From assembly GCF_029633825.1 (NCBI RefSeq), contig NZ_CP090640.1:434001-498000 (forward strand): a stretch of 64,000 nt of DNA. The letters are read 5' to 3'. The stretch is from Burkholderia contaminans (lineage in GTDB: Bacteria > Pseudomonadota > Gammaproteobacteria > Burkholderiales > Burkholderiaceae). Positions 1-64,000 of the stretch are shown piece by piece. The translations under genes were made by a program, and so were the position numbers. Position 1 is the first letter of the stretch. The number at the start of each line of letters is the position of its first letter. The notes under the pieces are model-generated. The model worked only from the letters and a program-made list of their open reading frames with translations, was not told the DNA's origin and ran no database searches.

Positions 1-697
1 CGACGACCATCACCGCGACCTGCAGCCACGGCCCGCGCGACACCGTCAGCGCCAGACCGACGGAGAGCACGATCGACAGCGCGAGCCACGCCCATACCGC
101 GAGCCGGCGCGTCTGCACGAGATACAGCGCGCCTGCGAGCGCGAACGCGATGTAGCTGGCCAGATGGTTCGCCTGCGCCATGTTGCCGTACGGACGGCGA
201 TCGACCGCGACGTTGTACACCACGACGAACGGCGACAGCGCCGACTCGAGGTGGAACAACTGCACGATCTGCGTCCCGACCGCGAACACGCCGCCGACGA
301 GCAGCGCGCCGGCCATCATCCGCGACACGGCCTCGGCCAGCCCGTCGCGCGCGAGCACGTAGCCGGCCTGCATCGCGACCAGCGCGGCGGCGAGATAGCC
401 GACCGCCAGCCAGTTCATCGACGGTACCTTGAGCGGGATCAGCGCGACCTGCGCGATGAGCACCGCGGCGAACCCAAGCGGCGCGACGAACGCGGCCGGC
501 GCCGCAAACGGCTCGGCCGCGCGGCCCGTACGCGCGAGCAGCACGACGGACACCCCCATCAGCAGGTACAGCACCAGCGCGGAAAACTCGGAATAGAAGG
601 TCGGGATCGGATACGTGTGATTCGTGATCGCATACGGCACGATCAGGGCGACAGCCAGCGCAACGAGCGGCAACGAACGGGAAAAAGTAGAAGGCAT
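1..697 (-). CDS. pglL: PglL-type O-oligosaccharyltransferase, C-terminus beyond window
   Basis: The reverse strand from an ATG at 697 reads as a polytopic membrane protein beginning MPSTFSRSLPLVALAV with several hydrophobic helices. It contains a loop RPYGNMAQANHLASY, which matches the conserved N-H region of the O-antigen ligase/PglL (Wzy_C) family. In Burkholderia, PglL transfers a preassembled lipid-linked oligosaccharide to periplasmic proteins. The neighbouring prepilin gene fits, because PglL-type enzymes are often encoded beside pilin genes. The start is the first in-frame ATG after the intergenic gap. About 230 N-terminal residues are visible; the rest lies to the left of the window. 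Confidence 0.85.
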   Translation of the reverse strand, partial: MPSTFSRSLPLVALAVALIVPYAITNHTYPIPTFYSEFSALVLYLLMGVSVVLLARTGRAAEPFAAPAAFVAPLGFAAVLIAQVALIPLKVPSMNWLAVGYLAAALVAMQAGYVLARDGLAEAVSRMMAGALLVGGVFAVGTQIVQLFHLESALSPFVVVYNVAVDRRPYGNMAQANHLASYIAFALAGALYLVQTRRLAVWAWLALSIVLSVGLALTVSRGPWLQVAVMVV

Positions 698-850
698 GAG
701 CGAACCGGATGTCAGCAACCGGCGCACTATACAAAACTTTCCCCCCTCTGTGCGGGGCCTTCGCGCGGCGCCCCGTCGCGGCGCGAAGGCCCCGGCCGGC
801 TGACGAGGCGGCCGGCATGCTGTCCGCGCCGCTCTGCTCCGCCACCGGCG

Positions 851-1447
851 CTACGCGCGACACTCCGCCGGCGCATATTTCGCGGGCAGCGTCGCCGCGT
901 CGCCCGGCAGCGGCCCTGCCCCCGGCGCGGGCAGCGATGACGCCCCCTTGCCGGCGGCGAAGCACTCCCACGCGATCGTGCCGGCCTGCATCGCGCCCTT
1001 TTTGAGCGGCACGCGTGCGGTGGGCGCATCGGCCTTGTCGGGCGCGGACGGTACGAGCACCAGCGTATTGGTGCCGGCCGCGGCGACGCGCGCGGTGAAC
1101 GCGACCGTGATCTGGCCGGTCTCGCCGTCGATCACAACCGATTCGACGTTGCGGGTCGCGGCCGGCGGGCTATAGCCGCCGTCGAGGCTCGCGCCACTTG
1201 CGGCGTTGTCGGCGACGGCGAGCCGCGCGGACGACGCCAGCGCAAGCCCCTCGCCGACGCGCGAGCGCGCAAGGTAATCCTGGTACGCGGGAATCGCATA
1301 GGCCGCGATCACACCGACGATCGCCAGCACGATCATCAGCTCGATCAGCGTGAAGCCGGCCGGCCGCCAGCGCGGCGACGGCCGGTTCGCGCGCCGCAGA
1401 TCGGCGGCCACGCGACGGAACAGGGAAACGGAAAAGGCTTCGAACAT
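851..1447 (-). CDS. pilA: Type IV prepilin (PilA-like)
   Basis: The protein has 198 residues. The class III signal peptide ends in G31 followed by [20 protein letters not shown], the prepilin peptidase site and N-methylated hydrophobic helix with Glu at mature position 5. The leader of about 31 residues is long for a type IVa prepilin, so a later start cannot be excluded; the ATG at 1447 is the first clear one, since the open frame upstream has no pilin-like sequence. Only two cysteines are visible in the C-terminal half, consistent with the usual disulphide loop. It sits 153 bp from pglL on the same strand, so the pilin is a plausible glycosylation target. Confidence 0.9.
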
Positions 1448-1544
1448 GGCAGGCTCCGGAAACGAAAAACGCCGGCCGGTAAAGGCAGGCGTCTCGATCG
1501 TAGCCAGCGGGCCGTGAATCCGGCAGTCGGCCGGACGGCCAATG

Positions 1545-2249
1545 TCAGTGCGCGTGCGGTACGTCGCGGCGCTTCCGGAGCGTATAACCGATCGCCACCA
1601 CGAACAGCGCGCCCGCGATGCTCGCGCCGTAAAGGACCTCCGGCGTATCGAGCACCGGCCAGCGGTCGCCGACCGGGTCATTCACGATCAGCCCGCCCGC
1701 GATCCAGCCGAGCAGCCCGGCGCCGAATGCCACGAAGATCGGGAAACGGTCGAGCAGCTTCAGCACCAGCGTGCTGCCCCACACGATGATCGGCACGCTG
1801 ACGACGAGCCCGAAGATCACGAGCGCGATCCGGTGCGACGGGTCGGCCTGTTCGGCCGCACCCGCGATCGCGATCACGTTGTCGAGGCTCATCACCGCAT
1901 CGGCGATCACGATCGTCTTCACGGCATCCCACAGCCGGCTGGCCGGCTTGATGTCGTCGTGCGAGTCGCCGGCGGGCGCCATCAGCTTGATGCCGATCCA
2001 CAGCAGCAGCAACCCGCCACCGAGCTTCAGGAACGGCACGTCGAGCAGCGCGACCGCGAACGTGATCAGCGCGACACGCAGCAGGATCGCCCCCGCGGTG
2101 CCCCACACGACGCCGCGCACCCGCTGGTTCGCGGGCAGGTTGCGGCATGCGAGCGCGATCACGACGGCGTTGTCGCCGCCGAGCAGGATATCGATGATGA
2201 CGATCTGGAGAACGGCGCCCCAGTGGAGCGACGTCAGGAATTCGAGCAT
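1545..2249 (-). CDS. TerC-family integral membrane protein
   Basis: The 234-residue protein has about seven hydrophobic segments and two family signatures: [17 protein letters not shown] near residue 20 and [17 protein letters not shown] near residue 120. These acidic GDNA/SLDN motifs are typical of TerC proteins, which are linked to metal (often manganese) export or tellurite resistance. The C-terminus is basic and ends in a short cytoplasmic tail. It is a single gene between the prepilin and the sucD terminator. The substrate cannot be told from sequence. Confidence 0.9.
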
Positions 2250-2353
2250 GGCGTGACGGGCAGGACGGCGGCCGCCCGCGGGCGACCCGGTTCATTGCCG
2301 GCACATGCGCGATGCATGCCCGGTGCTTACGAATTCATTGCGCGAGCATAACA

Positions 2354-2380
2354 AAAAACGCCGGCAAAGCCGGCGTTTTC
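2354..2380 (-). terminator. Rho-independent terminator after sucD
   Basis: An 11-bp inverted repeat (AAAACGCCGGC / GCCGGCGTTTT, loop AAA) lies 26 bp past the sucD stop. On the reverse strand it runs into six T residues. It also has a short T run on the other strand, so it could work in both directions. It separates sucCD from terC. Confidence 0.85.
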
Positions 2381-2405
2381 TGCAGGACGAACCCAGGTGG
2401 AAATA

Positions 2406-3287
2406 TTACAGCGCCTTCTTCAGCAGACGGCCCATTTCCGACGGGTTGCGCGTGACGGTGATGCCGCACGCTTCCATGATTTCCAGCTTCGCTTCGGCCG
2501 TATCCGCACCGCCCGAGATCAGCGCGCCGGCGTGGCCCATGCGCTTGCCCGGAGGCGCCGTGACGCCAGCGATGAAGCCGACCACCGGCTTCTTCATGTT
2601 GTCCTTGATCCACTCCGCCGCATTGGCTTCGTCCGGACCACCGATTTCGCCGATCATCACGACTGCGTCCGTGTCCGGATCGTCGTTGAACATCTTCATC
2701 ACGTCGATGTGCTTCAGACCGTTGATCGGGTCGCCGCCGATACCGACTGCCGACGACTGGCCGAGGCCGAGTGCCGTCAGCTGGGCAACCGCTTCATACG
2801 TCAGCGTGCCCGAACGCGACACGACGCCGATGCGGCCCTTGCGGTGGATGTGGCCCGGCATGATGCCGATCTTCAGTTCGTCCGGCGTGATCGTGCCCGG
2901 GCAGTTCGGCCCGAGCAGCAGCGTCTTGCGGCCTTCGCGACGCATGCGGTCCTTCACTTCGATCATGTCGCGCACGGGAATGCCTTCCGTGATGCAGATC
3001 GCGAGATCCAGATCGGCTTCGACCGCTTCCCAGATCGCAGCCGCTGCGCCTGCCGGCGGAACGTAGATGACCGACACGGTCGCGCCGGTTTCCGCCTTCG
3101 CTTCCTTGACGCTTGCGTAGATCGGAATGCCTTCGAAATCTTCGCCGGCCTTCTTGGGGTTCACGCCCGCGACGAATGCTTCGCGGCCGTTTGCGTATTC
3201 ACGGCAGGCGCGCGTATGGAACTGACCGGTTTTGCCGGTAATGCCCTGCGTGATGACCTTCGTGTCCTTGTTGATCAGAATCGACAT
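2406..3287 (-). CDS. sucD: Succinate-CoA ligase, ADP-forming, alpha subunit
   Basis: The 293-residue length matches the family. It starts MSILINKDTKVITQGITGKTGQFH, with the CoA-binding Rossmann segment, and contains the phosphohistidine region MGHAGALISGG near residue 245. With SucC it interconverts succinyl-CoA and succinate with ATP/ADP in the cytoplasmic TCA cycle. It is 69 bp downstream of the sucC stop on the same strand, the standard sucCD operon order, and is followed by a terminator. Confidence 0.97.
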   Translation of the reverse strand: MSILINKDTKVITQGITGKTGQFHTRACREYANGREAFVAGVNPKKAGEDFEGIPIYASVKEAKAETGATVSVIYVPPAGAAAAIWEAVEADLDLAICITEGIPVRDMIEVKDRMRREGRKTLLLGPNCPGTITPDELKIGIMPGHIHRKGRIGVVSRSGTLTYEAVAQLTALGLGQSSAVGIGGDPINGLKHIDVMKMFNDDPDTDAVVMIGEIGGPDEANAAEWIKDNMKKPVVGFIAGVTAPPGKRMGHAGALISGGADTAEAKLEIMEACGITVTRNPSEMGRLLKKAL

Positions 3288-3356
3288 GTATTTTGACCTC
3301 TGTTCGATTGGCGTCGCGTATGAACCGCGCCGCCATGCGTGTTCATTAGCGCGCGC

Positions 3357-4521
3357 TTACTTGCCTGCGGCTGCCGCGACGACCTTCTGCGCAGCTTCTT
3401 CCATGCTGTCCGCCGAGATGATCGGCAGGCCCGAATCGGCCAGCATCTTCTTGCCGAGGTCCTCGTTCGTGCCCTTCATGCGCACGACGAGCGGCACGTT
3501 CAGGTTCACGGCCTTCGAACCGGCGATCACGCCTTCCGCGATCACGTCGCAGCGCATGATGCCGCCGAAGATGTTCACGAGGATCGCCTTCAGATCCGGG
3601 TTCTTCAGCATCAGCGAACGCTTCCGTGACCTTCTCGGTCGTCGCGCCACCGCCGACGTCCGGGAAGTTCGCCGGCTCGCCGCCGAACAGCTTGATGGTG
3701 TCCATCGTCGCCATCGCCAGGCCTGCGCCGTTCACGAGACAGCCAATGTTGCCGTCGAGCGAGATGTACGCGAGGTCGAACTTCGACGCTTCGATTTCAG
3801 CCGGATCTTCTTCGTCCAGATCGCGGTACGCGACGATTTCCGGGTGGCGGAACAGCGCGTTCGAGTCGAAGTTGAACTTCGCGTCGAGTGCGATGACCTT
3901 GCCGTCGCCGGAAACGTTCAGCGGGTTGATTTCAGCCAGCGATGCGTCGGTTTCCCAGAATGCCTTGTACAGGCCTTGCAGGATCGCGCGCGCTTGCGGA
4001 ATCGAAGCAGCCGGCACGCCGATCTTCGCGGCGAGGTCGTCTGCCTGCGCGTCGAGCAGGCCCGTCGACGGCTCGACGATGACCTTGTGGATCAGTTCCG
4101 GGTGCTTTTCGGCGACTTCTTCGATGTCCATGCCGCCTTCGCTCGAACCCATCAGCACGATCTTCTGCGAGATGCGGTCGACGACGAGGCTGACATACAG
4201 TTCCTGCTTGATGTCGGCGCCTTCTTCGATCATCAGACGGTTGACCTTCTGGCCTTCCGGACCGGTCTGGTGCGTGACGAGCTGCATGCCGAGGATCTGG
4301 TTCGCGTATTCGCGGACCTGCTCGATCGACTTCGCCACCTTCACGCCGCCACCCTTGCCACGGCCACCCGCGTGAATCTGAGCCTTCACGACCCAAACCG
4401 GGCCGCCGAGCTCTTCTGCCACCTTGACGGCCTCGTCAACCGAGAACGCCGGCTTGCCGCGCGGTACCGCGACTCCGAATTTCCGCAGGATTTCCTTACC
4501 CTGGTACTCGTGAATCTTCAT
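3357..4521 (-). CDS. sucC: Succinate-CoA ligase beta subunit, frameshifted near 3615
   Basis: The first ~300 codons read as Suc[18 protein letters not shown], an ATP-grasp domain and [18 protein letters not shown]. After [13 protein letters not shown] the frame is lost. The rest ([18 protein letters not shown] through [11 protein letters not shown], stop at 3357) continues in another frame. The expected codons GCG-TTC-AAG-CTG are GCG-TTC-G-CTG here, a 2-nt loss at 3615/3616. If real, the product lacks its C-terminal CoA-ligase domain and gains about 85 unrelated residues. Because sucC is central to the TCA cycle and the downstream part is perfectly conserved, a sequencing or assembly error is the likelier explanation. 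Confidence 0.93.
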
Positions 4522-4589
4522 GCGTGATTCCCTTCAGTCTGAGAGTTGGATGAAAAGTCGCTTTAGACGCTTCTTCGAATGATTTCCGT

Positions 4590-5198
4590 TCATTCCTTCG
4601 TGCTGCCTTCACCGGGCACGTCCGGCCGGCTCGCGCCATACCAGCGCGGGTAGTACTGCCGCACGACCTCGCCGTCGAACCGCAACGCCCGGCAGCGGCC
4701 GAGCTGGAAAGGCGCTTCGTCGTGCACGCCGTCATGGTCCGGCCCTTCGCCCCCCTCCTCGCGCACGTTCCACACGTCACCGGCAAACGCCTGGATCGCT
4801 GCCGTCGGCAGCACGGCGCACAGTTCGGTGAGATGGGAGCAGCCTGCGACGCCGGCGAGCAGCCGGTTCGCGTTGCGGCGGAAATTGCGGAAGAGATTGA
4901 GCCCGATGAGGGCCCGATAGGCGGGAGTGGCGGATTGACAGTGACCGGGATAGGGAACCCATTCCGAAGACGCTTCGGCGTCGACGACATTGAGGTCACG
5001 ATCGATAGTCACGCGCAGCCAGAGTTCGTGGATCGGCAGGCCCTGGGGCCGGATGCCCGACGCAAGCGCGACATCGCGCGGCTTGTGGTCGGTCAGGCAG
5101 GCTTCGATGTCCCACAAGCCGTCGCCGCGCTCGTAAGCTTCCGCTCGGATTGCGCGTTGATGTCGCAACTGACGGGGCACGGGCTCGGATAGCGGCAT
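4590..5198 (-). CDS. DUF2889 domain protein
   Basis: The 202-residue reading frame begins MPLSEPVPRQLRHQRAIRAE and continues with YERGDGLWDIEACLTDHKP, then INELWLRVTIDRDL-like sequence (here IHELWLRVTIDRDLNVVDAE), typical of the DUF2889 family. The later CSHLTELC segment with two cysteines is also conserved there. The function is unknown. The start at 5198 was chosen because the frame upstream is low-complexity and not family-like. It lies between sucC and recX on the same strand. Confidence 0.85.
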   Translation of the reverse strand: MPLSEPVPRQLRHQRAIRAEAYERGDGLWDIEACLTDHKPRDVALASGIRPQGLPIHELWLRVTIDRDLNVVDAEASSEWVPYPGHCQSATPAYRALIGLNLFRNFRRNANRLLAGVAGCSHLTELCAVLPTAAIQAFAGDVWNVREEGGEGPDHDGVHDEAPFQLGRCRALRFDGEVVRQYYPRWYGASRPDVPGEGSTKE

Positions 5199-5344
5199 GC
5201 TGGAGGTTGAGGCCGAAGAGGAAAACCCACGGATTTTAGCATATTGGGTATTTGAGACAGTTCGACGCGACGGCGGGTATTCCCGCCTGTCCGGAAGCGG
5301 TTGCATTGCAGCAAAATCGCGCGCCACGCGCGCGATCGGCGCGA

Positions 5345-6217
5345 TCAGTCGTCGACCAGGAAATCGTCGCCGACCTTCAGCAACTTCACGATGGTCGCAC
5401 TCGAGAAGCCGCGCGCGGCGAGAAAGCGCGCCTGCTTCGCACGCTCGGCCGGCGTTTGCGGCAGCGCACCGAATTTCTTGCGCCAGACCGCCTGCGCACG
5501 CGCCCATTCGGTCTCGCGGAGCTGGGCATTCACCTCCTCGACGAGCGTGTCGCCCACCGCATGACGCTTCAGCTCGCTGACGATGCGTGCGACGCCGACG
5601 CGCGACGCGCGACGATGCACGAGACTCTCGGCAAAGCGCGCATCGGACAGCCAGCCCTCCTGTTCCAGCGCGTCGAGCACGGGGTCGACGGATTCGTCTT
5701 CGCCGACGTAGGGCGCGAGCTTGCGCGCGAGTTCCGTGCGACTGTATTCACGCCTGGATAGATAGCCGAGCGCGCGGCCCTTCAGCGATCGCTGAGGTTT
5801 CGATGACTTGCGCTCGGTAGCGCCCGGAGCGTCACCTGATGAAGTACTGGAAGAGGCACCCGACGCGCGACGTGTGCGGCGCGGATGCTGGCTGCTGCGC
5901 GTATAGACATCTTCCCTGGCCGGCGCCGATGCATCGGCTGCGCGATCGCCCGGGAAGCTGACACCGGACACACGGCGGCGGGAGCGGTCGTGCGCGTCGA
6001 ACGATTCATCGTCGTCGAACGGATCGACCGGTGCGGCAATCTCAAACGAAACGAGGGCATCGTCGGATGCCCTCGTCGCTGTGCGGTTCGCGGCATTGCT
6101 GCCCGCGCCCCGCCGATCGGCGCCCGAGGATCCGGCTCGCCGGCCGGAGCGACCCGCCGTTTCGGGCGCGTCGCTCTCCTCCGGCTCGCCAGCCTGACCT
6201 CGGCGCCCGACCATCAC
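5345..6217 (-). CDS. recX: Recombination regulatory protein RecX
   Basis: The 290-residue protein has a C-terminal RecX domain: [20 protein letters not shown], then [20 protein letters not shown], and a final [20 protein letters not shown]. RecX caps and inhibits RecA filaments. The first ~140 residues are an Arg/Ser/Asp-rich low-complexity extension, longer than in enteric RecX (about 150-170 residues in total). The start overlaps the recA stop by 4 nt (ATGA), so translation is probably coupled and the gene shares the SOS promoter of recA. A downstream in-frame start inside the extension is possible. Confidence 0.93.
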
Positions 6218-7287
6218 TCTTCTTCGTCCATCGCCTCGGCTTCGTCCTGGGCTGCACCATCGGGCATGGTGACCACGCCAAGCGATTCGCGAATGCGGTT
6301 CTCGATCTCGCGTGCGATTTCCGGATTTTCGCGCAGGAATTCACGCGCGTTGTCCTTGCCCTGGCCGATCTTCTCGCCGTTGTAGCTGTACCAGGCGCCC
6401 GCCTTGTCGACGATCTTCGCCTGCACGCCGAGATCGATGATCTCGCCCTGGCGCGAAATTCCTTCGCCATACAGGATGTCGAAGATCGCTTCGCGGAACG
6501 GCGGCGACACCTTGTTCTTGACGACCTTCACGCGGGTTTCGTTGCCGATCACCTCGTCGTTCTTCTTGATCGAGCCGATCCGGCGGATGTCGAGACGCAC
6601 CGACGAGTAGAACTTCAGTGCGTTACCGCCCGTCGTGGTTTCCGGGTTGCCGAACATCACGCCGATCTTCATCCGGATCTGGTTGATGAAGATCACGAGG
6701 CAGTTCGTGCGCTTGATCGTGCCGGTCAGCTTGCGCAGCGCCTGCGACATCAGGCGGGCCTGCAGACCCGGCAGCGAATCGCCCATCTCGCCTTCGATTT
6801 CGGCCTTCGGCACGAGCGCCGCGACCGAGTCGATGACGATCATGTCGATCGAGCCCGAGCGCACCAGCGCGTCGGTGATTTCAAGCGCCTGCTCGCCGGT
6901 GTCCGGCTGCGAGATCAGCAGCTCCGGCACGTTCACGCCGAGCTTCGCTGCATATTGAACGTCGAGCGCGTGCTCGGCGTCGATAAACGCTGCGGTGCCG
7001 CCCAGCTTCTGCAGTTCGGCAATGACCTGCAGCGTGAGCGTGGTTTTACCGGACGATTCCGGACCGTAGATTTCGACCACCCGGCCGCGCGGCAGGCCGC
7101 CGACGCCGAGCGCGATATCGAGACCGAGCGAGCCCGTGGACACGACCTGGATGTTCTCGGCCGCCTCGCCGTCGCCCATGCGCATGATCGAGCCCTTGCC
7201 GAACTGCTTTTCGATCTGGGCAAGCGCGGCGGCCAGCGCCTTGCTCTTCTCGGCGGTCATCCCGGAGCCCTTCTTGCTATCTTCCAT
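6214..7287 (-). CDS. recA: Recombinase RecA
   Basis: The product has 356 residues from the ATG at 7287 ([18 protein letters not shown]). Walker A is GPESSGKT at residues 75-82, Walker B is [15 protein letters not shown], and loop L2 is [16 protein letters not shown]. The acidic C-tail ends AMDEEE. RecA drives homologous recombination and LexA self-cleavage. An upstream in-frame ATG at 7341 lies between the LexA box and the family start, and no RecA adds these residues. The sequence is of the Burkholderia cepacia complex type. Confidence 0.98.
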
Positions 7288-7363
7288 GAATCGTCCTTTG
7301 CTATGATGAGCAGCGTCTGTTAGAGGCGCGCCCACTTTCAAGCGCTGCCCACGAATTCAGACA

Positions 7364-7379
7364 CTGTATAAAAAAACAG
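7364..7379 (-). promoter_or_regulatory. LexA box (SOS box) upstream of recA
   Basis: The 16-mer CTGTATAAAAAAACAG matches the LexA consensus CTGT-N8-ACAG exactly at the eight conserved bases. It lies 76 bp upstream of the recA start. LexA should repress recA-recX here until DNA damage. Confidence 0.9.
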
Positions 7380-7475
7380 TGTTTTGTGCAAGCCCGCAAT
7401 GCAGCGCGTTGTACACGAATAACTTTGGAGACAGCCGGCCGGCGCGAACGCCCCGCCGGCCCATCGGTCAGCACC

Positions 7476-8204
7476 ATGCGAATTCTCATCGCGGAAGATG
7501 ACAGCATACTCGCGGACGGCCTCACCCGGTCACTCCGCCAATCGGGCTATGCGGTCGACCACGTGAAGACCGGTATCGACGCCGATACCGCGCTGTCGAT
7601 GCAGACATTCGACCTGCTGATCCTCGATCTCGGGCTCCCGAAAATGCCCGGACTCGACGTGCTCAAGCGCCTGCGCGCCCGCAACTCCAACCTCCCCGTG
7701 CTGATCCTGACGGCCGCCGACAGCGTCGACGAGCGCGTGAAGGGGCTCGACCTCGGTGCCGACGACTACATGGCCAAGCCGTTCGCGCTCAACGAGCTCG
7801 AAGCGCGCGTGCGCGCGCTGACCCGGCGCGGCGCGGGCGGCGGCCCGACCGTCGTGCGCCACGGCTCGCTCGCGTTCGACCAGGTCGGCCGCATCGCGTA
7901 TGCGAACGATCAGGTCCTCGACCTCTCCGCGCGCGAGCTCGGCCTGCTCGAGGTGCTGCTGCAGCGGATCGGCCGGCTCGTGTCGAAGGAACAGCTCGTC
8001 GACCATCTCTGCGAATGGGGCGAGGAAGTCAGCAACAACGCGATCGAAGTCTACGTACACCGGCTGCGCAAGAAGATCGAACCCAGCGGCGTACGGATCT
8101 CGACCGTGCGCGGCCTCGGCTATTGCCTCGAGAAGGTCGCGCCCGCCGCGCCGGCCGACACGGCAGCGCCCCAGCCCGCGGTGGCCGGCACGCCGCTGCG
8201 CTGA
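7476..8204 (+). CDS. OmpR/TctD-type response regulator
   Basis: The 242-residue protein has an N-terminal receiver domain (acidic EDD at 7-9, phosphoacceptor D51 in LILDLGLPKMPG, conserved K in AKPF) and a C-terminal winged helix ending VYVHRLRKKIEPSG...VRGLGYCL. It is divergent from recA and directly precedes a sensor kinase. The kinase has a TctE-like sensor region, so this is probably a TctD-like regulator, but its target is not shown. It ends in an Ala/Pro-rich tail. Confidence 0.92.
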   Translation: MRILIAEDDSILADGLTRSLRQSGYAVDHVKTGIDADTALSMQTFDLLILDLGLPKMPGLDVLKRLRARNSNLPVLILTAADSVDERVKGLDLGADDYMAKPFALNELEARVRALTRRGAGGGPTVVRHGSLAFDQVGRIAYANDQVLDLSARELGLLEVLLQRIGRLVSKEQLVDHLCEWGEEVSNNAIEVYVHRLRKKIEPSGVRISTVRGLGYCLEKVAPAAPADTAAPQPAVAGTPLR

Positions 8205-8221
8205 ACCCGCGCGTCGCCGCG

Positions 8222-9777
8222 ATGGCCACGCCGGCCCTACCCGCCACCCGACCGGCGCGCCGTCATCGGCCGCCGATGAGGCGCGCGACACGCGCTACGA
8301 GAACCCGTTCGCGCCGCCCGACGAAACCGATGCGCCCGAGGCGCCGCGCCCGCGCTCGCTCTTCGGCGAGATCCTCGACTGGATGCTCGCGCCGCTGCTG
8401 CTGCTGTGGCCGATGAGCATCGCCGTCACCTATCTGGTCGCAAAGACGATCGCGAACGGCCCGTTCGACCGCGCGCTCGAGACCAACGCCTATGTGCTCG
8501 CGCGGCAGATCCATCCGGTGAACGGTGTCGCCGAGCTGACGCTCCCGGAGCAGACCCGCGACTTCCTGCGCGCGGACAACGTCGACAGCGTGTATTTCCA
8601 GGTGCTCGGCACGCGCGGCGAACTGGTCGCGGGCGAAGCCGACATGCCGCTGCCGCGCGACGAGGACCGCCCGCCGCCGGGTGTCGTAATGTTTCGCGAC
8701 GACCTGCTGCGCGGCAACGACGTGCGCGTCGCGTATACGACGGTCGCGCTGCCGCAATCGGGCAGCCCGCAGCCCGTGCTCGTGCAGGTCGGCGAAACGC
8801 TGGACAAGCGCAATGCGCTCGCGAACGACATCATCAAGGGCGTGATCCTGCCGCAGTTCGTGATCCTGCCGCTCGCGATCCTGCTGGTCTGGTTCGGGCT
8901 GTCGCGCGGGCTCGCGCCGCTCAACGCGCTGCAGGCGCACATCCGCGCGCGGCGGCCCGACGACCTGTCGCCGGTCGAGGCGCAGCGCGCGCCGCCCGAG
9001 ATCGAGCCGCTCGTGACGTCGTTCAACGACCTGCTCGCCCGTCTCGAGCAGAACATGGCGCTGCAGAAGCGTTTCATCGCCGACGCCGCCCATCAGATGA
9101 AGACGCCGCTCGCGGGCCTGCGCACGCAGGCCGAGTTCGCGCTGCGCCACCCCGTCCCGCCCGACGTGCAGCGCTCGCTCGAGCAGATCGCGACGAGCTC
9201 CGAGCAGGCCGCGCGGCTCGTCACGCAGTTGCTTGCGCTGGCGCGCGCCGAGAACCGCGCGAGCGGGCTGACGTTCGAGCCGGTCGAGATCGCCACGCTC
9301 GCGCGGCGCGCGGTGCGCGACTGGGTGCAGGCCGCGCTCGCGAAACGGATGGATCTCGGCTACGAAGGCCCGCCGGACTCGCCGGACGACAGGCCGCTCG
9401 ACGTCGACGGCAATCCGGTGATGCTGCGCGAGATGCTCGGCAACCTGATCGACAACGCGATCCGCTACACGCCGGACGGCGGCCGCATCACGGTGCGCGT
9501 GCGCGCGGAGCCCACGGCGCGGCGCGTGCATCTCGAAGTCGAGGACACGGGACCGGGCATTCCGGCCGCCGAACGCGAGCGCGTCGTGGAACGCTTCTAC
9601 CGGATCCTCGGCCGCGAAGGCGACGGCAGCGGCCTCGGGCTCGCGATCGTGCGCGAGATCGCCACGCAGCACGGCGGGACGCTGACACTCGACGATCACG
9701 TCTACCAGCAGGCACCGCGCCTCGCCGGCACACTCGTGCGCGTCAGCCTGCCGCTGACCGAAACCGCCCCGGATTAA
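8222..9777 (+). CDS. TctE-like sensor histidine kinase, probable 1-nt deletion near its N-terminus
   Basis: The frame ending at 9777 has a 2CSK_N-like sensor region (LFGEILDWMLAPLLLLWPMS, then TIANGPFDRALETNAYVLARQI), a second membrane helix, HAMP-like segment, H-box DAAHQMKTPLAGLRTQAEF, N-box NLIDNAIRYTP, DTGPGIP and GSGLGLAI. In that frame no ATG, GTG or TTG occurs between the regulator's coding region and a Met inside the first helix (8383). An ATG at 8222, 17 bp after the regulator, is in another frame. Adding one C in the CCC run at 8247-8249 would join it to the kinase frame. The indel may be an assembly error. Confidence 0.85.
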
Positions 9778-10013
9778 CCCTGACGTGCGCCGCCGCAGCA
9801 CGCCACGATTGAATCAAAATCGGAAATTTAACGGAAAAACGAAGCACTTCGCGGCAAGATAGGCGCACAAAACCGTCTATTCGGCGCGGGTTAACCTGCA
9901 GTCGTTTTGCACGCGCGAGTCAGTCGGCCGTAAGTTTCCGTACCAATAATCCTCGACAGGCCCGCCCACCCAAGGCGGCCGCACATCTATATCAAGGGAC
10001 TTGGAGACGACTC

Positions 10014-11672
10014 ATGGCAACGTTAGGCGGGCAAATTTCGCACGCGCCGATGACGGGCGAAGAGAAGAAGGTCATCTTCGCGTCGTCGCTCGGCACCGTG
10101 TTCGAGTGGTACGACTTTTACCTGGCCGGCTCGCTCGCGGCCTACATCAGCAAGAGCTTCTTCTCCGGCGTCAATCCGACCGCCGCATTCATCTTCACGC
10201 TGCTCGGCTTCGCCGCCGGCTTCGCGGTACGGCCGTTCGGCGCAATCGTGTTCGGTCGCCTCGGCGACCTCGTCGGCCGCAAGCACACGTTCCTCGTGAC
10301 GATCGTGATCATGGGCGTCTCGACGTTCGTGGTCGGCTTCCTGCCCGGCTACGCGTCGATCGGCATCGCCGCACCCGTGATCTTCATCGCGATGCGGCTG
10401 TTGCAGGGTCTCGCGCTCGGCGGCGAGTACGGCGGCGCGGCGACCTACGTCGCCGAGCATGCGCCGGCCAACCGTCGCGGCTTCTACACCGCGTGGATCC
10501 AGACGACCGCCACGCTCGGCCTGTTCCTGTCGCTGCTCGTGATCCTCGGCGTGCGCACGTTCATCGGCGAGGAAGCGTTCGGCAGCTGGGGCTGGCGCGT
10601 GCCGTTCGTCGCGTCGATCCTGCTGCTCGCGGTGTCGGTGTGGATCCGGATGCAGCTGAACGAATCGCCCGTGTTCCTGCGCATCAAGGCGGAAGGCAAG
10701 ACGTCGAAGGCGCCGCTGACCGAAGCGTTCGGCCAGTGGAAGAACCTGAAGATCGTGATCCTCGCGCTCGTCGGCCTGACCGCCGGCCAAGCTGTCGTGT
10801 GGTACACGGGCCAGTTCTACGCGCTGTTCTTCCTTACGCAGACGCTGAAGGTGGATGGTGCGAGCGCGAACATCCTGATCGCGATCGCCCTCCTGATCGG
10901 CACGCCGTTCTTCCTGTTCTTCGGTTCGCTGTCGGACAAGATCGGGCGCAAGCCGATCATCCTCGCGGGCTGCCTGATCGCGGCACTGACCTACTTCCCG
11001 CTGTTCAAGGCGCTCACGCACTACGCGAACCCGCAGCTCGAGGTCGCGACGCAGAAGGCGCCGATCACGGTCATCGCCGATCCGGCCGCCTGCTCGTTCC
11101 AGTTCAACCCGGTGGGCACGTCGAAGTTCACGAACTCGTGCGACGTCGCAAAGAGCGCGCTCGCGAAGGCCGGCCTGAACTACGAGAACGTCGCGGCACC
11201 GGCTGGCACGACGGCCCAGATCAAGGTCGGCGACACGGTGATCCCCGCCTATGAGGGCAAGGCAGCCGATGCGAAGGCGCAGGGCGCGGCGTTCGACAAG
11301 ACGCTCGCATCGACGCTGAAGGCCGCCGGCTACCCGGCGAAGGCGGACCCGGCACAGCTCAACTGGCCGATGACGATCGTGATCCTGACGATCCTCGTGA
11401 TCTACGTGACGATGGTCTACGGCCCGATCGCGGCGATGCTGGTCGAGATGTTCCCGACGCGGATCCGCTACACGTCGATGTCGCTGCCCTATCACATCGG
11501 CAACGGCTGGTTCGGCGGCTTCCTGCCTGCAACCGCGTTCGCGATCGTCGCGGCGAAGGGCGACATCTACTCGGGCCTCTGGTATCCGATCGTGATCGCG
11601 CTGGCCACGTTCGTGATCGGCCTGCTGTTCGTCAAGGAGACGAAGGACTCGAACATCTACGCGCAGGATTGA
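10014..11672 (+). CDS. MHS-family MFS transporter with an inserted loop domain
   Basis: The 552-residue permease shows the sugar/metabolite:proton symporter pattern: SSLGTVFEWYDFYLAGSLAA at the first helix, GRLGDLVGRKHTF after helix 2, RLLQGLALGGEYGGAATYVAEH, and GSLSDKIGRKP between the halves. It is longer than the usual ~430 residues. The extra ~110 residues (about 335-450, with two cysteines in ACSFQF and NSCDV) form a polar domain between predicted helices. The substrate may be a dicarboxylate, tricarboxylate or osmolyte. It lies 236 bp after the TctDE-like pair, which may control it; that is inference. Confidence 0.9.
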   Translation: MATLGGQISHAPMTGEEKKVIFASSLGTVFEWYDFYLAGSLAAYISKSFFSGVNPTAAFIFTLLGFAAGFAVRPFGAIVFGRLGDLVGRKHTFLVTIVIMGVSTFVVGFLPGYASIGIAAPVIFIAMRLLQGLALGGEYGGAATYVAEHAPANRRGFYTAWIQTTATLGLFLSLLVILGVRTFIGEEAFGSWGWRVPFVASILLLAVSVWIRMQLNESPVFLRIKAEGKTSKAPLTEAFGQWKNLKIVILALVGLTAGQAVVWYTGQFYALFFLTQTLKVDGASANILIAIALLIGTPFFLFFGSLSDKIGRKPIILAGCLIAALTYFPLFKALTHYANPQLEVATQKAPITVIADPAACSFQFNPVGTSKFTNSCDVAKSALAKAGLNYENVAAPAGTTAQIKVGDTVIPAYEGKAADAKAQGAAFDKTLASTLKAAGYPAKADPAQLNWPMTIVILTILVIYVTMVYGPIAAMLVEMFPTRIRYTSMSLPYHIGNGWFGGFLPATAFAIVAAKGDIYSGLWYPIVIALATFVIGLLFVKETKDSNIYAQD

Positions 11673-11831
11673 GGTTGGGTGCGCAGCGGGGGACAGTCGG
11701 CGGATGGTCTCGTTCCGGAGGCCGGCTCCCGCCCGCAATGAAGGCCGGCACGGGCCGCCGGTAACTTTTTTCGGGAAAGATGGAAAAAGGTATTGACAGC
11801 CGGCCGGCCGATCGACATAATTCAAGTCTTC

Positions 11832-11908
<77 letters not shown>

Positions 11909-11916
11909 GTTGTAAG

Positions 11917-11953
11917 AAAAAGCCGCTGCTTCTCACGAAGCAGCGGCTTTTTT
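11917..11953 (+). terminator. Terminator after tRNA-Met (element-borne copy)
   Basis: A 12-bp stem (AGCCGCTGCTTC / GAAGCAGCGGCT, loop TCAC) is followed by six T residues, starting 12 bp past the tRNA CCA. Similar hairpins follow the other two copies of the tRNA end, at 43415 and 45244. Confidence 0.88.
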
Positions 11954-12083
11954 GTTCTGGAACGCCGGCAATGCGCCCAAACAGGCGCATTACGCATCTA
12001 AAGCGGCCAACCGTTTTAGATGCGGGCGATTTTCCGGGCGCGGGTGCTACACGCCACTGTTACCTCAATGTGGAGAGCACACC

Positions 12084-13787
12084 GTGAAACACCCCTACCT
12101 GACCACCCGCGCCGATTCGACCCATTACTACTTCCGTCGCAAGGTGCCGCTCGAGCTGCGCGCCCAACTCCAGAAAACTGAAATTTGGGTGAGCCTGGAA
12201 ACGCCGTGCCGGACCGAGGCCATCACCCGCCTGCCGATGGCCGCCCTCGAGTATGAGCGCCTCGTCGCTCCGGCGCGGGCGGCGGCCGCCTCGGCCGCTA
12301 TGGCCGCAGACGCCTGGTTGCCGCATGGAATGCGCGCCGTCGACGACGAGCCTCACCCATATCACCCGACCGTGCAACCGCCGGGCACGACCCGACTTCA
12401 CGCACTGCACATTCCCCGACTTGTCGAGCGCTACACCGTCAACGCGCTGGCGAACGATGACGAAGTACGTCCGACTTACTTCGAGAAAGAAAGCGACGAA
12501 GCCGAAGCCGACAAAGACGACTACGACGACGAGGCACACCGAACCTTGTTGCTCGAGGCTCGCAAGCAGCTGCGCCGGGCCCGGGCGTCGGACGACTTTT
12601 CCGACGTCCGCGAGGCCGTCGAGGAGCATCTGACGTGGGAGCGCGCCTGGCTGCCCGCGGCGTCGGCCGAGTTCGCTACTTTGCTGAAGGCCATCGCCGA
12701 CGCGCAGCTGGCTGTCGTGGAAGAAGAACTGCGGCGCCTCGAGGGCGACGTCAGCGAGACGCCCGAACTGATTCCGCTGGTCGACGAAAACGATACATGG
12801 GAGGCCGCGCTGAAATGCTGGAAGGAGGAGCGGATGCCCTCGCCGAAAACCGTCAACGACGTGACCAGGCAGGTACAGCGCGTCAAGTCGCATGTGGGCG
12901 ACCTGCCCCTGTCGGTCCTGACGCCCGACCACGTTGAACGATTCAAGACGCTCTGCCTCGAGAAGGACGACGTCGAGCATGGCCGCGTGAACACGATTCT
13001 GTCGCTGCTGTCGCCCCTTATCACGCTCGCCATGCGCAGGAAGCTGACGAAGCTGGCCAGCAACCCGTTCAGCGGCATGAAATATCCCGCCAAGGTGGTC
13101 GAACTCAATCGGGCGACGGTACGCACCGCATTCACGATGGACCAGTTGAACCAGGTCTTCTCCTGCCCCGTGTATACGCAGGGCCATCGTCCGGGAAAAG
13201 GAGGTGGCGAGGCAGCCTACTGGCTGCCGCTGCTCGGCCCGCATACCGGCGCCCGGGTCGAAGACCTGTGCCGGCTCACGGTCGCCGACGTGGTCCAGCG
13301 CGAGAGCGTATGGTGTCTGCACCTGCACGACTCGAAGCGCGAGGCCCGCACCGGGAACCGGACTGTCATGCGCCACGTCCCGGTCCACCGTAACCTGCTG
13401 CGACTTGGCTGGCTCGACTACGTCGAATCCCACCGGCCAGCCGGCGGCTCGGCGTGGCTCTTTCCCGACCTCGCGACCAACCAGTATGGCAAGCGGAGCG
13501 CTGTGTTCTCCACCTGGTTCAACGCCTATTTGCGCTCGCCCATCGGCATCGAGGACCCCGCGCTCGTTTATCACAGTTTCCGCCACACGTTCCAGACGTG
13601 TGGCGAGCTGGCCGGCATCAGCGGGCAGGTCATCGACGAACTGATTGGGCACGCGCCTGACAGCCGTTATGGCAAGAAGGAAGACGGGTTCAAACGGCTA
13701 CCGTTTGCACTGCTCATCGAGGCGATGGAGAAGCTCGATTTTCCCGGACTCAAACTGGGGCACCTGCCCTATGCCGGCCGGACGTAA
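12084..13787 (+). CDS. Tyrosine recombinase / integrase of the element
   Basis: The product has 567 residues from a GTG at 12084, with GGAGAG about 8 nt upstream. The N-terminus VKHPYLTTRADSTHYYFRRK is typical of integrases with an N-terminal DUF6538-like segment. The catalytic domain is C-terminal: TGARVEDLCRL (Arg ~391), HSFRHTFQ (~497-504), GHAPDS, then RYGKKE with the likely nucleophile Tyr ~528. It lies next to the tRNA attachment site. A longer frame to 11952 exists but covers the terminator and lacks a ribosome site. Confidence 0.92.
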   Translation: MKHPYLTTRADSTHYYFRRKVPLELRAQLQKTEIWVSLETPCRTEAITRLPMAALEYERLVAPARAAAASAAMAADAWLPHGMRAVDDEPHPYHPTVQPPGTTRLHALHIPRLVERYTVNALANDDEVRPTYFEKESDEAEADKDDYDDEAHRTLLLEARKQLRRARASDDFSDVREAVEEHLTWERAWLPAASAEFATLLKAIADAQLAVVEEELRRLEGDVSETPELIPLVDENDTWEAALKCWKEERMPSPKTVNDVTRQVQRVKSHVGDLPLSVLTPDHVERFKTLCLEKDDVEHGRVNTILSLLSPLITLAMRRKLTKLASNPFSGMKYPAKVVELNRATVRTAFTMDQLNQVFSCPVYTQGHRPGKGGGEAAYWLPLLGPHTGARVEDLCRLTVADVVQRESVWCLHLHDSKREARTGNRTVMRHVPVHRNLLRLGWLDYVESHRPAGGSAWLFPDLATNQYGKRSAVFSTWFNAYLRSPIGIEDPALVYHSFRHTFQTCGELAGISGQVIDELIGHAPDSRYGKKEDGFKRLPFALLIEAMEKLDFPGLKLGHLPYAGRT

Positions 13788-13970
13788 TCCGGCATCGGGG
13801 CGCCGCGGCGCCAGCCTGTTTCTGAATCAGCCAGCCGCATGTGCGGCTGGCCCTGCTCGGCACCCAGCGCGGATAGTTGAGCTAGCGTAGACGAACTGGA
13901 GCCCACCGCCGACAATGCTAGGCAGACGAAAGGGAAACTAGTCACAAACCAGCGTCTAGTGCCCTCGCCA

Positions 13971-16202
13971 TCAGAACTCAGGCGGCAAATCCCGGGTATC
14001 GGGAGGGGCGTCAAAGCCGAGAAGGACCCGAATGAGACGAAGTCTCGGCGTGTCAGCAGGAAGCAATTCGCGCAAATACCCATCAAGCTCCTGTCGGTGG
14101 CCTGACTGTAATCTCAACCTCTGCGTGAACAGCGCGAGAGCAAACTCGGCGGCCGCCTCCCCTTGACGCTTGTCGTATTGAGCGAAGATGCTCTTGAGCA
14201 GGTCGAGCATGAACTGGCTTGCGTTATGCTCCTTCGAATAGTCGAGCTCCCCTACACGCGCGCACCTCAGCAATGCCGCCTGAATGACGCCGTCGTTATA
14301 CCGCGTGAAGTTCTCCGGGTCCAGAATCACATGCTGGAACGCATCGGTCGACAATCGTAGAGCTTGGTCCTTGAACTTGCCCTCCCTGGCGTTCTGCAGT
14401 ATCGCCCCTGCCATGGCGACGACGCCCGACGTTGTATCCGCCGTGCCGGGGTCGTATGCAAAGTCCCAGAACGCGAAGTCGAGCCGTAGCCTCATCGGTT
14501 CTGTCAGGTCTGAATTGAGCCCGATAAACGTCCGGGCATTCATCCCCATCGCTGTGCCATCGAGCTGGGTGAATCGCTCCTCGTACTCGGCACCAAACTC
14601 GCCCGGGGCATTCTGCAGCAGTCTTGCTTCATCTGCGAACGAGTCCCGGAGGCCTGCGCCAACGGCTATGTGCGCAAACCGATGGACTTCGATGTTGGCC
14701 TCATTAGCGGAGTACTTCAGATTTCCCGTCAACACCCTTATCTGACTTGTCGTTTCAGCAACCTGCGCGCCAATCAGATAGGTACGTGCTCCCTCGTGGA
14801 GGTCCCTGAGGTCACGGCTTATTGATAGCAGGCGCGTGCCTCTACCTGCCACAGCTGCCACGATGAGAAGGCCGGCGTCTCTTCCGATTTCACCGGCGCG
14901 CACCTCTATTTCGGCTTCGCTGATGACAGGCACCTGGTCGAGCCTCATCATGATTTCGGTCAGGCGCTGCGCGCACTCCAGAGCGAGGGCCCGGGACGCC
15001 TCATCGTTTTGATGGATGATTGCGTGGACCGACGCCGGCGTCCTCTGCCTAAGCATCCGATACAGCCACACATCGAAGCCAGGGGCTCCGAGAAGCTTCG
15101 TTCCGTCCACATAAAGGGGCCGGATTTTCCCGTTGGCGGTGCTGCGGCCCAGAACACCGAGCGCGCCATTGCCCACGAACTTGCAGCAGAAGGCTTCTGC
15201 GTTCACCTCTTTGTGCTCTTTCCGTAGAAGCACCGACTTCGGCATCAGGTCGGCCGGCGCAAACCGCTCTCCCACAATCGGCAAATCTCTTAGATGCTGC
15301 GCCGCCTGCTCCACGCCAGAGCCTTGAGGCCGTGGCAGCGCAAAAAGAGCGTTCTCCCGCCCTTTCGCGTCCTCGAGCGTCAGGAGCGTCACCACTTCCT
15401 CTTGATGGCAACGCGTTCGCTGTCGCCAATCTCTTTCAAGATTCAGCGACGACGACGCTGATATCAGGCAGAAGGACGTGCCGGAGAGCGGCGTGTCGAC
15501 ATGTTCGATACCGTCGTGCGAATGAAAGCTCACAACTCGAGGCTGCGACGCGCCGTAGAGCGTGCAATACATATCGCGCAGCGCATACGCAACACTCGCG
15601 ATACCCATCGAGTCGATGTATATGACGTCGAGGTCCCCCTTGCACATGTCAGCTCGCTTTTTCAGCTTATGCAACAAAGCGAACGCAAGGAACTGTACGC
15701 CCTCCACTTCCGTCAATGCTTCTTCCGTTCGCAGGAACAGAGTCGAACGCTTCTCCGACGGCTTGACGAACGTGAAGCCGGGCGGCGCCGTGACGAGCAC
15801 GTGATGCGAGGAGAACAGCTTCTCGAGTCCTGCGGCCCGAATCGCATGTGTTCTGTCGCGAAGCATCGAATCCAGTCGCGTGACCTGGTTTCGCAGTTGC
15901 TCGTGTAACCGGATGGTGCCTTCACGGTCGAAAACACAGATGCACAGGCAAACCTTTGTGGAGGTCCTGGCGGCCGCCTGCTGCAGCACGGGTTCGTCGA
16001 AGCGCAGTTTAATTGCGTCGGCTTCGGTCGAGGAACAGACAATCGCGACTACGTCGGGCGCGTTGACCGTCTGCAAGCCATACTCAATCGCATCCGCGAG
16101 ATACGTGTCGTGCAACTTGCCCGGAGGTTTGAAGAGAAAGTGAAAATTCCGGATGGGACCCGCTACAGGCAAGGCACAATCGAACGTGAAAAATCCCTTC
16201 AT
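13971..16202 (-). CDS. Unknown 743-residue partner of the GHKL ATPase
   Basis: I do not recognise a named family. The start at 16202 (MKGFFTFDCALPVAGP) overlaps the stop of the ATPase gene by 4 nt (ATGA), so both are made together. Two stretches look like phosphoribosyltransferase-type Rossmann turns: DVIYIDSMGIASVAYALRD with a later LISASSS (about residues 185-230), and LLIVAAVAGRGTRLLSISRD (about 435-460). The C-terminal third is helical and ends with RLRLIRVLLGFDAPPD. A C-terminal adaptor or scaffold role is possible. The phosphoribosyltransferase resemblance is weak and seen by eye only. Confidence 0.75.
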   Translation of the reverse strand: MKGFFTFDCALPVAGPIRNFHFLFKPPGKLHDTYLADAIEYGLQTVNAPDVVAIVCSSTEADAIKLRFDEPVLQQAAARTSTKVCLCICVFDREGTIRLHEQLRNQVTRLDSMLRDRTHAIRAAGLEKLFSSHHVLVTAPPGFTFVKPSEKRSTLFLRTEEALTEVEGVQFLAFALLHKLKKRADMCKGDLDVIYIDSMGIASVAYALRDMYCTLYGASQPRVVSFHSHDGIEHVDTPLSGTSFCLISASSSLNLERDWRQRTRCHQEEVVTLLTLEDAKGRENALFALPRPQGSGVEQAAQHLRDLPIVGERFAPADLMPKSVLLRKEHKEVNAEAFCCKFVGNGALGVLGRSTANGKIRPLYVDGTKLLGAPGFDVWLYRMLRQRTPASVHAIIHQNDEASRALALECAQRLTEIMMRLDQVPVISEAEIEVRAGEIGRDAGLLIVAAVAGRGTRLLSISRDLRDLHEGARTYLIGAQVAETTSQIRVLTGNLKYSANEANIEVHRFAHIAVGAGLRDSFADEARLLQNAPGEFGAEYEERFTQLDGTAMGMNARTFIGLNSDLTEPMRLRLDFAFWDFAYDPGTADTTSGVVAMAGAILQNAREGKFKDQALRLSTDAFQHVILDPENFTRYNDGVIQAALLRCARVGELDYSKEHNASQFMLDLLKSIFAQYDKRQGEAAAEFALALFTQRLRLQSGHRQELDGYLRELLPADTPRLRLIRVLLGFDAPPDTRDLPPEF

Positions 16203-17386
16203 AGCAGGACCTTCGTCGCAGGCACCACGATTGAATAACAGGCGCCAGCTGCCATGGGAAGCTCCGGCCGGTCCTTGAGCCAGTGCTTCGGTTCGAACGA
16301 CACCTGCTCTTTCGGTACAGAAAAATCTTGGGTCAAACAGACCCTTCCGGTCCGCAGACGAAGGTATGCGTTCAGTTGCTGCAAGGTTTGCAAGACGTGA
16401 GAAAGGCCGCCGCCGCTGCCCGCGGTCGTCTTTGTGGTCGCATGTAGCTCGAAACACTTCCGAACGAGTGACACCTCTTCATCGATTGAGACACTCTGAA
16501 TCTCCTCACCAGCTTGACCATGGCGGGAAAGCCAGCGACGCGCGAGCCCGGGCCCGGTGTCGACGACGGTTAGCTCCAGCAGAGATGTCTGCTTGCTGGC
16601 CTCCCGTTTCCCTTCGGCGTTGGCATACTTACGCCGATTGGCAATGTTGTGCATCAGGAAGAACGCGAGCGGCGGGTCTTCCTCGCCAAGGTGGTCGGCC
16701 GCGTCCTTGGCCTCGTACGAAATAAACTTGGCCATGACAGCACGCAAGCTCTTCACGTAGGGCCTGCCTTGCTCGTCCGTGGTTGCGTGTTCGTCTGTGT
16801 TGCGGAAAAGTTCGTAGAGGAGAGTTCCCAGAGCGACGCGCGAAGCCTCCGTCATCTTCTGGCCGGCAGTCGGCGCGCACGCAGCAATCAAACGGGAGGT
16901 CAGGTTTACGAAGTCGTCTCGCGACCGGACAGCGCCGACCTCTGGCCGAGAATACAGTGGGATAAGGAATTCATTCTTCGCGCGAGCGAAGCAACCCAGA
17001 AATGCGCCTCGCCCGTGCATCGTGCCGCGGAAGTTGCCGTTCTGCATTGCTTCAATTCGAGGAACTGCGTTCGCCAACGCTTCGCGGGTAGACAACGGTT
17101 CGTCAGCGCCAGTCTCGATGATTTCGGAGAAGTAGGCAGCAGCCATGCCGTGCGGCTCTTTTGCCAAGGCCTCCTGCGCATCCGTCGAGCCTCTACCGTA
17201 AGGCCTCAAGGTCGGGTGCTCGATGGTGCGTGACCACTCGGCGAGAAATTGCATGAGCGAACCCGGCACGCCAACGTTCCCGCCGAACCTCAAACTTGTC
17301 TCGAGCCGCAAAGCTGGACTCTCCGATAGCAGCTCGTACGCGCCCTCGATGTCCCTGAGGCTGGTCGCACTGGGAAATGTAATCAT
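16199..17386 (-). CDS. GHKL (Hsp90-like) ATPase
   Basis: The 395-residue protein carries the Bergerat-fold motifs: N-box ELFRNTDEH (E192, N196), G1 box VVDTGPGL (274-281) and G2 box GSGGGL (323-328). It lacks a histidine-kinase H-box or transmembrane segments, so it is not an ordinary sensor kinase. About 180 residues of unrecognised sequence precede the ATPase. It is translationally coupled to the 743-residue gene and lies in a defence-rich element. A two-gene anti-phage system is a reasonable guess, but no known system is matched with certainty. Confidence 0.8.
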   Translation of the reverse strand: MITFPSATSLRDIEGAYELLSESPALRLETSLRFGGNVGVPGSLMQFLAEWSRTIEHPTLRPYGRGSTDAQEALAKEPHGMAAAYFSEIIETGADEPLSTREALANAVPRIEAMQNGNFRGTMHGRGAFLGCFARAKNEFLIPLYSRPEVGAVRSRDDFVNLTSRLIAACAPTAGQKMTEASRVALGTLLYELFRNTDEHATTDEQGRPYVKSLRAVMAKFISYEAKDAADHLGEEDPPLAFFLMHNIANRRKYANAEGKREASKQTSLLELTVVDTGPGLARRWLSRHGQAGEEIQSVSIDEEVSLVRKCFELHATTKTTAGSGGGLSHVLQTLQQLNAYLRLRTGRVCLTQDFSVPKEQVSFEPKHWLKDRPELPMAAGACYSIVVPATKVLL

Positions 17387-17584
17387 GTCGTTTCGGTCCG
17401 CGCTTCGCTTTTTCGGAAACTGCGTTCAGGTCGTCGTCCGGTCAGATGCATGAGACTACCAGAGGATGTCGGAAATCACGCTCCCATCTACCGATATCGC
17501 GGCTTGCAACTCGATGTGAGTGGCTAGGAGGACCGTCGCACAACGCATTGCCGGCCGCTAAATGCGACGCTAATAGAGTGACTA

Positions 17585-18376
17585 TCAGGCGGGTTCCGAG
17601 ACGCAATTCGCCTTTCCACTGCGGCTGAGGTTCAGTTGTCTCATTAACCGCCCTATTTCGAATACGGCTGCAATGCGTTCATCGTCTACCGCCGCTATAG
17701 TCTTCCGGCTCGAGGTTTCTCGATAATATCGGCCGTCGCACTCGACCAAATCGAGCAACGCCGACATGTCACGGACTTCGCCCGGAGTGACCTCTCCCTC
17801 TCCGGCGATGATTCCTGCGGCGATAGAATGATTCCCGCCTCCGACGAAGCTGATTCCCCAAGGCAACCACAACATGACCTGATGATTCGGGTCTTGCCTC
17901 CATTTACCCATCGACTTGCCTCGGCCGATGTGAGCAAGCGCACTTGCGATGCGTTGCCGGTTCCATGGCCAAGGAAGTATCGTGTCTTTTGCCAGATTGA
18001 CCCTGAATGCGCCCGGCGCGAGCTTTACGCCGATTCCGTAGCTCAACGGGGTTATGCGACGGTCGTCGAAAAAGAAGCTCGACGAAACGATACTTGGAGG
18101 AGCCTGGTGGGCAGCGTTTTCAATGACACCGACCAATGCCTCGGCCTGGTAGGGACGCAGCAACAGATTGACAAGGTCGTGCAGCGCGGCCGGATTCCGT
18201 TGAGCAATCTCGCGCGCCATGTCCATGATGTTCTCAAACTGCGAGCGCCGCTTTCGTCCCAAGAAGCACCGGACTCGTGAAATCACGACACGCCCCATTT
18301 CGATAGTGGCCTCGTATGCGGTTTGTTTCATACCGTACCCCGAAGTTGGAAAATTGTTGTGTTGCGGCAGCTCCAT
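17585..18376 (-). CDS. DUF6710-like protein
   Basis: The 263-residue protein contains PWPWNRQRIASALAHIG, HQVMLWLPWGISFVGGGNHS and a C-terminal FEIGRLMRQL, which I associate with the DUF6710 family; the function is unknown. No signal peptide or membrane span is seen. An internal ATG at 18331, preceded by a GGGG tract, is an alternative start. It lies 198 bp upstream of the ATPase gene and 98 bp downstream of a membrane protein gene, all on the same strand. Confidence 0.7.
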   Translation of the reverse strand: MELPQHNNFPTSGYGMKQTAYEATIEMGRVVISRVRCFLGRKRRSQFENIMDMAREIAQRNPAALHDLVNLLLRPYQAEALVGVIENAAHQAPPSIVSSSFFFDDRRITPLSYGIGVKLAPGAFRVNLAKDTILPWPWNRQRIASALAHIGRGKSMGKWRQDPNHQVMLWLPWGISFVGGGNHSIAAGIIAGEGEVTPGEVRDMSALLDLVECDGRYYRETSSRKTIAAVDDERIAAVFEIGRLMRQLNLSRSGKANCVSEPA

Positions 18377-18474
18377 TTTGTCTGCTTGCTGCCCTCTGCT
18401 TGCGCAGACACGCGCGTCACCGCCGACTCATTGAACAGAGGCCGATGATTCATCGCGGCGCCGCGGCCGCCGTT

Positions 18475-19206
18475 TCAGTTTGGTTTTGAAGTGTACTGGT
18501 CCACAGATTCCAGAGACCTATTCGCGACGGGTAGCAGCTTGACCTTGCCGTTCTCCCAGAGGGCGACCGTGTCTTTCGACTGCTGGATGATGAACCCCGT
18601 CGCAATTGCACTGGTTCCATCCGTCAGCCGGAAGCAGTGCTGACCATGTGCATGGGCAGAACATCCTTTGATGTAATCTGTGATGTCATCGTTCGCAAGG
18701 GCGTTTGCCGCAGCGACGCCAAGCTCCACCGGAAAAATCAGGACAGCGGCAAAAAAAGCAGGAAGTGCGAACATGAGATATGTCCCTCCCAGAGGAAGGA
18801 CGAGCAGATAGGTCGCGAGCAGCTTGATGCGCGTACTGACGGGGGCCCGACCGCGATGAAGCTTTCCAAGCCTGGCTGCGCCCTGTCCCAGTGCCAAGGC
18901 CAGAATTCCAGTAATGAGCAATGCGCCGATGACTACCAGAATAGGCCTCGACTTGAACATAGCCCCGAAGATGATGTCGAGGTCCTTCATGACGGCAAGG
19001 ACTGCAAGCACGAGATAGTCACTCCGTCCCTGAGGGAATGCGCCCGGGTTAATGCCGAAGCGCTCGAGAAACGTCTGTTGGAAGGTCACTCCGACGAGAT
19101 ACGCAAAATACAATGTCGCTGCGCCGAGCACAGGCGTCAGAACCTTCCACCATGCAAATCGGCCGGTATCTGGTTTCAGAGAGAGTCCCGAGTCATTCAG
19201 CTTCAT
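18475..19206 (-). CDS. Membrane protein of unknown function
   Basis: The 243-residue protein has four predicted membrane helices: around 22-40 (VLTPVLGAATLYFAYLVGV), 65-75, 90-107 (ILVVIGALLITGILALAL) and 130-160. A C-terminal soluble part of about 70 residues follows (HAHGQHCFRLTDGTSAIATG). I do not recognise the family. It sits between the E1 gene and the DUF6710-like gene on one strand, so it could be co-transcribed with either. Confidence 0.65.
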   Translation of the reverse strand: MKLNDSGLSLKPDTGRFAWWKVLTPVLGAATLYFAYLVGVTFQQTFLERFGINPGAFPQGRSDYLVLAVLAVMKDLDIIFGAMFKSRPILVVIGALLITGILALALGQGAARLGKLHRGRAPVSTRIKLLATYLLVLPLGGTYLMFALPAFFAAVLIFPVELGVAAANALANDDITDYIKGCSAHAHGQHCFRLTDGTSAIATGFIIQQSKDTVALWENGKVKLLPVANRSLESVDQYTSKPN

Positions 19207-19435
19207 GTTTTTTAAACCTACAAATCGGGTAATCGGCGAGCGGACGCACCAAACGTCGGCTCATGGCTTCCCGCGTGCGCTTGCAAGCCAACTCGGCGAC
19301 GGTTGGCACGTCACTACGGGAAGAGAGGATATGCGCTCAACGCGGGCTCAATTGCTCACGCACCTTGCGTACCTCATCCTAGTCGCGTTGAATAAGGCAC
19401 GCTTCAATCTGCCCGAGACAACGAAGCAATCCCCT

Positions 19436-20230
19436 CTAGAAGATGTCCCCCGCACCTTCGGTGCCCTCCATGTGGCGACAGAGGCCCGGCGACAGGTAGC
19501 CCAATTTAGGACTCGGCCCGGTCGTGCACCGGTTGCCGTCGTACTCGACATAAATCGGCGGCGGCGTCGTGTCGTTCCACGAGGTAAGGAGCGCCATAAA
19601 AATTCCGACAGCAGTCGAGGCGAGAATGCCGTTCGGCCAGACGACTTGAGGGCGTCCCCCGGCAGCGCCGTAACGCGCATTCTCTGCGGCCAGAGCAGCG
19701 TCAGTAATGAACCCCATGCACCGCATGCACGGCTGGCCCGGCAGCGAAGCGATGACCTGACCGCTGATGAAGTAGCGCCCTTCTTCGCCGTGGACGTCCA
19801 TTCCGACGTCGATGTACGGAATGCGAAAGCGACGCGCGAAACGTTCGAGTTCGTCGCGCGCCCCCATCGTGTCGACACATCCGAAGATGTAGTCGACCTG
19901 TTTCAGGTCGTCGAGCGCGAGATTCCACGGGCCATCGTGTTTGACGATTTCCGTTTCAGGGCTGACCGCCGCTACGCGCGCGCTGATGACATCGACCTTT
20001 CGCGCCTCTGCCTGCGCTTCGGCATAGGTCAGCCCGACCATGCGGTTGCGGTTGGAGTCTTCCGCAAAGTCACCGTCAACCAGGACGAGCTTACCGACGC
20101 CAATATGCGCCAATTGCTGCGACACATGCGAGCCACCACCGCACAATCCAATGACTGCTACGGTCGTGTTCTTGATGGTCGCTTCCGACGTTTCCCCGAG
20201 GAAGCTTTGACGACTGTGTCGGTTGTCCAT
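19436..20230 (-). CDS. E1-like (ThiF-family) ubiquitin-activating enzyme
   Basis: The product has 264 residues from the ATG at 20230 (MDNRHSRQSFLGE), with GCGGAG 7 nt upstream. The adenylation motifs are clear: AVIGLCGGGSHVSQQLAHIG (25-44) and VDGDFAEDSNRNR (51-63), then FGCVDTMGARDELERFARR and IPYIDVGMDV. A CMRC pair (168-171) is a likely zinc ligand. Such enzymes adenylate a ubiquitin-like C-terminus. The gene is last in the order Ubl, E2-like, JAMM, E1. The JAMM frame upstream continues about 140 nt into it, an unusually long overlap. Confidence 0.9.
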   Translation of the reverse strand: MDNRHSRQSFLGETSEATIKNTTVAVIGLCGGGSHVSQQLAHIGVGKLVLVDGDFAEDSNRNRMVGLTYAEAQAEARKVDVISARVAAVSPETEIVKHDGPWNLALDDLKQVDYIFGCVDTMGARDELERFARRFRIPYIDVGMDVHGEEGRYFISGQVIASLPGQPCMRCMGFITDAALAAENARYGAAGGRPQVVWPNGILASTAVGIFMALLTSWNDTTPPPIYVEYDGNRCTTGPSPKLGYLSPGLCRHMEGTEGAGDIF

Positions 20231-20723
20231 GATGCAACTCCGCTTGCGAATGAGGTTTTTGCAGGTATACGCCGGCCCTTGCGAGTTGTGTCTGTCCCGG
20301 CCCCAGGAAGACCGCGCTCGCGGAATCGAGGCTGAAGACAATCGCACCATGAGGTAGCTCAGGGCGAACATTGACAAAATCAGGGATGAAACGCTTGTTT
20401 TCGTGTACATCTACGGCGCTGAAGCCGGGCGTGCCGCGGTGGTCGTGCCGATGCACGTGAAAAATGCTCACGGGGCTCATGTGCGCCGCTGCGCGCAAGC
20501 GACGAAAAGCGCTCGAAGAAACGCACGCCCCGACCCTCGGATTGTTCTCGTATTCACCGTCCGGAATCGCGATGTATCGCTGAGCCGTGATGGTCCACGC
20601 GCCGTTTGCCATCGTCGATTCGCAGACGAGGAACCCCACCCGTTCCGCGGCGAAGGCATGTGGCCGGTCAAGGTCGCGGTGAAGTTCTGCGACCAGCGTC
20701 GGGCTAATCGTGATGGATGTCAT
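20091..20723 (-). CDS. JAB/JAMM-type peptidase (deubiquitinase-like)
   Basis: The 210-residue frame contains AERVGFLVC with the catalytic Glu (E27), then FHVHRHDHRGTPGFSAVDVHEN. This gives the JAMM metal ligands H89-x-H91 and S102-x-x-D105, with a His-rich loop longer than usual. JAMM peptidases trim or remove ubiquitin-like tails. The start overlaps the E2-like stop by 4 nt (ATGA). The last ~45 residues overlap the E1 coding region in another frame and do not look like part of the fold, so the true C-terminus may be earlier or frameshifted. Confidence 0.85.
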   Translation of the reverse strand: MTSITISPTLVAELHRDLDRPHAFAAERVGFLVCESTMANGAWTITAQRYIAIPDGEYENNPRVGACVSSSAFRRLRAAAHMSPVSIFHVHRHDHRGTPGFSAVDVHENKRFIPDFVNVRPELPHGAIVFSLDSASAVFLGPGQTQLARAGVYLQKPHSQAELHHGQPTQSSKLPRGNVGSDHQEHDRSSHWIVRWWLACVAAIGAYWRR

Positions 20724-21076
20724 TTAAGCGCCACCATGTGTGCACCCAGCATGTCCAGCAAAGGCAGCGCCGACGGAACGCCTTGCCAGGACCAGACGTG
20801 CCATACGCGACCAGCAATAACGCGCTCGGTCCAGTTTGCCGGCTTGCCGACAATTTGCTCGCGCTCTGCAATCCGTTGCGACAGGTAGAGGCGGCTCGTA
20901 TAGCCGTTGGCCCCATTCGGTGCCAGGAGCGCATCGAGGACATAGGTCTTGTCCCCGACCTGGAGCCGTAGTGCGGGCAGATGAACGAATACCTCCGGTC
21001 CATCCATGAAGACCTTGGCGCCAGGGACTACGGCCAGCAACGGCCGTAGTCGTTCGTCGTCGAAGCCCCCCATCAC
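20720..21076 (-). CDS. E2/UBC-like protein lacking cysteine
   Basis: The 118-residue protein ends with ERVIAGRVWHVWSWQGVPSA and LLDMLGAHMVALK. Together with the NGYTSRLYLSQRI segment this resembles bacterial E2-family proteins found beside Ubl and JAMM genes. The whole sequence has no cysteine, so it cannot use the classical E2 thioester. It is joined by ATGA overlaps to the Ubl gene upstream and the JAMM gene downstream. The E2 assignment rests on the C-terminal pattern and on context. Confidence 0.6.
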   Translation of the reverse strand: MMGGFDDERLRPLLAVVPGAKVFMDGPEVFVHLPALRLQVGDKTYVLDALLAPNGANGYTSRLYLSQRIAEREQIVGKPANWTERVIAGRVWHVWSWQGVPSALPLLDMLGAHMVALK

Positions 21077-21465
21077 GACGAGCTCCCGGTGCGGACTGCG
21101 CTGAGAAACTCTTCTCCGCCGACGACGTGAATGTGCGAGTTATCGTCGAGAGGTGGAAAGTCGCCGGGGCCGAGAACCTTTTCGAGCACCTTGTCGGCTG
21201 GAACACCTAGCTTCTTCTTCAGCTCTGCAACCAGATACGTGCCCGCCTCAATCTCGACGGGACGGTTGTCGATTTTGACGGTAACGAGGTGCGGCGCCGG
21301 GTGGTGTTCGTGATGGCCGTGATGGGCGTGGTGCTCGTGGTGGCCATTCGGTTCACGGTACACATGCTGCTCGCCGTGGCGTTCATGGTGCGGTAGGGAG
21401 CGGCCCGGCTGCTCGCCGCGGTCGCCGTGGGCGTGTTCGCCCGGGGTTTGCTCAGGGTCGTGCAT
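21073..21465 (-). CDS. Ubiquitin-like (multiubiquitin-type) protein with His-rich N-terminus
   Basis: The product has 130 residues from the ATG at 21465, preceded by AGAGG at a good distance. Residues 1-58 are rich in His, Glu and Gly (His-rich 25-58, for example HHEHHAHHGHHEHH). Residues 59-125 look like a beta-grasp Ubl: LVTVKIDNRPVEIEAGTYLV, then LKKKLGVPADKVLEKV and a final VVGGEEFLSAV. The C-terminus is RTGSSS: one Gly followed by a short tail that a JAMM peptidase could remove. It is the first gene of the operon. Confidence 0.8.
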   Translation of the reverse strand: MHDPEQTPGEHAHGDRGEQPGRSLPHHERHGEQHVYREPNGHHEHHAHHGHHEHHPAPHLVTVKIDNRPVEIEAGTYLVAELKKKLGVPADKVLEKVLGPGDFPPLDDNSHIHVVGGEEFLSAVRTGSSS

Positions 21466-21489
21466 GGTTACCTCTAAAGTTTGCATCAA

Positions 21490-21512
21490 TGACATCAAAC
21501 CATTCGATGTCA
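21490..21512. promoter_or_regulatory. Inverted repeat between the Ubl operon and the XRE gene
   Basis: TGACATC and GATGTCA, exact inverted copies, are separated by 9 bp just upstream of the Ubl gene. Further TGTCA/TGACA half-sites occur at 21540, 21580 and 21597. This is a plausible operator cluster for the divergent XRE regulator; binding is inferred. Confidence 0.5.
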
Positions 21513-21596
21513 ACAGGAGTGTCCTCCAGAGGAAGCCAAATGTCAATGCGAATGACCTTTGAACCGAAAGTCAGCCACCTTGACAAGTCATCAATA

Positions 21597-21624
21597 TTGA
21601 CATATACGCGGCGCGAGTTATACT
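21597..21624 (+). promoter_or_regulatory. Sigma-70 promoter of the XRE gene, probably leaderless
   Basis: A -35 TTGACA (21597-21602) and a -10 TATACT (21619-21624) are 16 bp apart. The start codon at 21632 lies 7 nt after the -10 box, where transcription should begin. No ribosome binding site is seen, so the mRNA is likely leaderless. Confidence 0.65.
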
Positions 21625-21631
21625 GCCGAAC

Positions 21632-21982
21632 ATGGACAAGTTCTATGAAGAGTTCGGGCGGGCGCTGCGGGAGCGCCGAATTAAAGCCAACCTGACGCAG
21701 GATGACGTGGCGTCGAAGGTCGGGCTTGGACGCACGTCAGTCACAAATATCGAGAAGGGACGACAGCAGGTCTCGTTGCACATGCTTTATCAACTGGCTG
21801 ATGCCGTTGACGCAGAACCCTCGTCTCTCCTACCTCCAAGAAGTGAGACCAAGGAAAAGTCGGAGCTTCCTGCTGAGCTGGAGAGTTCACTGGCCAAACT
21901 TGGCGACGAGACAGAAAGACAATGGGCTAGAGAATTCCTAGATTCGCCCGAGGTTCTCGCCTCTCTCGAAGAAAAGCGCTAA
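21632..21982 (+). CDS. XRE-family transcriptional regulator
   Basis: The 116-residue protein has an N-terminal helix-turn-helix (LRERRIKANLTQDDVASKVG followed by GRTSVTNIEKGRQQVSLHML), then a charged helical tail. Such regulators repress their own and neighbouring promoters. It is followed after 3 nt by an ImmA/IrrE-type metallopeptidase gene, the usual repressor/anti-repressor pair of mobile elements. It is divergent from the ubiquitin-like operon, its most likely target. Confidence 0.9.
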   Translation: MDKFYEEFGRALRERRIKANLTQDDVASKVGLGRTSVTNIEKGRQQVSLHMLYQLADAVDAEPSSLLPPRSETKEKSELPAELESSLAKLGDETERQWAREFLDSPEVLASLEEKR

Positions 21983-21985
21983 AAC

Positions 21986-22504
21986 ATGACAAACCCGGAA
22001 AATAAAGCACGAGAGACACTTCAGACCGCTGGTGTGACTGAAGCACCGGTCGATGTCGAACTTGTCGCCAACCACTTGGGATGCAAGGTCATGTTTCAGA
22101 CCTTGAAATCAGACTTGTCGGGACTCTTGGTAAATCAGCCAGGAAAGTGCCTGATTGGAGTCAACTCTCATCAGAGTAAGACTCGCCAACGATTTACCAT
22201 TGCCCACGAGCTCGGGCATCTCGTCTTACAGCACAAAGGAGAGATGTTCGTTGACGGGACGGTCCTTCGAAGAGACGAGAACAGTGGCCGAGCAGTCGAC
22301 CCACAGGAAATTGCTGCCAACCAGTTTGCGGCCGCCCTGTTGATGCCTTCCGATTGGGTTTATAAGAAGTTAGCTGAGAACCGGAAACAGTCGCCCGACA
22401 GCTCTGCCGAAGAAGTGACAACTGCACTTGCCGCCCAATTTGCAGTCAGCCCTCAAGCCATGGGTATCCGGTTGGCAAATCTGGGGTGCCTTATTCCTGA
22501 GTAA
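21986..22504 (+). CDS. ImmA/IrrE family metallopeptidase
   Basis: The 172-residue protein has the zinc site H74-ELG-H78 in FTIAHELGHLVLQH and the downstream EIAANQFAAALLMP motif of the family. It begins 3 nt after the XRE stop. These enzymes cleave or inactivate the partner XRE repressor in response to a signal such as DNA damage, which would derepress the divergent operon. The target is inferred from position. Confidence 0.9.
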   Translation: MTNPENKARETLQTAGVTEAPVDVELVANHLGCKVMFQTLKSDLSGLLVNQPGKCLIGVNSHQSKTRQRFTIAHELGHLVLQHKGEMFVDGTVLRRDENSGRAVDPQEIAANQFAAALLMPSDWVYKKLAENRKQSPDSSAEEVTTALAAQFAVSPQAMGIRLANLGCLIPE

Positions 22505-22636
22505 AGGTAGACGCGCCGCGCAAGGCCGTCTGAGGTCGTTCCACTGTGCGCATCGAAACATCCCCGCGACCGCCGGGACGACCTCCCCGTGAGGTTGTCG
22601 GCTCATATTGAGCTTGCTAACTGTCAGAGAGCCTTC

Positions 22637-23563
22637 TCAATCGACCGACGCCCACTCATAAACATCGCGTGCCAGTGGGCCCGGGTCATCATGAGCTGAT
22701 ACTACGAAGCCCTGTTGCTCAAGGCTCCAGCTTTGCTCGCCAAGGATATTTTCAATTCTCTCGCGGTCTAGCGCGGGCATGCTGTCGGTTGCCGGCGTCA
22801 TGACGAAAAGCCCCAGGCCTCGGTCCTGAAGCCGGTTCACCCGAGCATAGGTCGTCAGGTCTCTCGAGGCGCGCAAGAAATTCAGCTCAACGCTAGTCGG
22901 AGTCTTGTACACAGCAGAGATGACGCTCCCGGCCTTGCCAGGAGGTGCGAGATTGAAATCGAGCCAGTGAGACTGGCCGGTCGATTCATCGAGAAGCGCT
23001 CGTTGTGGTTCGGTACTAATTCTCTCAAACGATAATCCAGCGATTTTCTTCAACTCGTCATCAACAAGACGGCGCACCGCGGCGTTGTCGAGCGTGATGA
23101 ACTCACGGGTCTTTCGTTCCTCACGCGGAACAAGAGGCACAACGTCGTAATAGAGCCGACTCAGAACAGCATCCACAGACACGCCCGAAGTAGCCCACTG
23201 ACTTCCGATTGAGATGGCGTCCGTCTCGAATGGTACGTCTTCAAGACCGGCTGCATTCTTCTGCGCACGCAGCATGCCCTGCTCGGCCGCTTCCATGAGT
23301 TCGCGAATCTGACCAATGTCGTCCCGGCCATAGATACATTCAAACTTCGACAGGTCATCAAGCAAGCGGAAGCTGAACGGTCCGCCAGGTGTGCCGACAA
23401 TGACTCCCACGGTGTAGCGTTGGGGCGCGAAAGCATCTGGTTGCAATTCGATGGTCGCCCAGACGCCTTCAAATTCGGGTGCAGGCACGGCGAGCGCGTG
23501 GCGTCTGATATGCGCAAGAGGGTCCAAGCCCGTCGACATGAACAAGGTCCTCATACGATGCAC
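22637..23563 (-). CDS. Uncharacterised partner of the HipA-like kinase
   Basis: The protein has 308 residues; an ATG at 23539 is a possible shorter start. The part starting EFEGVWATIELQPD and continuing RYTVGVIVGTPGGPFSFRLL loosely resembles the DUF3037 proteins often encoded next to HipA-like kinases. The rest is unrecognised. It overlaps the end of the kinase gene by 13 nt, which argues for a functional pair. No membrane or secretion signal is seen. Confidence 0.7.
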   Translation of the reverse strand: MHRMRTLFMSTGLDPLAHIRRHALAVPAPEFEGVWATIELQPDAFAPQRYTVGVIVGTPGGPFSFRLLDDLSKFECIYGRDDIGQIRELMEAAEQGMLRAQKNAAGLEDVPFETDAISIGSQWATSGVSVDAVLSRLYYDVVPLVPREERKTREFITLDNAAVRRLVDDELKKIAGLSFERISTEPQRALLDESTGQSHWLDFNLAPPGKAGSVISAVYKTPTSVELNFLRASRDLTTYARVNRLQDRGLGLFVMTPATDSMPALDRERIENILGEQSWSLEQQGFVVSAHDDPGPLARDVYEWASVD

Positions 23564-24357
23564 CCCAATTCATTGGCTAGCCAATCGCGTTGAGCGCGTT
23601 GTCCCAGAAACTGCAGAACGTTTGCTGTCAGCGTTGCGGCTTCAGTCGAGTCGGAAATAACCTTCGAAATGAATTGCTCCAGCGATGGAGTAGCCTGCAC
23701 GAGAGCCTGTTCATGCTGCAAGGATGCCACCGCCATGGACGCTTCAAACTTGGTATAGCCCGCTTGTTTAAGCAGACTTCGGGCCTCCCTTCGCAAACTA
23801 TTGTGTGCATATTGGAGGCCACCTGCTACCCAGATTAGCGTGTAGAGAATGAGCTCGTTGTCGATGGGGATATAGTCTCCACCAGACGTCCGCAGAAAAT
23901 TCCCGGTATGGCGGTCCTGGTTTTCGACCCAGTGGTCGAATGCGGCGATTCTGGCGATGTCGCGGTGCTTGAAGGCACTTGCCTTTCGAGCGGCCTGGAG
24001 CCACTTCCATCGCGCAGTGATGTGCTTGCCGGGAACGGCTGACGTGCAAAAGGCTGGTACCTCTTTGTACTTCATCCAGTGCTGGTCCAGCGACATGCTC
24101 TGACGCAGCCTGCCAATGGGCAGCAGAACTACAGCTGCGAACTCCGGCCGAGGCAGGTCGAGGGCAGCGGCTATCATCCATGCGATGCTCTCAGTGAGCA
24201 CCATGGGGTTGCCAAGCGGGGCCGCTTTGACAAAGCATTTATGCAAATGTCCGTTTGCGTCGGCGATGACCGCCTGATGGGTAGTGTGGTTCTGCCCTTT
24301 GTTGGCAGCCGCGCCCCTGAACTCCCGCCAAGCATCCGCCGCCAGAATTGGAATCAT
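23551..24357 (-). CDS. HipA-like protein kinase
   Basis: The 268-residue protein has the HipA/PI3K-like catalytic loop VENQDRHTGNFL (D148, N153) and the metal-binding Asp in YIPIDNELI (D166). A Lys in CFVKAAP (44) is the likely ATP-contacting residue. It lacks the N-terminal HipA couple domain, so it fits the short HipA_2 class rather than classical HipA toxins. It is the first gene of a two-gene unit. Confidence 0.8.
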   Translation of the reverse strand: MIPILAADAWREFRGAAANKGQNHTTHQAVIADANGHLHKCFVKAAPLGNPMVLTESIAWMIAAALDLPRPEFAAVVLLPIGRLRQSMSLDQHWMKYKEVPAFCTSAVPGKHITARWKWLQAARKASAFKHRDIARIAAFDHWVENQDRHTGNFLRTSGGDYIPIDNELILYTLIWVAGGLQYAHNSLRREARSLLKQAGYTKFEASMAVASLQHEQALVQATPSLEQFISKVISDSTEAATLTANVLQFLGQRAQRDWLANELGCIV

Positions 24358-24780
24358 ATTATGCCTCAGTCTTTTTTGTTCTTCTCTGCCGATTACGGCC
24401 GCTGCCGCCGACTCCTTATAGCTGGCCGCCCCTCACGCCTACTTCGCACTGCGCCCATTAGTGCGCAACTACGGCTCTGATGGAAGCGCAACGCTCGATT
24501 CGCCTGACCGCTCCAAATTGTACACCCCCTTATCAGCAGTGGCATTCGAGCAGACTGACGGCATTGCCGCATGTCCCGGTTCCTACCTGGGGCAGTGAGA
24601 CGTTAGATACAGGCTCCTGGCTGCGCTGCTTTGCGTTGCCCCCCCCCGTTGCATACATTTGGTCACGCGGCGTGAAGGCCAGGCTTGACTCTGATTCTCG
24701 CGCTCGTACCGGACGGCTTGAAAGGCGCCCATCCCTCCTGTAATTTCTCTTGCTTTCGATACCCAGATTCACGTTATCCG
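24358..24780. other. Intergenic region without a recognised gene
   Basis: This 423-bp gap separates the divergent HipA-like kinase and the HEPN-like gene, so it should hold both promoters. Short open frames exist but none has protein-like sequence. A run of seven or more C residues lies near 24641. Confidence 0.6.
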
Positions 24781-25800
24781 ATGACAAGCGCGACCGAAAA
24801 GTTCGACCCAGACAAGCTCAAAAGCAATGCCCTGACGTCTATCCGGCTCGGCGTCGAGGATTTCACGCGCAGCCAGTTGGCAGAAGGCGGAGACCCCGAC
24901 CGAGCGCTGTCAGCTTTGCGCAATCTGTTTGCGGGAATCTTGTTGCTATTCAAGTATCGGATTGCGACCGAGGCCGGAAGCGCCGCAGAAGGTTACGAAC
25001 TGATTTTCAAGACGGGGGAGATTCTTCCGCAGCCTGACGGCATGGGCGGTATCGAGTGGCAACCGATGAAATTCGGCAACACGACGATTGACGTACCGGA
25101 TATCAAAAAGCGCTTCGATGCATTTGGCATCGTAACTGACTGGAAGGTTATCGAGGCGCTACAAAAAGAACGCAACAACGCGGAACACCTTCATCCCCAG
25201 AACGCGGCCGGGGTAATCGGAAAATTTCTCTCCGACACGTTCCCGGTATTGAGCACGTTCATTCAGGACGAGCTAGATTCCGCGCCGGCTACGCTTCTCG
25301 GCGAGACCTGGACAACGATGCTGAAGCATCACGATTTCTACCAGGCTCAGGCTGCCGTATGTACCGCAGCTTGGGCAGGCCTGAACGTTCCAGACGACCT
25401 CTTGCCGGTGGTGCCTGACATGCAATGCGAGGCGTGCGGGTCGTCATTGCTGAAGCCGTCCGGCGACGAAGAAGAGAGCAGCGACCTTGAAAGCGGTGAG
25501 GTTACGTACATTTGCGTCGGCTGCGCACATCGCGCACTCATCGTGCCCTTGCTCGAAGAAACCCTTATCGAATTCGTCGGCGGCTACGACCCCTTCAGCG
25601 GCGAAGAGCCGCCCACCGCGGAATGCCCGGAATGCCAACACGCGACGTTTGTACATGCAAAGGGAAAGTGCCTTTGGTGCGGCATGCAGCTCGCCCCTGG
25701 AGGGTGCTCGCGTTGCGGGAACGTTCTTACCTTGGATGATTACGACAATTCGCTGTGCGGATATTGTCAGTATCAGGCCGACAAATATCGTGACGCCTAA
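24781..25800 (+). CDS. Putative HEPN-type RNase with C-terminal zinc ribbons
   Basis: The 339-residue protein has a helical N-terminal half with LQKERNNAEHLHPQ. This contains R131-N-N-A-E-H136, the RX4H signature of HEPN RNases. The C-terminal half has CEAC, CVGC, CPEC, CLWC, CSRC and CGYC pairs, i.e. probably three zinc ribbons that could bind nucleic acid. It stands alone between a divergent HipA-like gene and a non-coding stretch. The family as a whole is not one I can name; HEPN-Zn fusion is by motif only. Confidence 0.75.
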   Translation: MTSATEKFDPDKLKSNALTSIRLGVEDFTRSQLAEGGDPDRALSALRNLFAGILLLFKYRIATEAGSAAEGYELIFKTGEILPQPDGMGGIEWQPMKFGNTTIDVPDIKKRFDAFGIVTDWKVIEALQKERNNAEHLHPQNAAGVIGKFLSDTFPVLSTFIQDELDSAPATLLGETWTTMLKHHDFYQAQAAVCTAAWAGLNVPDDLLPVVPDMQCEACGSSLLKPSGDEEESSDLESGEVTYICVGCAHRALIVPLLEETLIEFVGGYDPFSGEEPPTAECPECQHATFVHAKGKCLWCGMQLAPGGCSRCGNVLTLDDYDNSLCGYCQYQADKYRDA

Positions 25801-26415
25801 GACCAAGAACCCGCGCCGGACTCACAGCATACATCGTAGCCAAGGTAGGGCGTGGGCTCAGGCTATAAGACCTCGCCTCTGGTGTTGTACTGTTCCGCGT
25901 CCGCGCTAAACTTGCCGGCGCCCGCGTCACGCCGGGCGCAGCCAGCATCGCTCGATGCATCCGGCCATTCCATTCTCCAGCGGCCAGTTTTAGGCGGCCG
26001 CGGCCGGCATCTAAACCCGGAGATTCGACCGCATTTAAAATCGCCGACGTATACCCTTGGCTGGAGGAGAGGGCTAGATACCCCGCGGCCAGCTGAATGG
26101 CGCCAAGCGGGAGCTCCGGGCGCGACCTGGGAGCAGCGGCTGGAGGGTGAGCGGCAAGGTGTGCATACCTTGTAATGGTCCAGCCGAGTCGGGGCGATGC
26201 ACGCGACCCCGATGCCCCGTACGAGAGACCGGCTCCGCAGTCCAGCGCGCAGGCTCAAGGGCGAAGCTCCCCCCTAGCCCAGCGTCCTGCTGGGCTAGGG
26301 GGGAGCTTCGCCCCATAGCTCAAGACACTCACCACAATCCAGAACTTGAAAGTCTTATATGAGAGATAAACTCCTTTCAGACCAACCATTCGTTTTCCGC
26401 GCTACAGGCGAGTCA
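25801..26415. other. Non-coding stretch with strong hairpin
   Basis: No convincing gene is seen in 615 bp. It is GC-rich with a 25-bp perfect hairpin at 26259-26313, while its right end (26330-26410) is AT-richer. It may hold an RNA or be a remnant. Confidence 0.5.
26259..26313. repeat. Perfect 25-bp inverted repeat with 5-nt loop
   Basis: The arms 26259-26283 and 26289-26313 are perfectly complementary (inner end CTAGCCCAGC / GCTGGGCTAG, loop GTCCT). No T run follows on either strand, so it is not a standard intrinsic terminator. Confidence 0.9.
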
Positions 26416-26661
26416 TTAGCAGGAGAGGTCCGGCGAGAAATCGCGTCGGTTCATCGCACAGCTACCGTCGTCCCAGCAATACCAACTCGTTACGGCTATT
26501 TCGAAGTCTAAGCCATCGAAATAGCACCTTTTACTTGCTTGTTCCTGGGCCCCCAATACGAGCCCTTGCGCAAGCCCTTGTGACAGCAAACGCAGCCGGC
26601 GCGAGTAGAAACGTAGCATCTGCTCTTCCGTAGCACTCGGTGCTTCCCCTGTTGTCGACAT
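26416..26661 (-). CDS. Small hypothetical protein
   Basis: The 81-residue frame starts MSTTGEAPSATEEQMLRFYS and has a basic helical middle (RRLRLLSQGLAQGLVLGAQE) and a Cys/Trp-containing end. The composition is protein-like. No clear ribosome binding site precedes it and no family is recognised. It lies at the end of the leftward operon that begins near 29277. Confidence 0.45.
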   Translation of the reverse strand: MSTTGEAPSATEEQMLRFYSRRLRLLSQGLAQGLVLGAQEQASKRCYFDGLDFEIAVTSWYCWDDGSCAMNRRDFSPDLSC

Positions 26662-26700
26662 GATGCGCGAGATTCGCGTAATGTCGGACGGTTTCGAGAA

Positions 26701-27192
26701 TCATCTGCTCACGTTGAAGCGAAGACATGCTTTGGCGTTGATGCCGTAATCGTTTCGAACCACGGCAGGCGTCAACTGGATGGCAGCGTCGTACACGATT
26801 CGAATCCGAATGAAGTCGTCCTTCAGAATCTGCACGCAAGCTTCCGGGACCGGCTGCGCGTAGCCCGCGGACTGGCGGGAGACAAACATGGTGTGAGTTC
26901 GAAATTCGGGATACGGACCGAGCGGCCACTCGTAGCCGTGCTCATGAAGCGCTTCGGACGCGCGTTGTCACAGCGGTCTCCTTGAGTCAATTTCAGCTGC
27001 CGCTGTGTACAGGTCCAAGCTGGCACCGTTGACGTCGCGTTCGAAAATGCCTGCGTGACCGAGTGCGGTAAGACTTCTCAAAAGTTGTGAGAACTCTTGA
27101 GAACTTTCCGTCATCGTCTCCCGAACGGGAGGTCCTCTGCTTGCTCCCATCGAAACAGAGAGGGTCTTCGTATTGCGCCCGGTGTGTTCCAT
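26701..27192 (-). pseudogene. Hypothetical gene with an in-frame TGA
   Basis: One reading frame runs from the ATG at 27192 to 26701 but is broken by a single TGA at 26968-26970. Both sides look like protein: MEHTGRNTKTLSVSMGASRG through IDSRRPL before it, and QRASEALHEHGYEWPLGPYP through KACLRFNVSR after it. Intact, it would be about 163 residues. The start overlaps the HAD gene stop by 1 nt (TAATG). A point mutation or a base-call error is likely; selenocysteine is not supported. No family recognised. Confidence 0.6.
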
Positions 27193-27746
27193 TAGGTACA
27201 GTCATGCATCTTGGCCAGCTTTGTTTTCAGCTCCTCGAGCGCGCGCGGCTCACTAATGCCTAGCACTGGGTCCGTGCGAACCAGATTGTCTCGGCACCAT
27301 GTAGGCCAATGGAGCCAGTCATCATCCAGCGCTAACCACGCGGCGGGCTTACGTCGCAGTACGTCAGCCCAGATTTGCATTCCTCGAGGTGCGGCGGCGA
27401 AATCCTCGGCGCCCATTGTGCTGTGATAAGTCGCCCCTACAACTCTTGCCTGCAGTCCAGGAGTCAGTCTGCGCGCCACGCGCTGGATGCTCCCTCGATA
27501 ACGCCGCACCCAACTTGTCGACAGCACTATGCGTAGCTCAACATACGGCAAAAGTATTTCTTCGAGCAGGCCGCAATGTTCGAAAAGAGAATGACCAGGT
27601 GCGTCTATGAGCGTCGGGCCACGTTTGTGTAGCAAATATACAGACTCGGGATGTAGAACGCCGTCGAAATCAAGCATTAGCACGCGGCCGCCCGTGTGTC
27701 GTGGGGGCGGTATCTCGTACGTCTGCCCAGCGAATTCTTTTAGCAT
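27192..27746 (-). CDS. HAD-domain protein
   Basis: The 184-residue protein has motif I MLDFDGVLHP (Asp nucleophile and acid/base), motif II IVLSTSW, and the late acidic LALDDDW. This pattern matches the HAD domain seen in Swiss-Army-Knife RNA-repair proteins and related stand-alone genes, so a phosphatase or nucleotidase role is likely. The start overlaps the upstream gene's end by 7 nt and its stop overlaps the next start (TAATG), so it is in an operon. Confidence 0.75.
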   Translation of the reverse strand: MLKEFAGQTYEIPPPRHTGGRVLMLDFDGVLHPESVYLLHKRGPTLIDAPGHSLFEHCGLLEEILLPYVELRIVLSTSWVRRYRGSIQRVARRLTPGLQARVVGATYHSTMGAEDFAAAPRGMQIWADVLRRKPAAWLALDDDWLHWPTWCRDNLVRTDPVLGISEPRALEELKTKLAKMHDCT

Positions 27747-28186
27747 TGTTTATCGCCGCCTCTCTGGAGAGCCGCTTGCCAAGCTTCCAGCACGCGACGC
27801 GCGGTGGTAATCACGTCGTCGCCAATCACATACGGTGCGGGTGGCAGCTCCGTAACCGATTGAGCCGTTCTTGCGCTGGCGTAAACGAGACTCCCTTTGC
27901 ATAGAACGTCAATTCGAAAGGTGGCCACGAGCCGGGTGTCAGCACTTGTAGGGCCGAGGGAAGTCTCATGAACAAAAATCGTGAAGCGCGTCGACACCGC
28001 ATATGGGCCACGTGGCGTAGGATAGGCTAGCGCCCGTAGAGCGCGCTGCGCCGTCGAACCGCCCGAATCGATGGACGCACCGTCGCACACCACCTTCAAG
28101 GTATCGCCACTGCAGTCACCCAGATACACAGCGACGTCCGTCTGCACGGCAGCGCTATGTTGCGATATACCCGGGGCATCGCACAT
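27740..28186 (-). CDS. Hypothetical protein
   Basis: The 148-residue protein (MCDAPGISQHSAAVQTDVAV to LQRGGDKQC) has alternating beta-like segments such as VYLGDCSGDTLKVVCDGASI and STRFTIFVHETSLG. I do not recognise the family. It is 28 bp downstream of the AbiEi-like gene and overlaps the HAD gene. Confidence 0.6.
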   Translation of the reverse strand: MCDAPGISQHSAAVQTDVAVYLGDCSGDTLKVVCDGASIDSGGSTAQRALRALAYPTPRGPYAVSTRFTIFVHETSLGPTSADTRLVATFRIDVLCKGSLVYASARTAQSVTELPPAPYVIGDDVITTARRVLEAWQAALQRGGDKQC

Positions 28187-28214
28187 GGCTAGTCCTCTCG
28201 CGTCTCAATTCGTC

Positions 28215-28631
28215 TCATGGCGTGTCCTGATTACCGCGCTCGTACACGACTCTCCTGCTACCAACCTGAATCCGCCGGGTGATACGTCGTCGGCCAGTGG
28301 TGACGACTGCCACCATCGGTATTTGCGTGGACGTACCACCGTTGTACTCTCTCGCGAGCTTTCCCGGACCGACGGAAATGCCCAGCTTTTTGAAGGCCTC
28401 CGCAGCTATTGACTCGAACGTTGCGGCCGGCGCGGGACGGCCTGTATATCGATTTATGCGGGTTTTGGCATATATGCCATGGCCTACTCGTATCAGTTGT
28501 CCAGTCGCGACCAGCTTGGCTAGCACACGGGTCAGCTGCGATTGGCTTCCCAGTCCCGACACCTCCGAGCGAAGAATGACGACGCTCTTGCGCCGGCGGA
28601 TGGAGCGCACGACACGAGTTTCCAGTGTCAT
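28215..28631 (-). CDS. DUF6088 / AbiEi-like antitoxin-family protein
   Basis: The 138-residue protein has an N-terminal winged-helix region (SQLTRVLAKLVATGQLIRVG) followed by HGIYAKTR and a P-rich segment leading to AAEAFKKLGISVGPGKLARE. This is the layout of AbiEi/DUF6088 antitoxin proteins of type IV toxin-antitoxin loci. No AbiEii nucleotidyltransferase is encoded next to it, so the partner is either another gene here or missing. Confidence 0.75.
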   Translation of the reverse strand: MTLETRVVRSIRRRKSVVILRSEVSGLGSQSQLTRVLAKLVATGQLIRVGHGIYAKTRINRYTGRPAPAATFESIAAEAFKKLGISVGPGKLAREYNGGTSTQIPMVAVVTTGRRRITRRIQVGSRRVVYERGNQDTP

Positions 28632-28743
28632 CTTCGCCAGTAGCCCGGCACATTGCCGGATGAAGCCAATCGCAAAGAAGTCTCCCGATTGCTGCGTCGA
28701 CTTGCATCCCGCAGAACGCGACCAGTACCAAACGAGCGACGCT

Positions 28744-29277
28744 TCAAAGCGGGTCTCCCCGCCGCATACGGAGCATGATGTCCGCGACCGCGGGTTGATG
28801 GTCTCTACTAGCCAGATGGAGCAGCACAGCGAGGCCGATTTCTGAAGCAGAATGAGATGGGTCCACGCGCATTCGCGCGATTTTTACCGCCCGCTGGCCA
28901 GTGGCAACAGCCTCCCCACGTACTCGCCCTACCGAGTCAACAGATACTGTGAACCGACCGGCCGCATTTTGCACAGACGCTCGCTCCCGCTCCACGAGGC
29001 AGGTCACATGCGCTACGCGGCCCCGTTGTGTAGTCGGCACAGGCCTATTTGCTATCACGGGACCGTCCTCCGATATGAGTTGTGCGCTCTCATATCGGTG
29101 TAAAGCGTGATATGCGTCAGCCCAAATATCTGGAACGCCGCTGTGCTGTATGCACCGGGTGTACAGCTCTTGCGTCCATCGCAGGTCTGAGCCGAAACGG
29201 CCAACGCACACGGCAATGGCGATATCCTCGTCCTGCCTGAATCGCGCCGGTTCTACTACATAAGCCAACATCACCAC
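28744..29277 (-). CDS. Hypothetical protein, first gene of the leftward operon
   Basis: The 177-residue protein (MVMLAYVVEPARFRQDEDIA to LRMRRGDPL) has no recognised domain, signal peptide or membrane span. It begins the leftward gene set (28744, 28215, 27740, 27192, 26701) and is divergent from the XRE gene at 29554. Confidence 0.6.
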   Translation of the reverse strand: MVMLAYVVEPARFRQDEDIAIAVCVGRFGSDLRWTQELYTRCIQHSGVPDIWADAYHALHRYESAQLISEDGPVIANRPVPTTQRGRVAHVTCLVERERASVQNAAGRFTVSVDSVGRVRGEAVATGQRAVKIARMRVDPSHSASEIGLAVLLHLASRDHQPAVADIMLRMRRGDPL

Positions 29278-29497
29278 TGCTCCTGTTACATCGCGTCTCG
29301 TTGACGGCAGCCTGTCTCGGTGTCACACGATTGCACGCCATTCCTAGCAGGCGTCGGCACCAAACACGTTCTGCACCAGCAGCAAACCCGGGGCCACCTA
29401 TAAGTCGGTAACCCTGCGCAGGGAGGACATGCGCTCTCTGCGACCCGGGTGGCCGATGGGTGCCCAGTCTAAAGCGGAAAACATACAATGTAAAGAT

Positions 29498-29517
29498 TGG
29501 CAGTTTATAAACTGCCA
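29498..29517. promoter_or_regulatory. Perfect 20-bp palindrome, probable operator
   Basis: TGGCAGTTTATAAACTGCCA is a perfect palindrome between two divergent genes, 37-70 bp upstream of the XRE start. Its AT-rich core and position suit an operator for that regulator. Confidence 0.7.
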
Positions 29518-29553
29518 CTTTAAATAGGGTAGATTCACAGCTGGCGATGGGCG

Positions 29554-29895
29554 ATGCTCCTGTCGCATATGGAAGACACCACAACACCTCACCAAAAGGC
29601 TGCCCGGCTGCGGCTCGGTGCGAATCTAAAATTGTTACGCGGGAAGCTGGGCATCTCGCAAGAGGTGCTCGCTGACCGCGTGGGGTTGCACCGAAATCAC
29701 GTCGGGCAGATTGAGCGGGGCTTGGCGAACGTAACTCTGGACACTCTGGTGTCGCTCGCCAATGCGCTCGGCGTTCACGAGTCTCAACTGCTCCTAGAAC
29801 CTACCGAGCGCCCTGTATCCATCAAGACCGGCCGCAAGAAGAAGACCGACGCAGGCGGCCAGACCACGGGCGACCGCAATAAGCCGAAAACTTAA
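29554..29895 (+). CDS. XRE-family regulator
   Basis: The 113-residue protein has a helix-turn-helix at about 20-75 (RLGANLKLLRGKLGISQEVL, then GLHRNHVGQIERGLANVTLD) and a Lys/Arg-rich tail. The ATG at 29569 (MEDTTTPHQ) is an equally good start. A 20-bp palindrome upstream suggests autoregulation and control of the divergent operon. Confidence 0.88.
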   Translation: MLLSHMEDTTTPHQKAARLRLGANLKLLRGKLGISQEVLADRVGLHRNHVGQIERGLANVTLDTLVSLANALGVHESQLLLEPTERPVSIKTGRKKKTDAGGQTTGDRNKPKT

Positions 29896-30426
29896 CGCCT
29901 CGGTTATCCGGTTGATGCCGGCGCGGTGTCTTAAACGCGTCCGCTCAAAAAATCGTACTCGTGGTGGCAGAGCCAAGAGTGCTGCCTCGTCGCAGGATGG
30001 CTGTACCGACTCGGTCGCGGAACGACGTCCATGACGCTCGCAGCCACGCCTCGACGGCGCCCTGACACCAACGCAAAAGCTCGTGGTCAAGGAGCCCGGC
30101 CTCCCGAGCGCGGCCATCTGTCAGGCCACGCCCATCCGCGTTGTGTGCGTGACTCCGAATCCGCACATGTTGGCCAGGGCTTGAACCGCTCTCCCCTTCC
30201 TCCCTCTTTTCGCCTAAAACAGCCTGTTCATCCAACGTCGCTATATGCCTTTGGAACGCTGCGACGCTTGGCCATCGCTGATGGACGTCGCAACGCTCCG
30301 CGCGCCGCGGGACGCTGCGAAACACATAACGGCAGTGCTCCTGCATTTTACGAACCAGATACAGCTCGCCCGCATTCGCGCATTACCTTGCTGGGCGAGA
30401 CTTGCACGGGATTTAGCCGTTAGAAA
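29896..30426. other. Region with no convincing gene
   Basis: A leftward frame at 29945-30346 (133 codons) has partly protein-like sequence (LDHELLRWCQGAVEAWLRAS), but it has no recognised family and no good start signal. It may be a decayed gene. Confidence 0.4.
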
Positions 30427-31859
30427 ATGCTTAACGAAGCCGTTATTCCGCCGCGGACGGTCGCCGTGACCGCGCCCTTCCACCATCCTGCCCCGACTGT
30501 CGGCAATCCCGACTCCGAATCGCGCGGGCACAGACACGTCCGGCTGACATACGAGGAGTTCGAGAACCACGTGCGGAGGCTTCTTGCCGCGGACGGGTGG
30601 TCGGCTCAGCGTGTTGCCAATATCATTTCCGCCCTGCACGGCTGGATGAAAGTGCTTGGAGTCAGCGCAAACGACGTCGTCGCCGAAGAGCTGAGTACTC
30701 GCTTTGCACAAGCATTCAGACGGTATGAAGACACGATTGCCACGCAGCTCTCAAGCCGTACCCAAAAAGACCGCCAGGAACAGCTACACAAGCTGAAGCA
30801 ACTGTATGACGCCGTCTCCATTGACGACCTGCTTCCAGTCGTCTTCAGTGATGCATTGCGTTTCGCCGTTGAACGCAGCGGCGAAACCCTCGCCCAGATA
30901 GGTCGACTGTCCGGAATCTATCCTCAAGTCCTCGGACGGTGGATACAAGGACACGAAATTCCGCAATACCAATCCATCTTCGCAAAAATTCCCGGGCTCG
31001 AGCAAGCGTTGGGACTGCCTCCGAACACTTTGCTTGACCGGTTACCGCAGCGGCGTCGCGAACGGTACGAGCGCCGTGCTGCCGAGGCGGCTGCCCCGCG
31101 AAAGGATAAGTCACCCAAAGGTAAGCGCGGCGAGAAAGCCATATGTCACATTCGGCCGACAGCGCGCCTGAAGGCTCAATGGGAGGAACTGATTAGGTTC
31201 AAGACTGACACGACACGCGACGGCGCAACAGCTCGAAACAGTTGGCGTCTCAAGTCTGTTGAAAGCAGTGGATTTCGCATCATTTGGGCGAATATGTGCG
31301 ATGGTTCGGTGTGCGCTACAGCAGGAGTGCATTGGAGCGTCTTTGCACCGTTCCTGGGCTTCATCACAACGCATTCGGTTCGCGGGCACACTGTGCCACT
31401 CGAGCATGCAGATACGCTTGCTTGGCTGACCTCGACCGTCCACATCAAGTCGTTTGTTCAATTCCTTCGCATCCGGTCAAACAACGTCACGCATCACGGT
31501 GTGATAACGCTGCTGAGCAATGCCCGGTCTCATCTGCGACCGAGTACGGGTTTCCTGTGGCTACATTCCGAACTACTCGACGACCTGTGCCTCGCGGGCG
31601 ACACGCGTGCGCACGATATTGCCGCTCACGACAATCCTGAGCAGGCGTGGCGCACCCACTGTGCGGAGGCTTATCGCGAATTGCTCCAGTTGGAAAAGTC
31701 GCTGGCCGCACAGTCCCCCGTGCGTTGTGTCCGCAGCCCTGCACGACGCATTGAGTCCATATTGGCAAGCGATTTCCCACTAAAAAGTCTGGTGAAGATG
31801 GTGCGCGACCTGGAAGCAGACGAGCCACCGCAGGCGCACCATCGGGACTACGTGGCATG

Positions 31860-31866
31860 GATTCGC
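31860..31866 (+). repeat. Target-site duplication, left copy
   Basis: GATTCGC directly precedes the IS left end and is repeated at 34584-34590 right after the right end. A 7-bp duplication is within the range for IS21-family elements. Confidence 0.9.
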
Positions 31867-31884
31867 TGCGTATTTCGGCGAAGC

Positions 31885-32095
31885 CGAACACGGATTTCGG
31901 TTGAAGTCGAACAGGGTTTCCGGAGGAAGGTGAACAGCCGTTTCGCTTGAAGTCGAACAGTTTCGGGGTATTCCGAAATTGGTGTTCGGCGTTCCGAAAC
32001 GCGTGTTCATCTTCCCGAAATCGGTGTTCAGCCCGCCGAAACGGCTGTTCACTGCGCCGAAATGTGTGTTCGGCGTGCCGAAACGAAAGGCGCGG
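31885..32095. repeat. 21-bp-period repeats at the IS left end
   Basis: About eight copies of a GTGTTC...CCGAAA motif recur roughly every 21 bp between the left end and istA. The shadow translation repeats CSxxRNx every seven residues. Two to three related copies occur at the right end. They are likely transposase binding sites on one face of the helix. Confidence 0.8.
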
Positions 32096-32167
32096 TTTCG
32101 GTTGGCGGTACTGCGGATGGCTCAATCGGCCGGCGGTTAAGGTTGCTCCTTTTGGGAGAAACCGACT

Positions 32168-33720
32168 ATGCCGGCTCACCGGACGACCATGCGCAAAATA
32201 AAAGATGTGCTTCGCCTGAAATGGACCTGTAATCTGTCTCACCGGCAAGTGAGCGGCGCGCTCGGCGTCGGGCTCGGTACCATTACCCAATATTTGCAGC
32301 TTGCCGCCTCGGCCGGCCTGGACTGGGCGAAGATCGAGCCGCTGTCCGAGGCAGAGCTGGAGCAGTTGCTCGTCAACGGCGCCGTTCCGACGACGGCCGC
32401 AGGCAAGCGCATGGAGCCTGACTGCGCCTGGATTCATCGGGAGTTGCGCCGCAAAGGCGTAACCTTGCAACTGCTGTGGGAGGAGTACGTCGGCGCGAAC
32501 CCCGGCCAGAAGACCTTGCGCTACACGCAGTTCTGTCAGCGATACAAGGACTGGGCCCAGACGTTGAAGCGCTCGATGCCCCAGCAACATTACGCCGGCG
32601 AGAAGTTGTTCGCCGACTACGCCGGGCAAACGGTGCCGATTCTCGATCGCACCGGCGGCATTGCGTTCAAGGCGCACATCTTCGTCGCCGTGCTCGGCGC
32701 ATCGAATTACACGTATGCGTGCGCTACGCGATCGGAAGCGACACCCGACTGGATCGGTGGCCTCATTGACGCGATGGAGTTCTGCGGCGGCGTGCCCGCT
32801 CTGCTTGTGCCCGACAACCCGAGGGCACTGATCTCGAACGCCGACCGCTACGAACCCACGCTCGGCCTGACCACGCAGGACTTCGTGAACCATTACGGTA
32901 CCGCGATGCTGCCCGCGCGCCCGCGCAAGCCGAAGGATAAGGCGAAAGTTGAGGTCGGCGTACAGATCGTCGAACGATGGATTCTCGCCCGCCTCCGGAA
33001 TTACCGGTTCTACAGTCTGGCCGAACTGAACAAGGCGATCGCCGGGTTGATCAATGACCTGAATACGCGGCCGTTCAAGAAGCTCGATGGCACTCGACGC
33101 GAGTGGTTCGAGCGGCTCGACAAACCGGCGCTGCGCCCGTTGCCGACGCGTCGCTACGAAATCGCCACCTTCCAGAAGTGCCGCGTCAACATTGACGCGC
33201 ACATTGAGGTAGACGGTCACTACTACAGCGCACCGCACAGTCTTGTGCGTCAGGAAGTCCACGCGCGCGTGACGCGTTACGGTGTAGAAGTCCTGCACGG
33301 CGGCAAGCGCGTTGCCGCCCACGCTCGCAGTCGGCTCAAGGGAAGTACACCACCGTGGCCGAGCATATGCCTGCGGCTTACCGCGCCCACATGGAATGGA
33401 CCCCGAGCCGGCTGCTGCACTGGGGTACATCGATCGGCGTCAGCGCTGAGGCGATCGTCAGGCATTTGCTGACGAACCGTCCGCACCCGGAAATGGGATA
33501 CCGGGCCTGCCTGGGTCTGCTGTCGCTGTCGCGCAAGTACGGCAAGGAGCGGCTGGAAGCGGCGTGTCAGCGCGCACTCGTGATTGGCGCGCCGACCCAG
33601 CGGTCCGTGCGCACCATCCTGCAAACCGGCGCCGACAAGCATCCACTGCCACAAAGCGGGGCCACCGAATGGCAGTCGCCCCTGCACGAGAACGTGCGAG
33701 GGCCCAAGTATTACCACTGA
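32168..33720 (+). pseudogene. istA: istA transposase, 1-nt frameshift near 33338
   Basis: The first 390 codons read as an IS21-type DDE transposase: helix-turn-helix RQVSGALGVGLGTITQYLQL, catalytic Asp in LFADYAGQTV, Asp in VPDNPR and Glu in KVEVGVQIVE. After HARSRLKG the frame is lost and continues from KYTTVAEHMPAAYRAHMEWT to GPKYYH in another. One base is missing in AAGGGAAGTAC at about 33338. GGGAGA precedes the ATG at 32168. If intact it would be about 517 residues. Confidence 0.92.
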
Positions 33721-33735
33721 CCCAAGGAGGTCGCG

Positions 33736-34484
33736 ATGTTGATGCAGCAAACCCTCTCCCAGCTCAAGGCCCTCAAGCTGGACGGCATGGCTCGCGCGTT
33801 CGAGGAACAGGCGGCGCTGACGGCCAGCACGAGCCTGTCGTTCGAGGAACGCTTCGGCATGGTCGTGGATCGTGAGATCGCCTGGCGCGATACCCGGCGG
33901 CTCGAGCGATTGCTCAAGTCTGCGAAGCTCAAGAATCCCCGGGCCTGCGTTGAGGACATCGAGTACCGGCAGAGCCGTGGGCTCGACAAGGGTATCGTCG
34001 CTACGCTCGCCGGCTGTGACTGGATCCGCAATGCACAGAACCTCATCCTGACAGGGCCGACTGGCGCCGGAAAAACATGGGTCGCCTGCGCCTTCGGCCA
34101 GCAGGCCTGCCGACAGGGATTCTCCGTGCTGTACGTGCGCGTCGCCCGGCTGTTCGAGGAATTGAAGATCGCCCATGGCGACGGCAGCTTCACACGTCGG
34201 CTCGCGCAGCTCGCCAAGATGGACGTCCTGTTGCTCGACGACTGGGGACTGCAGGACGTCGACCAGGGCGCGCGCAACGACTTGCTCGAAGTGCTCGACG
34301 ATCGCGTCGGCACGCGATCCACGATCATCACATCGCAATTGCCCCTGAACACTGGCACGCCTGGCTGCAAGACCCGACTCTCGCCGACGCAATCCTCGAC
34401 CGCCTCGTCCATCAGGCTCACAAGCTTGCATTGAAGGGCGACTCGATGCGCAAGAAGAACGAACCTGATCAAAAAGTAGCCTGA
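33736..34484 (+). pseudogene. istB: istB helper ATPase, 1-nt frameshift near 34345
   Basis: The protein has Walker [20 protein letters not shown] and SQLP motifs of the IstB/DnaC-like AAA+ helper, which controls target choice. After TSQLPL the frame shifts; [20 protein letters not shown] through DQKVA follows in another frame. One base is missing in CCCCTGAACAC. It is 15 bp after istA. AGGAGG precedes the ATG. Confidence 0.93.
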
Positions 34485-34583
34485 TCTCGAACACCTGCAG
34501 TACAATCTAAGCACAACGCAGCACCTCCCTCCTGGCCTGTTCGACTTCACCGAAACGGGCGTTCAACTTCCCCGAAATACGCA

Positions 34584-34590
34584 GATTCGC
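34584..34590 (+). repeat. Target-site duplication, right copy
   Basis: GATTCGC follows the IS right end and matches 31860-31866. Confidence 0.9.
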
Positions 34591-35412
34591 GACGTCTTGC
34601 TCTGCAAGATGCTAGTCAGCAATCCATTGCGCGTCGGCCAGTTCAGCGTGATGCGGTTTCGGGGCGAGCGCCCGAACCTCTATCAAAGTACCGACGGAGG
34701 CTGGCGTCTACGGTTTGACCCGAGTGACTTCAAGAACGAAAAGGGCGCGGCGTTTGAAGAATATGATGCAGCGGTGGAACCGTCCGTCTGGCCCTGGATT
34801 CGCCGTTAACTGTCCGAAGCACGTGTGCATCTGCTCGGTGCCGACACAGACTATCTCTTCTTGCCGGGCGTCGAGGGGCCAAATCGCGGAGCCGGTTATG
34901 CCGCCATCGACATTGAGCCGTCCGGCAACTGGATTGCAGACGGCCTATCCGCACGGGTGAGAGTAGTAACCGCTCGGTACGCACCTGACACCGACGGCTT
35001 TGGGCCGCACGCGTTCAGACATATTGTTGCCACCGACCACCTGAAACGCCATCCGCAAGATTACATGACGGTCGCCCAACTGCTACACGATAAACTGGCG
35101 ACCGTGATGAAGGCGTATGCCCATTTGAAGGTTGATGACGGTTTGCGCACCTTGCATGCAGGTGTTGCGCAAGCGTTACACGAACTCGGCGAGTCACAAA
35201 GATAGAAGCGGTATGGCGGCGCGGCGCCGAACGGACGGCGACCACATTCAACAGCTCTAATTGCAGTGACTGCGCTCGTCGTTCACATGCGCTTCGAAAT
35301 GCACAAGCCAGGTTAGAAAGCCAAAAAAATCGGGATACGACGGCTGAGCATGAGATGCGTACGAATTCGGTTTTTCAGTCCGCGAACTACGCAGAGCGGC
35401 TTACGGAGAAAA

Positions 35413-36546
35413 CTACTCTTGGTCTACGAAACGCCCGTAGGTCTGCAGGGCGGGCAATAGTTGCTCATCCGCGTACCCGCACCCAGTCGATGCGATTGGC
35501 TTCTGGCCTTGTTTGTCCGCGGCCTCGGGGGGGTGACCTCCGCCGGCCTTCAGCACCGCAAGCATCGGCTCATAGCCCGGCACCCAGGCCGTCAGCCCCG
35601 TAAAGGTCGTCCGCATGGCAGCGAGTATGCGCATTCCTGCGAAGTCGAGGTCTCCCCAGAAGTACGACGGCATCTCTCGCCGGCCAAACAACCAACCTTC
35701 AAACTTTGCACGTAAGTCCCGTTCGAGACCGCCGCCCGCGGCGTAAAACAGCGAGCACCCCTCCATGGTGCGCAGCCGCTGTGCGCTCCCTTTGAAGCCG
35801 GACGCATAGACCAAAGCCAACTCATCGAAAACTCCACCGGGCGCGCGCATTGCGCGTTCGAAGCTCACCGAATTCTCAATGAAGAGGACTCCACGGTGAC
35901 CGCAGGCAGGCAAGAACACGTGCAATTGGATGGGAGACTCTGGGAATGGGCAATCGTCCATACCGAGAATGGCCGCAACCAATCCTTGACGCTTGTCGAG
36001 GACCTTGGACATCCCCCAGAACAACTGCGACGACACCTCACGCAGCAGCATCGATTTCTCCGCCAACCCCGGAAGCCGGTTCAACTGCTCCACGACCTCC
36101 GCCATCGTGCGACCCGGGATATCGATGCAATATTCTGAGACAAGGTGCTTTACCGTATCGCTTGCTAGCAAGCCAGACGACACGGCATCGCGCCAGCGCT
36201 CAGCGGACGACTTCACCCTTTCGTGCCGGCCGACTGCCGCACGCAGTTCTCGCTGGTCGACCACAGTCACACGCGGCGACGATGCGTAACCGGACCGACT
36301 TTTGAGCGCGGTTTCTGGCTTCACAGCTAGCCATCCGCATCGCACCATCGCGACAACATGCTCCCAAAGGTGTTCCTTCTGTGACTCTACTGACGACATA
36401 TAAAGCGCTGGCCAAGTGCGCTCGTCGAGCTGGACTGATTTCGCTTTAGCGCTTCCTCTCTGCTCGGCCGCGTCTAACCGGTCAACAAGCATGTTGAGCA
36501 ATTCTTGCACTGGCATGGACTTCAGCCAAAGAGACGTGCCGCTCAT
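35413..36546 (-). CDS. jetD: Wadjet nuclease subunit JetD
   Basis: The 377-residue protein has an N-terminal DUF3322-type region and a C-terminal Toprim-like DUF2220 domain with YFWGDLDFAGMRILAAMR, the metal-binding DxD site that cuts DNA. In Wadjet systems JetD cleaves circular plasmids once the JetABC loop extruder stalls. It overlaps the jetC stop by 4 nt. The order jetA-B-C-D is the type I arrangement. Confidence 0.93.
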   Translation of the reverse strand: MSGTSLWLKSMPVQELLNMLVDRLDAAEQRGSAKAKSVQLDERTWPALYMSSVESQKEHLWEHVVAMVRCGWLAVKPETALKSRSGYASSPRVTVVDQRELRAAVGRHERVKSSAERWRDAVSSGLLASDTVKHLVSEYCIDIPGRTMAEVVEQLNRLPGLAEKSMLLREVSSQLFWGMSKVLDKRQGLVAAILGMDDCPFPESPIQLHVFLPACGHRGVLFIENSVSFERAMRAPGGVFDELALVYASGFKGSAQRLRTMEGCSLFYAAGGGLERDLRAKFEGWLFGRREMPSYFWGDLDFAGMRILAAMRTTFTGLTAWVPGYEPMLAVLKAGGGHPPEAADKQGQKPIASTGCGYADEQLLPALQTYGRFVDQE

Positions 36547-39500
36547 TTAAGCGCCTCCGCCTGCTGTGCGGCCTCGGCGGCGCCAAACGCCAGCTCGGCC
36601 TGAGCACGGGCCGCCGCCCGCTGCTTTTCCCAGAGCTCTCGCATCTTGTCCTTCTTGAAGATGCGCTCGTCGTACTCGAGGATGAAGTCGAGTTCGCCGT
36701 TAGCATCAACAGGAACGCGGCTATAGCTGTACTCCCGGTCGAACTCGGGCCGTAAGCCGCCAGCGCCTCGTGTCGGCATCGCACTGACAACCTGAATATC
36801 GAGGCTATCGCGTAGGTACTGCAGCACAGCGCGAGCGCGAGGTTCATCCATCGTCGAGAACGACTCGTCACTAACGAGCATCTTCAGGCTGGGTCCCTTG
36901 TCGAACAACTTTAGCCGGTTCGTCACCACGGCCGCGCGAACAATGTAAGCCGGCGTCTCAAGCTGTCCACCAGACCCCGTACCCCATGTTGAAAGCGCAA
37001 TGCGTCCCCCACTGTCTGAATCATTCCAAATTTCGTAGCGCCTGTAGTTTCGATAGTCGGCAATGCGCAAGAGCTCCCGCCCCGCTCTCTCTTGGTCTGA
37101 GTCGAGCAGGAGCTTCACCAGGCGGTCGCGTACCTCTACGTGCTTTGGCGTTAGCTCCGTCTCTCCGAACAGGTCGACCGTTTCAACTGAGTCCGCAAGT
37201 TCGGTGACGGCTGAGAAAAAGCTGTAGTACTCCTGGAACTCCGGCTCCCACTTCGACCAGTCGATGCTGAAGCGGTCCGTGCCGAATTTAAGCCGTTCCA
37301 ACTCCATATTAAGTTGCCGTAGCAGTCGGACGCCATCATCCACCTTACTTTTGATTTCGACGCAAAACTGCTTGGTGAACACGTCATGGAAAGACCGCTC
37401 CGCCTCTTCCACCTTGGCCCTATTGTTGTAGAGGCCGATGCCCTCAAGCTCGCTGCGGAGCGCTCCCACCGCGCGGCCGAGCGCAACAAGGGGGCCATAG
37501 TACGGGTCGAAGGTGGTGGTGTCGTGAAGATGAGGCAGCGCTGACTGGAAGCGCTCCTCTTGGCGCGCGTTCGCGTTGTACTCCGCAAGCATTTCCCGCA
37601 CATCACCCAGCAATTTGTCCGGCTGGGTGCGCAGCGTGTTGAGCCGCACCTGAACGGAATGCACGTCAAACCTCCGGGATTTGAGCAGCCCTTCTACTTC
37701 CTCGGCAATAACCGTATAGGTTTTCTCTGGGTTTGTTTCGCACATCTGCCCGAGCCGACGAATCTGGTCTTCACGCTCCCGAAATCGCGCGTCTCGGCCT
37801 CCATTGATGCGCTCAATGGCGCCTTGGGAGTCCGTGATACGCTGACGCGCCAGGGTAATCTCTCTATTTGCCGCGGTGATTTCGGCATCGTGCCCAGCGA
37901 TGAGCAGTTCCAGCTTCTCTCGCTCTGCTCGCAACTGTTCCACCTCGGTGAGGTCCAACTGCGCAAGGGTGCGCCGAGTGCTGTCGATTTCTCCCGCTGC
38001 TTGGCCAAGCGGCACCGCATCGAAAACAGGTTCACGCAGGTTGCCAAGAAGCCGTTTAACGTTCGACAGCGTATCTTGCAGTTGCTCGAACTCTCGAATT
38101 TCTCGGTCTGCTTCATCGAGTTGCTCGATGGTAGCCCTCAGCGCCTGCTCGCGAGCTTTGCGTCCAAGAACAAGGTCCCGCCGCTCACCAACGAACATAG
38201 TGCGAGAACCACTTCCTTTGCCTTCCTTGGTCAACCCACGCGCGGTATCGCGCAGTTGCTCGGAGTCCCTGACCTTGACGACGGCGCCATACTGCTCGAT
38301 GAGATACGCGCGTGCAATGGGATGGTCAGTGCGGAGCTCGTGGATGATAGAGTCAGATGGCACACGACCGGCATCGGCACGCTGAAGACACCTTTTACCC
38401 TGGATGACCTTACAGCGCGAGCCCCATGAGTGAAGCAAATCGATAGTTCGTGCTTCCCACTCTGGCTTCACAATGAGATTGAAGCGGGCATTGTCCAAGT
38501 ACCCTTCGATGGCCTCCTGCCATTCGTCCGACACGGGTTCGACGAGGTCGCAGAGAACTTGGACGCCAGCTTCGGGCAAACACTCTCGAATGCGAGGAAG
38601 CGCCATGCGAGTGTCGCGATTGTAGTCGCTGGCGCCGCTCGCCAACAGCTCCTTGCGGTCAGCCAATTCCTTGCGCGCCTTACGAGTGGCTTCGACACGT
38701 TGCGTCAATTCCGACGTCTCGGAAGCGACAGCCATCAAGACACTATCTTCGGTCCCCACGAGATATGAGTGCAGCGCGCCGAGTCCCTCTTCCACACCGT
38801 CGAATGCAGGGGTCAATCGGAACAACTTCTCGACGTTAAGCTGCGTATCACTCGAGGCATCCAGGACAGCGCCCAAGAGACCGTCCAAGCGAGCAACGTC
38901 AGTCGATGCTGTAACTCGACCGACCGCATCAACCGACGCTTTGAGCTTGGGAAACTGCTCCGGAATGGGCTTCCGCAACAAACCCGTAGCCGCATTGACG
39001 ATTTGGGCGGCGGCTTGAAGCCCGGTATTGAGCTCAGCCAGCTTGCGCCGAGCTGCGGAATTGGCGAGCTCGAGCTGCTGGTCGAGGCGCTCTTTTTCGG
39101 CGTTGGCGGCAATGCCACTGAGCTTCGCTGCAATGTCGATGCGGCTCCGGTCCACGCCTGCTTTTAGTCGCTCCTCCGTCTTCACCTTTTGCTCGCACCG
39201 CCCTACTAGTGCTGAGTCATCGTTGATGCGCTTCTGCTCTTGGGCGATACGTTCATCGTCTGCCGCCACCAGCATCTTGGCCAGCAGCAAGTCATACTGC
39301 ACTTGCTCTTCAAAGGCCGACGCCGTTTGCGCAATGGCAGCCTTCAACCCTCGCAAGCGCCCAACAGTCGCCTCCAGTCGCTGCCCTTCTTGCTTCAGGT
39401 TCGTGACTTGGCGCATCAGGTCGCTGATGCGAGTGATGCTCTCATGCAACTGCTTGCCGTCATACTCCAGAATGTCATCGCGAACGAGGTCGTGGACCGA

Positions 39501-40175
39501 GCCAATTTTTTTGTAAGCAATTGACTGGCACCAAGCCTTCGCAGCGTTCTGGGCCTCATCCCAGGTAATCGAGATGCGCCCCCGGAAGCGCCCGTAGAGT
39601 GCGCAAAGATAGTCTCGCTTATGCCCGTCATAGGTCACCACCTTCGAATACCGAGCCTTCAACCGCTTTACGATTTCTTCGACGGCCACCCACTCGCTTT
39701 GCTCCGCGTCCTTTAGAAAATCGTCAACGGTGAGCGCAGCGTCGTCTACGATAACCAGTTCGAGTCGCTCCAGCTTCGGCACCCTGCGCTCCCCGACGCC
39801 GTCCACCTGTGCCGACGCGGCGACGAGCGCCGTAAAAGGCTTGGCCGAATCCTCATCGGGCCCGGGGCGGAACACGGCCGCCATATATCCTTGCGCGCCA
39901 TGGGGTCGAGAGAAACGACTGTACTCAGCACCGACGACAAATGACTCCAAGGTACGCTTGGACTTCCCGCTACGTTGCCCCTGCTGTACCTCTTCTTGGC
40001 CAGGGTTGTATGCGACGATACCCTGGTACGCGGCGGTCATGATGGTCTGGAGGCCATCGAGCATAGTGGACTTACCCGCGCCCGTCGGGCCGGTAAGGAG
40101 AGTCATGTTTCCAAGGTCATAGTCACCCGGCCGCAACTGCCCCCAGTTGACCAGAACGATGCGGTCGAGCTTCAC
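36543..40175 (-). CDS. jetC: Wadjet SMC-like ATPase JetC
   Basis: The 1210-residue SMC/MukB-like protein has Walker A GPTGAGKSTMLDGLQTIM (about 29-46), long coiled-coil arms, and a C-terminal head with the signature GTGSGGQLETP and Walker B LVSDESFSTMDEPRAR. With JetA (kleisin) and JetB it extrudes DNA loops by ATP hydrolysis. The 4-nt overlaps at both ends show coupled translation. Length and motifs match intact type I JetC. Confidence 0.96.
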   Translation of the reverse strand: MKLDRIVLVNWGQLRPGDYDLGNMTLLTGPTGAGKSTMLDGLQTIMTAAYQGIVAYNPGQEEVQQGQRSGKSKRTLESFVVGAEYSRFSRPHGAQGYMAAVFRPGPDEDSAKPFTALVAASAQVDGVGERRVPKLERLELVIVDDAALTVDDFLKDAEQSEWVAVEEIVKRLKARYSKVVTYDGHKRDYLCALYGRFRGRISITWDEAQNAAKAWCQSIAYKKIGSVHDLVRDDILEYDGKQLHESITRISDLMRQVTNLKQEGQRLEATVGRLRGLKAAIAQTASAFEEQVQYDLLLAKMLVAADDERIAQEQKRINDDSALVGRCEQKVKTEERLKAGVDRSRIDIAAKLSGIAANAEKERLDQQLELANSAARRKLAELNTGLQAAAQIVNAATGLLRKPIPEQFPKLKASVDAVGRVTASTDVARLDGLLGAVLDASSDTQLNVEKLFRLTPAFDGVEEGLGALHSYLVGTEDSVLMAVASETSELTQRVEATRKARKELADRKELLASGASDYNRDTRMALPRIRECLPEAGVQVLCDLVEPVSDEWQEAIEGYLDNARFNLIVKPEWEARTIDLLHSWGSRCKVIQGKRCLQRADAGRVPSDSIIHELRTDHPIARAYLIEQYGAVVKVRDSEQLRDTARGLTKEGKGSGSRTMFVGERRDLVLGRKAREQALRATIEQLDEADREIREFEQLQDTLSNVKRLLGNLREPVFDAVPLGQAAGEIDSTRRTLAQLDLTEVEQLRAEREKLELLIAGHDAEITAANREITLARQRITDSQGAIERINGGRDARFREREDQIRRLGQMCETNPEKTYTVIAEEVEGLLKSRRFDVHSVQVRLNTLRTQPDKLLGDVREMLAEYNANARQEERFQSALPHLHDTTTFDPYYGPLVALGRAVGALRSELEGIGLYNNRAKVEEAERSFHDVFTKQFCVEIKSKVDDGVRLLRQLNMELERLKFGTDRFSIDWSKWEPEFQEYYSFFSAVTELADSVETVDLFGETELTPKHVEVRDRLVKLLLDSDQERAGRELLRIADYRNYRRYEIWNDSDSGGRIALSTWGTGSGGQLETPAYIVRAAVVTNRLKLFDKGPSLKMLVSDESFSTMDEPRARAVLQYLRDSLDIQVVSAMPTRGAGGLRPEFDREYSYSRVPVDANGELDFILEYDERIFKKDKMRELWEKQRAAARAQAELAFGAAEAAQQAEALK

Positions 40176-40846
40176 GCGTCCTTCTCCTCAACGGTGGTCT
40201 GTTGTTCAAAGACGCCGTCTGCATCGAGTGCAGCGGTCAGTGCCTCGTTTGACACAACACCCAGGATGGTCGGGCGAATCGCAAGAAGCGCGTCCTCATC
40301 CAAGATAGAAAATTCTGGTGCATACCGGAGCAGCCTATGACGCCTAAGGTCGGCCAGGAGAGCCATCTTGTCGCCCATGCTCGACGGAAGCGCTCGCTTC
40401 AACTGCGTTTGCATCGTCGCGGCGATTTCCTCGAAGCTAACAAGCGCCTCGCCCCCCTGAGGCTGGATGTCACCCGTATTCAGCTTGTTCTGATAGAGGA
40501 ATCGCAAGGTAAGCGCCAGCGCGACGAAGTCCGGGGACACGCGCGCGCGTAAAGATGGAGTCGGTTCGTAAACGTCCGTCGGCAAGCCGTCTACGACCGC
40601 GCCGGCGGCGTACAGTCTGTAGAACTGGTTATCGCGGTCGTGATATAGGCGGAAACCGGCGAAATCGAGGTACTCATCCAACAAACTCTCAACGCGCCGA
40701 GCATCGTCATATAAAAGTTGTTCGGTTTTGTCTTCGTCGCGCACGATGACCCCGTAGGCCATCAGGCGAACCAAGATTTCCCGGAACCGCTCGCGCTTCA
40801 CATTCGCGATGGCGAGCTGTTCGTCAATTAGATTGGATAGGCTCAT
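40172..40846 (-). CDS. jetB: Wadjet subunit JetB (DUF4194)
   Basis: The 224-residue protein begins MSLSNLIDEQLAIANVKRER and has winged-helix character (LVRLMAYGVIVRDEDKTEQL-like, then LALTLRFLYQNKLNTGDIQP), as in the DUF4194/MukE-like subunit. It bridges JetA and JetC. It overlaps both neighbours by 4 nt. Confidence 0.92.
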   Translation of the reverse strand: MSLSNLIDEQLAIANVKRERFREILVRLMAYGVIVRDEDKTEQLLYDDARRVESLLDEYLDFAGFRLYHDRDNQFYRLYAAGAVVDGLPTDVYEPTPSLRARVSPDFVALALTLRFLYQNKLNTGDIQPQGGEALVSFEEIAATMQTQLKRALPSSMGDKMALLADLRRHRLLRYAPEFSILDEDALLAIRPTILGVVSNEALTAALDADGVFEQQTTVEEKDA

Positions 40847-42315
40847 TTTTTTAAGTCGATTTCGTAGTCGTTGGCCCCGTAAAACTCATTCTCCAAACGG
40901 GTCGGCAGCTTCTTGACGATGAAGTCCCCGCCGACGGCGCTTCGCGCGGCTTCCACCGCCTGCATTGCACGAATGACGTCGCGGGCACTTGCCGTAGGCA
41001 TTGCAGAAACGCGGATTGGATGTTGGAAGAGGCGCAGGTCCGCACGCAGCCCCTGCGCTACATCTTCGTTCGGTATTGAGAACACTTCGGCCTCTGCTCG
41101 CGCCATCGCCGCAGCAAGCCGCTCTTCTCTTGTCGGGCGCGGTCGAATGGACACGGTTACTGCTTTGCGGCGCTGCGTTGCAGTCTTCAGCTTAAAGCTA
41201 GCCGGGTCTAGGACGCGCACCTCCGCTGGTGCGAGGAACTGGCCGACGAGCTTTAGCAAGCGGTCCTGTTCCCACTTGGGAGACTCGGCCACTTTCTGAA
41301 CGGCTGCTAAATAGGCATGCCGCGTCTGCCCCGAGCGCAGCATCATCGACTGCAAAGCAAGGCCGTTCACACGCTTCAGATAAGTCTCCATGGCCTTGAG
41401 AAAGCCCGGCTGCTTAGACTCACACGCCGCGTCTACAATGTCTTCGATACGGCCGAGCAGCCAATCATAGAGCGAGCTTCCCGTGTGCTCCTTCGCCATC
41501 CAGTGCGCGATATCGCGCAACTGAGCATCCATTCGATTGAACTTCGTCTCTGGAACGGCCCGGAGTTTCTCAAGCTTTTGCCGAATAGCTTGGCGGTTCA
41601 GCGTCGCGTTATCCGCTGTAAGTTGCTTGGAGTAGTCTCGCTGAAATCTGTCGAGAAAGTCGACGAATTCGTTCCACTGCGTATGAGCAGACGCGGCTTG
41701 CATCAAGTGCCGGACCAGTTCTTGGAAGTAGTCGATGCCGTCCGCGAGGTCCTCGATAACCTTCTCGGCATATTCGTAGGCATCCACCAAGTCATGCGCG
41801 TCGCCTCGTTCGGACAATGCAGCCTCCAGGGCATTGCGGCAGCCGCGCATGTTGCGCTGCCGGCTTCGGCTTGGGCGGTCCAATGCCCAAAGCGCCTCCG
41901 AAAAAAGCTTGCCCGGACGGGAAAAACGAAAAGCTGCAACCAAGCCAGTCCGGTCAGCGAACTGCTCTAGCCAACCGTCTGCGACGAGCGCCCGAATGAC
42001 CATGGCGACCAGCACTTGAGGGTCGCTCGCATCGGCGGCAGTGAATTCGTCATCGGAGCCGTCATCCGCCAACGTAGTCTGGTATTGCCGGACAACCGGC
42101 AGCAGGAGTTCGCGAAGGACATCTCGAGTCAGGTGGTGCGCATAGTCGGCTGCGGGCCCGTGGAGGCGGTCATAAAGAGCACGCAAGCATGCCGCTACTA
42201 ATTCACGCCTGGAGCTGTTGAGTGGACGAAAAAACCTCTGCCGCTCGGCGTCGAAGAATGCTGGCGGGTTGGCCGCACCGCCCCCCGGTGCCGGAGAAAG
42301 ACTTGATGGGTTCAA
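40843..42315 (-). CDS. jetA: Wadjet kleisin-like subunit JetA (DUF3375)
   Basis: The product is about 490 residues from a TTG at 42315 that follows GAGGGA by 6 nt. The first residues of family type are FFDAERQRFFRPLNSSRREL, then ALYDRLHGPAADYAHHLTR. The reading frame is open further upstream (an ATG at 42396 and beyond), but there it runs over the operator and the opposite gene, with no family resemblance. JetA is the kleisin of the complex. It ends coupled to jetB (4-nt overlap). Confidence 0.9.
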   Translation of the reverse strand: MNPSSLSPAPGGGAANPPAFFDAERQRFFRPLNSSRRELVAACLRALYDRLHGPAADYAHHLTRDVLRELLLPVVRQYQTTLADDGSDDEFTAADASDPQVLVAMVIRALVADGWLEQFADRTGLVAAFRFSRPGKLFSEALWALDRPSRSRQRNMRGCRNALEAALSERGDAHDLVDAYEYAEKVIEDLADGIDYFQELVRHLMQAASAHTQWNEFVDFLDRFQRDYSKQLTADNATLNRQAIRQKLEKLRAVPETKFNRMDAQLRDIAHWMAKEHTGSSLYDWLLGRIEDIVDAACESKQPGFLKAMETYLKRVNGLALQSMMLRSGQTRHAYLAAVQKVAESPKWEQDRLLKLVGQFLAPAEVRVLDPASFKLKTATQRRKAVTVSIRPRPTREERLAAAMARAEAEVFSIPNEDVAQGLRADLRLFQHPIRVSAMPTASARDVIRAMQAVEAARSAVGGDFIVKKLPTRLENEFYGANDYEIDLKK

Positions 42316-42356
42316 CGTTGTTCCCTCGGATAGGGCTTCTGTGCAGTTTTGCGGTA

Positions 42357-42389
42357 TTATCTTGCAAGATAAATTATCATGCAAGATAA
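42357..42389. promoter_or_regulatory. Two 16-bp palindromes between jetA and the WYL regulator
   Basis: TTATCTTGCAAGATAA (42357-42372) is a perfect palindrome. TTATCATGCAAGATAA (42374-42389) differs by one base. They are 17 bp apart and end 6 bp before the WYL start codon. This is a tandem operator, very probably bound by the WYL regulator to control both divergent units. Confidence 0.85.
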
Positions 42390-42394
42390 CATTC

Positions 42395-43228
42395 ATGCGG
42401 ACACCGCTAACACCCGCCGAACAACGCCTTGGAGAGATGGAAATCTTGTTGCGTTGGGAAGGCGAGCTCGATAATGCGCGAGTACGAGAAGTCTTCGGCA
42501 TCCAAGCCGTCCAAGCCAGTCGGCTGCTGTCTGCATTTGTGAGTGAGTTCGGCGATACCGTCACGCGGGCGTCACCGCACGCACCAATCACCGGTACTGA
42601 CGCGTTCAAGCCTAGATTGGCTGGACGCGCGCCGGACGAATATCTCCAACTCATCCAGAAAGCCGGTTCTCCAGGCGTTAGCGCGGAGGTCGAGGACTTG
42701 CGACTCGACCTCGCCCCTATATCTCCTGCGGTATTCTCCTTGGCCATCCAAGCGTGCCGTCGGCACATCGGACTTCGCATCCTGTATCGGTCGCTCTCTC
42801 AGCCCGAGGGACACATCAGACTGGTATTTCCGCACAGCCTAGTTCGTGCCGCCCGTCGTTGGCATATTCGTGCTTGGTGTACGGAGCGCTCCGACTTTCG
42901 AGATTTTGTTTTTGGCCGCATCGGTAGTGCTTCGCTAGATTCGCAGCCCTCCCCGGTGCACGCACAATCAGACGCTGCCTGGAACGAATTCCTTGACCTT
43001 GTTGTAGTCTCGCATCCCGCGTTGCCGGAACCGCAAGCACGGCTTCTGCGGGACGAATACTTCGGCGGCGAGCTAAGTCGAACGCTTCATGTGAGGCGGT
43101 GCCTCGCAGGTTACACAGTCCAAGACCTTCGCATCGCGGTCGATGCAGAAAGGCAACTGCCGCCAGCGTTTCAGCTCGCCTTGGCAAGTTCTCAAGAACT
43201 ATGTAGTGATTTCCTCTTAGGCGAGTAG
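42395..43228 (+). CDS. WYL-domain regulator (BrxR/CapW-like)
   Basis: The product has 277 residues from the ATG at 42395, 6 bp after the operator. The N-terminus (TPAEQRLGEMEILLRWEGEL) is a winged helix with recognition region VFGIQAVQASRLLSAFV. The WYL domain follows (ACRRHIGLRILYRSLSQPEG, then PHSLVRAARRWHIRAWC), with a C-terminal extension. This layout is that of BrxR/CapW repressors of defence systems. It is divergent from jetABCD, which it probably represses. Confidence 0.9.
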   Translation: MRTPLTPAEQRLGEMEILLRWEGELDNARVREVFGIQAVQASRLLSAFVSEFGDTVTRASPHAPITGTDAFKPRLAGRAPDEYLQLIQKAGSPGVSAEVEDLRLDLAPISPAVFSLAIQACRRHIGLRILYRSLSQPEGHIRLVFPHSLVRAARRWHIRAWCTERSDFRDFVFGRIGSASLDSQPSPVHAQSDAAWNEFLDLVVVSHPALPEPQARLLRDEYFGGELSRTLHVRRCLAGYTVQDLRIAVDAERQLPPAFQLALASSQELCSDFLLGE

Positions 43229-43387
43229 TCACCCGTCGTCGCCTCGGCGTTCGCGTTGGAATTCGCAAGGGCGGGCAGCCGGTCCGAAAACTGCTTTCGG
43301 CCTAGCCGCTGCTACCCTAAACTGCTATCCTGAAAACGTGTAGCAGCCGCGAAGCTGTGCAGGAGCAGGCTTGCGCAACACCTGCCC

Positions 43388-43408
43388 CGAATCCCTGATT
43401 CGCCACCA
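43388..43408 (+). repeat. attR of the 31.5-kb element
   Basis: An exact 21-bp copy of the 3' end of tRNA-Met ends at 43408 and is followed by AAATGC, which also follows the copy at 45221-45238 but not the tRNA itself. Confidence 0.92.
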
Positions 43409-43414
43409 AATGCG

Positions 43415-43449
43415 AAAGCCCGGTAGATCTCTGATCTACCGGGCTTTTT
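43415..43449 (+). terminator. Terminator after the second att copy
   Basis: A stem of about 14-15 bp (AAAGCCCGGTAGATC / GATCTACCGGGCTTT, loop TCT) followed by T residues. Its sequence differs from the hairpins at 11921 and 45244. Confidence 0.85.
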
Positions 43450-43571
43450 CAGTTTGGGCCCCTGCACAAGCTAGACCTCTTTCTTTGCTCCGCAAACAAG
43501 GGAGTGCTCCGCAATTTCCGAGCCCTCCCCAACCACAGGGACAGAGGCGCGCCTTCGAGCACCCCTGCCAA

Positions 43572-43775
43572 TTAACCGGCGTCCGCCCCTTCTTGCTCCG
43601 GCTTAAGTGGTCGACCGAGCAGACCATGCAGTCTCTCGCCACCCCAAGAGCTCGCCAACAATTCACCGATCGCCTCCGACAACGACTCACGGTCGTGGCA
43701 ACGCACGTCTCGACTGTTATAGCTCAGGACACACGGATACCCCTCATGGGGCCGCTCCCACTTCGCCAACTTCAC
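43572..43775 (-). CDS. Possible small protein
   Basis: The 67-codon frame (GTG start) reads KLAKWERPHEGYPCVLSYNS and ends with LHGLLGRPLKPEQEGADAG, a protein-like composition in a 540-bp stretch otherwise without genes. No family or strong ribosome site is seen. The rest of 43450-43991 shows nothing I can name. Confidence 0.35.
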   Translation of the reverse strand: MKLAKWERPHEGYPCVLSYNSRDVRCHDRESLSEAIGELLASSWGGERLHGLLGRPLKPEQEGADAG

Positions 43776-43991
43776 CCACTCCGCGTCGACAGCTTAACTC
43801 CCGATGCGAAGATCTACCGTGATCCTCGCCACGCGACACATTTTTCTAATACACAACCTTAAGAATGTCTGCCAGCTGCCGTTATCACGACATACTGCGT
43901 CGATAGCCGATCGGTCCGACTCTGGCCACGGTCTTTGCCGCCGATGGTCCCTGGCGGTCTGCGCAGCAAGTAACGTTGCCTGCAAGACGCC

Positions 43992-44576
43992 ATGTCAAAA
44001 ATGAAACCTGTAGCCCTCCTCGCGAGCGTTTTTATTGCGGCGACATCTGGTTGCGCATCGCGGCCGCCCATTTCATTCGAGCCGCCAGCGCCGACCCAAT
44101 GCTGCTCCACTTTCCACAGCTTTCACTTCGGCGACCTTGGGCCCGACGGGGCCGACAGCGTGTCAATCCAGGTCGGACAAAGCCCCACTTTCGACTTTCC
44201 TGAAGGGCGATCTACCTTCGTAGCCTACAAAGTTCCGGCAACGCATCCCGAAGTGGTGGAAGTAAGAACGTATATCGCTGCTTGGGGAGCAATGCTGCTT
44301 CCCCATGTGACCATATTCAAACCGCGCCTGATGTTCCTCGACGACAACCTGCACATCACGGAAACAGATCGTCTCGAACCACTGAAGCGCCGCTCTAGGT
44401 CTCTCGCCACCCCTTACTTTTTCGCAAGAGCGCAGATTCCGGCAAACGCGAAGTACATGGTCGTCTATGCCGCATCGTCGGCAAATAGCGAGCGGCTGAT
44501 TGCCTATTCACAAAACGGCTCGATGTACGCCATACCGAACGCCTACGAAGGCAAAATCTCAATTACTTTCCCATGA
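43992..44576 (+). CDS. MalM-like lipoprotein
   Basis: The 194-residue protein starts MSKMKPVALLASVFIAATSG followed by the lipobox Cys (ATSGC), so it is an exported lipoprotein. The middle (FVAYKVPATHPEVVEVRTYI, then ILFKPRLMFLDDN-like: IFKPRLMFLDDNLHITETD) resembles the MalM family of periplasmic proteins of unknown role. It overlaps the next gene by 4 nt. Confidence 0.7.
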   Translation: MSKMKPVALLASVFIAATSGCASRPPISFEPPAPTQCCSTFHSFHFGDLGPDGADSVSIQVGQSPTFDFPEGRSTFVAYKVPATHPEVVEVRTYIAAWGAMLLPHVTIFKPRLMFLDDNLHITETDRLEPLKRRSRSLATPYFFARAQIPANAKYMVVYAASSANSERLIAYSQNGSMYAIPNAYEGKISITFP

Positions 44577-45169
44577 ACAAGTCAGTACGTATATTCGCAA
44601 GCGCCCGAGCAATCGCCTTGTGTGTGATTTCTGCTTGGCTCCTCTCTGCTTGCGTCTCGCCTCTACTCACGACCGATATCAAGCTTGGACCAAACGACAC
44701 GACCGCAAAGGTACGATTCCGGTTCGTCGGTAACGGTTGGTTGAATATCCTCGAACACGGAAGTGCCGCTTGCTATGCTGAAGCAGACCCGGCCATTCGG
44801 TCGCTCGCCTCCATCACCTATCAGGCGCGCTCCCTGAATGCAACAACTTGGCTCTTTAGTCAGCCAAGGCTTGGTATGCCGAACGACCTGGAGGATGTGT
44901 CGCAACTCACATACGCTGAAGTCGTCGTCAAGGCCGGCATCCCCCTCGTTTTTTCAGCACATTGGAGCATTGGGGATCGCTATCGGTACTACAAGGCTTG
45001 GCGATTCCTTAGCTTCACTCCGGCAGCTGGAGCGGACTACGAGGTTGTCGTCACGGACGACGTCAAGATACCGATGGGCGTAACTATCGCCCGACTGCAG
45101 GTTGAAGATGGGAAGGTCGTGCGAAGTCCTGTAGAGGCAACCTCGCTGCGCATCTGCGGGACCACCTGA
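44573..45169 (+). CDS. Lipoprotein of unknown function
   Basis: The 198-residue protein has a signal peptide ending AWLLSACVS with lipobox Cys26-27. It has a beta-rich body and a few cysteines (SAACYAEAD, LRICGTT). It is coupled to the MalM-like gene (ATGA), so the two form an operon. No family recognised. Confidence 0.7.
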   Translation: MNKSVRIFASARAIALCVISAWLLSACVSPLLTTDIKLGPNDTTAKVRFRFVGNGWLNILEHGSAACYAEADPAIRSLASITYQARSLNATTWLFSQPRLGMPNDLEDVSQLTYAEVVVKAGIPLVFSAHWSIGDRYRYYKAWRFLSFTPAAGADYEVVVTDDVKIPMGVTIARLQVEDGKVVRSPVEATSLRICGTT

Positions 45170-45220
45170 CTAGTCGATCTTCAGGAGCGAGGCAACTCGG
45201 TCTGGTCAATCGACGCGTAC

Positions 45221-45238
45221 ATCCCTGATTCGCCACCA
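45221..45238 (+). repeat. Third copy of the tRNA-Met 3' end
   Basis: The 18 bases ATCCCTGATTCGCCACCA match the tRNA end and are followed by AAATGC as in the second copy. This is probably the outermost attachment junction, next to core genome. Confidence 0.9.
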
Positions 45239-45243
45239 AATGC

Positions 45244-45279
45244 AAAAAGCCGCTGTTTCGAAAGAAACAGCGGCTTTTT
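45244..45279 (+). terminator. Terminator after the third att copy (probably the original tRNA terminator)
   Basis: A stem AAAAAGCCGCTGTTTC / GAAACAGCGGCTTTTT with loop GAAA. Ten bases of the stem (AGCCGCTG.TTC) match the hairpin after the tRNA at 11921. It faces the convergent LysR gene and could end both transcripts. Confidence 0.88.
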
Positions 45280-45341
45280 GATTGCTTCATCCCCCGCGCG
45301 CGATGTCGCGCGTTGCCTGTCCTTCAGCCCTTGCGCCGCGA

Positions 45342-46322
45342 CTACGCCACCACCGCTCCGCGCTGCGCATCCGGCGCCTTCGCCTGCACCCCCACCCGAC
45401 CCCGCCAGTTCTCCCCGCCCTCCAGCGACGGCGTCGACTCGAACACCTCCGCGATCCAGTCGGCAAACACGCGCACCTTCTGCGACAGATGCCGGTTGTG
45501 CGGATACACGATCGAAATCGGCTTCGGCTTCGGATTGCAGTCCGGCAGCACCTCGACCAGCGAGCCGTCGAGCAGGTGCGGCAGCACCATGAACAACGTC
45601 GGCTGGATCATCCCGAACCCTTCGAGCCCACACGTCACGTAGGCATCCGAATCGTTGACCGTGACGCTCCCGTTCATCCGCACCTCGAACGGCTTGCCAT
45701 CGATCATGAACACCCACGGAATCGCCCGCGCACCGTGGCTCGATCGAAAATTCACCGCGTGGTGTTCGGCGAGATCGGCAATCTCGTGCGGCTCGCCGTG
45801 ACGCGCGAGGTAATCGGGCGACGCGCAAGTCACGCGCTTGAGCATCCCGATGCGCCGCGCGACCATCGACGAATCCTCCAGCGGCCCGACCCGGATCATG
45901 CAGTCGATGCCCTCCTCGACCGGATCGACGTAGCGGTCGGAGAGCCCCAGTTCGAGCGTGATGTCCGGGTAGCGCTGCCGGAAAATCGACAGCGAAGGCA
46001 GCACGATGCGCCGCCCGAGCGAACTCGGCATGTGGACGCGCAACACGCCGCTCGGCTTGCGGTTGCCGGTCTGGAAACTCGCGTCGGCCTCCGCGATCTC
46101 CGAGATGATCTTCATGCAATGCTCGTAGTACGCCGCACCTTCCGGCGTCAGCGACAGCCTGCGCGTCGTACGGTGCATCAGGCGCACGCCGAGCAGCGCC
46201 TCGAGGTTCTGGATGATGGTCGTCACCGACGCGCGCGGCATCGCGAGCGTGTCGGCGGCGCGCGTAAAGCTGTTCGCGTCGACCACGCGGGTAAAAACTT
46301 CCATTGCCTGGATTCGGTCCAT
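45342..46322 (-). CDS. LysR-family transcriptional regulator
   Basis: The 326-residue protein begins MDRIQAMEVFTRVVDANSFT with the winged helix TLAMPRASVTTIIQNLEALL. The effector domain follows (SDRYVDPVEEGIDCMIRVGP), as in the large LysR class whose members control adjacent redox or catabolic genes. It has an extra ~20-residue tail. The target is unknown. First gene of core sequence after the island. Confidence 0.92.
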   Translation of the reverse strand: MDRIQAMEVFTRVVDANSFTRAADTLAMPRASVTTIIQNLEALLGVRLMHRTTRRLSLTPEGAAYYEHCMKIISEIAEADASFQTGNRKPSGVLRVHMPSSLGRRIVLPSLSIFRQRYPDITLELGLSDRYVDPVEEGIDCMIRVGPLEDSSMVARRIGMLKRVTCASPDYLARHGEPHEIADLAEHHAVNFRSSHGARAIPWVFMIDGKPFEVRMNGSVTVNDSDAYVTCGLEGFGMIQPTLFMVLPHLLDGSLVEVLPDCNPKPKPISIVYPHNRHLSQKVRVFADWIAEVFESTPSLEGGENWRGRVGVQAKAPDAQRGAVVA

Positions 46323-46502
46323 GCTGCTCCCCCTTCGAATCGCCAACGGGACAGAATAGTGCGCGCGACCGGCGCGGCACAAGCCCCCACCTATTGTTCT
46401 CCGATCCTGAATAGTTTCGGCATTGCGGACGGGAAAGCGATGGATTTCCGCTCAGTCAAAACGGCAATCGTTCCGGCCCCGGTCATGGCCGCACGCGGTG
46501 CG

Positions 46503-47474
46503 TTACCGCACGAATCGTTCGCGATACCCCTGCGGCGACACGCCCAGCACGCGCACGAAGCAGCGCCGCAGCGTCTCCTCCGAGCCGAAGCCGCAGCGCG
46601 CGGCGATCCGCTTGACGGGCCATGCCGTTTCGCCGAGCAGGCGCTGCGCGGCCTCGACGCGGATCTGCTCGACCGCGCGCGCGGGCGTGCGGCCGGTTTC
46701 GGCGCGGTAGTGGCGCACGAAGCTGCGCTCGCTCATGCGCACACGCTCGGCCAGCGCCGGCACCGACAGGTCGGCCGCCAGGTGCTCGGCCATCCACGCA
46801 TGCAGTTCGCCGAATCGATCGTCGGTGCGCTGCATCGACAGCATCGTGCTGAACTGCGCCTGTCCGCCCGGACGCTTCAGGAACACGACGAGCTCGCGCG
46901 CGACGTCGAGGGCGGTCGCCCGCCCGAGATCCTCCTCGACCAGCGCGAGCGCGAGATCGATGCCGGCCGTCACGCCGGCCGAGGTCCACAATACGCCTTC
47001 ACGGATGAAGATCGGATCGGATTCGACGCGCACGTTCGGATAGCGCGCCGCGAATTCGTCGCAGCGCGCCCAGTGCGTGACCGCACGCCGCCCGTCGAGC
47101 AGGCCGGCCTCGGCAAGCAGGAACGCGCCGGTGCAGACCGATGCCACGCGCCGTGTGCGTGCCGCCTGCTGCCGCACCCAGCGCACCAGCCGCGCATCCT
47201 TCGACGCCGCGTGCACGCCCTTGCCGCCGGCGACGATCAGCGTGTCGGGATGGCGCGCGGCCGAGCGCAGCGATTCCGCCATCACGACCAGGCCCGACGA
47301 CGTCTCGACGGGGCCCGCCTCGGCCGCGATGACGCGCGGCGCATAGGGCGCAGGCTGGCCGCGCTCCAGCGCGAGTTCGTTGACGGACGCAAACACCTGC
47401 AGCGGCCCCGACACGTCGAGCAACTGGGCACGAGGGAACGCGAGGACCAGGATCGAACGCGGGGCGGCGGGCAT
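46503..47474 (-). CDS. GlxA-family AraC-type regulator
   Basis: The 323-residue protein has an N-terminal DJ-1/PfpI-like domain (ILVLAFPRAQLLDVSGPLQV, VASVCTGAFLLAEAGLL) and a C-terminal AraC helix-turn-helix pair (LSVPALAERVRMSERSFVRH and VKRIAARCGFGSEETLRRCF). It is divergent from a DJ-1/PfpI enzyme gene 118 bp away, a common pairing. The start at 47474 precedes the conserved domain closely. Confidence 0.92.
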   Translation of the reverse strand: MPAAPRSILVLAFPRAQLLDVSGPLQVFASVNELALERGQPAPYAPRVIAAEAGPVETSSGLVVMAESLRSAARHPDTLIVAGGKGVHAASKDARLVRWVRQQAARTRRVASVCTGAFLLAEAGLLDGRRAVTHWARCDEFAARYPNVRVESDPIFIREGVLWTSAGVTAGIDLALALVEEDLGRATALDVARELVVFLKRPGGQAQFSTMLSMQRTDDRFGELHAWMAEHLAADLSVPALAERVRMSERSFVRHYRAETGRTPARAVEQIRVEAAQRLLGETAWPVKRIAARCGFGSEETLRRCFVRVLGVSPQGYRERFVR

Positions 47475-47591
47475 GGCGATTGGCTGAAAACGTGGGTGAT
47501 ATGGCAATTTCGCCAAACACTACGCGCCTAGAATCGATCTGTCCATCCCGTGCCGGCAACGGTACGTTCCCCTTCCAAGCGGAGTCCTCGC

Positions 47592-48275
47592 ATGTCCCTG
47601 CATATCGGCTTTCTCGTGTTTCCGGGCGTCCAGCAACTCGATCTCACCGGCCCGCACGACGTGCTCGCGTCGCTGCCCGACGCAACCGTCCATCTGGCCT
47701 GGAAGTCGCGCGACACCGTCGCGTCGAGCAGCGGGCTCGCGCTCGCGCCGACCTGCACGTTCGACGACTGCCCGCCGCTCGACGTGATCTGCATTCCGGG
47801 CGGGATCGGGATCAACGCGCTGCTGCTCGATGCGGAAACGATCGCGTTCGTGCAGCAGCGCGCGGCCGCGGCGCGCTACGTGACGTCGGTCTGCACGGGT
47901 GCGCTGCTGCTGGGCGTGGCCGGCCTGCTGCGCGGGCGGCGCGCGACGACGCACTGGGCGTTCCACTCGCTGCTCGAACCGCTCGGCGCGGTGCCGGTGC
48001 GCGAGCGCGTGGTGCGCGACGGCAACCTGATCACGGGCGGCGGCGTCACGGCCGGCATCGACTTCGCACTGACGATCGCCGCGGAACTGGCCGGCGAAGA
48101 AGAAGCGCAGGCGATCCAGCTGCAACTCGAATACGCGCCCGCGCCGCCGTTCGACGCCGGTTCGCCCGATACCGCGCCGGCAGCGGTCGTGAAGCGCGTC
48201 ACCGAACGTTCGGCGGCCGGCTTCGCGACGCGCAAGGCGACGATCGAACAGGCGCTGCGCGCGACGTCGCACTGA
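47592..48275 (+). CDS. DJ-1/PfpI family protein (isonitrile-hydratase-like)
   Basis: The 227-residue protein begins MSLHIGFLVFPGVQQLDLTG and has the nucleophile-elbow cysteine in VTSVCTGALLLGVAGLL. Its length and the HDVL segment match the InhA isonitrile hydratase group, though the exact substrate is not proven. The ATG at 47592 is preceded by GGAG. Confidence 0.85.
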   Translation: MSLHIGFLVFPGVQQLDLTGPHDVLASLPDATVHLAWKSRDTVASSSGLALAPTCTFDDCPPLDVICIPGGIGINALLLDAETIAFVQQRAAAARYVTSVCTGALLLGVAGLLRGRRATTHWAFHSLLEPLGAVPVRERVVRDGNLITGGGVTAGIDFALTIAAELAGEEEAQAIQLQLEYAPAPPFDAGSPDTAPAAVVKRVTERSAAGFATRKATIEQALRATSH

Positions 48276-48350
48276 CCGCGGACGCCGGGATACTCACTTG
48301 AGGACTCGAAGACAGGAAGACGACGCGCATCCGCGCCGGAGAACCCATCG

Positions 48351-48662
48351 ATGAACATCATCCGCAGCGCCACGTTCACCGCGGACCGCGCGTGGGGCGC
48401 GCTCGACATCGCGAACCTGAACGGCATCACGATCCGCCTGCACTGGACCGACCAGCCGTATCGGTGGCACGTGAACGACGGCGAGGAAGTGTTCGCAGTG
48501 CTCGACGGTCGCGTCGAGATGCGCTATCGCGAAGCAGGCGTCGAGCGCGCGACGGTGCTTGAAACGGGTGACGTGTTCCACGCATCGGCCGGCACCGAGC
48601 ACGTCGCGCATCCGCTCGGGGAAGCACGCATCCTCGTGATCGAAACCGAAGGCAGCGCCTGA
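48351..48662 (+). CDS. Cupin-domain protein
   Basis: The 103-residue protein has a single beta-barrel cupin core: HVNDGEEVFAVLDGRVEMRY (motif 1 region) and VFHASAGTEHVAHPLGEARI (motif 2 region). Only some metal ligands are obvious. The function is unknown. It follows the DJ-1/PfpI gene on the same strand. Confidence 0.8.
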   Translation: MNIIRSATFTADRAWGALDIANLNGITIRLHWTDQPYRWHVNDGEEVFAVLDGRVEMRYREAGVERATVLETGDVFHASAGTEHVAHPLGEARILVIETEGSA

Positions 48663-48720
48663 CGGCCGGCGGCCGGGTGTCGATGCCGCGCGGATGGCAG
48701 CCGCCTCCGCGCGGCGGGGT

Positions 48721-49005
48721 TCATCCGGTGATCGTCCCGGTGGCCTGCGACGCGATCAGCTTCGGCTGCGGCGTGCACAGGCACTGGCACAGGTCGTGTT
48801 CGAGCGCGACGACCTTGCCCATCACGGTCATCGTCCGCTCGCCGCCGTCGGACACGATCACGCCCGGCGACTTGCAGGCGGCGCAGAACACCGCTGCGCC
48901 GAGATACGCGAGTTCGCGTCCGTCGAACGACGAATTGGCGATCCCTTCGAGCACGACGCCGCCGTGGTCGGTCGTGTCGCCCTTCAGAATGAATTTGCGG
49001 CTCAT
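48721..49005 (-). CDS. PAAR-domain protein
   Basis: The 94-residue protein (MSRKFILKGDTTDHGGVVLE, then FCAACKSPGV and LEHDLCQCLC) is of the PAAR type with CxxC and CxC pairs and His residues for the zinc tip. PAAR proteins cap the VgrG spike of type VI secretion. No effector or VgrG gene is adjacent. The start is the only good ATG. Confidence 0.85.
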   Translation of the reverse strand: MSRKFILKGDTTDHGGVVLEGIANSSFDGRELAYLGAAVFCAACKSPGVIVSDGGERTMTVMGKVVALEHDLCQCLCTPQPKLIASQATGTITG

Positions 49006-49130
49006 GTTGTCGGTTCTTCCCTCGGAGATGCCGCGCAACGCGGCAGCATGGCCCCGCACGGGCAATCGGAATCCGCCCGTCGGTCGCGGGCGTTCCGCGA
49101 GCATATCACCGCTCGTCGCGGCCGCCTCCG

Positions 49131-50333
49131 TCAGAACTTGTGCCGCAGCCCCACGCGCGCCTGGAACTGCCGGTCGTTCGCCGATGCGCCGGGCCCGTTG
49201 ATCGCGGCGACCGCCGGGCGTCCGGTCGAGTCGGTACCCGACGCACGCTGGTAGACGGCGCTCAGGTACACGTCGGTGCGCTTCGACAGGAAGTAGTCGA
49301 GCCCCGCCGCGACCTGATGGTACGTCGCACCGTCGCGGCCGTTCACACCGCCGCCGCGCGTGTAGTCGTACGCGACGCCGCCGAACAGGTAGGGCGTGAA
49401 CGTGTAGCGCAAGCTGGCCTCGACGTTGTTGAACACCGCATTGCCGGACACACCGCCGGGATTCGGCCCGGACGACAGGTCGCCGAGCCGGCGGAACGAC
49501 GTGTTCGTATACATCGCGCCGAGCGTGACCGCGCCGATCGCGTAGGTGCCGCCCGCCGCCGCGACCTGCAGCGTATGCGCAGATGCATAGCCTGAATACA
49601 CCGGCGACAGCATGTTGTTGCCCGGCACGCCGCCCGTGACCGGTGCCGGGCTGCCCGTCGTGCCGAAGAACGACACGTTCGGGTTGCGCGCGTTCAGGTA
49701 GCCGGCCGCGACCGTGAGCGGCCCGCGCGTGTAGCCGGCCGTCGTCGACCACACCTGGTTGCGCGTCGCCGCGCCCGCGATGCCGCCCAAGCCGATCATC
49801 GCCGCGAAGCGGAACCCGCCGTAGTCGTTGCTCGTGAACTTGATCGCATTGTTGGTCGAGTTCGCGTTGTTCACGTTGTCGAGGTCGCCGGGGTGCGCAA
49901 CCATGTAGCCGCCGAACAGCGCGGCTGCCTCGAGCGGCCCGAGGAAGTCGACGTTGGTGTCGTACTGGCGCCCGAGCGTGACGGTGCCGAACGGCCCGGA
50001 CAGTCCGACGAACGCCTTCTTGCCGAAGATCAGCCCACCCTGCCCGAGCTTGCCCGTGCTCGGGTCGAAGCCGTTCTCCAGCGTGAAGACGGCCGTCATC
50101 CCGCCGCCGAGATCCTCGACGCCGCGCAGCCCCCAGCGGCTCGCCTGCTGCACGCCGCCCAGCATCCGCCACGCTGGCTTGCCGCTCACCGTGCCGTTCG
50201 GGCCGGCAACCGCGAGGTTGCTCGTGTAGGTCAGCCCCTCGTCGATAATGCCGTACAGCGTCACGCTGCTCTGTGCGTGCGCCGCACCCGCGATCAGCGC
50301 GACGCCCGCGCCTGCCAACAGCCGTTGTCTCAT
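49131..50333 (-). CDS. Gram-negative general porin
   Basis: The 400-residue protein has a cleavable signal (MRQRLLAGAGVALIAGAAHA) and then QSSVTLYGIIDEGLTY, the typical mature start of Burkholderia porins. The rest is Gly-rich antiparallel beta sequence with LFGGYMVA and RRQ-type loop elements, ending GLRHKF with C-terminal Phe for outer membrane insertion. It lies next to an amidase and MFS gene. Confidence 0.93.
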   Translation of the reverse strand: MRQRLLAGAGVALIAGAAHAQSSVTLYGIIDEGLTYTSNLAVAGPNGTVSGKPAWRMLGGVQQASRWGLRGVEDLGGGMTAVFTLENGFDPSTGKLGQGGLIFGKKAFVGLSGPFGTVTLGRQYDTNVDFLGPLEAAALFGGYMVAHPGDLDNVNNANSTNNAIKFTSNDYGGFRFAAMIGLGGIAGAATRNQVWSTTAGYTRGPLTVAAGYLNARNPNVSFFGTTGSPAPVTGGVPGNNMLSPVYSGYASAHTLQVAAAGGTYAIGAVTLGAMYTNTSFRRLGDLSSGPNPGGVSGNAVFNNVEASLRYTFTPYLFGGVAYDYTRGGGVNGRDGATYHQVAAGLDYFLSKRTDVYLSAVYQRASGTDSTGRPAVAAINGPGASANDRQFQARVGLRHKF

Positions 50334-50450
50334 CGGAAGGTCTCCATTGCGCGGGTCGAATGGCAAAACGCAGGCGTGCGCGTGCCCCGCAGGCGCGCGG
50401 CCTGCTCCGGTGCGAACCGGAACCGGTCGGATGTAAGGCGGGAAAGGCGG

Positions 50451-51935
50451 TCAGCGCATCGCGTCGGCGACGACGGCCGGCGGCACCCAGCGGCGGCCGG
50501 CCGCGACTTCGTATGCGTGGCCGAACTGCAGCACGCCCCAGTCGTCGCGGTAGCGGCCGACGATCTGCATGCCGATCGGCAGGCCGGCTGCACCGAAGCC
50601 GCACGGCACCGACAGGATCGGCGCCTCGGTCGACGACAGGTACCAGCACACGCGCATCCAGTCGATGTACGAGGTGCTGGCGGCACCCGGCACGTGCGCA
50701 GGCGAGCGCAGGTCGACGTCGAACGGCATCACCTGCGTGGTCGGCAGCACATAGAACGCGTAGCGCTGCATGAACGCGCGCATCCGCTCGAACAGGCGCG
50801 TCTTGCGCACGAACATGCGGCCGAGATCGGCGGCCGTCAGCGAGCGATGCAGCCGGTATTCGTCGTGAATCTCGGGCTTCAGCACCGCGCGCTGCGCGTC
50901 GTCCAGCCCGTCGACCAGCGTGCCGATCATCCACGCACGTTCGATGCGGAACACGTCCTCGGCGTCCGACAGATCGGGATCGTCGAATTCGACTTCGCAG
51001 CCGAGCGCCGCGAACACGCGCGCCTGCGCGTCCACCGCACGCGCGATCTCCGGATCGATCGGCACGCCGGGCAGGCCGCGCGACATCGCGATGCGCGTGC
51101 CGCGGAAGTCGCGTTCGAGCGGCTGCGCGAAGCGTGCGCCCGGTTCGGCGAGTTCGGTCGCGGTCTCGCCGCTCGGCCCGGCGATCGCGGACAACAGCAG
51201 CGCAGTGTCGGCCACGTCGCGCGCCATCGGCCCGTCGACACCGAGTGTCGTCCAGCCATTCAGGTCCGGTGCGCGCGGCACGCGGCCGGGCGACGGCCGC
51301 AATCCGACGACGTTGTTCCATGCGGCCGGATTGCGCAGCGAGCCGCCCATGTCGCTGCCGCACGCAAGCGGGTTCATCCCGCACGCGAGCGCAGCGGCCG
51401 CACCGCCGCTGCTGCCGCCCGCGGAGCGAGTCAGGTCCCACGGGTTGCGCGTCGCGCCGAACACGTCGTTGAACGTATGCGAACCGGCGCCGAACTCGGG
51501 CGTGTTCGACTTGCCGATCATCAGCGCACCGGCGCTCGCGCAACGGCGCACGACGAGCGCGTCGTGCTGCGGCACGTGATCGGCGAACGAACGCGAGCCG
51601 TACATGGTGCGCACGCCGCGTGTCGCGGTGAGATCCTTCTGCGACACCGGCAGCCCGTGCAACGGCCCCTGCCATTCACCGCGCATCCAGCGTGCATCGA
51701 TGTCGCGCGCACGGGCGCGCAGCAGGTCGGGATCGACGACGGTCACGAGCGCGTTCACGCGCGGGTTGACCGTCGCGATCCGAGCGAGATGCGCGTCGAG
51801 CAGGTCGCATGCACCGATCGCCCGCTTCTTCAGCAGGTCAAGCATCGTGCAGGCGGACAAGTCGCACAGGTCGCCGGCCATCACGTCGACGGACTGGGAC
51901 GAAAACGAACGCGAAAGCGAAGCGGTGGCAGTCAT
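50451..51935 (-). CDS. Amidase-signature family hydrolase
   Basis: The 494-residue enzyme has the AS signature AGGSSGGAAAALACGMNPLA (catalytic Ser) with the upstream catalytic Lys in LPVSQKDL. It ends GRRWVPPAVVADAMR. It hydrolyses an unidentified amide. It lies in a set with a porin and MFS transporter on the same strand, and a divergent LysR gene. Confidence 0.9.
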   Translation of the reverse strand: MTATASLSRSFSSQSVDVMAGDLCDLSACTMLDLLKKRAIGACDLLDAHLARIATVNPRVNALVTVVDPDLLRARARDIDARWMRGEWQGPLHGLPVSQKDLTATRGVRTMYGSRSFADHVPQHDALVVRRCASAGALMIGKSNTPEFGAGSHTFNDVFGATRNPWDLTRSAGGSSGGAAAALACGMNPLACGSDMGGSLRNPAAWNNVVGLRPSPGRVPRAPDLNGWTTLGVDGPMARDVADTALLLSAIAGPSGETATELAEPGARFAQPLERDFRGTRIAMSRGLPGVPIDPEIARAVDAQARVFAALGCEVEFDDPDLSDAEDVFRIERAWMIGTLVDGLDDAQRAVLKPEIHDEYRLHRSLTAADLGRMFVRKTRLFERMRAFMQRYAFYVLPTTQVMPFDVDLRSPAHVPGAASTSYIDWMRVCWYLSSTEAPILSVPCGFGAAGLPIGMQIVGRYRDDWGVLQFGHAYEVAAGRRWVPPAVVADAMR

Positions 51936-51986
51936 ACGGTTCCGGAAGCAAGCAGAAAGGGAGGACGCGGTATCGGGCGCAGTCGG

Positions 51987-53303
51987 TCACGCATCGCGAT
52001 CGCTGCGATCCGACGCGAACGCAAGCGCGACGAGCGACAGCACGCCGCAGACGATCACGTACCACGCGGGCGCGGCCGGATTGCCGGTCGCGCCGATCAT
52101 CCACGTGACGATGAACTGCGCGAAACCGCCGAAGATCGACACGCCGCCCGCATACGCGATCGACAGCGCAGTCGCACGCGTGCTCTTCGGAAACAGCTCG
52201 GCGAGGATCACACCGTTCGCGCCGGCGTTGATCGAGTGCAGCGCGGCGAGCAGCATCACGACCGCATACATCGTCGCGATCGATGGCACCGCGCGCATCA
52301 GCCAGAAGCCCGGCAGGATCAGCACGGTCAGCGCAATGCGCGACCACAGCGCGACACGCTTGCTGCCGGTGCGGTCCGACAGACGCCCGCCGATCGGCGC
52401 GGCGACGAACATCACGGCGCCGGACAGGATCCCGCACCACAGCGCGGTATCCATCGGCAGGTGCAGCACCTTGACCGCATACGTCGACATGTAATACAGC
52501 ACGATGAAGTGCGCGGCCGTGCCGCCGATCACGAGGCCGAGCGCGGTCAGCACGGCCGCGCCGTCGCGCCGCAGCACGGTGCCGAGTACGGCCGACGAAC
52601 GCCGCGCGGCCGCGGCCGGCGCGTGCTGTTCGATCCCGTTGAAGCGCGCGCGCAGGTAAAGGCCGACCGGCGCGATCAGCACACCGAGCAGGAACGGTAC
52701 GCGCCAGCCCCACGATTCGAGCGAGGCCGCGTCGAGGAAATGCGACAGCAGGAAGCCCACGAACGAACCGGCGAGTGCCGCGGCGCCCTGGCTCGCGAAT
52801 TGCCAGCTCGTGTAGTAGCCGCGCTCGCCGGCCGGCGCGCGCTCGGCGAGCAGCGACGTCGATACGCCCACCTCGCCGCCGGCCGAAAAGCCCTGCAGCA
52901 GCCGCGCGACGACCACCAGCACGGGGGCCATCATGCCGATCTGCGCATAGGTCGGCATCACGCCGATCATTCCGGTGCCGATCGCCATCGTGACGAGCGT
53001 GAGGTTCATCGCGGGCACGCGGCCGAAGCGGTCGGCTACGAGCCCGATCACGACGCCGCCGACCGGCCGCGCGATGAAACCGACACCGAAGGTCGCGACC
53101 GACATCAGCAACTGCTGCTGCGCGGATACCGCCGGAAAGAACAGTTTGCCGAGCAGCACCGCGAAGAAGCTGAACACGGTGAGATCGAAGAATTCAAGAC
53201 CGTTGCCGATCGTGATCGCGACAATCAACTGACGATTGGACGGGGATGCGGCAACGTTGCCGACATGCCCGCAGACCATGCTGTCCGCTCGGGGCGCCTT
53301 CAT
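51987..53303 (-). CDS. MFS transporter (MHS-like)
   Basis: The 438-residue permease begins MKAPRADSMVCGHVGNV, then IGNGLEFFDLTVFSFFAVLL. It has GLVADRFGRVPAMN, ARLLQGFSAGGEVGVST and GGRLSDRTGSKR, typical of metabolite:H+ symporters. The nearby amidase suggests it imports the amide or its product. The start at 53303 is the first ATG after a long N-terminal frame with no transporter features. Confidence 0.9.
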   Translation of the reverse strand: MKAPRADSMVCGHVGNVAASPSNRQLIVAITIGNGLEFFDLTVFSFFAVLLGKLFFPAVSAQQQLLMSVATFGVGFIARPVGGVVIGLVADRFGRVPAMNLTLVTMAIGTGMIGVMPTYAQIGMMAPVLVVVARLLQGFSAGGEVGVSTSLLAERAPAGERGYYTSWQFASQGAAALAGSFVGFLLSHFLDAASLESWGWRVPFLLGVLIAPVGLYLRARFNGIEQHAPAAAARRSSAVLGTVLRRDGAAVLTALGLVIGGTAAHFIVLYYMSTYAVKVLHLPMDTALWCGILSGAVMFVAAPIGGRLSDRTGSKRVALWSRIALTVLILPGFWLMRAVPSIATMYAVVMLLAALHSINAGANGVILAELFPKSTRATALSIAYAGGVSIFGGFAQFIVTWMIGATGNPAAPAWYVIVCGVLSLVALAFASDRSDRDA

Positions 53304-53502
53304 GAAGGTGTGTCTCCGTACTGGTTGTGCGTGTCGTGTGCGCGGCCCGTTCGACGGCCTGCGCATGCAGTCTAGGCATTCAAAAACTGCAGCCCGGAGC
53401 GACATTTTTCGATCGTGATAACGCATGGTTATCGCGCGCTTTGAATGCGGCGGCGCGGTGTAGGATGGGAATGTCGCCACTGCCGCCGCGCCCCGCCACG
53501 CC

Positions 53503-54420
53503 GTGAAACACCACCAGCTCCGGGCGCTCGCCGCCATCGCCGAACACGGCAGCCTGCGCGCGGCCGCACGCGCGATCCACCTGTCGCAGCCCGCACTGAC
53601 GAAGGCGATCCGCGAACTCGAACTCGATCTCGGCGTGCCGCTCGTCACCCGCAATGCACGCGGGGCGCAACTCACGCGTTTCGGGCAGGCCGTCCATGCG
53701 CGGGCGCGGCTGATCCTCGCGGAGATGCAGCACGCGCGCGACGACGTGATCCAGTTGTCGGGAGGCAAGGAAGGCGCGCTCGCCTGCGCGCTGACGCCGC
53801 TGATGTCGCTCGGTTTCCTGCCGGCCGCGCTCGACGCATTCCGGCAGCGGATGCCGACGATCCGCCTCGACGTACGCGAAGGCTTTCTCGACACCGCGCT
53901 GCCGCGCCTGCGCGACGGCTCGCTCGACTTCGTGATCGCGATCGTCGACGCGACGCGGCTATCGCCGGAATTCGCGTTCCGGCCGCTGCTTGAATCGGAA
54001 TTGATCCTGATGACGCGCGCGAGCAATCCGCTGCGTCACTGCACCTCGCTCGCGCAGTTGCAGGACGCGCAATGGGTGCTCAACACGTCGCCGGAAAGCA
54101 TCGGCCGGCTGCTGCAGGACGTGTTCGTCGCGCACGGCTATCCGGCGCCGCAGCCGATCGTCGAATGCACGTCGTTCAGCGCGGCGTTTTCGCTGTCGGT
54201 GCATACCGACACCGTGTCCTGCGTGCCGCAGAGCTTCCTGGAGGTCGACTGGATTCGCGAGCGGATGGTCGCGATCGACATCGAGGAGACGATTCCGGCC
54301 GTGTCGGTCGGTGTGCTCACGCGCCGCGATGCGCTGAACACGCTTGCATGCGATTACCTGATCCACTGTTTCGTCGAGGCCGTACGCCGGCACGATCGCG
54401 CGACGCTGCTGTGGCGATAG
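53503..54420 (+). CDS. LysR-family regulator
   Basis: The 305-residue protein starts at a GTG (MKHHQLRALAAIAEHGSLRA) with a clear winged helix (LSQPALTKAIRELELDLGVP) and an effector domain. It is divergent from the MFS-amidase-porin set and probably controls it. Confidence 0.92.
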   Translation: MKHHQLRALAAIAEHGSLRAAARAIHLSQPALTKAIRELELDLGVPLVTRNARGAQLTRFGQAVHARARLILAEMQHARDDVIQLSGGKEGALACALTPLMSLGFLPAALDAFRQRMPTIRLDVREGFLDTALPRLRDGSLDFVIAIVDATRLSPEFAFRPLLESELILMTRASNPLRHCTSLAQLQDAQWVLNTSPESIGRLLQDVFVAHGYPAPQPIVECTSFSAAFSLSVHTDTVSCVPQSFLEVDWIRERMVAIDIEETIPAVSVGVLTRRDALNTLACDYLIHCFVEAVRRHDRATLLWR

Positions 54421-54448
54421 CGGCGCGGCAGGCGAGACGCGGCGCCGC

Positions 54449-54841
54449 TCAGACGAACAGCGCGATGCACAGCGCGGCGCCGCACAGATACGTGCCGAGC
54501 GCGCCGACGAAACGCACGGGATTCGGATTGGCCATCGTCGGCCACGCAAGCAGGCCGATCACGATCAGGCAGCGGCACGCAGTCGCCGCGACGATCAGCG
54601 CCAGGATCGCGCGCGATGGCGCGTGTGTGCCGAAATAGAGAAACAGCACCGCGAGAAACGGCGCGTATTCGGCCGTGTTGCCGTGCGCGCGCACGATCTT
54701 GTGCAACCCGTTCGCCGGATCGGGCGCGCACCCGGAGCTGGTGGCGCACCGGAAGCGCGCGACGGACACGACGAGCCCGAGCCCGAACAGCAACAGCCCG
54801 AGAATGGCCGTGCAAACGAGCGCGACGGGATGGATCGGCAT
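54449..54841 (-). CDS. MAPEG-family membrane protein
   Basis: The 130-residue protein has four hydrophobic helices and the conserved VRAHGNTAEYAPFLAVLFLY of the MAPEG family (glutathione-related membrane enzymes). The real substrate is not known. Confidence 0.85.
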   Translation of the reverse strand: MPIHPVALVCTAILGLLLFGLGLVVSVARFRCATSSGCAPDPANGLHKIVRAHGNTAEYAPFLAVLFLYFGTHAPSRAILALIVAATACRCLIVIGLLAWPTMANPNPVRFVGALGTYLCGAALCIALFV

Positions 54842-55261
54842 GGGACTCCCGGCAAAAGCGGAAATGCGCCGCATAGCCAATGATCGTACCCGTGACCGAC
54901 ACGCGCGACCATCACGGAAACCCGCAGCATCGCCGTGCGCCGGACACAATTTTACGGTCGGGTTCCGATCCCAATTGCCGCTCCGCCGCACCGCACGGAA
55001 CCGGTGCATTGCCCGCCTGCCCTGCCGCCCGGGCCTGCCCGCCGACACGACGTGCCACGCAGCCTCTCGGCACGAAACCGGCAGACGTTACGCCGCGACG
55101 GCATGCACCACCGCAATGCAACGCAGGTGACAGCGCGTCGCAGGCACGCGCGTTGCGCCGACGCATCTCGGTAGTGAACGCCCTTGGCAGCCCGCTGCGG
55201 AGGACTACACTAATCCTTAATGGGGTGCGGCCGGAGCCCGCGCCTTCAGGGAGACGCCGCC
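54842..55261. other. Intergenic region
   Basis: The 420 bp between two divergent genes show no convincing reading frame. They should hold both promoters. Confidence 0.5.
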
Positions 55262-58200
55262 ATGAATCGGCCGCTGAATCGTATCCTGCCGCGCGTGACC
55301 GGTCCCGCATCGGTCTGGACGTGGGTCAAGTGGTCTTTGCTGGCCGCGCTGCTGATCGCCGTGGCGATCGTCGCGCGACTCGTGCAGAGCGAGATCGAAA
55401 CGTCCCGGCTGCAGGCGCACTACCTGTCCGAGCTCACCCGCGATGTCGGCTACACGGTCGAGACGGGCCCGAGCGATCACATCCGCTTCCCCGCGAACGG
55501 CCCATACGACCAGCGCCTCGGCTACTCGATGATTCCGGCGTTTCAGGAGCGGCTGTTCGCGCGCGGCTTCGTCGTCAGCAAGCAGGCGCGCGATTCGCAG
55601 CGGATGCTGTCGCTCGGCGATCGCGGGCTGTTCCTCCCGTTCGACGAGAAAGACCAGGCGGGCCTGATGCTGTTCGACTCGACCGGCGCGCCGCTGTTCG
55701 CGACCGTGTTCCCGCAGCGCGTCTACGCCGACTTCGACCGGGTGCCGCGCGTGGTGGTCGATTCGCTGCTGTTCATCGAGGATCGCTACCTGCTTGACGC
55801 GAACGAACCGAACCGCAACCCGGCGATCGACTGGGGGCGCTTCAGCCGCGCGGTCGCCGACCAGGCGCTGCACGTCGTCAACCGCCATCAGGCGCGCCCG
55901 GGCGGCAGCACGCTCGCGACGCAGATCGAGAAGTTCCGCCACTCGCCCGAGGGCCGCACCGCGACACCGCCCGAGAAGCTGCGACAGATCGCGTCGGCGT
56001 CGGTGCGCGCGTACCTGAACGGCCCGCAGACGATGCTCGCGCGCCGCACCCTCGTCGTGCGCTACCTGAACTCGGTGCCGCTGGCCGCGCGGCCGCACAT
56101 CGGCGAAATCACCGGTATCGGCGACGGTCTCGCCGCGTGGTACGGCCGCGACTTCAACGACGTGAACCGGATCCTGTCCGCGCCGACGACCGGCGACAAC
56201 GTCGACGAACAGGGCAAGACGTTCCGCGAGGTGCTGTCGCTGATCATCGCGCAGCGCGCACCGTCGTACTTCCTCAACCGCGGCTACCCGGCGCTGCAGA
56301 AGCTGACCGACAGCTACCTTCGGCTGCTGTCGAACGGCGGCGTGATCTCGCCCGCGCTGCGCGACGCCGCGCTGAACGCGCAGATCGAACGCAGCGCGCC
56401 GCCGGCCGCGGCGCACGTGCAGTCGTTCGTGTCGCGCAAGGCCGTGACGTCCGCGCGCGCGTCGCTGCTGTCGGCGCTCGGCATCAGCGACCTGTACCAG
56501 CTCGACCAGTTCGACCTGCAGGCGACCAGCACGCTCGACAACGGCGTGCAGCAGGCCGTCGCCGAACGGCTCGCCCAGGCGTCGACGCGCGACGGGGCGC
56601 AGAAGGCCGGCCTGTACGGTTTCGAGATGCTCGCGCCGAAGGACGACCCGTCGCACCTCACGTACAGCTTCACGCTGTACGAACACCGCAACGGCGCGAA
56701 CCTGCTGCGCGTGCAGACCGACAGCGTGAACGAGCCGTTCGACGTGAATCGCGGCGGCCGCATCAACCTCGGCTCGACCGCGAAACTGCGTACGCTGATC
56801 ACCTACCTGCAGATCGTGTCCGACCTGCATGCGCGCTACGCGAACCTGTCGAACGCGGAACTGGCGCGCGTGAAGCCCGACCCGATCGACGGGCTGTCGC
56901 ACTGGGCGCTCGACTACCTGTCGCATACGCGCGACCGCTCGCTGCAGGCGATGCTCGACGCGGCCGTCGAACGCAAGTATTCGGCGAGCCCCGACGTGTT
57001 CTACACGGGCGGCGGCGCGCAGGTGTTCTCGAACTTCGAGAAGTCGGACAACGGCCGTATCCTGACGCTGCACACGGCGTTCGAGCATTCGGTCAACCTC
57101 GTGTTCGTGCGGCTGATGCGCGACATCGTCCACTACGAGACGCTGCAGGCGGCCGGCCCGTCATCGTCATGGCTCGGCGACCCCGAGCAGCGCCGGCATT
57201 ACCTGCAGCAGTTCGTCGACGGCGAAAGCCAGGTCTACGTGAAGCGCTACTACACGCGCTATGCGGGCAAGGCGCCCGACGACGCGCTCGCGCTGATGCT
57301 GAAGGACGTGCGCAAATCGCCGCCGAAGATCGCGACGGTGTTGCGCAGCGTCGCGCCGAACGAATCGCTCGCGTGGTTCGACGCGCAGATGCGCATGCAA
57401 CTGAAGGGCACGCCGGCCGCAACGCTGTCCGACGACGATCTCGCCAGGCTCTATGCGAAATACGCGATCGACCGCTTCAACCTCAACGATCGCGGCTATA
57501 TCGCGAGTGTGCATCCGCTCGCGCTGTGGACGCTCAACTACCTGCGCGCGCATCCGGCGGCGTCGCTCGCCGACGTCCAGCGCGACAGCCGCGACGCACG
57601 TTTCTACACGTACTCGTGGCTGTACAAGACGCGCTACCACGCGACCCAGGACCGCCGCATCCGCCGCATGGTCGAGCTGCGCGCGTACGCGGAAATCACG
57701 AAGTCGTGGCGCGCGCTCGGCTACCCGTTCGCGGAAGTCACGCCGTCGTACGCGGCCGCGATCGGCGCATCGGGCGACCAGCCCGACGCACTCGCGAAGC
57801 TGATCGGCCTGATTGCGAACGGTGGCCGGAAGGCGCCGACCGAGACGATCACGCGGCTCGACTTCGCGAAAGGCACGCCGTACGAAACGCACTTCGAGCG
57901 CGCGGTCGCCCGGCCGCAGCCGATGCTGTCGCCGGAGATCGTCAACGTGGCGCACACGCTGCTGCGCGACGTCGTGCTCAACGGCACCGCGCGCCGCCTC
58001 GCGGGCGGCTTCACGCTGCCCGACGGCAAGACGCTCGACGTGTACGGCAAGACGGGCACGGGCGACCAGCGCTTCAACGTCTATGCGCGCGGCGCGCGGC
58101 TGATCGAGTCGCGCAAGGTGAACCGCAGCGGCACGTTCGTGTTCGTGCTCGGCGACCGGTTCTTCGGGGTCCTGACCGCAACGGCGCACGAGCCGTATGC

Positions 58201-58363
58201 GGCGCGCTACGACTTCACGAGCGCGATGGCCGTGCAGTTGCTGAAGTCGATGGCGCCGGCGCTCGCGCCGCTGATCGAGCGCCCGGCCGGCACGCGCGCC
58301 GCAGGCCCCGCCCCGCAGGCGGAAACGCCCGCGCCGGGCGCCGCGATCGCGCAACCGTCCTGA
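55262..58363 (+). CDS. PBP1-like glycosyltransferase/transpeptidase
   Basis: The 1033-residue protein has an N-terminal membrane anchor (VKWSLLAALLIAVAIVARLV). The GT51 region has FIEDRYLLDANEPNRNPAIDW and RPGGSTLATQIEKFRHSPEG. The transpeptidase motifs are STAK (SxxK) in GSTAKLRTL, SVN, and KTGTGD. It is longer than ordinary PBP1 and lacks an OB domain. It polymerises and cross-links peptidoglycan, or has a specialised role. It ends in a Pro/Ala-rich tail. Confidence 0.88.
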   Translation: MNRPLNRILPRVTGPASVWTWVKWSLLAALLIAVAIVARLVQSEIETSRLQAHYLSELTRDVGYTVETGPSDHIRFPANGPYDQRLGYSMIPAFQERLFARGFVVSKQARDSQRMLSLGDRGLFLPFDEKDQAGLMLFDSTGAPLFATVFPQRVYADFDRVPRVVVDSLLFIEDRYLLDANEPNRNPAIDWGRFSRAVADQALHVVNRHQARPGGSTLATQIEKFRHSPEGRTATPPEKLRQIASASVRAYLNGPQTMLARRTLVVRYLNSVPLAARPHIGEITGIGDGLAAWYGRDFNDVNRILSAPTTGDNVDEQGKTFREVLSLIIAQRAPSYFLNRGYPALQKLTDSYLRLLSNGGVISPALRDAALNAQIERSAPPAAAHVQSFVSRKAVTSARASLLSALGISDLYQLDQFDLQATSTLDNGVQQAVAERLAQASTRDGAQKAGLYGFEMLAPKDDPSHLTYSFTLYEHRNGANLLRVQTDSVNEPFDVNRGGRINLGSTAKLRTLITYLQIVSDLHARYANLSNAELARVKPDPIDGLSHWALDYLSHTRDRSLQAMLDAAVERKYSASPDVFYTGGGAQVFSNFEKSDNGRILTLHTAFEHSVNLVFVRLMRDIVHYETLQAAGPSSSWLGDPEQRRHYLQQFVDGESQVYVKRYYTRYAGKAPDDALALMLKDVRKSPPKIATVLRSVAPNESLAWFDAQMRMQLKGTPAATLSDDDLARLYAKYAIDRFNLNDRGYIASVHPLALWTLNYLRAHPAASLADVQRDSRDARFYTYSWLYKTRYHATQDRRIRRMVELRAYAEITKSWRALGYPFAEVTPSYAAAIGASGDQPDALAKLIGLIANGGRKAPTETITRLDFAKGTPYETHFERAVARPQPMLSPEIVNVAHTLLRDVVLNGTARRLAGGFTLPDGKTLDVYGKTGTGDQRFNVYARGARLIESRKVNRSGTFVFVLGDRFFGVLTATAHEPYAARYDFTSAMAVQLLKSMAPALAPLIERPAGTRAAGPAPQAETPAPGAAIAQPS

Positions 58364-58745
58364 CGGCCGCGCGCCGGTTCATGCGCCGGCGCACCGCACA
58401 GTGCGAGCGGCCGTCGTAGTGCGTGACCGGCAGTGCATCGATATCGACATCCTCGAGACAGCGCACGTTGATCGCGGCCATCGCGGTGCCGTTCGGGTGG
58501 ACGCCCTCGCCGAACGTGTGAATCCCGCAGCGCTTGCAGAAGCGGTGCTGGATCACGTGCTTGTTGAACATGTAGGTGGCGAGATGTTCGTCGGGCGTGA
58601 AGAGCGTCATGTGGTCGCGCGGCACGAACCACATCAGCGCGCCCTTGCGCCGGCAGATCGAGCAGTTGCACGCCATCACGCCCTGCAGGTCGCCTTCCGC
58701 CTCGAACTTCACGTCGCCGCAGTGACAGCTTCCGCGATAAAGCAT
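58215..58745 (-). CDS. GFA-family (CENP-V-like) zinc protein, C-terminus possibly extended by a lost stop
   Basis: The protein starts MLYRGSCHCGDVKFEAEGDL and contains CNCSICRRKGALMWFVP and FCKRCGIHTFGEGVHPNG, the zinc ligands of the GFA family. The expected end is near VTHYDGRS (about residue 114). Here the frame runs on for 60 Arg-rich codons and overlaps the opposite PBP-like gene by 149 bp. A lost stop or indel near 58400 is likely. Confidence 0.85.
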   Translation of the reverse strand: MLYRGSCHCGDVKFEAEGDLQGVMACNCSICRRKGALMWFVPRDHMTLFTPDEHLATYMFNKHVIQHRFCKRCGIHTFGEGVHPNGTAMAAINVRCLEDVDIDALPVTHYDGRSHCAVRRRMNRRAAVRTVARSRRPARAFPPAGRGLRRACRPGARSAARAPAPSTSATARPSRS

Positions 58746-58900
58746 GTTCGTCTCCCGGTGCGGCCCGTGCGCATCGACGGCGCCCCGGCGGAACACCGTT
58801 GGCCGGGCCGATCCAAGCGGGTACAGTAGCGCCCACATGCGCCGCACGCAATGTCCGTGCGGCGCCCGTCCCGCCCCTGTCCAACCCAAGGAAAACCGTC

Positions 58901-59146
58901 ATGCTCGAACTGCGCCCCGGCTGCGAATGCTGCGACAAGGACCTGCCGCCCGATTCGGCCGATGCACGCATCTGTACGTTCGAATGCACGTTCTGCGCGA
59001 CCTGTGCCGACGACGTGCTGAAGGGCCGCTGCCCGAACTGCGGCGGCGACCTGGTCGCGCGCCCGCGGCGGCCGGCGAGCCTGCTCGCGAAGTACCCGGC
59101 GTCCACCGAACGCATCCACAAGCCGGGCGGCTGCGCGAACGCCTGA
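58901..59146 (+). CDS. DUF1272 protein
   Basis: The 81-residue protein MLELRPGCECCDKDLPPDSA contains the cysteine pattern of DUF1272 (CECC, CTFEC, CATC, CPNC), a probable zinc ribbon. AAGGAAA precedes the ATG at a fair distance. Confidence 0.9.
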   Translation: MLELRPGCECCDKDLPPDSADARICTFECTFCATCADDVLKGRCPNCGGDLVARPRRPASLLAKYPASTERIHKPGGCANA

Positions 59147-59172
59147 CGGCGCCGCACGGCCCGCCCCTCCCG

Positions 59173-59856
59173 TCACGACATCTCGATCCGCGCGCGCGTC
59201 ACCGCGAGCAGCGCGGCCATCGCGCGGCGCGCACCGTCCTCGTCGCGCACGCGGATCGCATCGCTGACGGCCGTATGCTCGGCGAGCGACGCGTTGTACA
59301 CGTCCGCACGGCGCGCATTCAGATGCAGTTGCGCTTCGAGCGTCCGATCGATCAACGTGCCGAGCGGCACCAGCAGTTCGTTGCCGCCGGCCTCGAGCAC
59401 GCTAAGGTGAAAGCGCAGGTCGGCGCGCACCCATTCGTCGACGTTGCGCGCGGCGGCCATCGCGTGCGCCGCGCCGTCGATCGCGTCGAACGTCTCCGGC
59501 GTATGCATGCGCGCGGCGAGCGCGGCCGCGTACGGCTCGACCATCTCGCGCATTTCCTGCAGCTTCAGCGCAAACGCGACCGGCGGCGCGACCCGCGCGT
59601 ACCAGTCGAGCAGGTCGGCGTCGAGCAGGTTCCATACGCCGCGCGGCCGCACGCGCGTGCCGATCTTCGGCCGCGACTCGACGAGCCCCTTCGACGTGAG
59701 CGTACGCAGCGCCTCGCGCATCACCGTGCGGCTCACGCCGTACATCACCATCAGGTCGGGCTCCCTCGGCAACAGCGACTCGGGCGGGTAGTCGCCGCGC
59801 AGGATCGCCGTGGCGAGCCGGAAGGCCGTCTGTCCATGCAGGTCGCGTCGAATGAT
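59173..59856 (-). CDS. GntR/FadR-type regulator, non-ATG start
   Basis: The C-terminal FCD domain and GVSRTVMREALRTLTSKGLV recognition region are clear, and the family N-terminus (RRDLHGQTAFRLATAILRGD) is in frame back to about 59856. No ATG, GTG or TTG occurs in that stretch; the codons after GGAGAACG are ATC ATT CGA. So an ATC or ATT start, or a sequence error, is implied. The ATG at 59772 would cut off half the winged helix. It is divergent from a galactonate dehydratase gene and probably represses it. Confidence 0.85.
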   Translation of the reverse strand: MIRRDLHGQTAFRLATAILRGDYPPESLLPREPDLMVMYGVSRTVMREALRTLTSKGLVESRPKIGTRVRPRGVWNLLDADLLDWYARVAPPVAFALKLQEMREMVEPYAAALAARMHTPETFDAIDGAAHAMAAARNVDEWVRADLRFHLSVLEAGGNELLVPLGTLIDRTLEAQLHLNARRADVYNASLAEHTAVSDAIRVRDEDGARRAMAALLAVTRARIEMS

Positions 59857-59907
59857 CGTTCTCCGTTATGCCGGTACCCGGGCGTGCCGGCTGCCCACTA
59901 TCTGCAC

Positions 59908-59928
59908 AATAGTGCTATTAATACTATT
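59908..59928. promoter_or_regulatory. Possible GntR operator
   Basis: AATAGT and ACTATT, inverted copies 9 bp apart, lie in the AT-rich gap between the GntR gene and dgoD. Position fits an operator; the match to a known GntR site is not claimed. Confidence 0.4.
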
Positions 59929-60019
59929 TTTTATCGGGCTGCGCTAGGATGACCGCGAAAACATGCGACCGCGCGCCGCGCCCGACTGTCCGCGCCGGTC
60001 AACCCTGGAGACTCGCACC

Positions 60020-61168
60020 GTGAAAATCACCCGCCTCGAAACCTTCGTCGTCCCGCCGCGCTGGCTGTTCCTCAAGATCGAAACCGACGAAGGGATCGTC
60101 GGCTGGGGCGAACCGGTCGTCGAGGGTCGCGCGCACACGGTCGAGGCGGCCGTGCACGAACTCGCCGACTATCTGGTCGGCCGCGATCCGCTGCTGATCG
60201 AGGATCACTGGCAAGTGATGTACCGCGCGGGCTTCTACCGCGGCGGCCCGATCACGATGAGCGCGATCGCGGGCGTCGACCAGGCATTGTGGGACATCAA
60301 GGGCAAGCATCACGGCGTACCCGTGCACGCGCTGCTCGGCGGCCAGGTGCGCGATCGCATCAAGGTGTATTCGTGGATCGGCGGCGACCGCCCGAGCGAC
60401 GTCGCGAACAATGCGCGCGCGGTGGTCGAGCGCGGCTTCAAGGCCGTGAAGATGAACGGCTCCGAGGAGCTGCAGATCGTCGACACCTACGACAAGGTCG
60501 AGCAGGTGATCGCGAACGTCGCGGCGGTGCGCGACGCGGTCGGCCCGCACGTCGGGATCGGCGTCGACTTCCACGGCCGCGTGCACAAGCCGATGGCGAA
60601 GGTGCTCGCGAAGGAGCTCGACCCGTACAAGCTGATGTTCATCGAGGAGCCGGTGCTGTCGGAGAACGCCGAGGCGCTGCGCGACATCGTCAACCAGACC
60701 AACACGCCGATCGCGCTCGGCGAGCGGCTCTACTCGCGCTGGGATTTCAAGCACATCCTCGCGGGCGGCTACGTCGACATCATCCAGCCGGACGCGTCGC
60801 ACGCGGGCGGCATCACCGAGTGCCGCAAGATCGCGACGCTCGCGGAGAGCTACGACGTCGCGCTCGCGCTGCACTGCCCGCTTGGGCCGATCGCGCTCGC
60901 CGCGTGCCTGCAGCTCGACGCGGTCAGCTACAACGCGTTCATCCAGGAGCAGAGCCTCGGCATCCACTACAACCAGGGCAACGACCTGCTCGACTACCTG
61001 CGCAACCCCGAGGTGTTCCGCTACGAGGACGGCTTCGTCGCAATCCCGCAGGGCCCGGGGCTCGGCATCGACGTGAACGAGGAGAAAGTGCGCGAGATGG
61101 CGAAGACGGGGCACCGCTGGCGCAACCCGGTGTGGCGTCACGAGGACGGCAGCGTCGCCGAGTGGTGA
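60020..61168 (+). CDS. dgoD: D-galactonate dehydratase
   Basis: The product has 382 residues from a GTG at 60020 ([20 protein letters not shown]). It has [24 protein letters not shown] and [10 protein letters not shown], the metal ligands of the mandelate racemase/enolase superfamily, and the [11 protein letters not shown] end typical of DgoD. It converts D-galactonate to 2-keto-3-deoxygalactonate. Confidence 0.94.
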
Positions 61169-61217
61169 GCGCGATGCACGGCGTGCGGCTTCGGCCCGCG
61201 CAGTAGGTATCGATTCG

Positions 61218-61247
61218 AAAACGGCTGCCCGACAGGCAGCCGTTTTT
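61218..61247 (+). terminator. Terminator after dgoD
   Basis: A 12-bp stem (AAAACGGCTGCC / GGCAGCCGTTTT, loop CGACA) followed by a T run, 50 bp past the stop. Confidence 0.85.
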
Positions 61248-61322
61248 GCATGCGCGGTGCGACACCGGGCATGTGCCGGGTGCGCGACGGCGGCCTTGCA
61301 CCGCGCCGCGCGAGCCCTGCCG

Positions 61323-62255
61323 TCAGCCGAGTGCCGCGAACCCCGGCACGCTGAACGACAGCACGGCGGCTGCGACGAACACGCCGATCATCGTCAGCGC
61401 TTCGAGATGCAGGATGTTGCGGAACGTGTACGCATCCTCGGTCGATGCGGTGCGGCGCAGGCGCGGCAGCGCCGCGAAGCGGTTCAGGCCACCGAGCACG
61501 AGCGCGAGCGCGACGAGCAGCAGCTTCAGCAGCAACACGCGCCCCCACGTGCTGCCGTCGAGCGGTGCGAGCGAACCGCCGAGCCCGCGGATCGCATTGA
61601 GCGCGCCGGTGCCGAGCACGAAGACGAGCGCGATGATCGACGTGCGCGAAAGATGCTGGCCGATGCGGATCAGCGCACCACGCGCGACCGACGAACCAAG
61701 CGCGGGCAGCACCGCGAGCCCGCCCGCGAGCACGAGGCCGCCCCACACGGCCGTCGCGAGCAGATGCAGCGTCTGCACGCCGACCGCCGCGGACAGCGCG
61801 CCCGTATCGGCCGCATGGCCGAGCGACGCCTTGCCGGCCGCGACCACGATCACGGCGAGCCACAGCACCGCGTGTGCGACCGGGCCCTCCGGCTTCGCCA
61901 GCGCGACGATCGCGAGCACCACGGCGCCGGCGAACGCGACGCTCCATGCGAAGCCCGTATGCGTCTGCGTCAGCATCACCGGAATGGCGGCGAACGCGCC
62001 GCCGAGCCCCGCCCCGCTCATCGTCGCGGCCTCGTAGACGAGCCAGCCGAGATCCGCGAGCACCAGCGCCAGCGCCGCCGCGACCAGCGAATGTTGCGCG
62101 CGCAGCCACGCGGGATGCGACGGCGCGATGACCGGACGCGCACCGTCCTTGCCGAGCCATGCCTTGAGCAGCGCCGAGCCGACCGCCATCGCGAACGCCG
62201 CGTCCATCAGCGCCGCGAGCGCGACCTGACCGATCCACAAGCTGTCGAACTTCAT
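61323..62255 (-). CDS. CopD-family copper resistance membrane protein
   Basis: The 310-residue protein has about eight hydrophobic helices and conserved CopD segments (LTQTHTGFAWSVAFAGAVVL, GVQTLHLLATAVWGGLVLAG, LSRTSIIALVFVLGTGALNA). CopD helps copper cross the inner membrane. No copC gene is adjacent. A longer frame to 62441 is Arg-rich and not family-like. Confidence 0.9.
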   Translation of the reverse strand: MKFDSLWIGQVALAALMDAAFAMAVGSALLKAWLGKDGARPVIAPSHPAWLRAQHSLVAAALALVLADLGWLVYEAATMSGAGLGGAFAAIPVMLTQTHTGFAWSVAFAGAVVLAIVALAKPEGPVAHAVLWLAVIVVAAGKASLGHAADTGALSAAVGVQTLHLLATAVWGGLVLAGGLAVLPALGSSVARGALIRIGQHLSRTSIIALVFVLGTGALNAIRGLGGSLAPLDGSTWGRVLLLKLLLVALALVLGGLNRFAALPRLRRTASTEDAYTFRNILHLEALTMIGVFVAAAVLSFSVPGFAALG

Positions 62256-62634
62256 CGCGCACACCCTCCCGAAAGCGGCAGGCCGACGAAGTGGCGGCAA
62301 CGGGATGGACAGCGTGAGAAAGGCAACGGCACGGTAGAAAACGTCATCGATGAATCCGGAAACGGGAGAAATGACTGGACCTGCGGCGGAGGCGGCGCCG
62401 CGCGACCCGCGAGTGTACGGTCTTCGATGGTGAAAACGCACGCCGGTTCACACCGACGCGTCGCAATGCGCGTCAAATTGTCGCAAGTCGCAAACGGACA
62501 GGAACCGATGTCGTTCTGTCAAATAGCCGTCATTACCCATCGATGATAGAATGCCGCGTCGCAGCAGCCCGGCTGCCCTGCCGTCATGCGCCGAGCCGAT
62601 CGTAGCCCGGACAACAGGTCCCCGTCGAATAAAC

Positions 62635-63399
62635 ATGGAGTCTCGTGTGTCTTCAAGACGCCTCTTCCGTCCGCTGCTCGCCGTTCTGATGTTCGGCGGC
62701 GCGGGCCTTATGAGCGCTGCCCAAGCGCAGACCAAGCCCACGGAGCAAGCGCACGCCCAGCAGGCGCCGCTCAAGGCACCCGATACCATGGCCGAGCGCG
62801 TGCGCGGCTGTACGGCTTGCCATGGCGTCCATGGCCAGGGCACGGACAACGACTACTTCCCGCGTCTTGCCGGCAAGCCGGCCGAGTACCTGTACAACCA
62901 GCTCGTCAACTTCCGTGACGGCCGGCGCAAGTACCCGCCGATGAACTACCTGCTGACGTACCTGAACGACGACTACCTGCGTGAAATGGCCGAGCACTTC
63001 TCGGCCGAACGCCCGCCGTACCCGGCGCCGGCGAAGCCGACGCTGCCGGCCGCGACGCTCGCGCGCGGCAAGCAGCTCGTCACGCAGGGCGACCCGTCCC
63101 GCAAGCTGCCGGCCTGCGTGGCCTGCCACGGCGCGACGCTGACCGGCATGCAGCCGGCGATCCCGGGCCTGGTCGGCCTGCACGCCGACTACCTGAGCGC
63201 GCAGATCGGTGCATGGCGTTCGGGCAACCGTCACGCGAAGGCGCCTGACTGCATGCATGACGTCGCTTCGAAGCTTTCCGACGAAGACGTGACGGCCGTG
63301 ACCGCATGGCTTGCCGCGCAACCGGCGCCCGCCAACCCCGTGCCGGCTCCGGCGCGTTCGATGAAGACTCCGCTCGCCTGCGGCAGCGAACCGCAATAA
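62635..63399 (+). CDS. Di-heme cytochrome c (c4-like)
   Basis: The 254-residue protein has a signal sequence (FRPLLAVLMFGGAGLMSAAQA) and two heme sites, CTACH and CVACH, with Met ligands nearby. It is a periplasmic electron carrier. It precedes another cytochrome c by 19 nt, so an operon is likely. Confidence 0.9.
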   Translation: MESRVSSRRLFRPLLAVLMFGGAGLMSAAQAQTKPTEQAHAQQAPLKAPDTMAERVRGCTACHGVHGQGTDNDYFPRLAGKPAEYLYNQLVNFRDGRRKYPPMNYLLTYLNDDYLREMAEHFSAERPPYPAPAKPTLPAATLARGKQLVTQGDPSRKLPACVACHGATLTGMQPAIPGLVGLHADYLSAQIGAWRSGNRHAKAPDCMHDVASKLSDEDVTAVTAWLAAQPAPANPVPAPARSMKTPLACGSEPQ

Positions 63400-63418
63400 G
63401 GCAAGGGAGACAGACACA

Positions 63419-64000
63419 ATGAAACGCAAGTCCCTGTTTGCACTCTCGGCCGTCGCGATCATCGCGGCTGCCGCCCTCGTGCCGGTCCTGTGGCCGGGCA
63501 ACGACACGCTGCACGGCGCCTCCGCCGTCGCGGCCACGCCGGCCGACCAGGCCGCGCTGATCAAGAAGGGCGAGTACCTCGCGCGCGTCGGCGACTGTAT
63601 CGCGTGCCACACCGTGCGCGGCGGCAAGTCGTTCGCGGGCGGCCTGCCGATGGCGACGCCGTTCGGCACGATGTACACGCCGAACATCACGCCGGACGAC
63701 AAGGACGGCATCGGCAAGTGGACGTCGGACGACTTCTACCGCGCGATGCACACCGGTCGTTCGAAGGACGGCAGCCTGCTCTACCCGGGCTTCCCGTTTG
63801 CGAGCTACACGAAGGTCACGCGTGCGGATTCGGACGCGATCTACGCGTACCTGCGCTCGGTCGCGCCGGTGTCGGTGCCGAGCCGTCCGCATGAACTGAA
63901 GTTCCCGTTCAACAACCGCAACCTGCTGATCGGCTGGCGTACGCTGTTCTTCAAGGAAGGCGAATACAAGCCGGATCCGACCAAGTCGGTCGAATGGAAC
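63419..64000 (+). CDS. Cytochrome c, C-terminus beyond window
   Basis: The protein has a signal-anchor (MKRKSLFALSAVAIIAAAAL) and a heme site CIACH with a downstream GGLPMATPFGTMYTPNITPD, as in the cytochrome c subunits of periplasmic dehydrogenases. The frame is open to the end of the window (194 codons). More heme sites may follow. Confidence 0.9.
   Translation, partial: MKRKSLFALSAVAIIAAAALVPVLWPGNDTLHGASAVAATPADQAALIKKGEYLARVGDCIACHTVRGGKSFAGGLPMATPFGTMYTPNITPDDKDGIGKWTSDDFYRAMHTGRSKDGSLLYPGFPFASYTKVTRADSDAIYAYLRSVAPVSVPSRPHELKFPFNNRNLLIGWRTLFFKEGEYKPDPTKSVEWN

What the first reader, a model, noticed from the sequence alone, without database searches (positions are those of the whole stretch)
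19436..21465. Ubiquitin-like operon: His-rich Ubl, cysteine-free E2-like, JAMM, E1
Four overlapping genes form a bacterial ubiquitin-like pathway. Three points stand out: the Ubl has a histidine-rich N-terminal tail that could bind metal; its C-terminus is a single Gly plus SSS; and the E2-like protein has no cysteine, so transfer cannot use a classical E2 thioester. It lacks a CD-NTase, unlike CBASS.
Basis: partly seen in the sequence, partly recalled or inferred. Interest (0 to 1): 0.75.

Follow-up and report, generated by a model that had tools for sequence, protein, structure and literature searches.

The report
Cysteine-free bacterial ubiquitin-like operon (Bub-like)
This is a bacterial ubiquitin-like tagging operon, sitting in a phage-defence island behind a DNA-damage-type switch, that belongs beside the recently described Bub systems; its transfer protein has the right fold but, like its relatives, no conserved reactive cysteine.

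The parts
21073..21465 (-). Ubl (BubA-like): one beta-grasp-type domain with a His-rich N-terminal tail; ends G127-SSS
   Evidence: ORF; leave-out profile E 1e-28; relatives hit Pfam Multi_ubiq, the window protein itself does not
21289..21465 (-). His-rich tail of the Ubl (18 His of 59)
   Evidence: persists in L015 (21 of 63) although the tail is only 44 of 59 identical against 69 of 71 for the domain
20720..21073 (-). E2-like (BubB-like), predicted UBC/UEV fold, no Cys; ATG at 21073 overlaps the Ubl stop (GTG at 21076 also possible)
20091..20723 (-). JAMM peptidase (BubC-like), E27, H89/H91/H93, S102, D105 conserved
19436..20230 (-). E1 (BubD-like, ThiF family) with adenylation residues and CxxC...CxH
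   Evidence: Pfam ThiF 4.8e-25; PDB sequence best hit Citrobacter BubCD 1.2e-21
20091..20230 (-). 140-nt overlap of JAMM and E1 in different frames; codes a JAMM tail with a predicted C-terminal helix
   Evidence: same overlap in window, L015 and L016, not in the other 70 of 73 loci measured; helix 191-209
21632..21982 (+). CapH-like HTH repressor, divergent
   Evidence: PADLOC capH 2e-11, second to a generic HTH model at 2.3e-12; dN/dS 0.047
21986..22504 (+). CapP-like M78 (ImmA/IrrE) peptidase, divergent
   Evidence: PADLOC capP 3.3e-33; Pfam Peptidase_M78 3.3e-23
21490..21512 (.). palindrome TGACATCAAACCATTCGATGTCA, candidate CapH operator
   Evidence: conserved in L015; a pattern taken from these two sites occurs once in the window and in none of 100 shuffles; function inferred
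21597..21624 (+). sigma-70-like promoter before capH
   Evidence: 11 of 12 consensus; function inferred
22637..23563 (-). 308-aa protein without Pfam hit, travels with the cassette in L015; membership uncertain
23551..24357 (-). HipA-like kinase, travels with the cassette in L015; membership uncertain
   Evidence: Pfam HipA_2 1.1e-7

Best explanation
A Bub-like ubiquitin-like conjugation operon under DNA-damage-type control. (1) CapH represses the operon from the shared intergenic region; CapP, activated by single-stranded DNA, cleaves CapH and lets the operon be expressed. (2) The JAMM trims the Ubl after Gly127, removing SSS. (3) The E1 adenylates the Gly. (4) The Ubl passes to a target without a classical thioester relay: the E2-like protein holds Ubl and E1 in place as a UEV-type partner, and the acyl group goes straight from AMP, or through a transient ester on a conserved hydroxyl residue (E1 Tyr187, E2 Ser96), to the target. 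(5) The JAMM also removes the Ubl. Gene identities, predicted folds, conserved residues and linkage are shown here; control by ssDNA is transferred from published CapH/CapP work; steps 2 to 5 are inferred from family logic and from the existence of solved Citrobacter Bub complexes.
Confidence: 0.6

Rival explanations
1. It is a plain relative of the Bil (bacterial ISG15-like) antiphage pathway, with the same component order A-B-C-D, that has lost the E2 cysteine.
For: Order Ubl-E2-JAB-E1 as the Bil lettering; the Ubl profile also hits Ubl-BilA 8u38 at 3.3e-29.
Against: BilB has catalytic Cys138 in a CEHH motif and BilD has a Cys domain and two adenylation domains (PMC11354881, passages); the E1 here is a 264-aa single ThiF domain and the E2 family has no conserved Cys. 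E2, JAMM and E1 each match Bub first.
Confidence: 0.06
2. The operon does not conjugate protein: the E1-Ubl pair makes a thiocarboxylate as ThiF-ThiS or MoeB-MoaD do, and the E2-like protein is only a scaffold.
For: E1 has the ThiF/MoeB core with CxxC...CxH and no thioester Cys conserved at 90%; NCBIfam hits below cut-off are ThiF and MoeB models among others. In Spirosoma (L013) an MBL-fold and a DUF81 gene lie near the E1, beyond a Tn3 transposase, which could hint at sulfur metabolism.
Against: The Ubl is encoded with a GxSS tail beyond the Gly, beside a JAMM and an E2-like gene; no sulfur-transfer gene is annotated beside the operon in L005, L007-L011 or L014; the closest solved system, Bub, is called protein conjugation in its paper's title (reference list).
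Confidence: 0.13
3. It is a non-covalent or polymer-type signalling system: the Ubl assembles or is disassembled rather than being attached to targets.
For: Long multi-domain Ubl relatives are common (60 of 84 with N-extension of at least 110 residues), and oligomerization of bacterial Ubls is in the title of Gong 2025 (reference list; not read).
Against: The window Ubl has one domain only; E1 and JAMM site residues are intact.
Confidence: 0.1
4. Annotation or sequencing artefact (lost Cys, frameshift between JAMM and E1).
For: Unusual 140-nt JAMM/E1 overlap.
Against: Same overlap in three genomes, E1 94 and 64% identical; no conserved Cys in the E2 relatives.
Confidence: 0.02

Closest known systems
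Bub (bacterial ubiquitination-like) pathways, Citrobacter BubA/BubB/BubCD (PDB 9ea4, 9ea5, 9ea8, 9eae, 9eav)
   Same: Ubl, E2-like UBC fold without a conserved Cys (9 rows), JAB/JAMM, ThiF-type E1, regulators upstream; E2, JAMM and E1 each match it best
   Different: Here JAMM and E1 are separate genes, no DUF6527 gene, Ubl ends GxSS, E2 and JAMM outside the Pfam models. Not distinctive: separate E2, one-domain Ubl and CxxC in E1, which the Bub-type loci L101-L104 or part of them also show; Citrobacter-type L095 has E2 fused to a multi-domain Ubl and no CxxC
Iyer 2006 operon type 6e (polyUbl; inactive E2/RWD-like; JAB-E1; metal-binding protein Y)
   Same: Components and the cysteine-lacking E2-like protein (PMC1779556, passages); a solo Ubl is noted there for one genome
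   Different: JAB fused to E1 and protein Y are usual there; neither is present here
BilABCD
   Same: Four components in the same order
   Different: Bil E1 and E2 use cysteines (PMC11354881, passages)
Type II CBASS Cap2/Cap3
   Same: E1, E2 and JAB components; PADLOC E1-E2 models hit the E1 (best 6.9e-12)
   Different: No CD-NTase seen; E1 and E2 are separate proteins
CapH/CapP regulators
   Same: HTH plus M78 peptidase genes divergent from a defence-type operon
   Different: No difference established

Membership tests
Bub | Multi-ubiquitin type Ubl | tested here: met
   Ubls of L005, L007 and L012 hit Pfam Multi_ubiq (9.8e-30, 1.5e-24, 6.7e-20); a profile of relatives finds the window Ubl at 1e-28. 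The window Ubl alone has no Multi_ubiq hit at E up to 1
Bub | BubB-type E2 (UBC fold without catalytic Cys) | tested here: met
Bub | Pfam Prok-E2_E model PF14462 | tested here: not met
   No hit at E up to 1 for the window E2 nor up to 10 for four relatives, while three Bub-type E2s hit at 7.3e-33 to 2.6e-48. A model cut-off, not a structural feature
Bub | JAB/JAMM peptidase | tested here: met
Bub | JAB fused to E1 (BubCD) | tested here: not met
   Separate overlapping genes here; fused in L049, L078 and L080 of the 80 genome loci, and in plasmid locus L013
Bub | ThiF-type E1 with adenylation site | tested here: met
   ThiF 4.8e-25; shared residues in all 30 rows
Bub | Companion DUF6527 / metal-binding protein Y | tested here: not met
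   Next genes downstream are a 243-aa protein without Pfam hit and DUF6710; in L095 DUF6527 follows BubCD
Bub | Conjugates the Ubl to protein | not testable with these tools
   Needs biochemistry
Bil | E1 and E2 with catalytic cysteines | tested here: not met
   E2: no Cys in the window protein, none conserved. E1: no Cys domain in a 264-aa protein, conserved Cys read as zinc ligands; Bil features from PMC11354881 passages
Type II CBASS | CD-NTase in the operon | tested here: not met
   No CD-NTase-named hit in the 20 window proteins scanned with PADLOC, neighbours included
CapH/CapP | HTH repressor plus M78 peptidase adjacent to a defence-type operon | tested here: met
   PADLOC capH 2e-11, capP 3.3e-33
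CapH/CapP | CapP activated by ssDNA cleaves CapH | not testable with these tools
   Published for others (PMC13373217, passage)

The most novel reading that the evidence does not exclude
A whole branch of bacterial ubiquitin-like conjugation runs without any thioester: neither E1 nor E2 has a universally conserved reactive cysteine, and the acyl group moves by hydroxyl chemistry (near-invariant E1 Tyr187, invariant E2 Ser96) or directly from the adenylate, with the His tail of the single Ubl, metal-loaded or metal-sensing, as an extra control point.
Probability: 0.27. Interest if true: 0.68.

Novelty: new variant of a known kind. Interest (0 to 1): 0.42.

Why it matters
Ubiquitin-type transfer is taught as a cysteine relay. 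This branch offers 75 or more compact four-gene operons, some with a single small Ubl, in which no universally conserved cysteine is available for that relay. That makes the question of how an acyl adenylate reaches its target without thioesters directly testable with four small proteins, and it adds to the Bub kind E2 and JAMM families that Pfam and NCBIfam did not recognise in the window.

Tried and rejected
Chance or artefact: rejected by conservation and by leave-out profiles. Cys lost here only: rejected. Bil or CBASS membership: rejected (see Membership tests). Viral carriage: no relative of the E1 confirmed in viral contigs, no match of the JAMM in phage records; the E2 alignment could not be scanned. 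Sequence search of PDB with E2 gave one hit at E 0.65, an antifreeze protein, and with JAMM none; the link came from folds. Foldseek rows after BubB for E2 are small heat-shock and other proteins at low probability. The mechanistic Bub paper (Ye 2026) and the Ubl paper (Gong 2025) are not held; I saw only their titles in a reference list. What they report on catalysis I only half recall, and nothing rests on it. PMC12687455 (passages) says such systems, Bub included, appear to act mainly against phages; PMC13373217 (passages) says this is not shown for Bub. A search for papers with 'oxyester' and bacterial Ubl terms gave one review on neddylation. I cannot say that this branch is absent from the 544 published Bub operons.

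Counts and their limits. Loci were chosen by two E1 patterns (148 relatives, best 80 kept), plus ten regions from nine of the ten plasmid records matched (record of hit H7 not fetched), so they are not a census. E2: 77 distinct of 86 found, one of them (L052) partial; E1 82 of 89; JAMM 81 of 87; Ubl 78 of 84. L012 and L013 were left out of the upstream counts. Single-Ubl labels in the tree went by length, but for window, L015, L016, L026 and L079 I set them by hand; I chose 16 single-Ubl relatives and left out L026, L092 and L093. The operator pattern was taken from the sites it finds. The first CapH/CapP count with single-sequence searches was lower (18 of 88 with both); the iterated profile gave 42 of 83.

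Mended on re-checking: E1 column 112 is Cys in 71 of 82, which I had left out, and CxxC is also present in four of ten Bub-type E1s (L101-L104), so a zinc-type E1 is not special to this branch. I lowered two odds slightly for the first fact (0.62 to 0.60, 0.30 to 0.27) and raised the sulfur-carrier rival from 0.12 to 0.13 for the L013 neighbours.

Full report
What is there. On the minus strand at 19436-21465 lie four tightly packed genes: a 130-aa Ubl with a His-rich tail, a 118-aa (or 117-aa) E2-like protein without Cys, a 210-aa JAMM and a 264-aa ThiF-type E1. Ubl/E2 and E2/JAMM meet in ATGA overlaps; E1 starts at 20230, inside the JAMM gene. Divergently, from 21632, are an HTH gene and an M78 peptidase gene that score as CapH and CapP in PADLOC (2e-11, second to a generic HTH model; 3.3e-33). 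Between them and the Ubl a 23-bp palindrome at 21490-21512 is conserved in the P. panacisoli copy.

The setting. The operon lies in a block of lower GC (2-kb windows of 0.555-0.629 from 14 to 46 kb, 0.631-0.698 outside it) that also holds a four-gene Wadjet JetABCD at 35413-42780, PDC-M65A/B at 13971-17386 and PDC-S64 at 24685-25800: a defence island. A 5.2-kb block, window 19279-24466, is 87% identical to Paraburkholderia panacisoli DCY113 (L015); it holds a HipA-like kinase gene, a 308-aa gene, capP, capH and the four genes, and not the genes downstream of E1. The E2 query hits only the window's own genome among 65 of its genus. The JAMM query hits 3 of 299 of its family, itself included; in the other two I see no Ubl, E2 or E1 ORF in about 3.4 kb. 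So the distribution is patchy. The window's species was not established; the nearest named operons are Paraburkholderia.

Relatives. tblastn on plasmids gave 10 records for JAMM and the same 10 for E2. Where annotated, the genes read multiubiquitin, hypothetical, hypothetical (or no gene), ThiF; five of nine fetched records show an annotated divergent HTH and ImmA/IrrE pair (L005, L007, L008, L010, L014), L009 and L011 show RES/Xre pairs instead, L012 a DUF955 gene, L006 has no annotation. A genome scan with the E1 alignment found 148 relatives; of the best 80 kept, 75 have hits to all four genes. They come from Pseudomonadota, Acidobacteriota, Bacteroidota, Verrucomicrobiota, Planctomycetota, Ignavibacteriota and Thermodesulfobacteriota. 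With an iterated profile, 51 of 83 loci with at least 1 kb upstream (window included) have a divergent M78 gene within 2 kb, 48 a divergent HTH, 42 both, 22 neither; 57 M78 hits were found in all 89 loci together. This fits the report that 219 of 544 Bub operons have CapW or CapH+CapP (PMC13373217, passage).

The E1. Adenylation residues D52, N60, R63, K78, D120 and D141 are present in all 30 rows of a joint alignment of 20 of these E1s with 10 BubCD proteins. In 82 E1s the only Cys columns at 90% or more are C168, C171 and C251 (81 of 82 each), with H253, which I read as zinc ligands (zinc inferred). Column 112 is Cys in 71 of 82 but Val in the window, columns 132 and 118 in 44 and 32, and each of the 82 has at least one Cys outside the three columns, so a lineage-specific thioester is not excluded. 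Tyr187 is present in 81 of 82. The solved complex BubCD(D104A/Y370F)-BubB-BubA(155-229) (9eav) shows that its authors altered a Tyr of the E1. In the close homologue L095 residue 370 is Tyr and residue 104 the JAMM-motif Asp, so the entry's numbering seems to carry over. A Tyr stands at that place in 10 of 10 Bub-type E1s, but the alignment puts window Tyr187 two columns away.

The Ubl. 74 of 84 end exactly in G-x-S-S, 83 of 84 in that or a near form. So trimming after Gly by the JAMM is the expected first step (inferred), and Gly+SSS is ordinary here. 60 of 84 have N-extensions of at least 110 residues, 16 under 45 (some of the short ones are incomplete readings). In the E1 tree the window sits in a starred 12-row clade of 10 single-Ubl rows and 2 without data; the single label needs 12 changes against 18.1 for shuffles, so the architecture changed more than once. 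Tails of 16 single-Ubl relatives hold 55 His of 488 (11.3%) against 4.1% in E1/E2/JAMM of these loci and 2.3% in the first 25 residues of multi-Ubls; 15 of 16 lie above background. Between window and L015 the tail is 44 of 59 identical, the domain 69 of 71, yet His content stays 18 of 59 and 21 of 63. This suggests selection on composition; metal binding is a guess.

Comparison with known systems. A Citrobacter-type Bub locus (L095) has polyUbl fused to Prok-E2_E, JAB fused to ThiF, and DUF6527, which matches Iyer's row 6e. Iyer already stated that the E2-like domain of these operons lacks the Cys and is probably inactive. Other Bub-type loci (L101-L104) show that packing varies: L101-L103 have a one-domain Ubl and a separate E2, and L101-L104 have CxxC in the E1. 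What sets the window's branch apart is the separate JAMM and E1 genes, the GxSS Ubl end, the missing DUF6527, and E2 and JAMM sequences outside the Pfam models (one relative's JAMM reaches Prok-JAB below cut-off). I file it as a sister branch of Bub, not as a member of every narrow definition.

Judgement. Its most surprising points are family traits, one of them in print since 2006, and the kind has recent structures. What is left is a widespread branch, unrecognised by the models tried here, without a universally conserved reactive cysteine in E1 or E2, and a simple single-Ubl version good for biochemistry.

Noticed in passing
window 35413-42780, minus strand: Four-gene type I Wadjet JetABCD (PADLOC JetA 5.8e-241, JetB 4.9e-95, JetC 0, JetD 1.1e-164), in the same lower-GC island.
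   Followed up: partly
window 13971-17386, minus strand: PDC-M65A/B candidate defence pair (PADLOC 1.4e-25 and 3.2e-71).
   Followed up: no
window 24685-25800, plus strand: PDC-S64 candidate defence gene (5e-40).
   Followed up: no
window 20091-20230: JAMM gene runs 140 nt into E1 out of frame, coding a Trp-rich predicted helix from the DNA of the E1 nucleotide-binding loop; same in L015 and L016, not in 70 other loci measured. A frameshift there would give a JAMM-E1 fusion as in Citrobacter BubCD; not tested.
   Followed up: partly
L003 and L004: JAMMs 54 and 52% identical to the window's with no Ubl, E2 or E1 ORF seen beside them in about 3.4 kb.
   Followed up: no
window 22637-24357, minus strand: HipA-like kinase plus 308-aa partner travel with the operon and capHP in P. 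panacisoli; dN/dS 0.066 and 0.041.
   Followed up: partly
L007 and L008, downstream of E1; L098: An ATP-binding protein and S8 peptidase pair follows the operon in two plasmids and lies near a Bub-type operon in L098.
   Followed up: no
L009 and L011, beside the operon: RES/Xre-type toxin-antitoxin genes stand where other loci have the CapH/CapP pair.
   Followed up: no
L012 and L013 (Spirosoma pSLIN02): The operon is broken: Ubl and E2 at one place, E1 with a JAMM remnant next to a Tn3 transposase elsewhere on the same plasmid.
   Followed up: no
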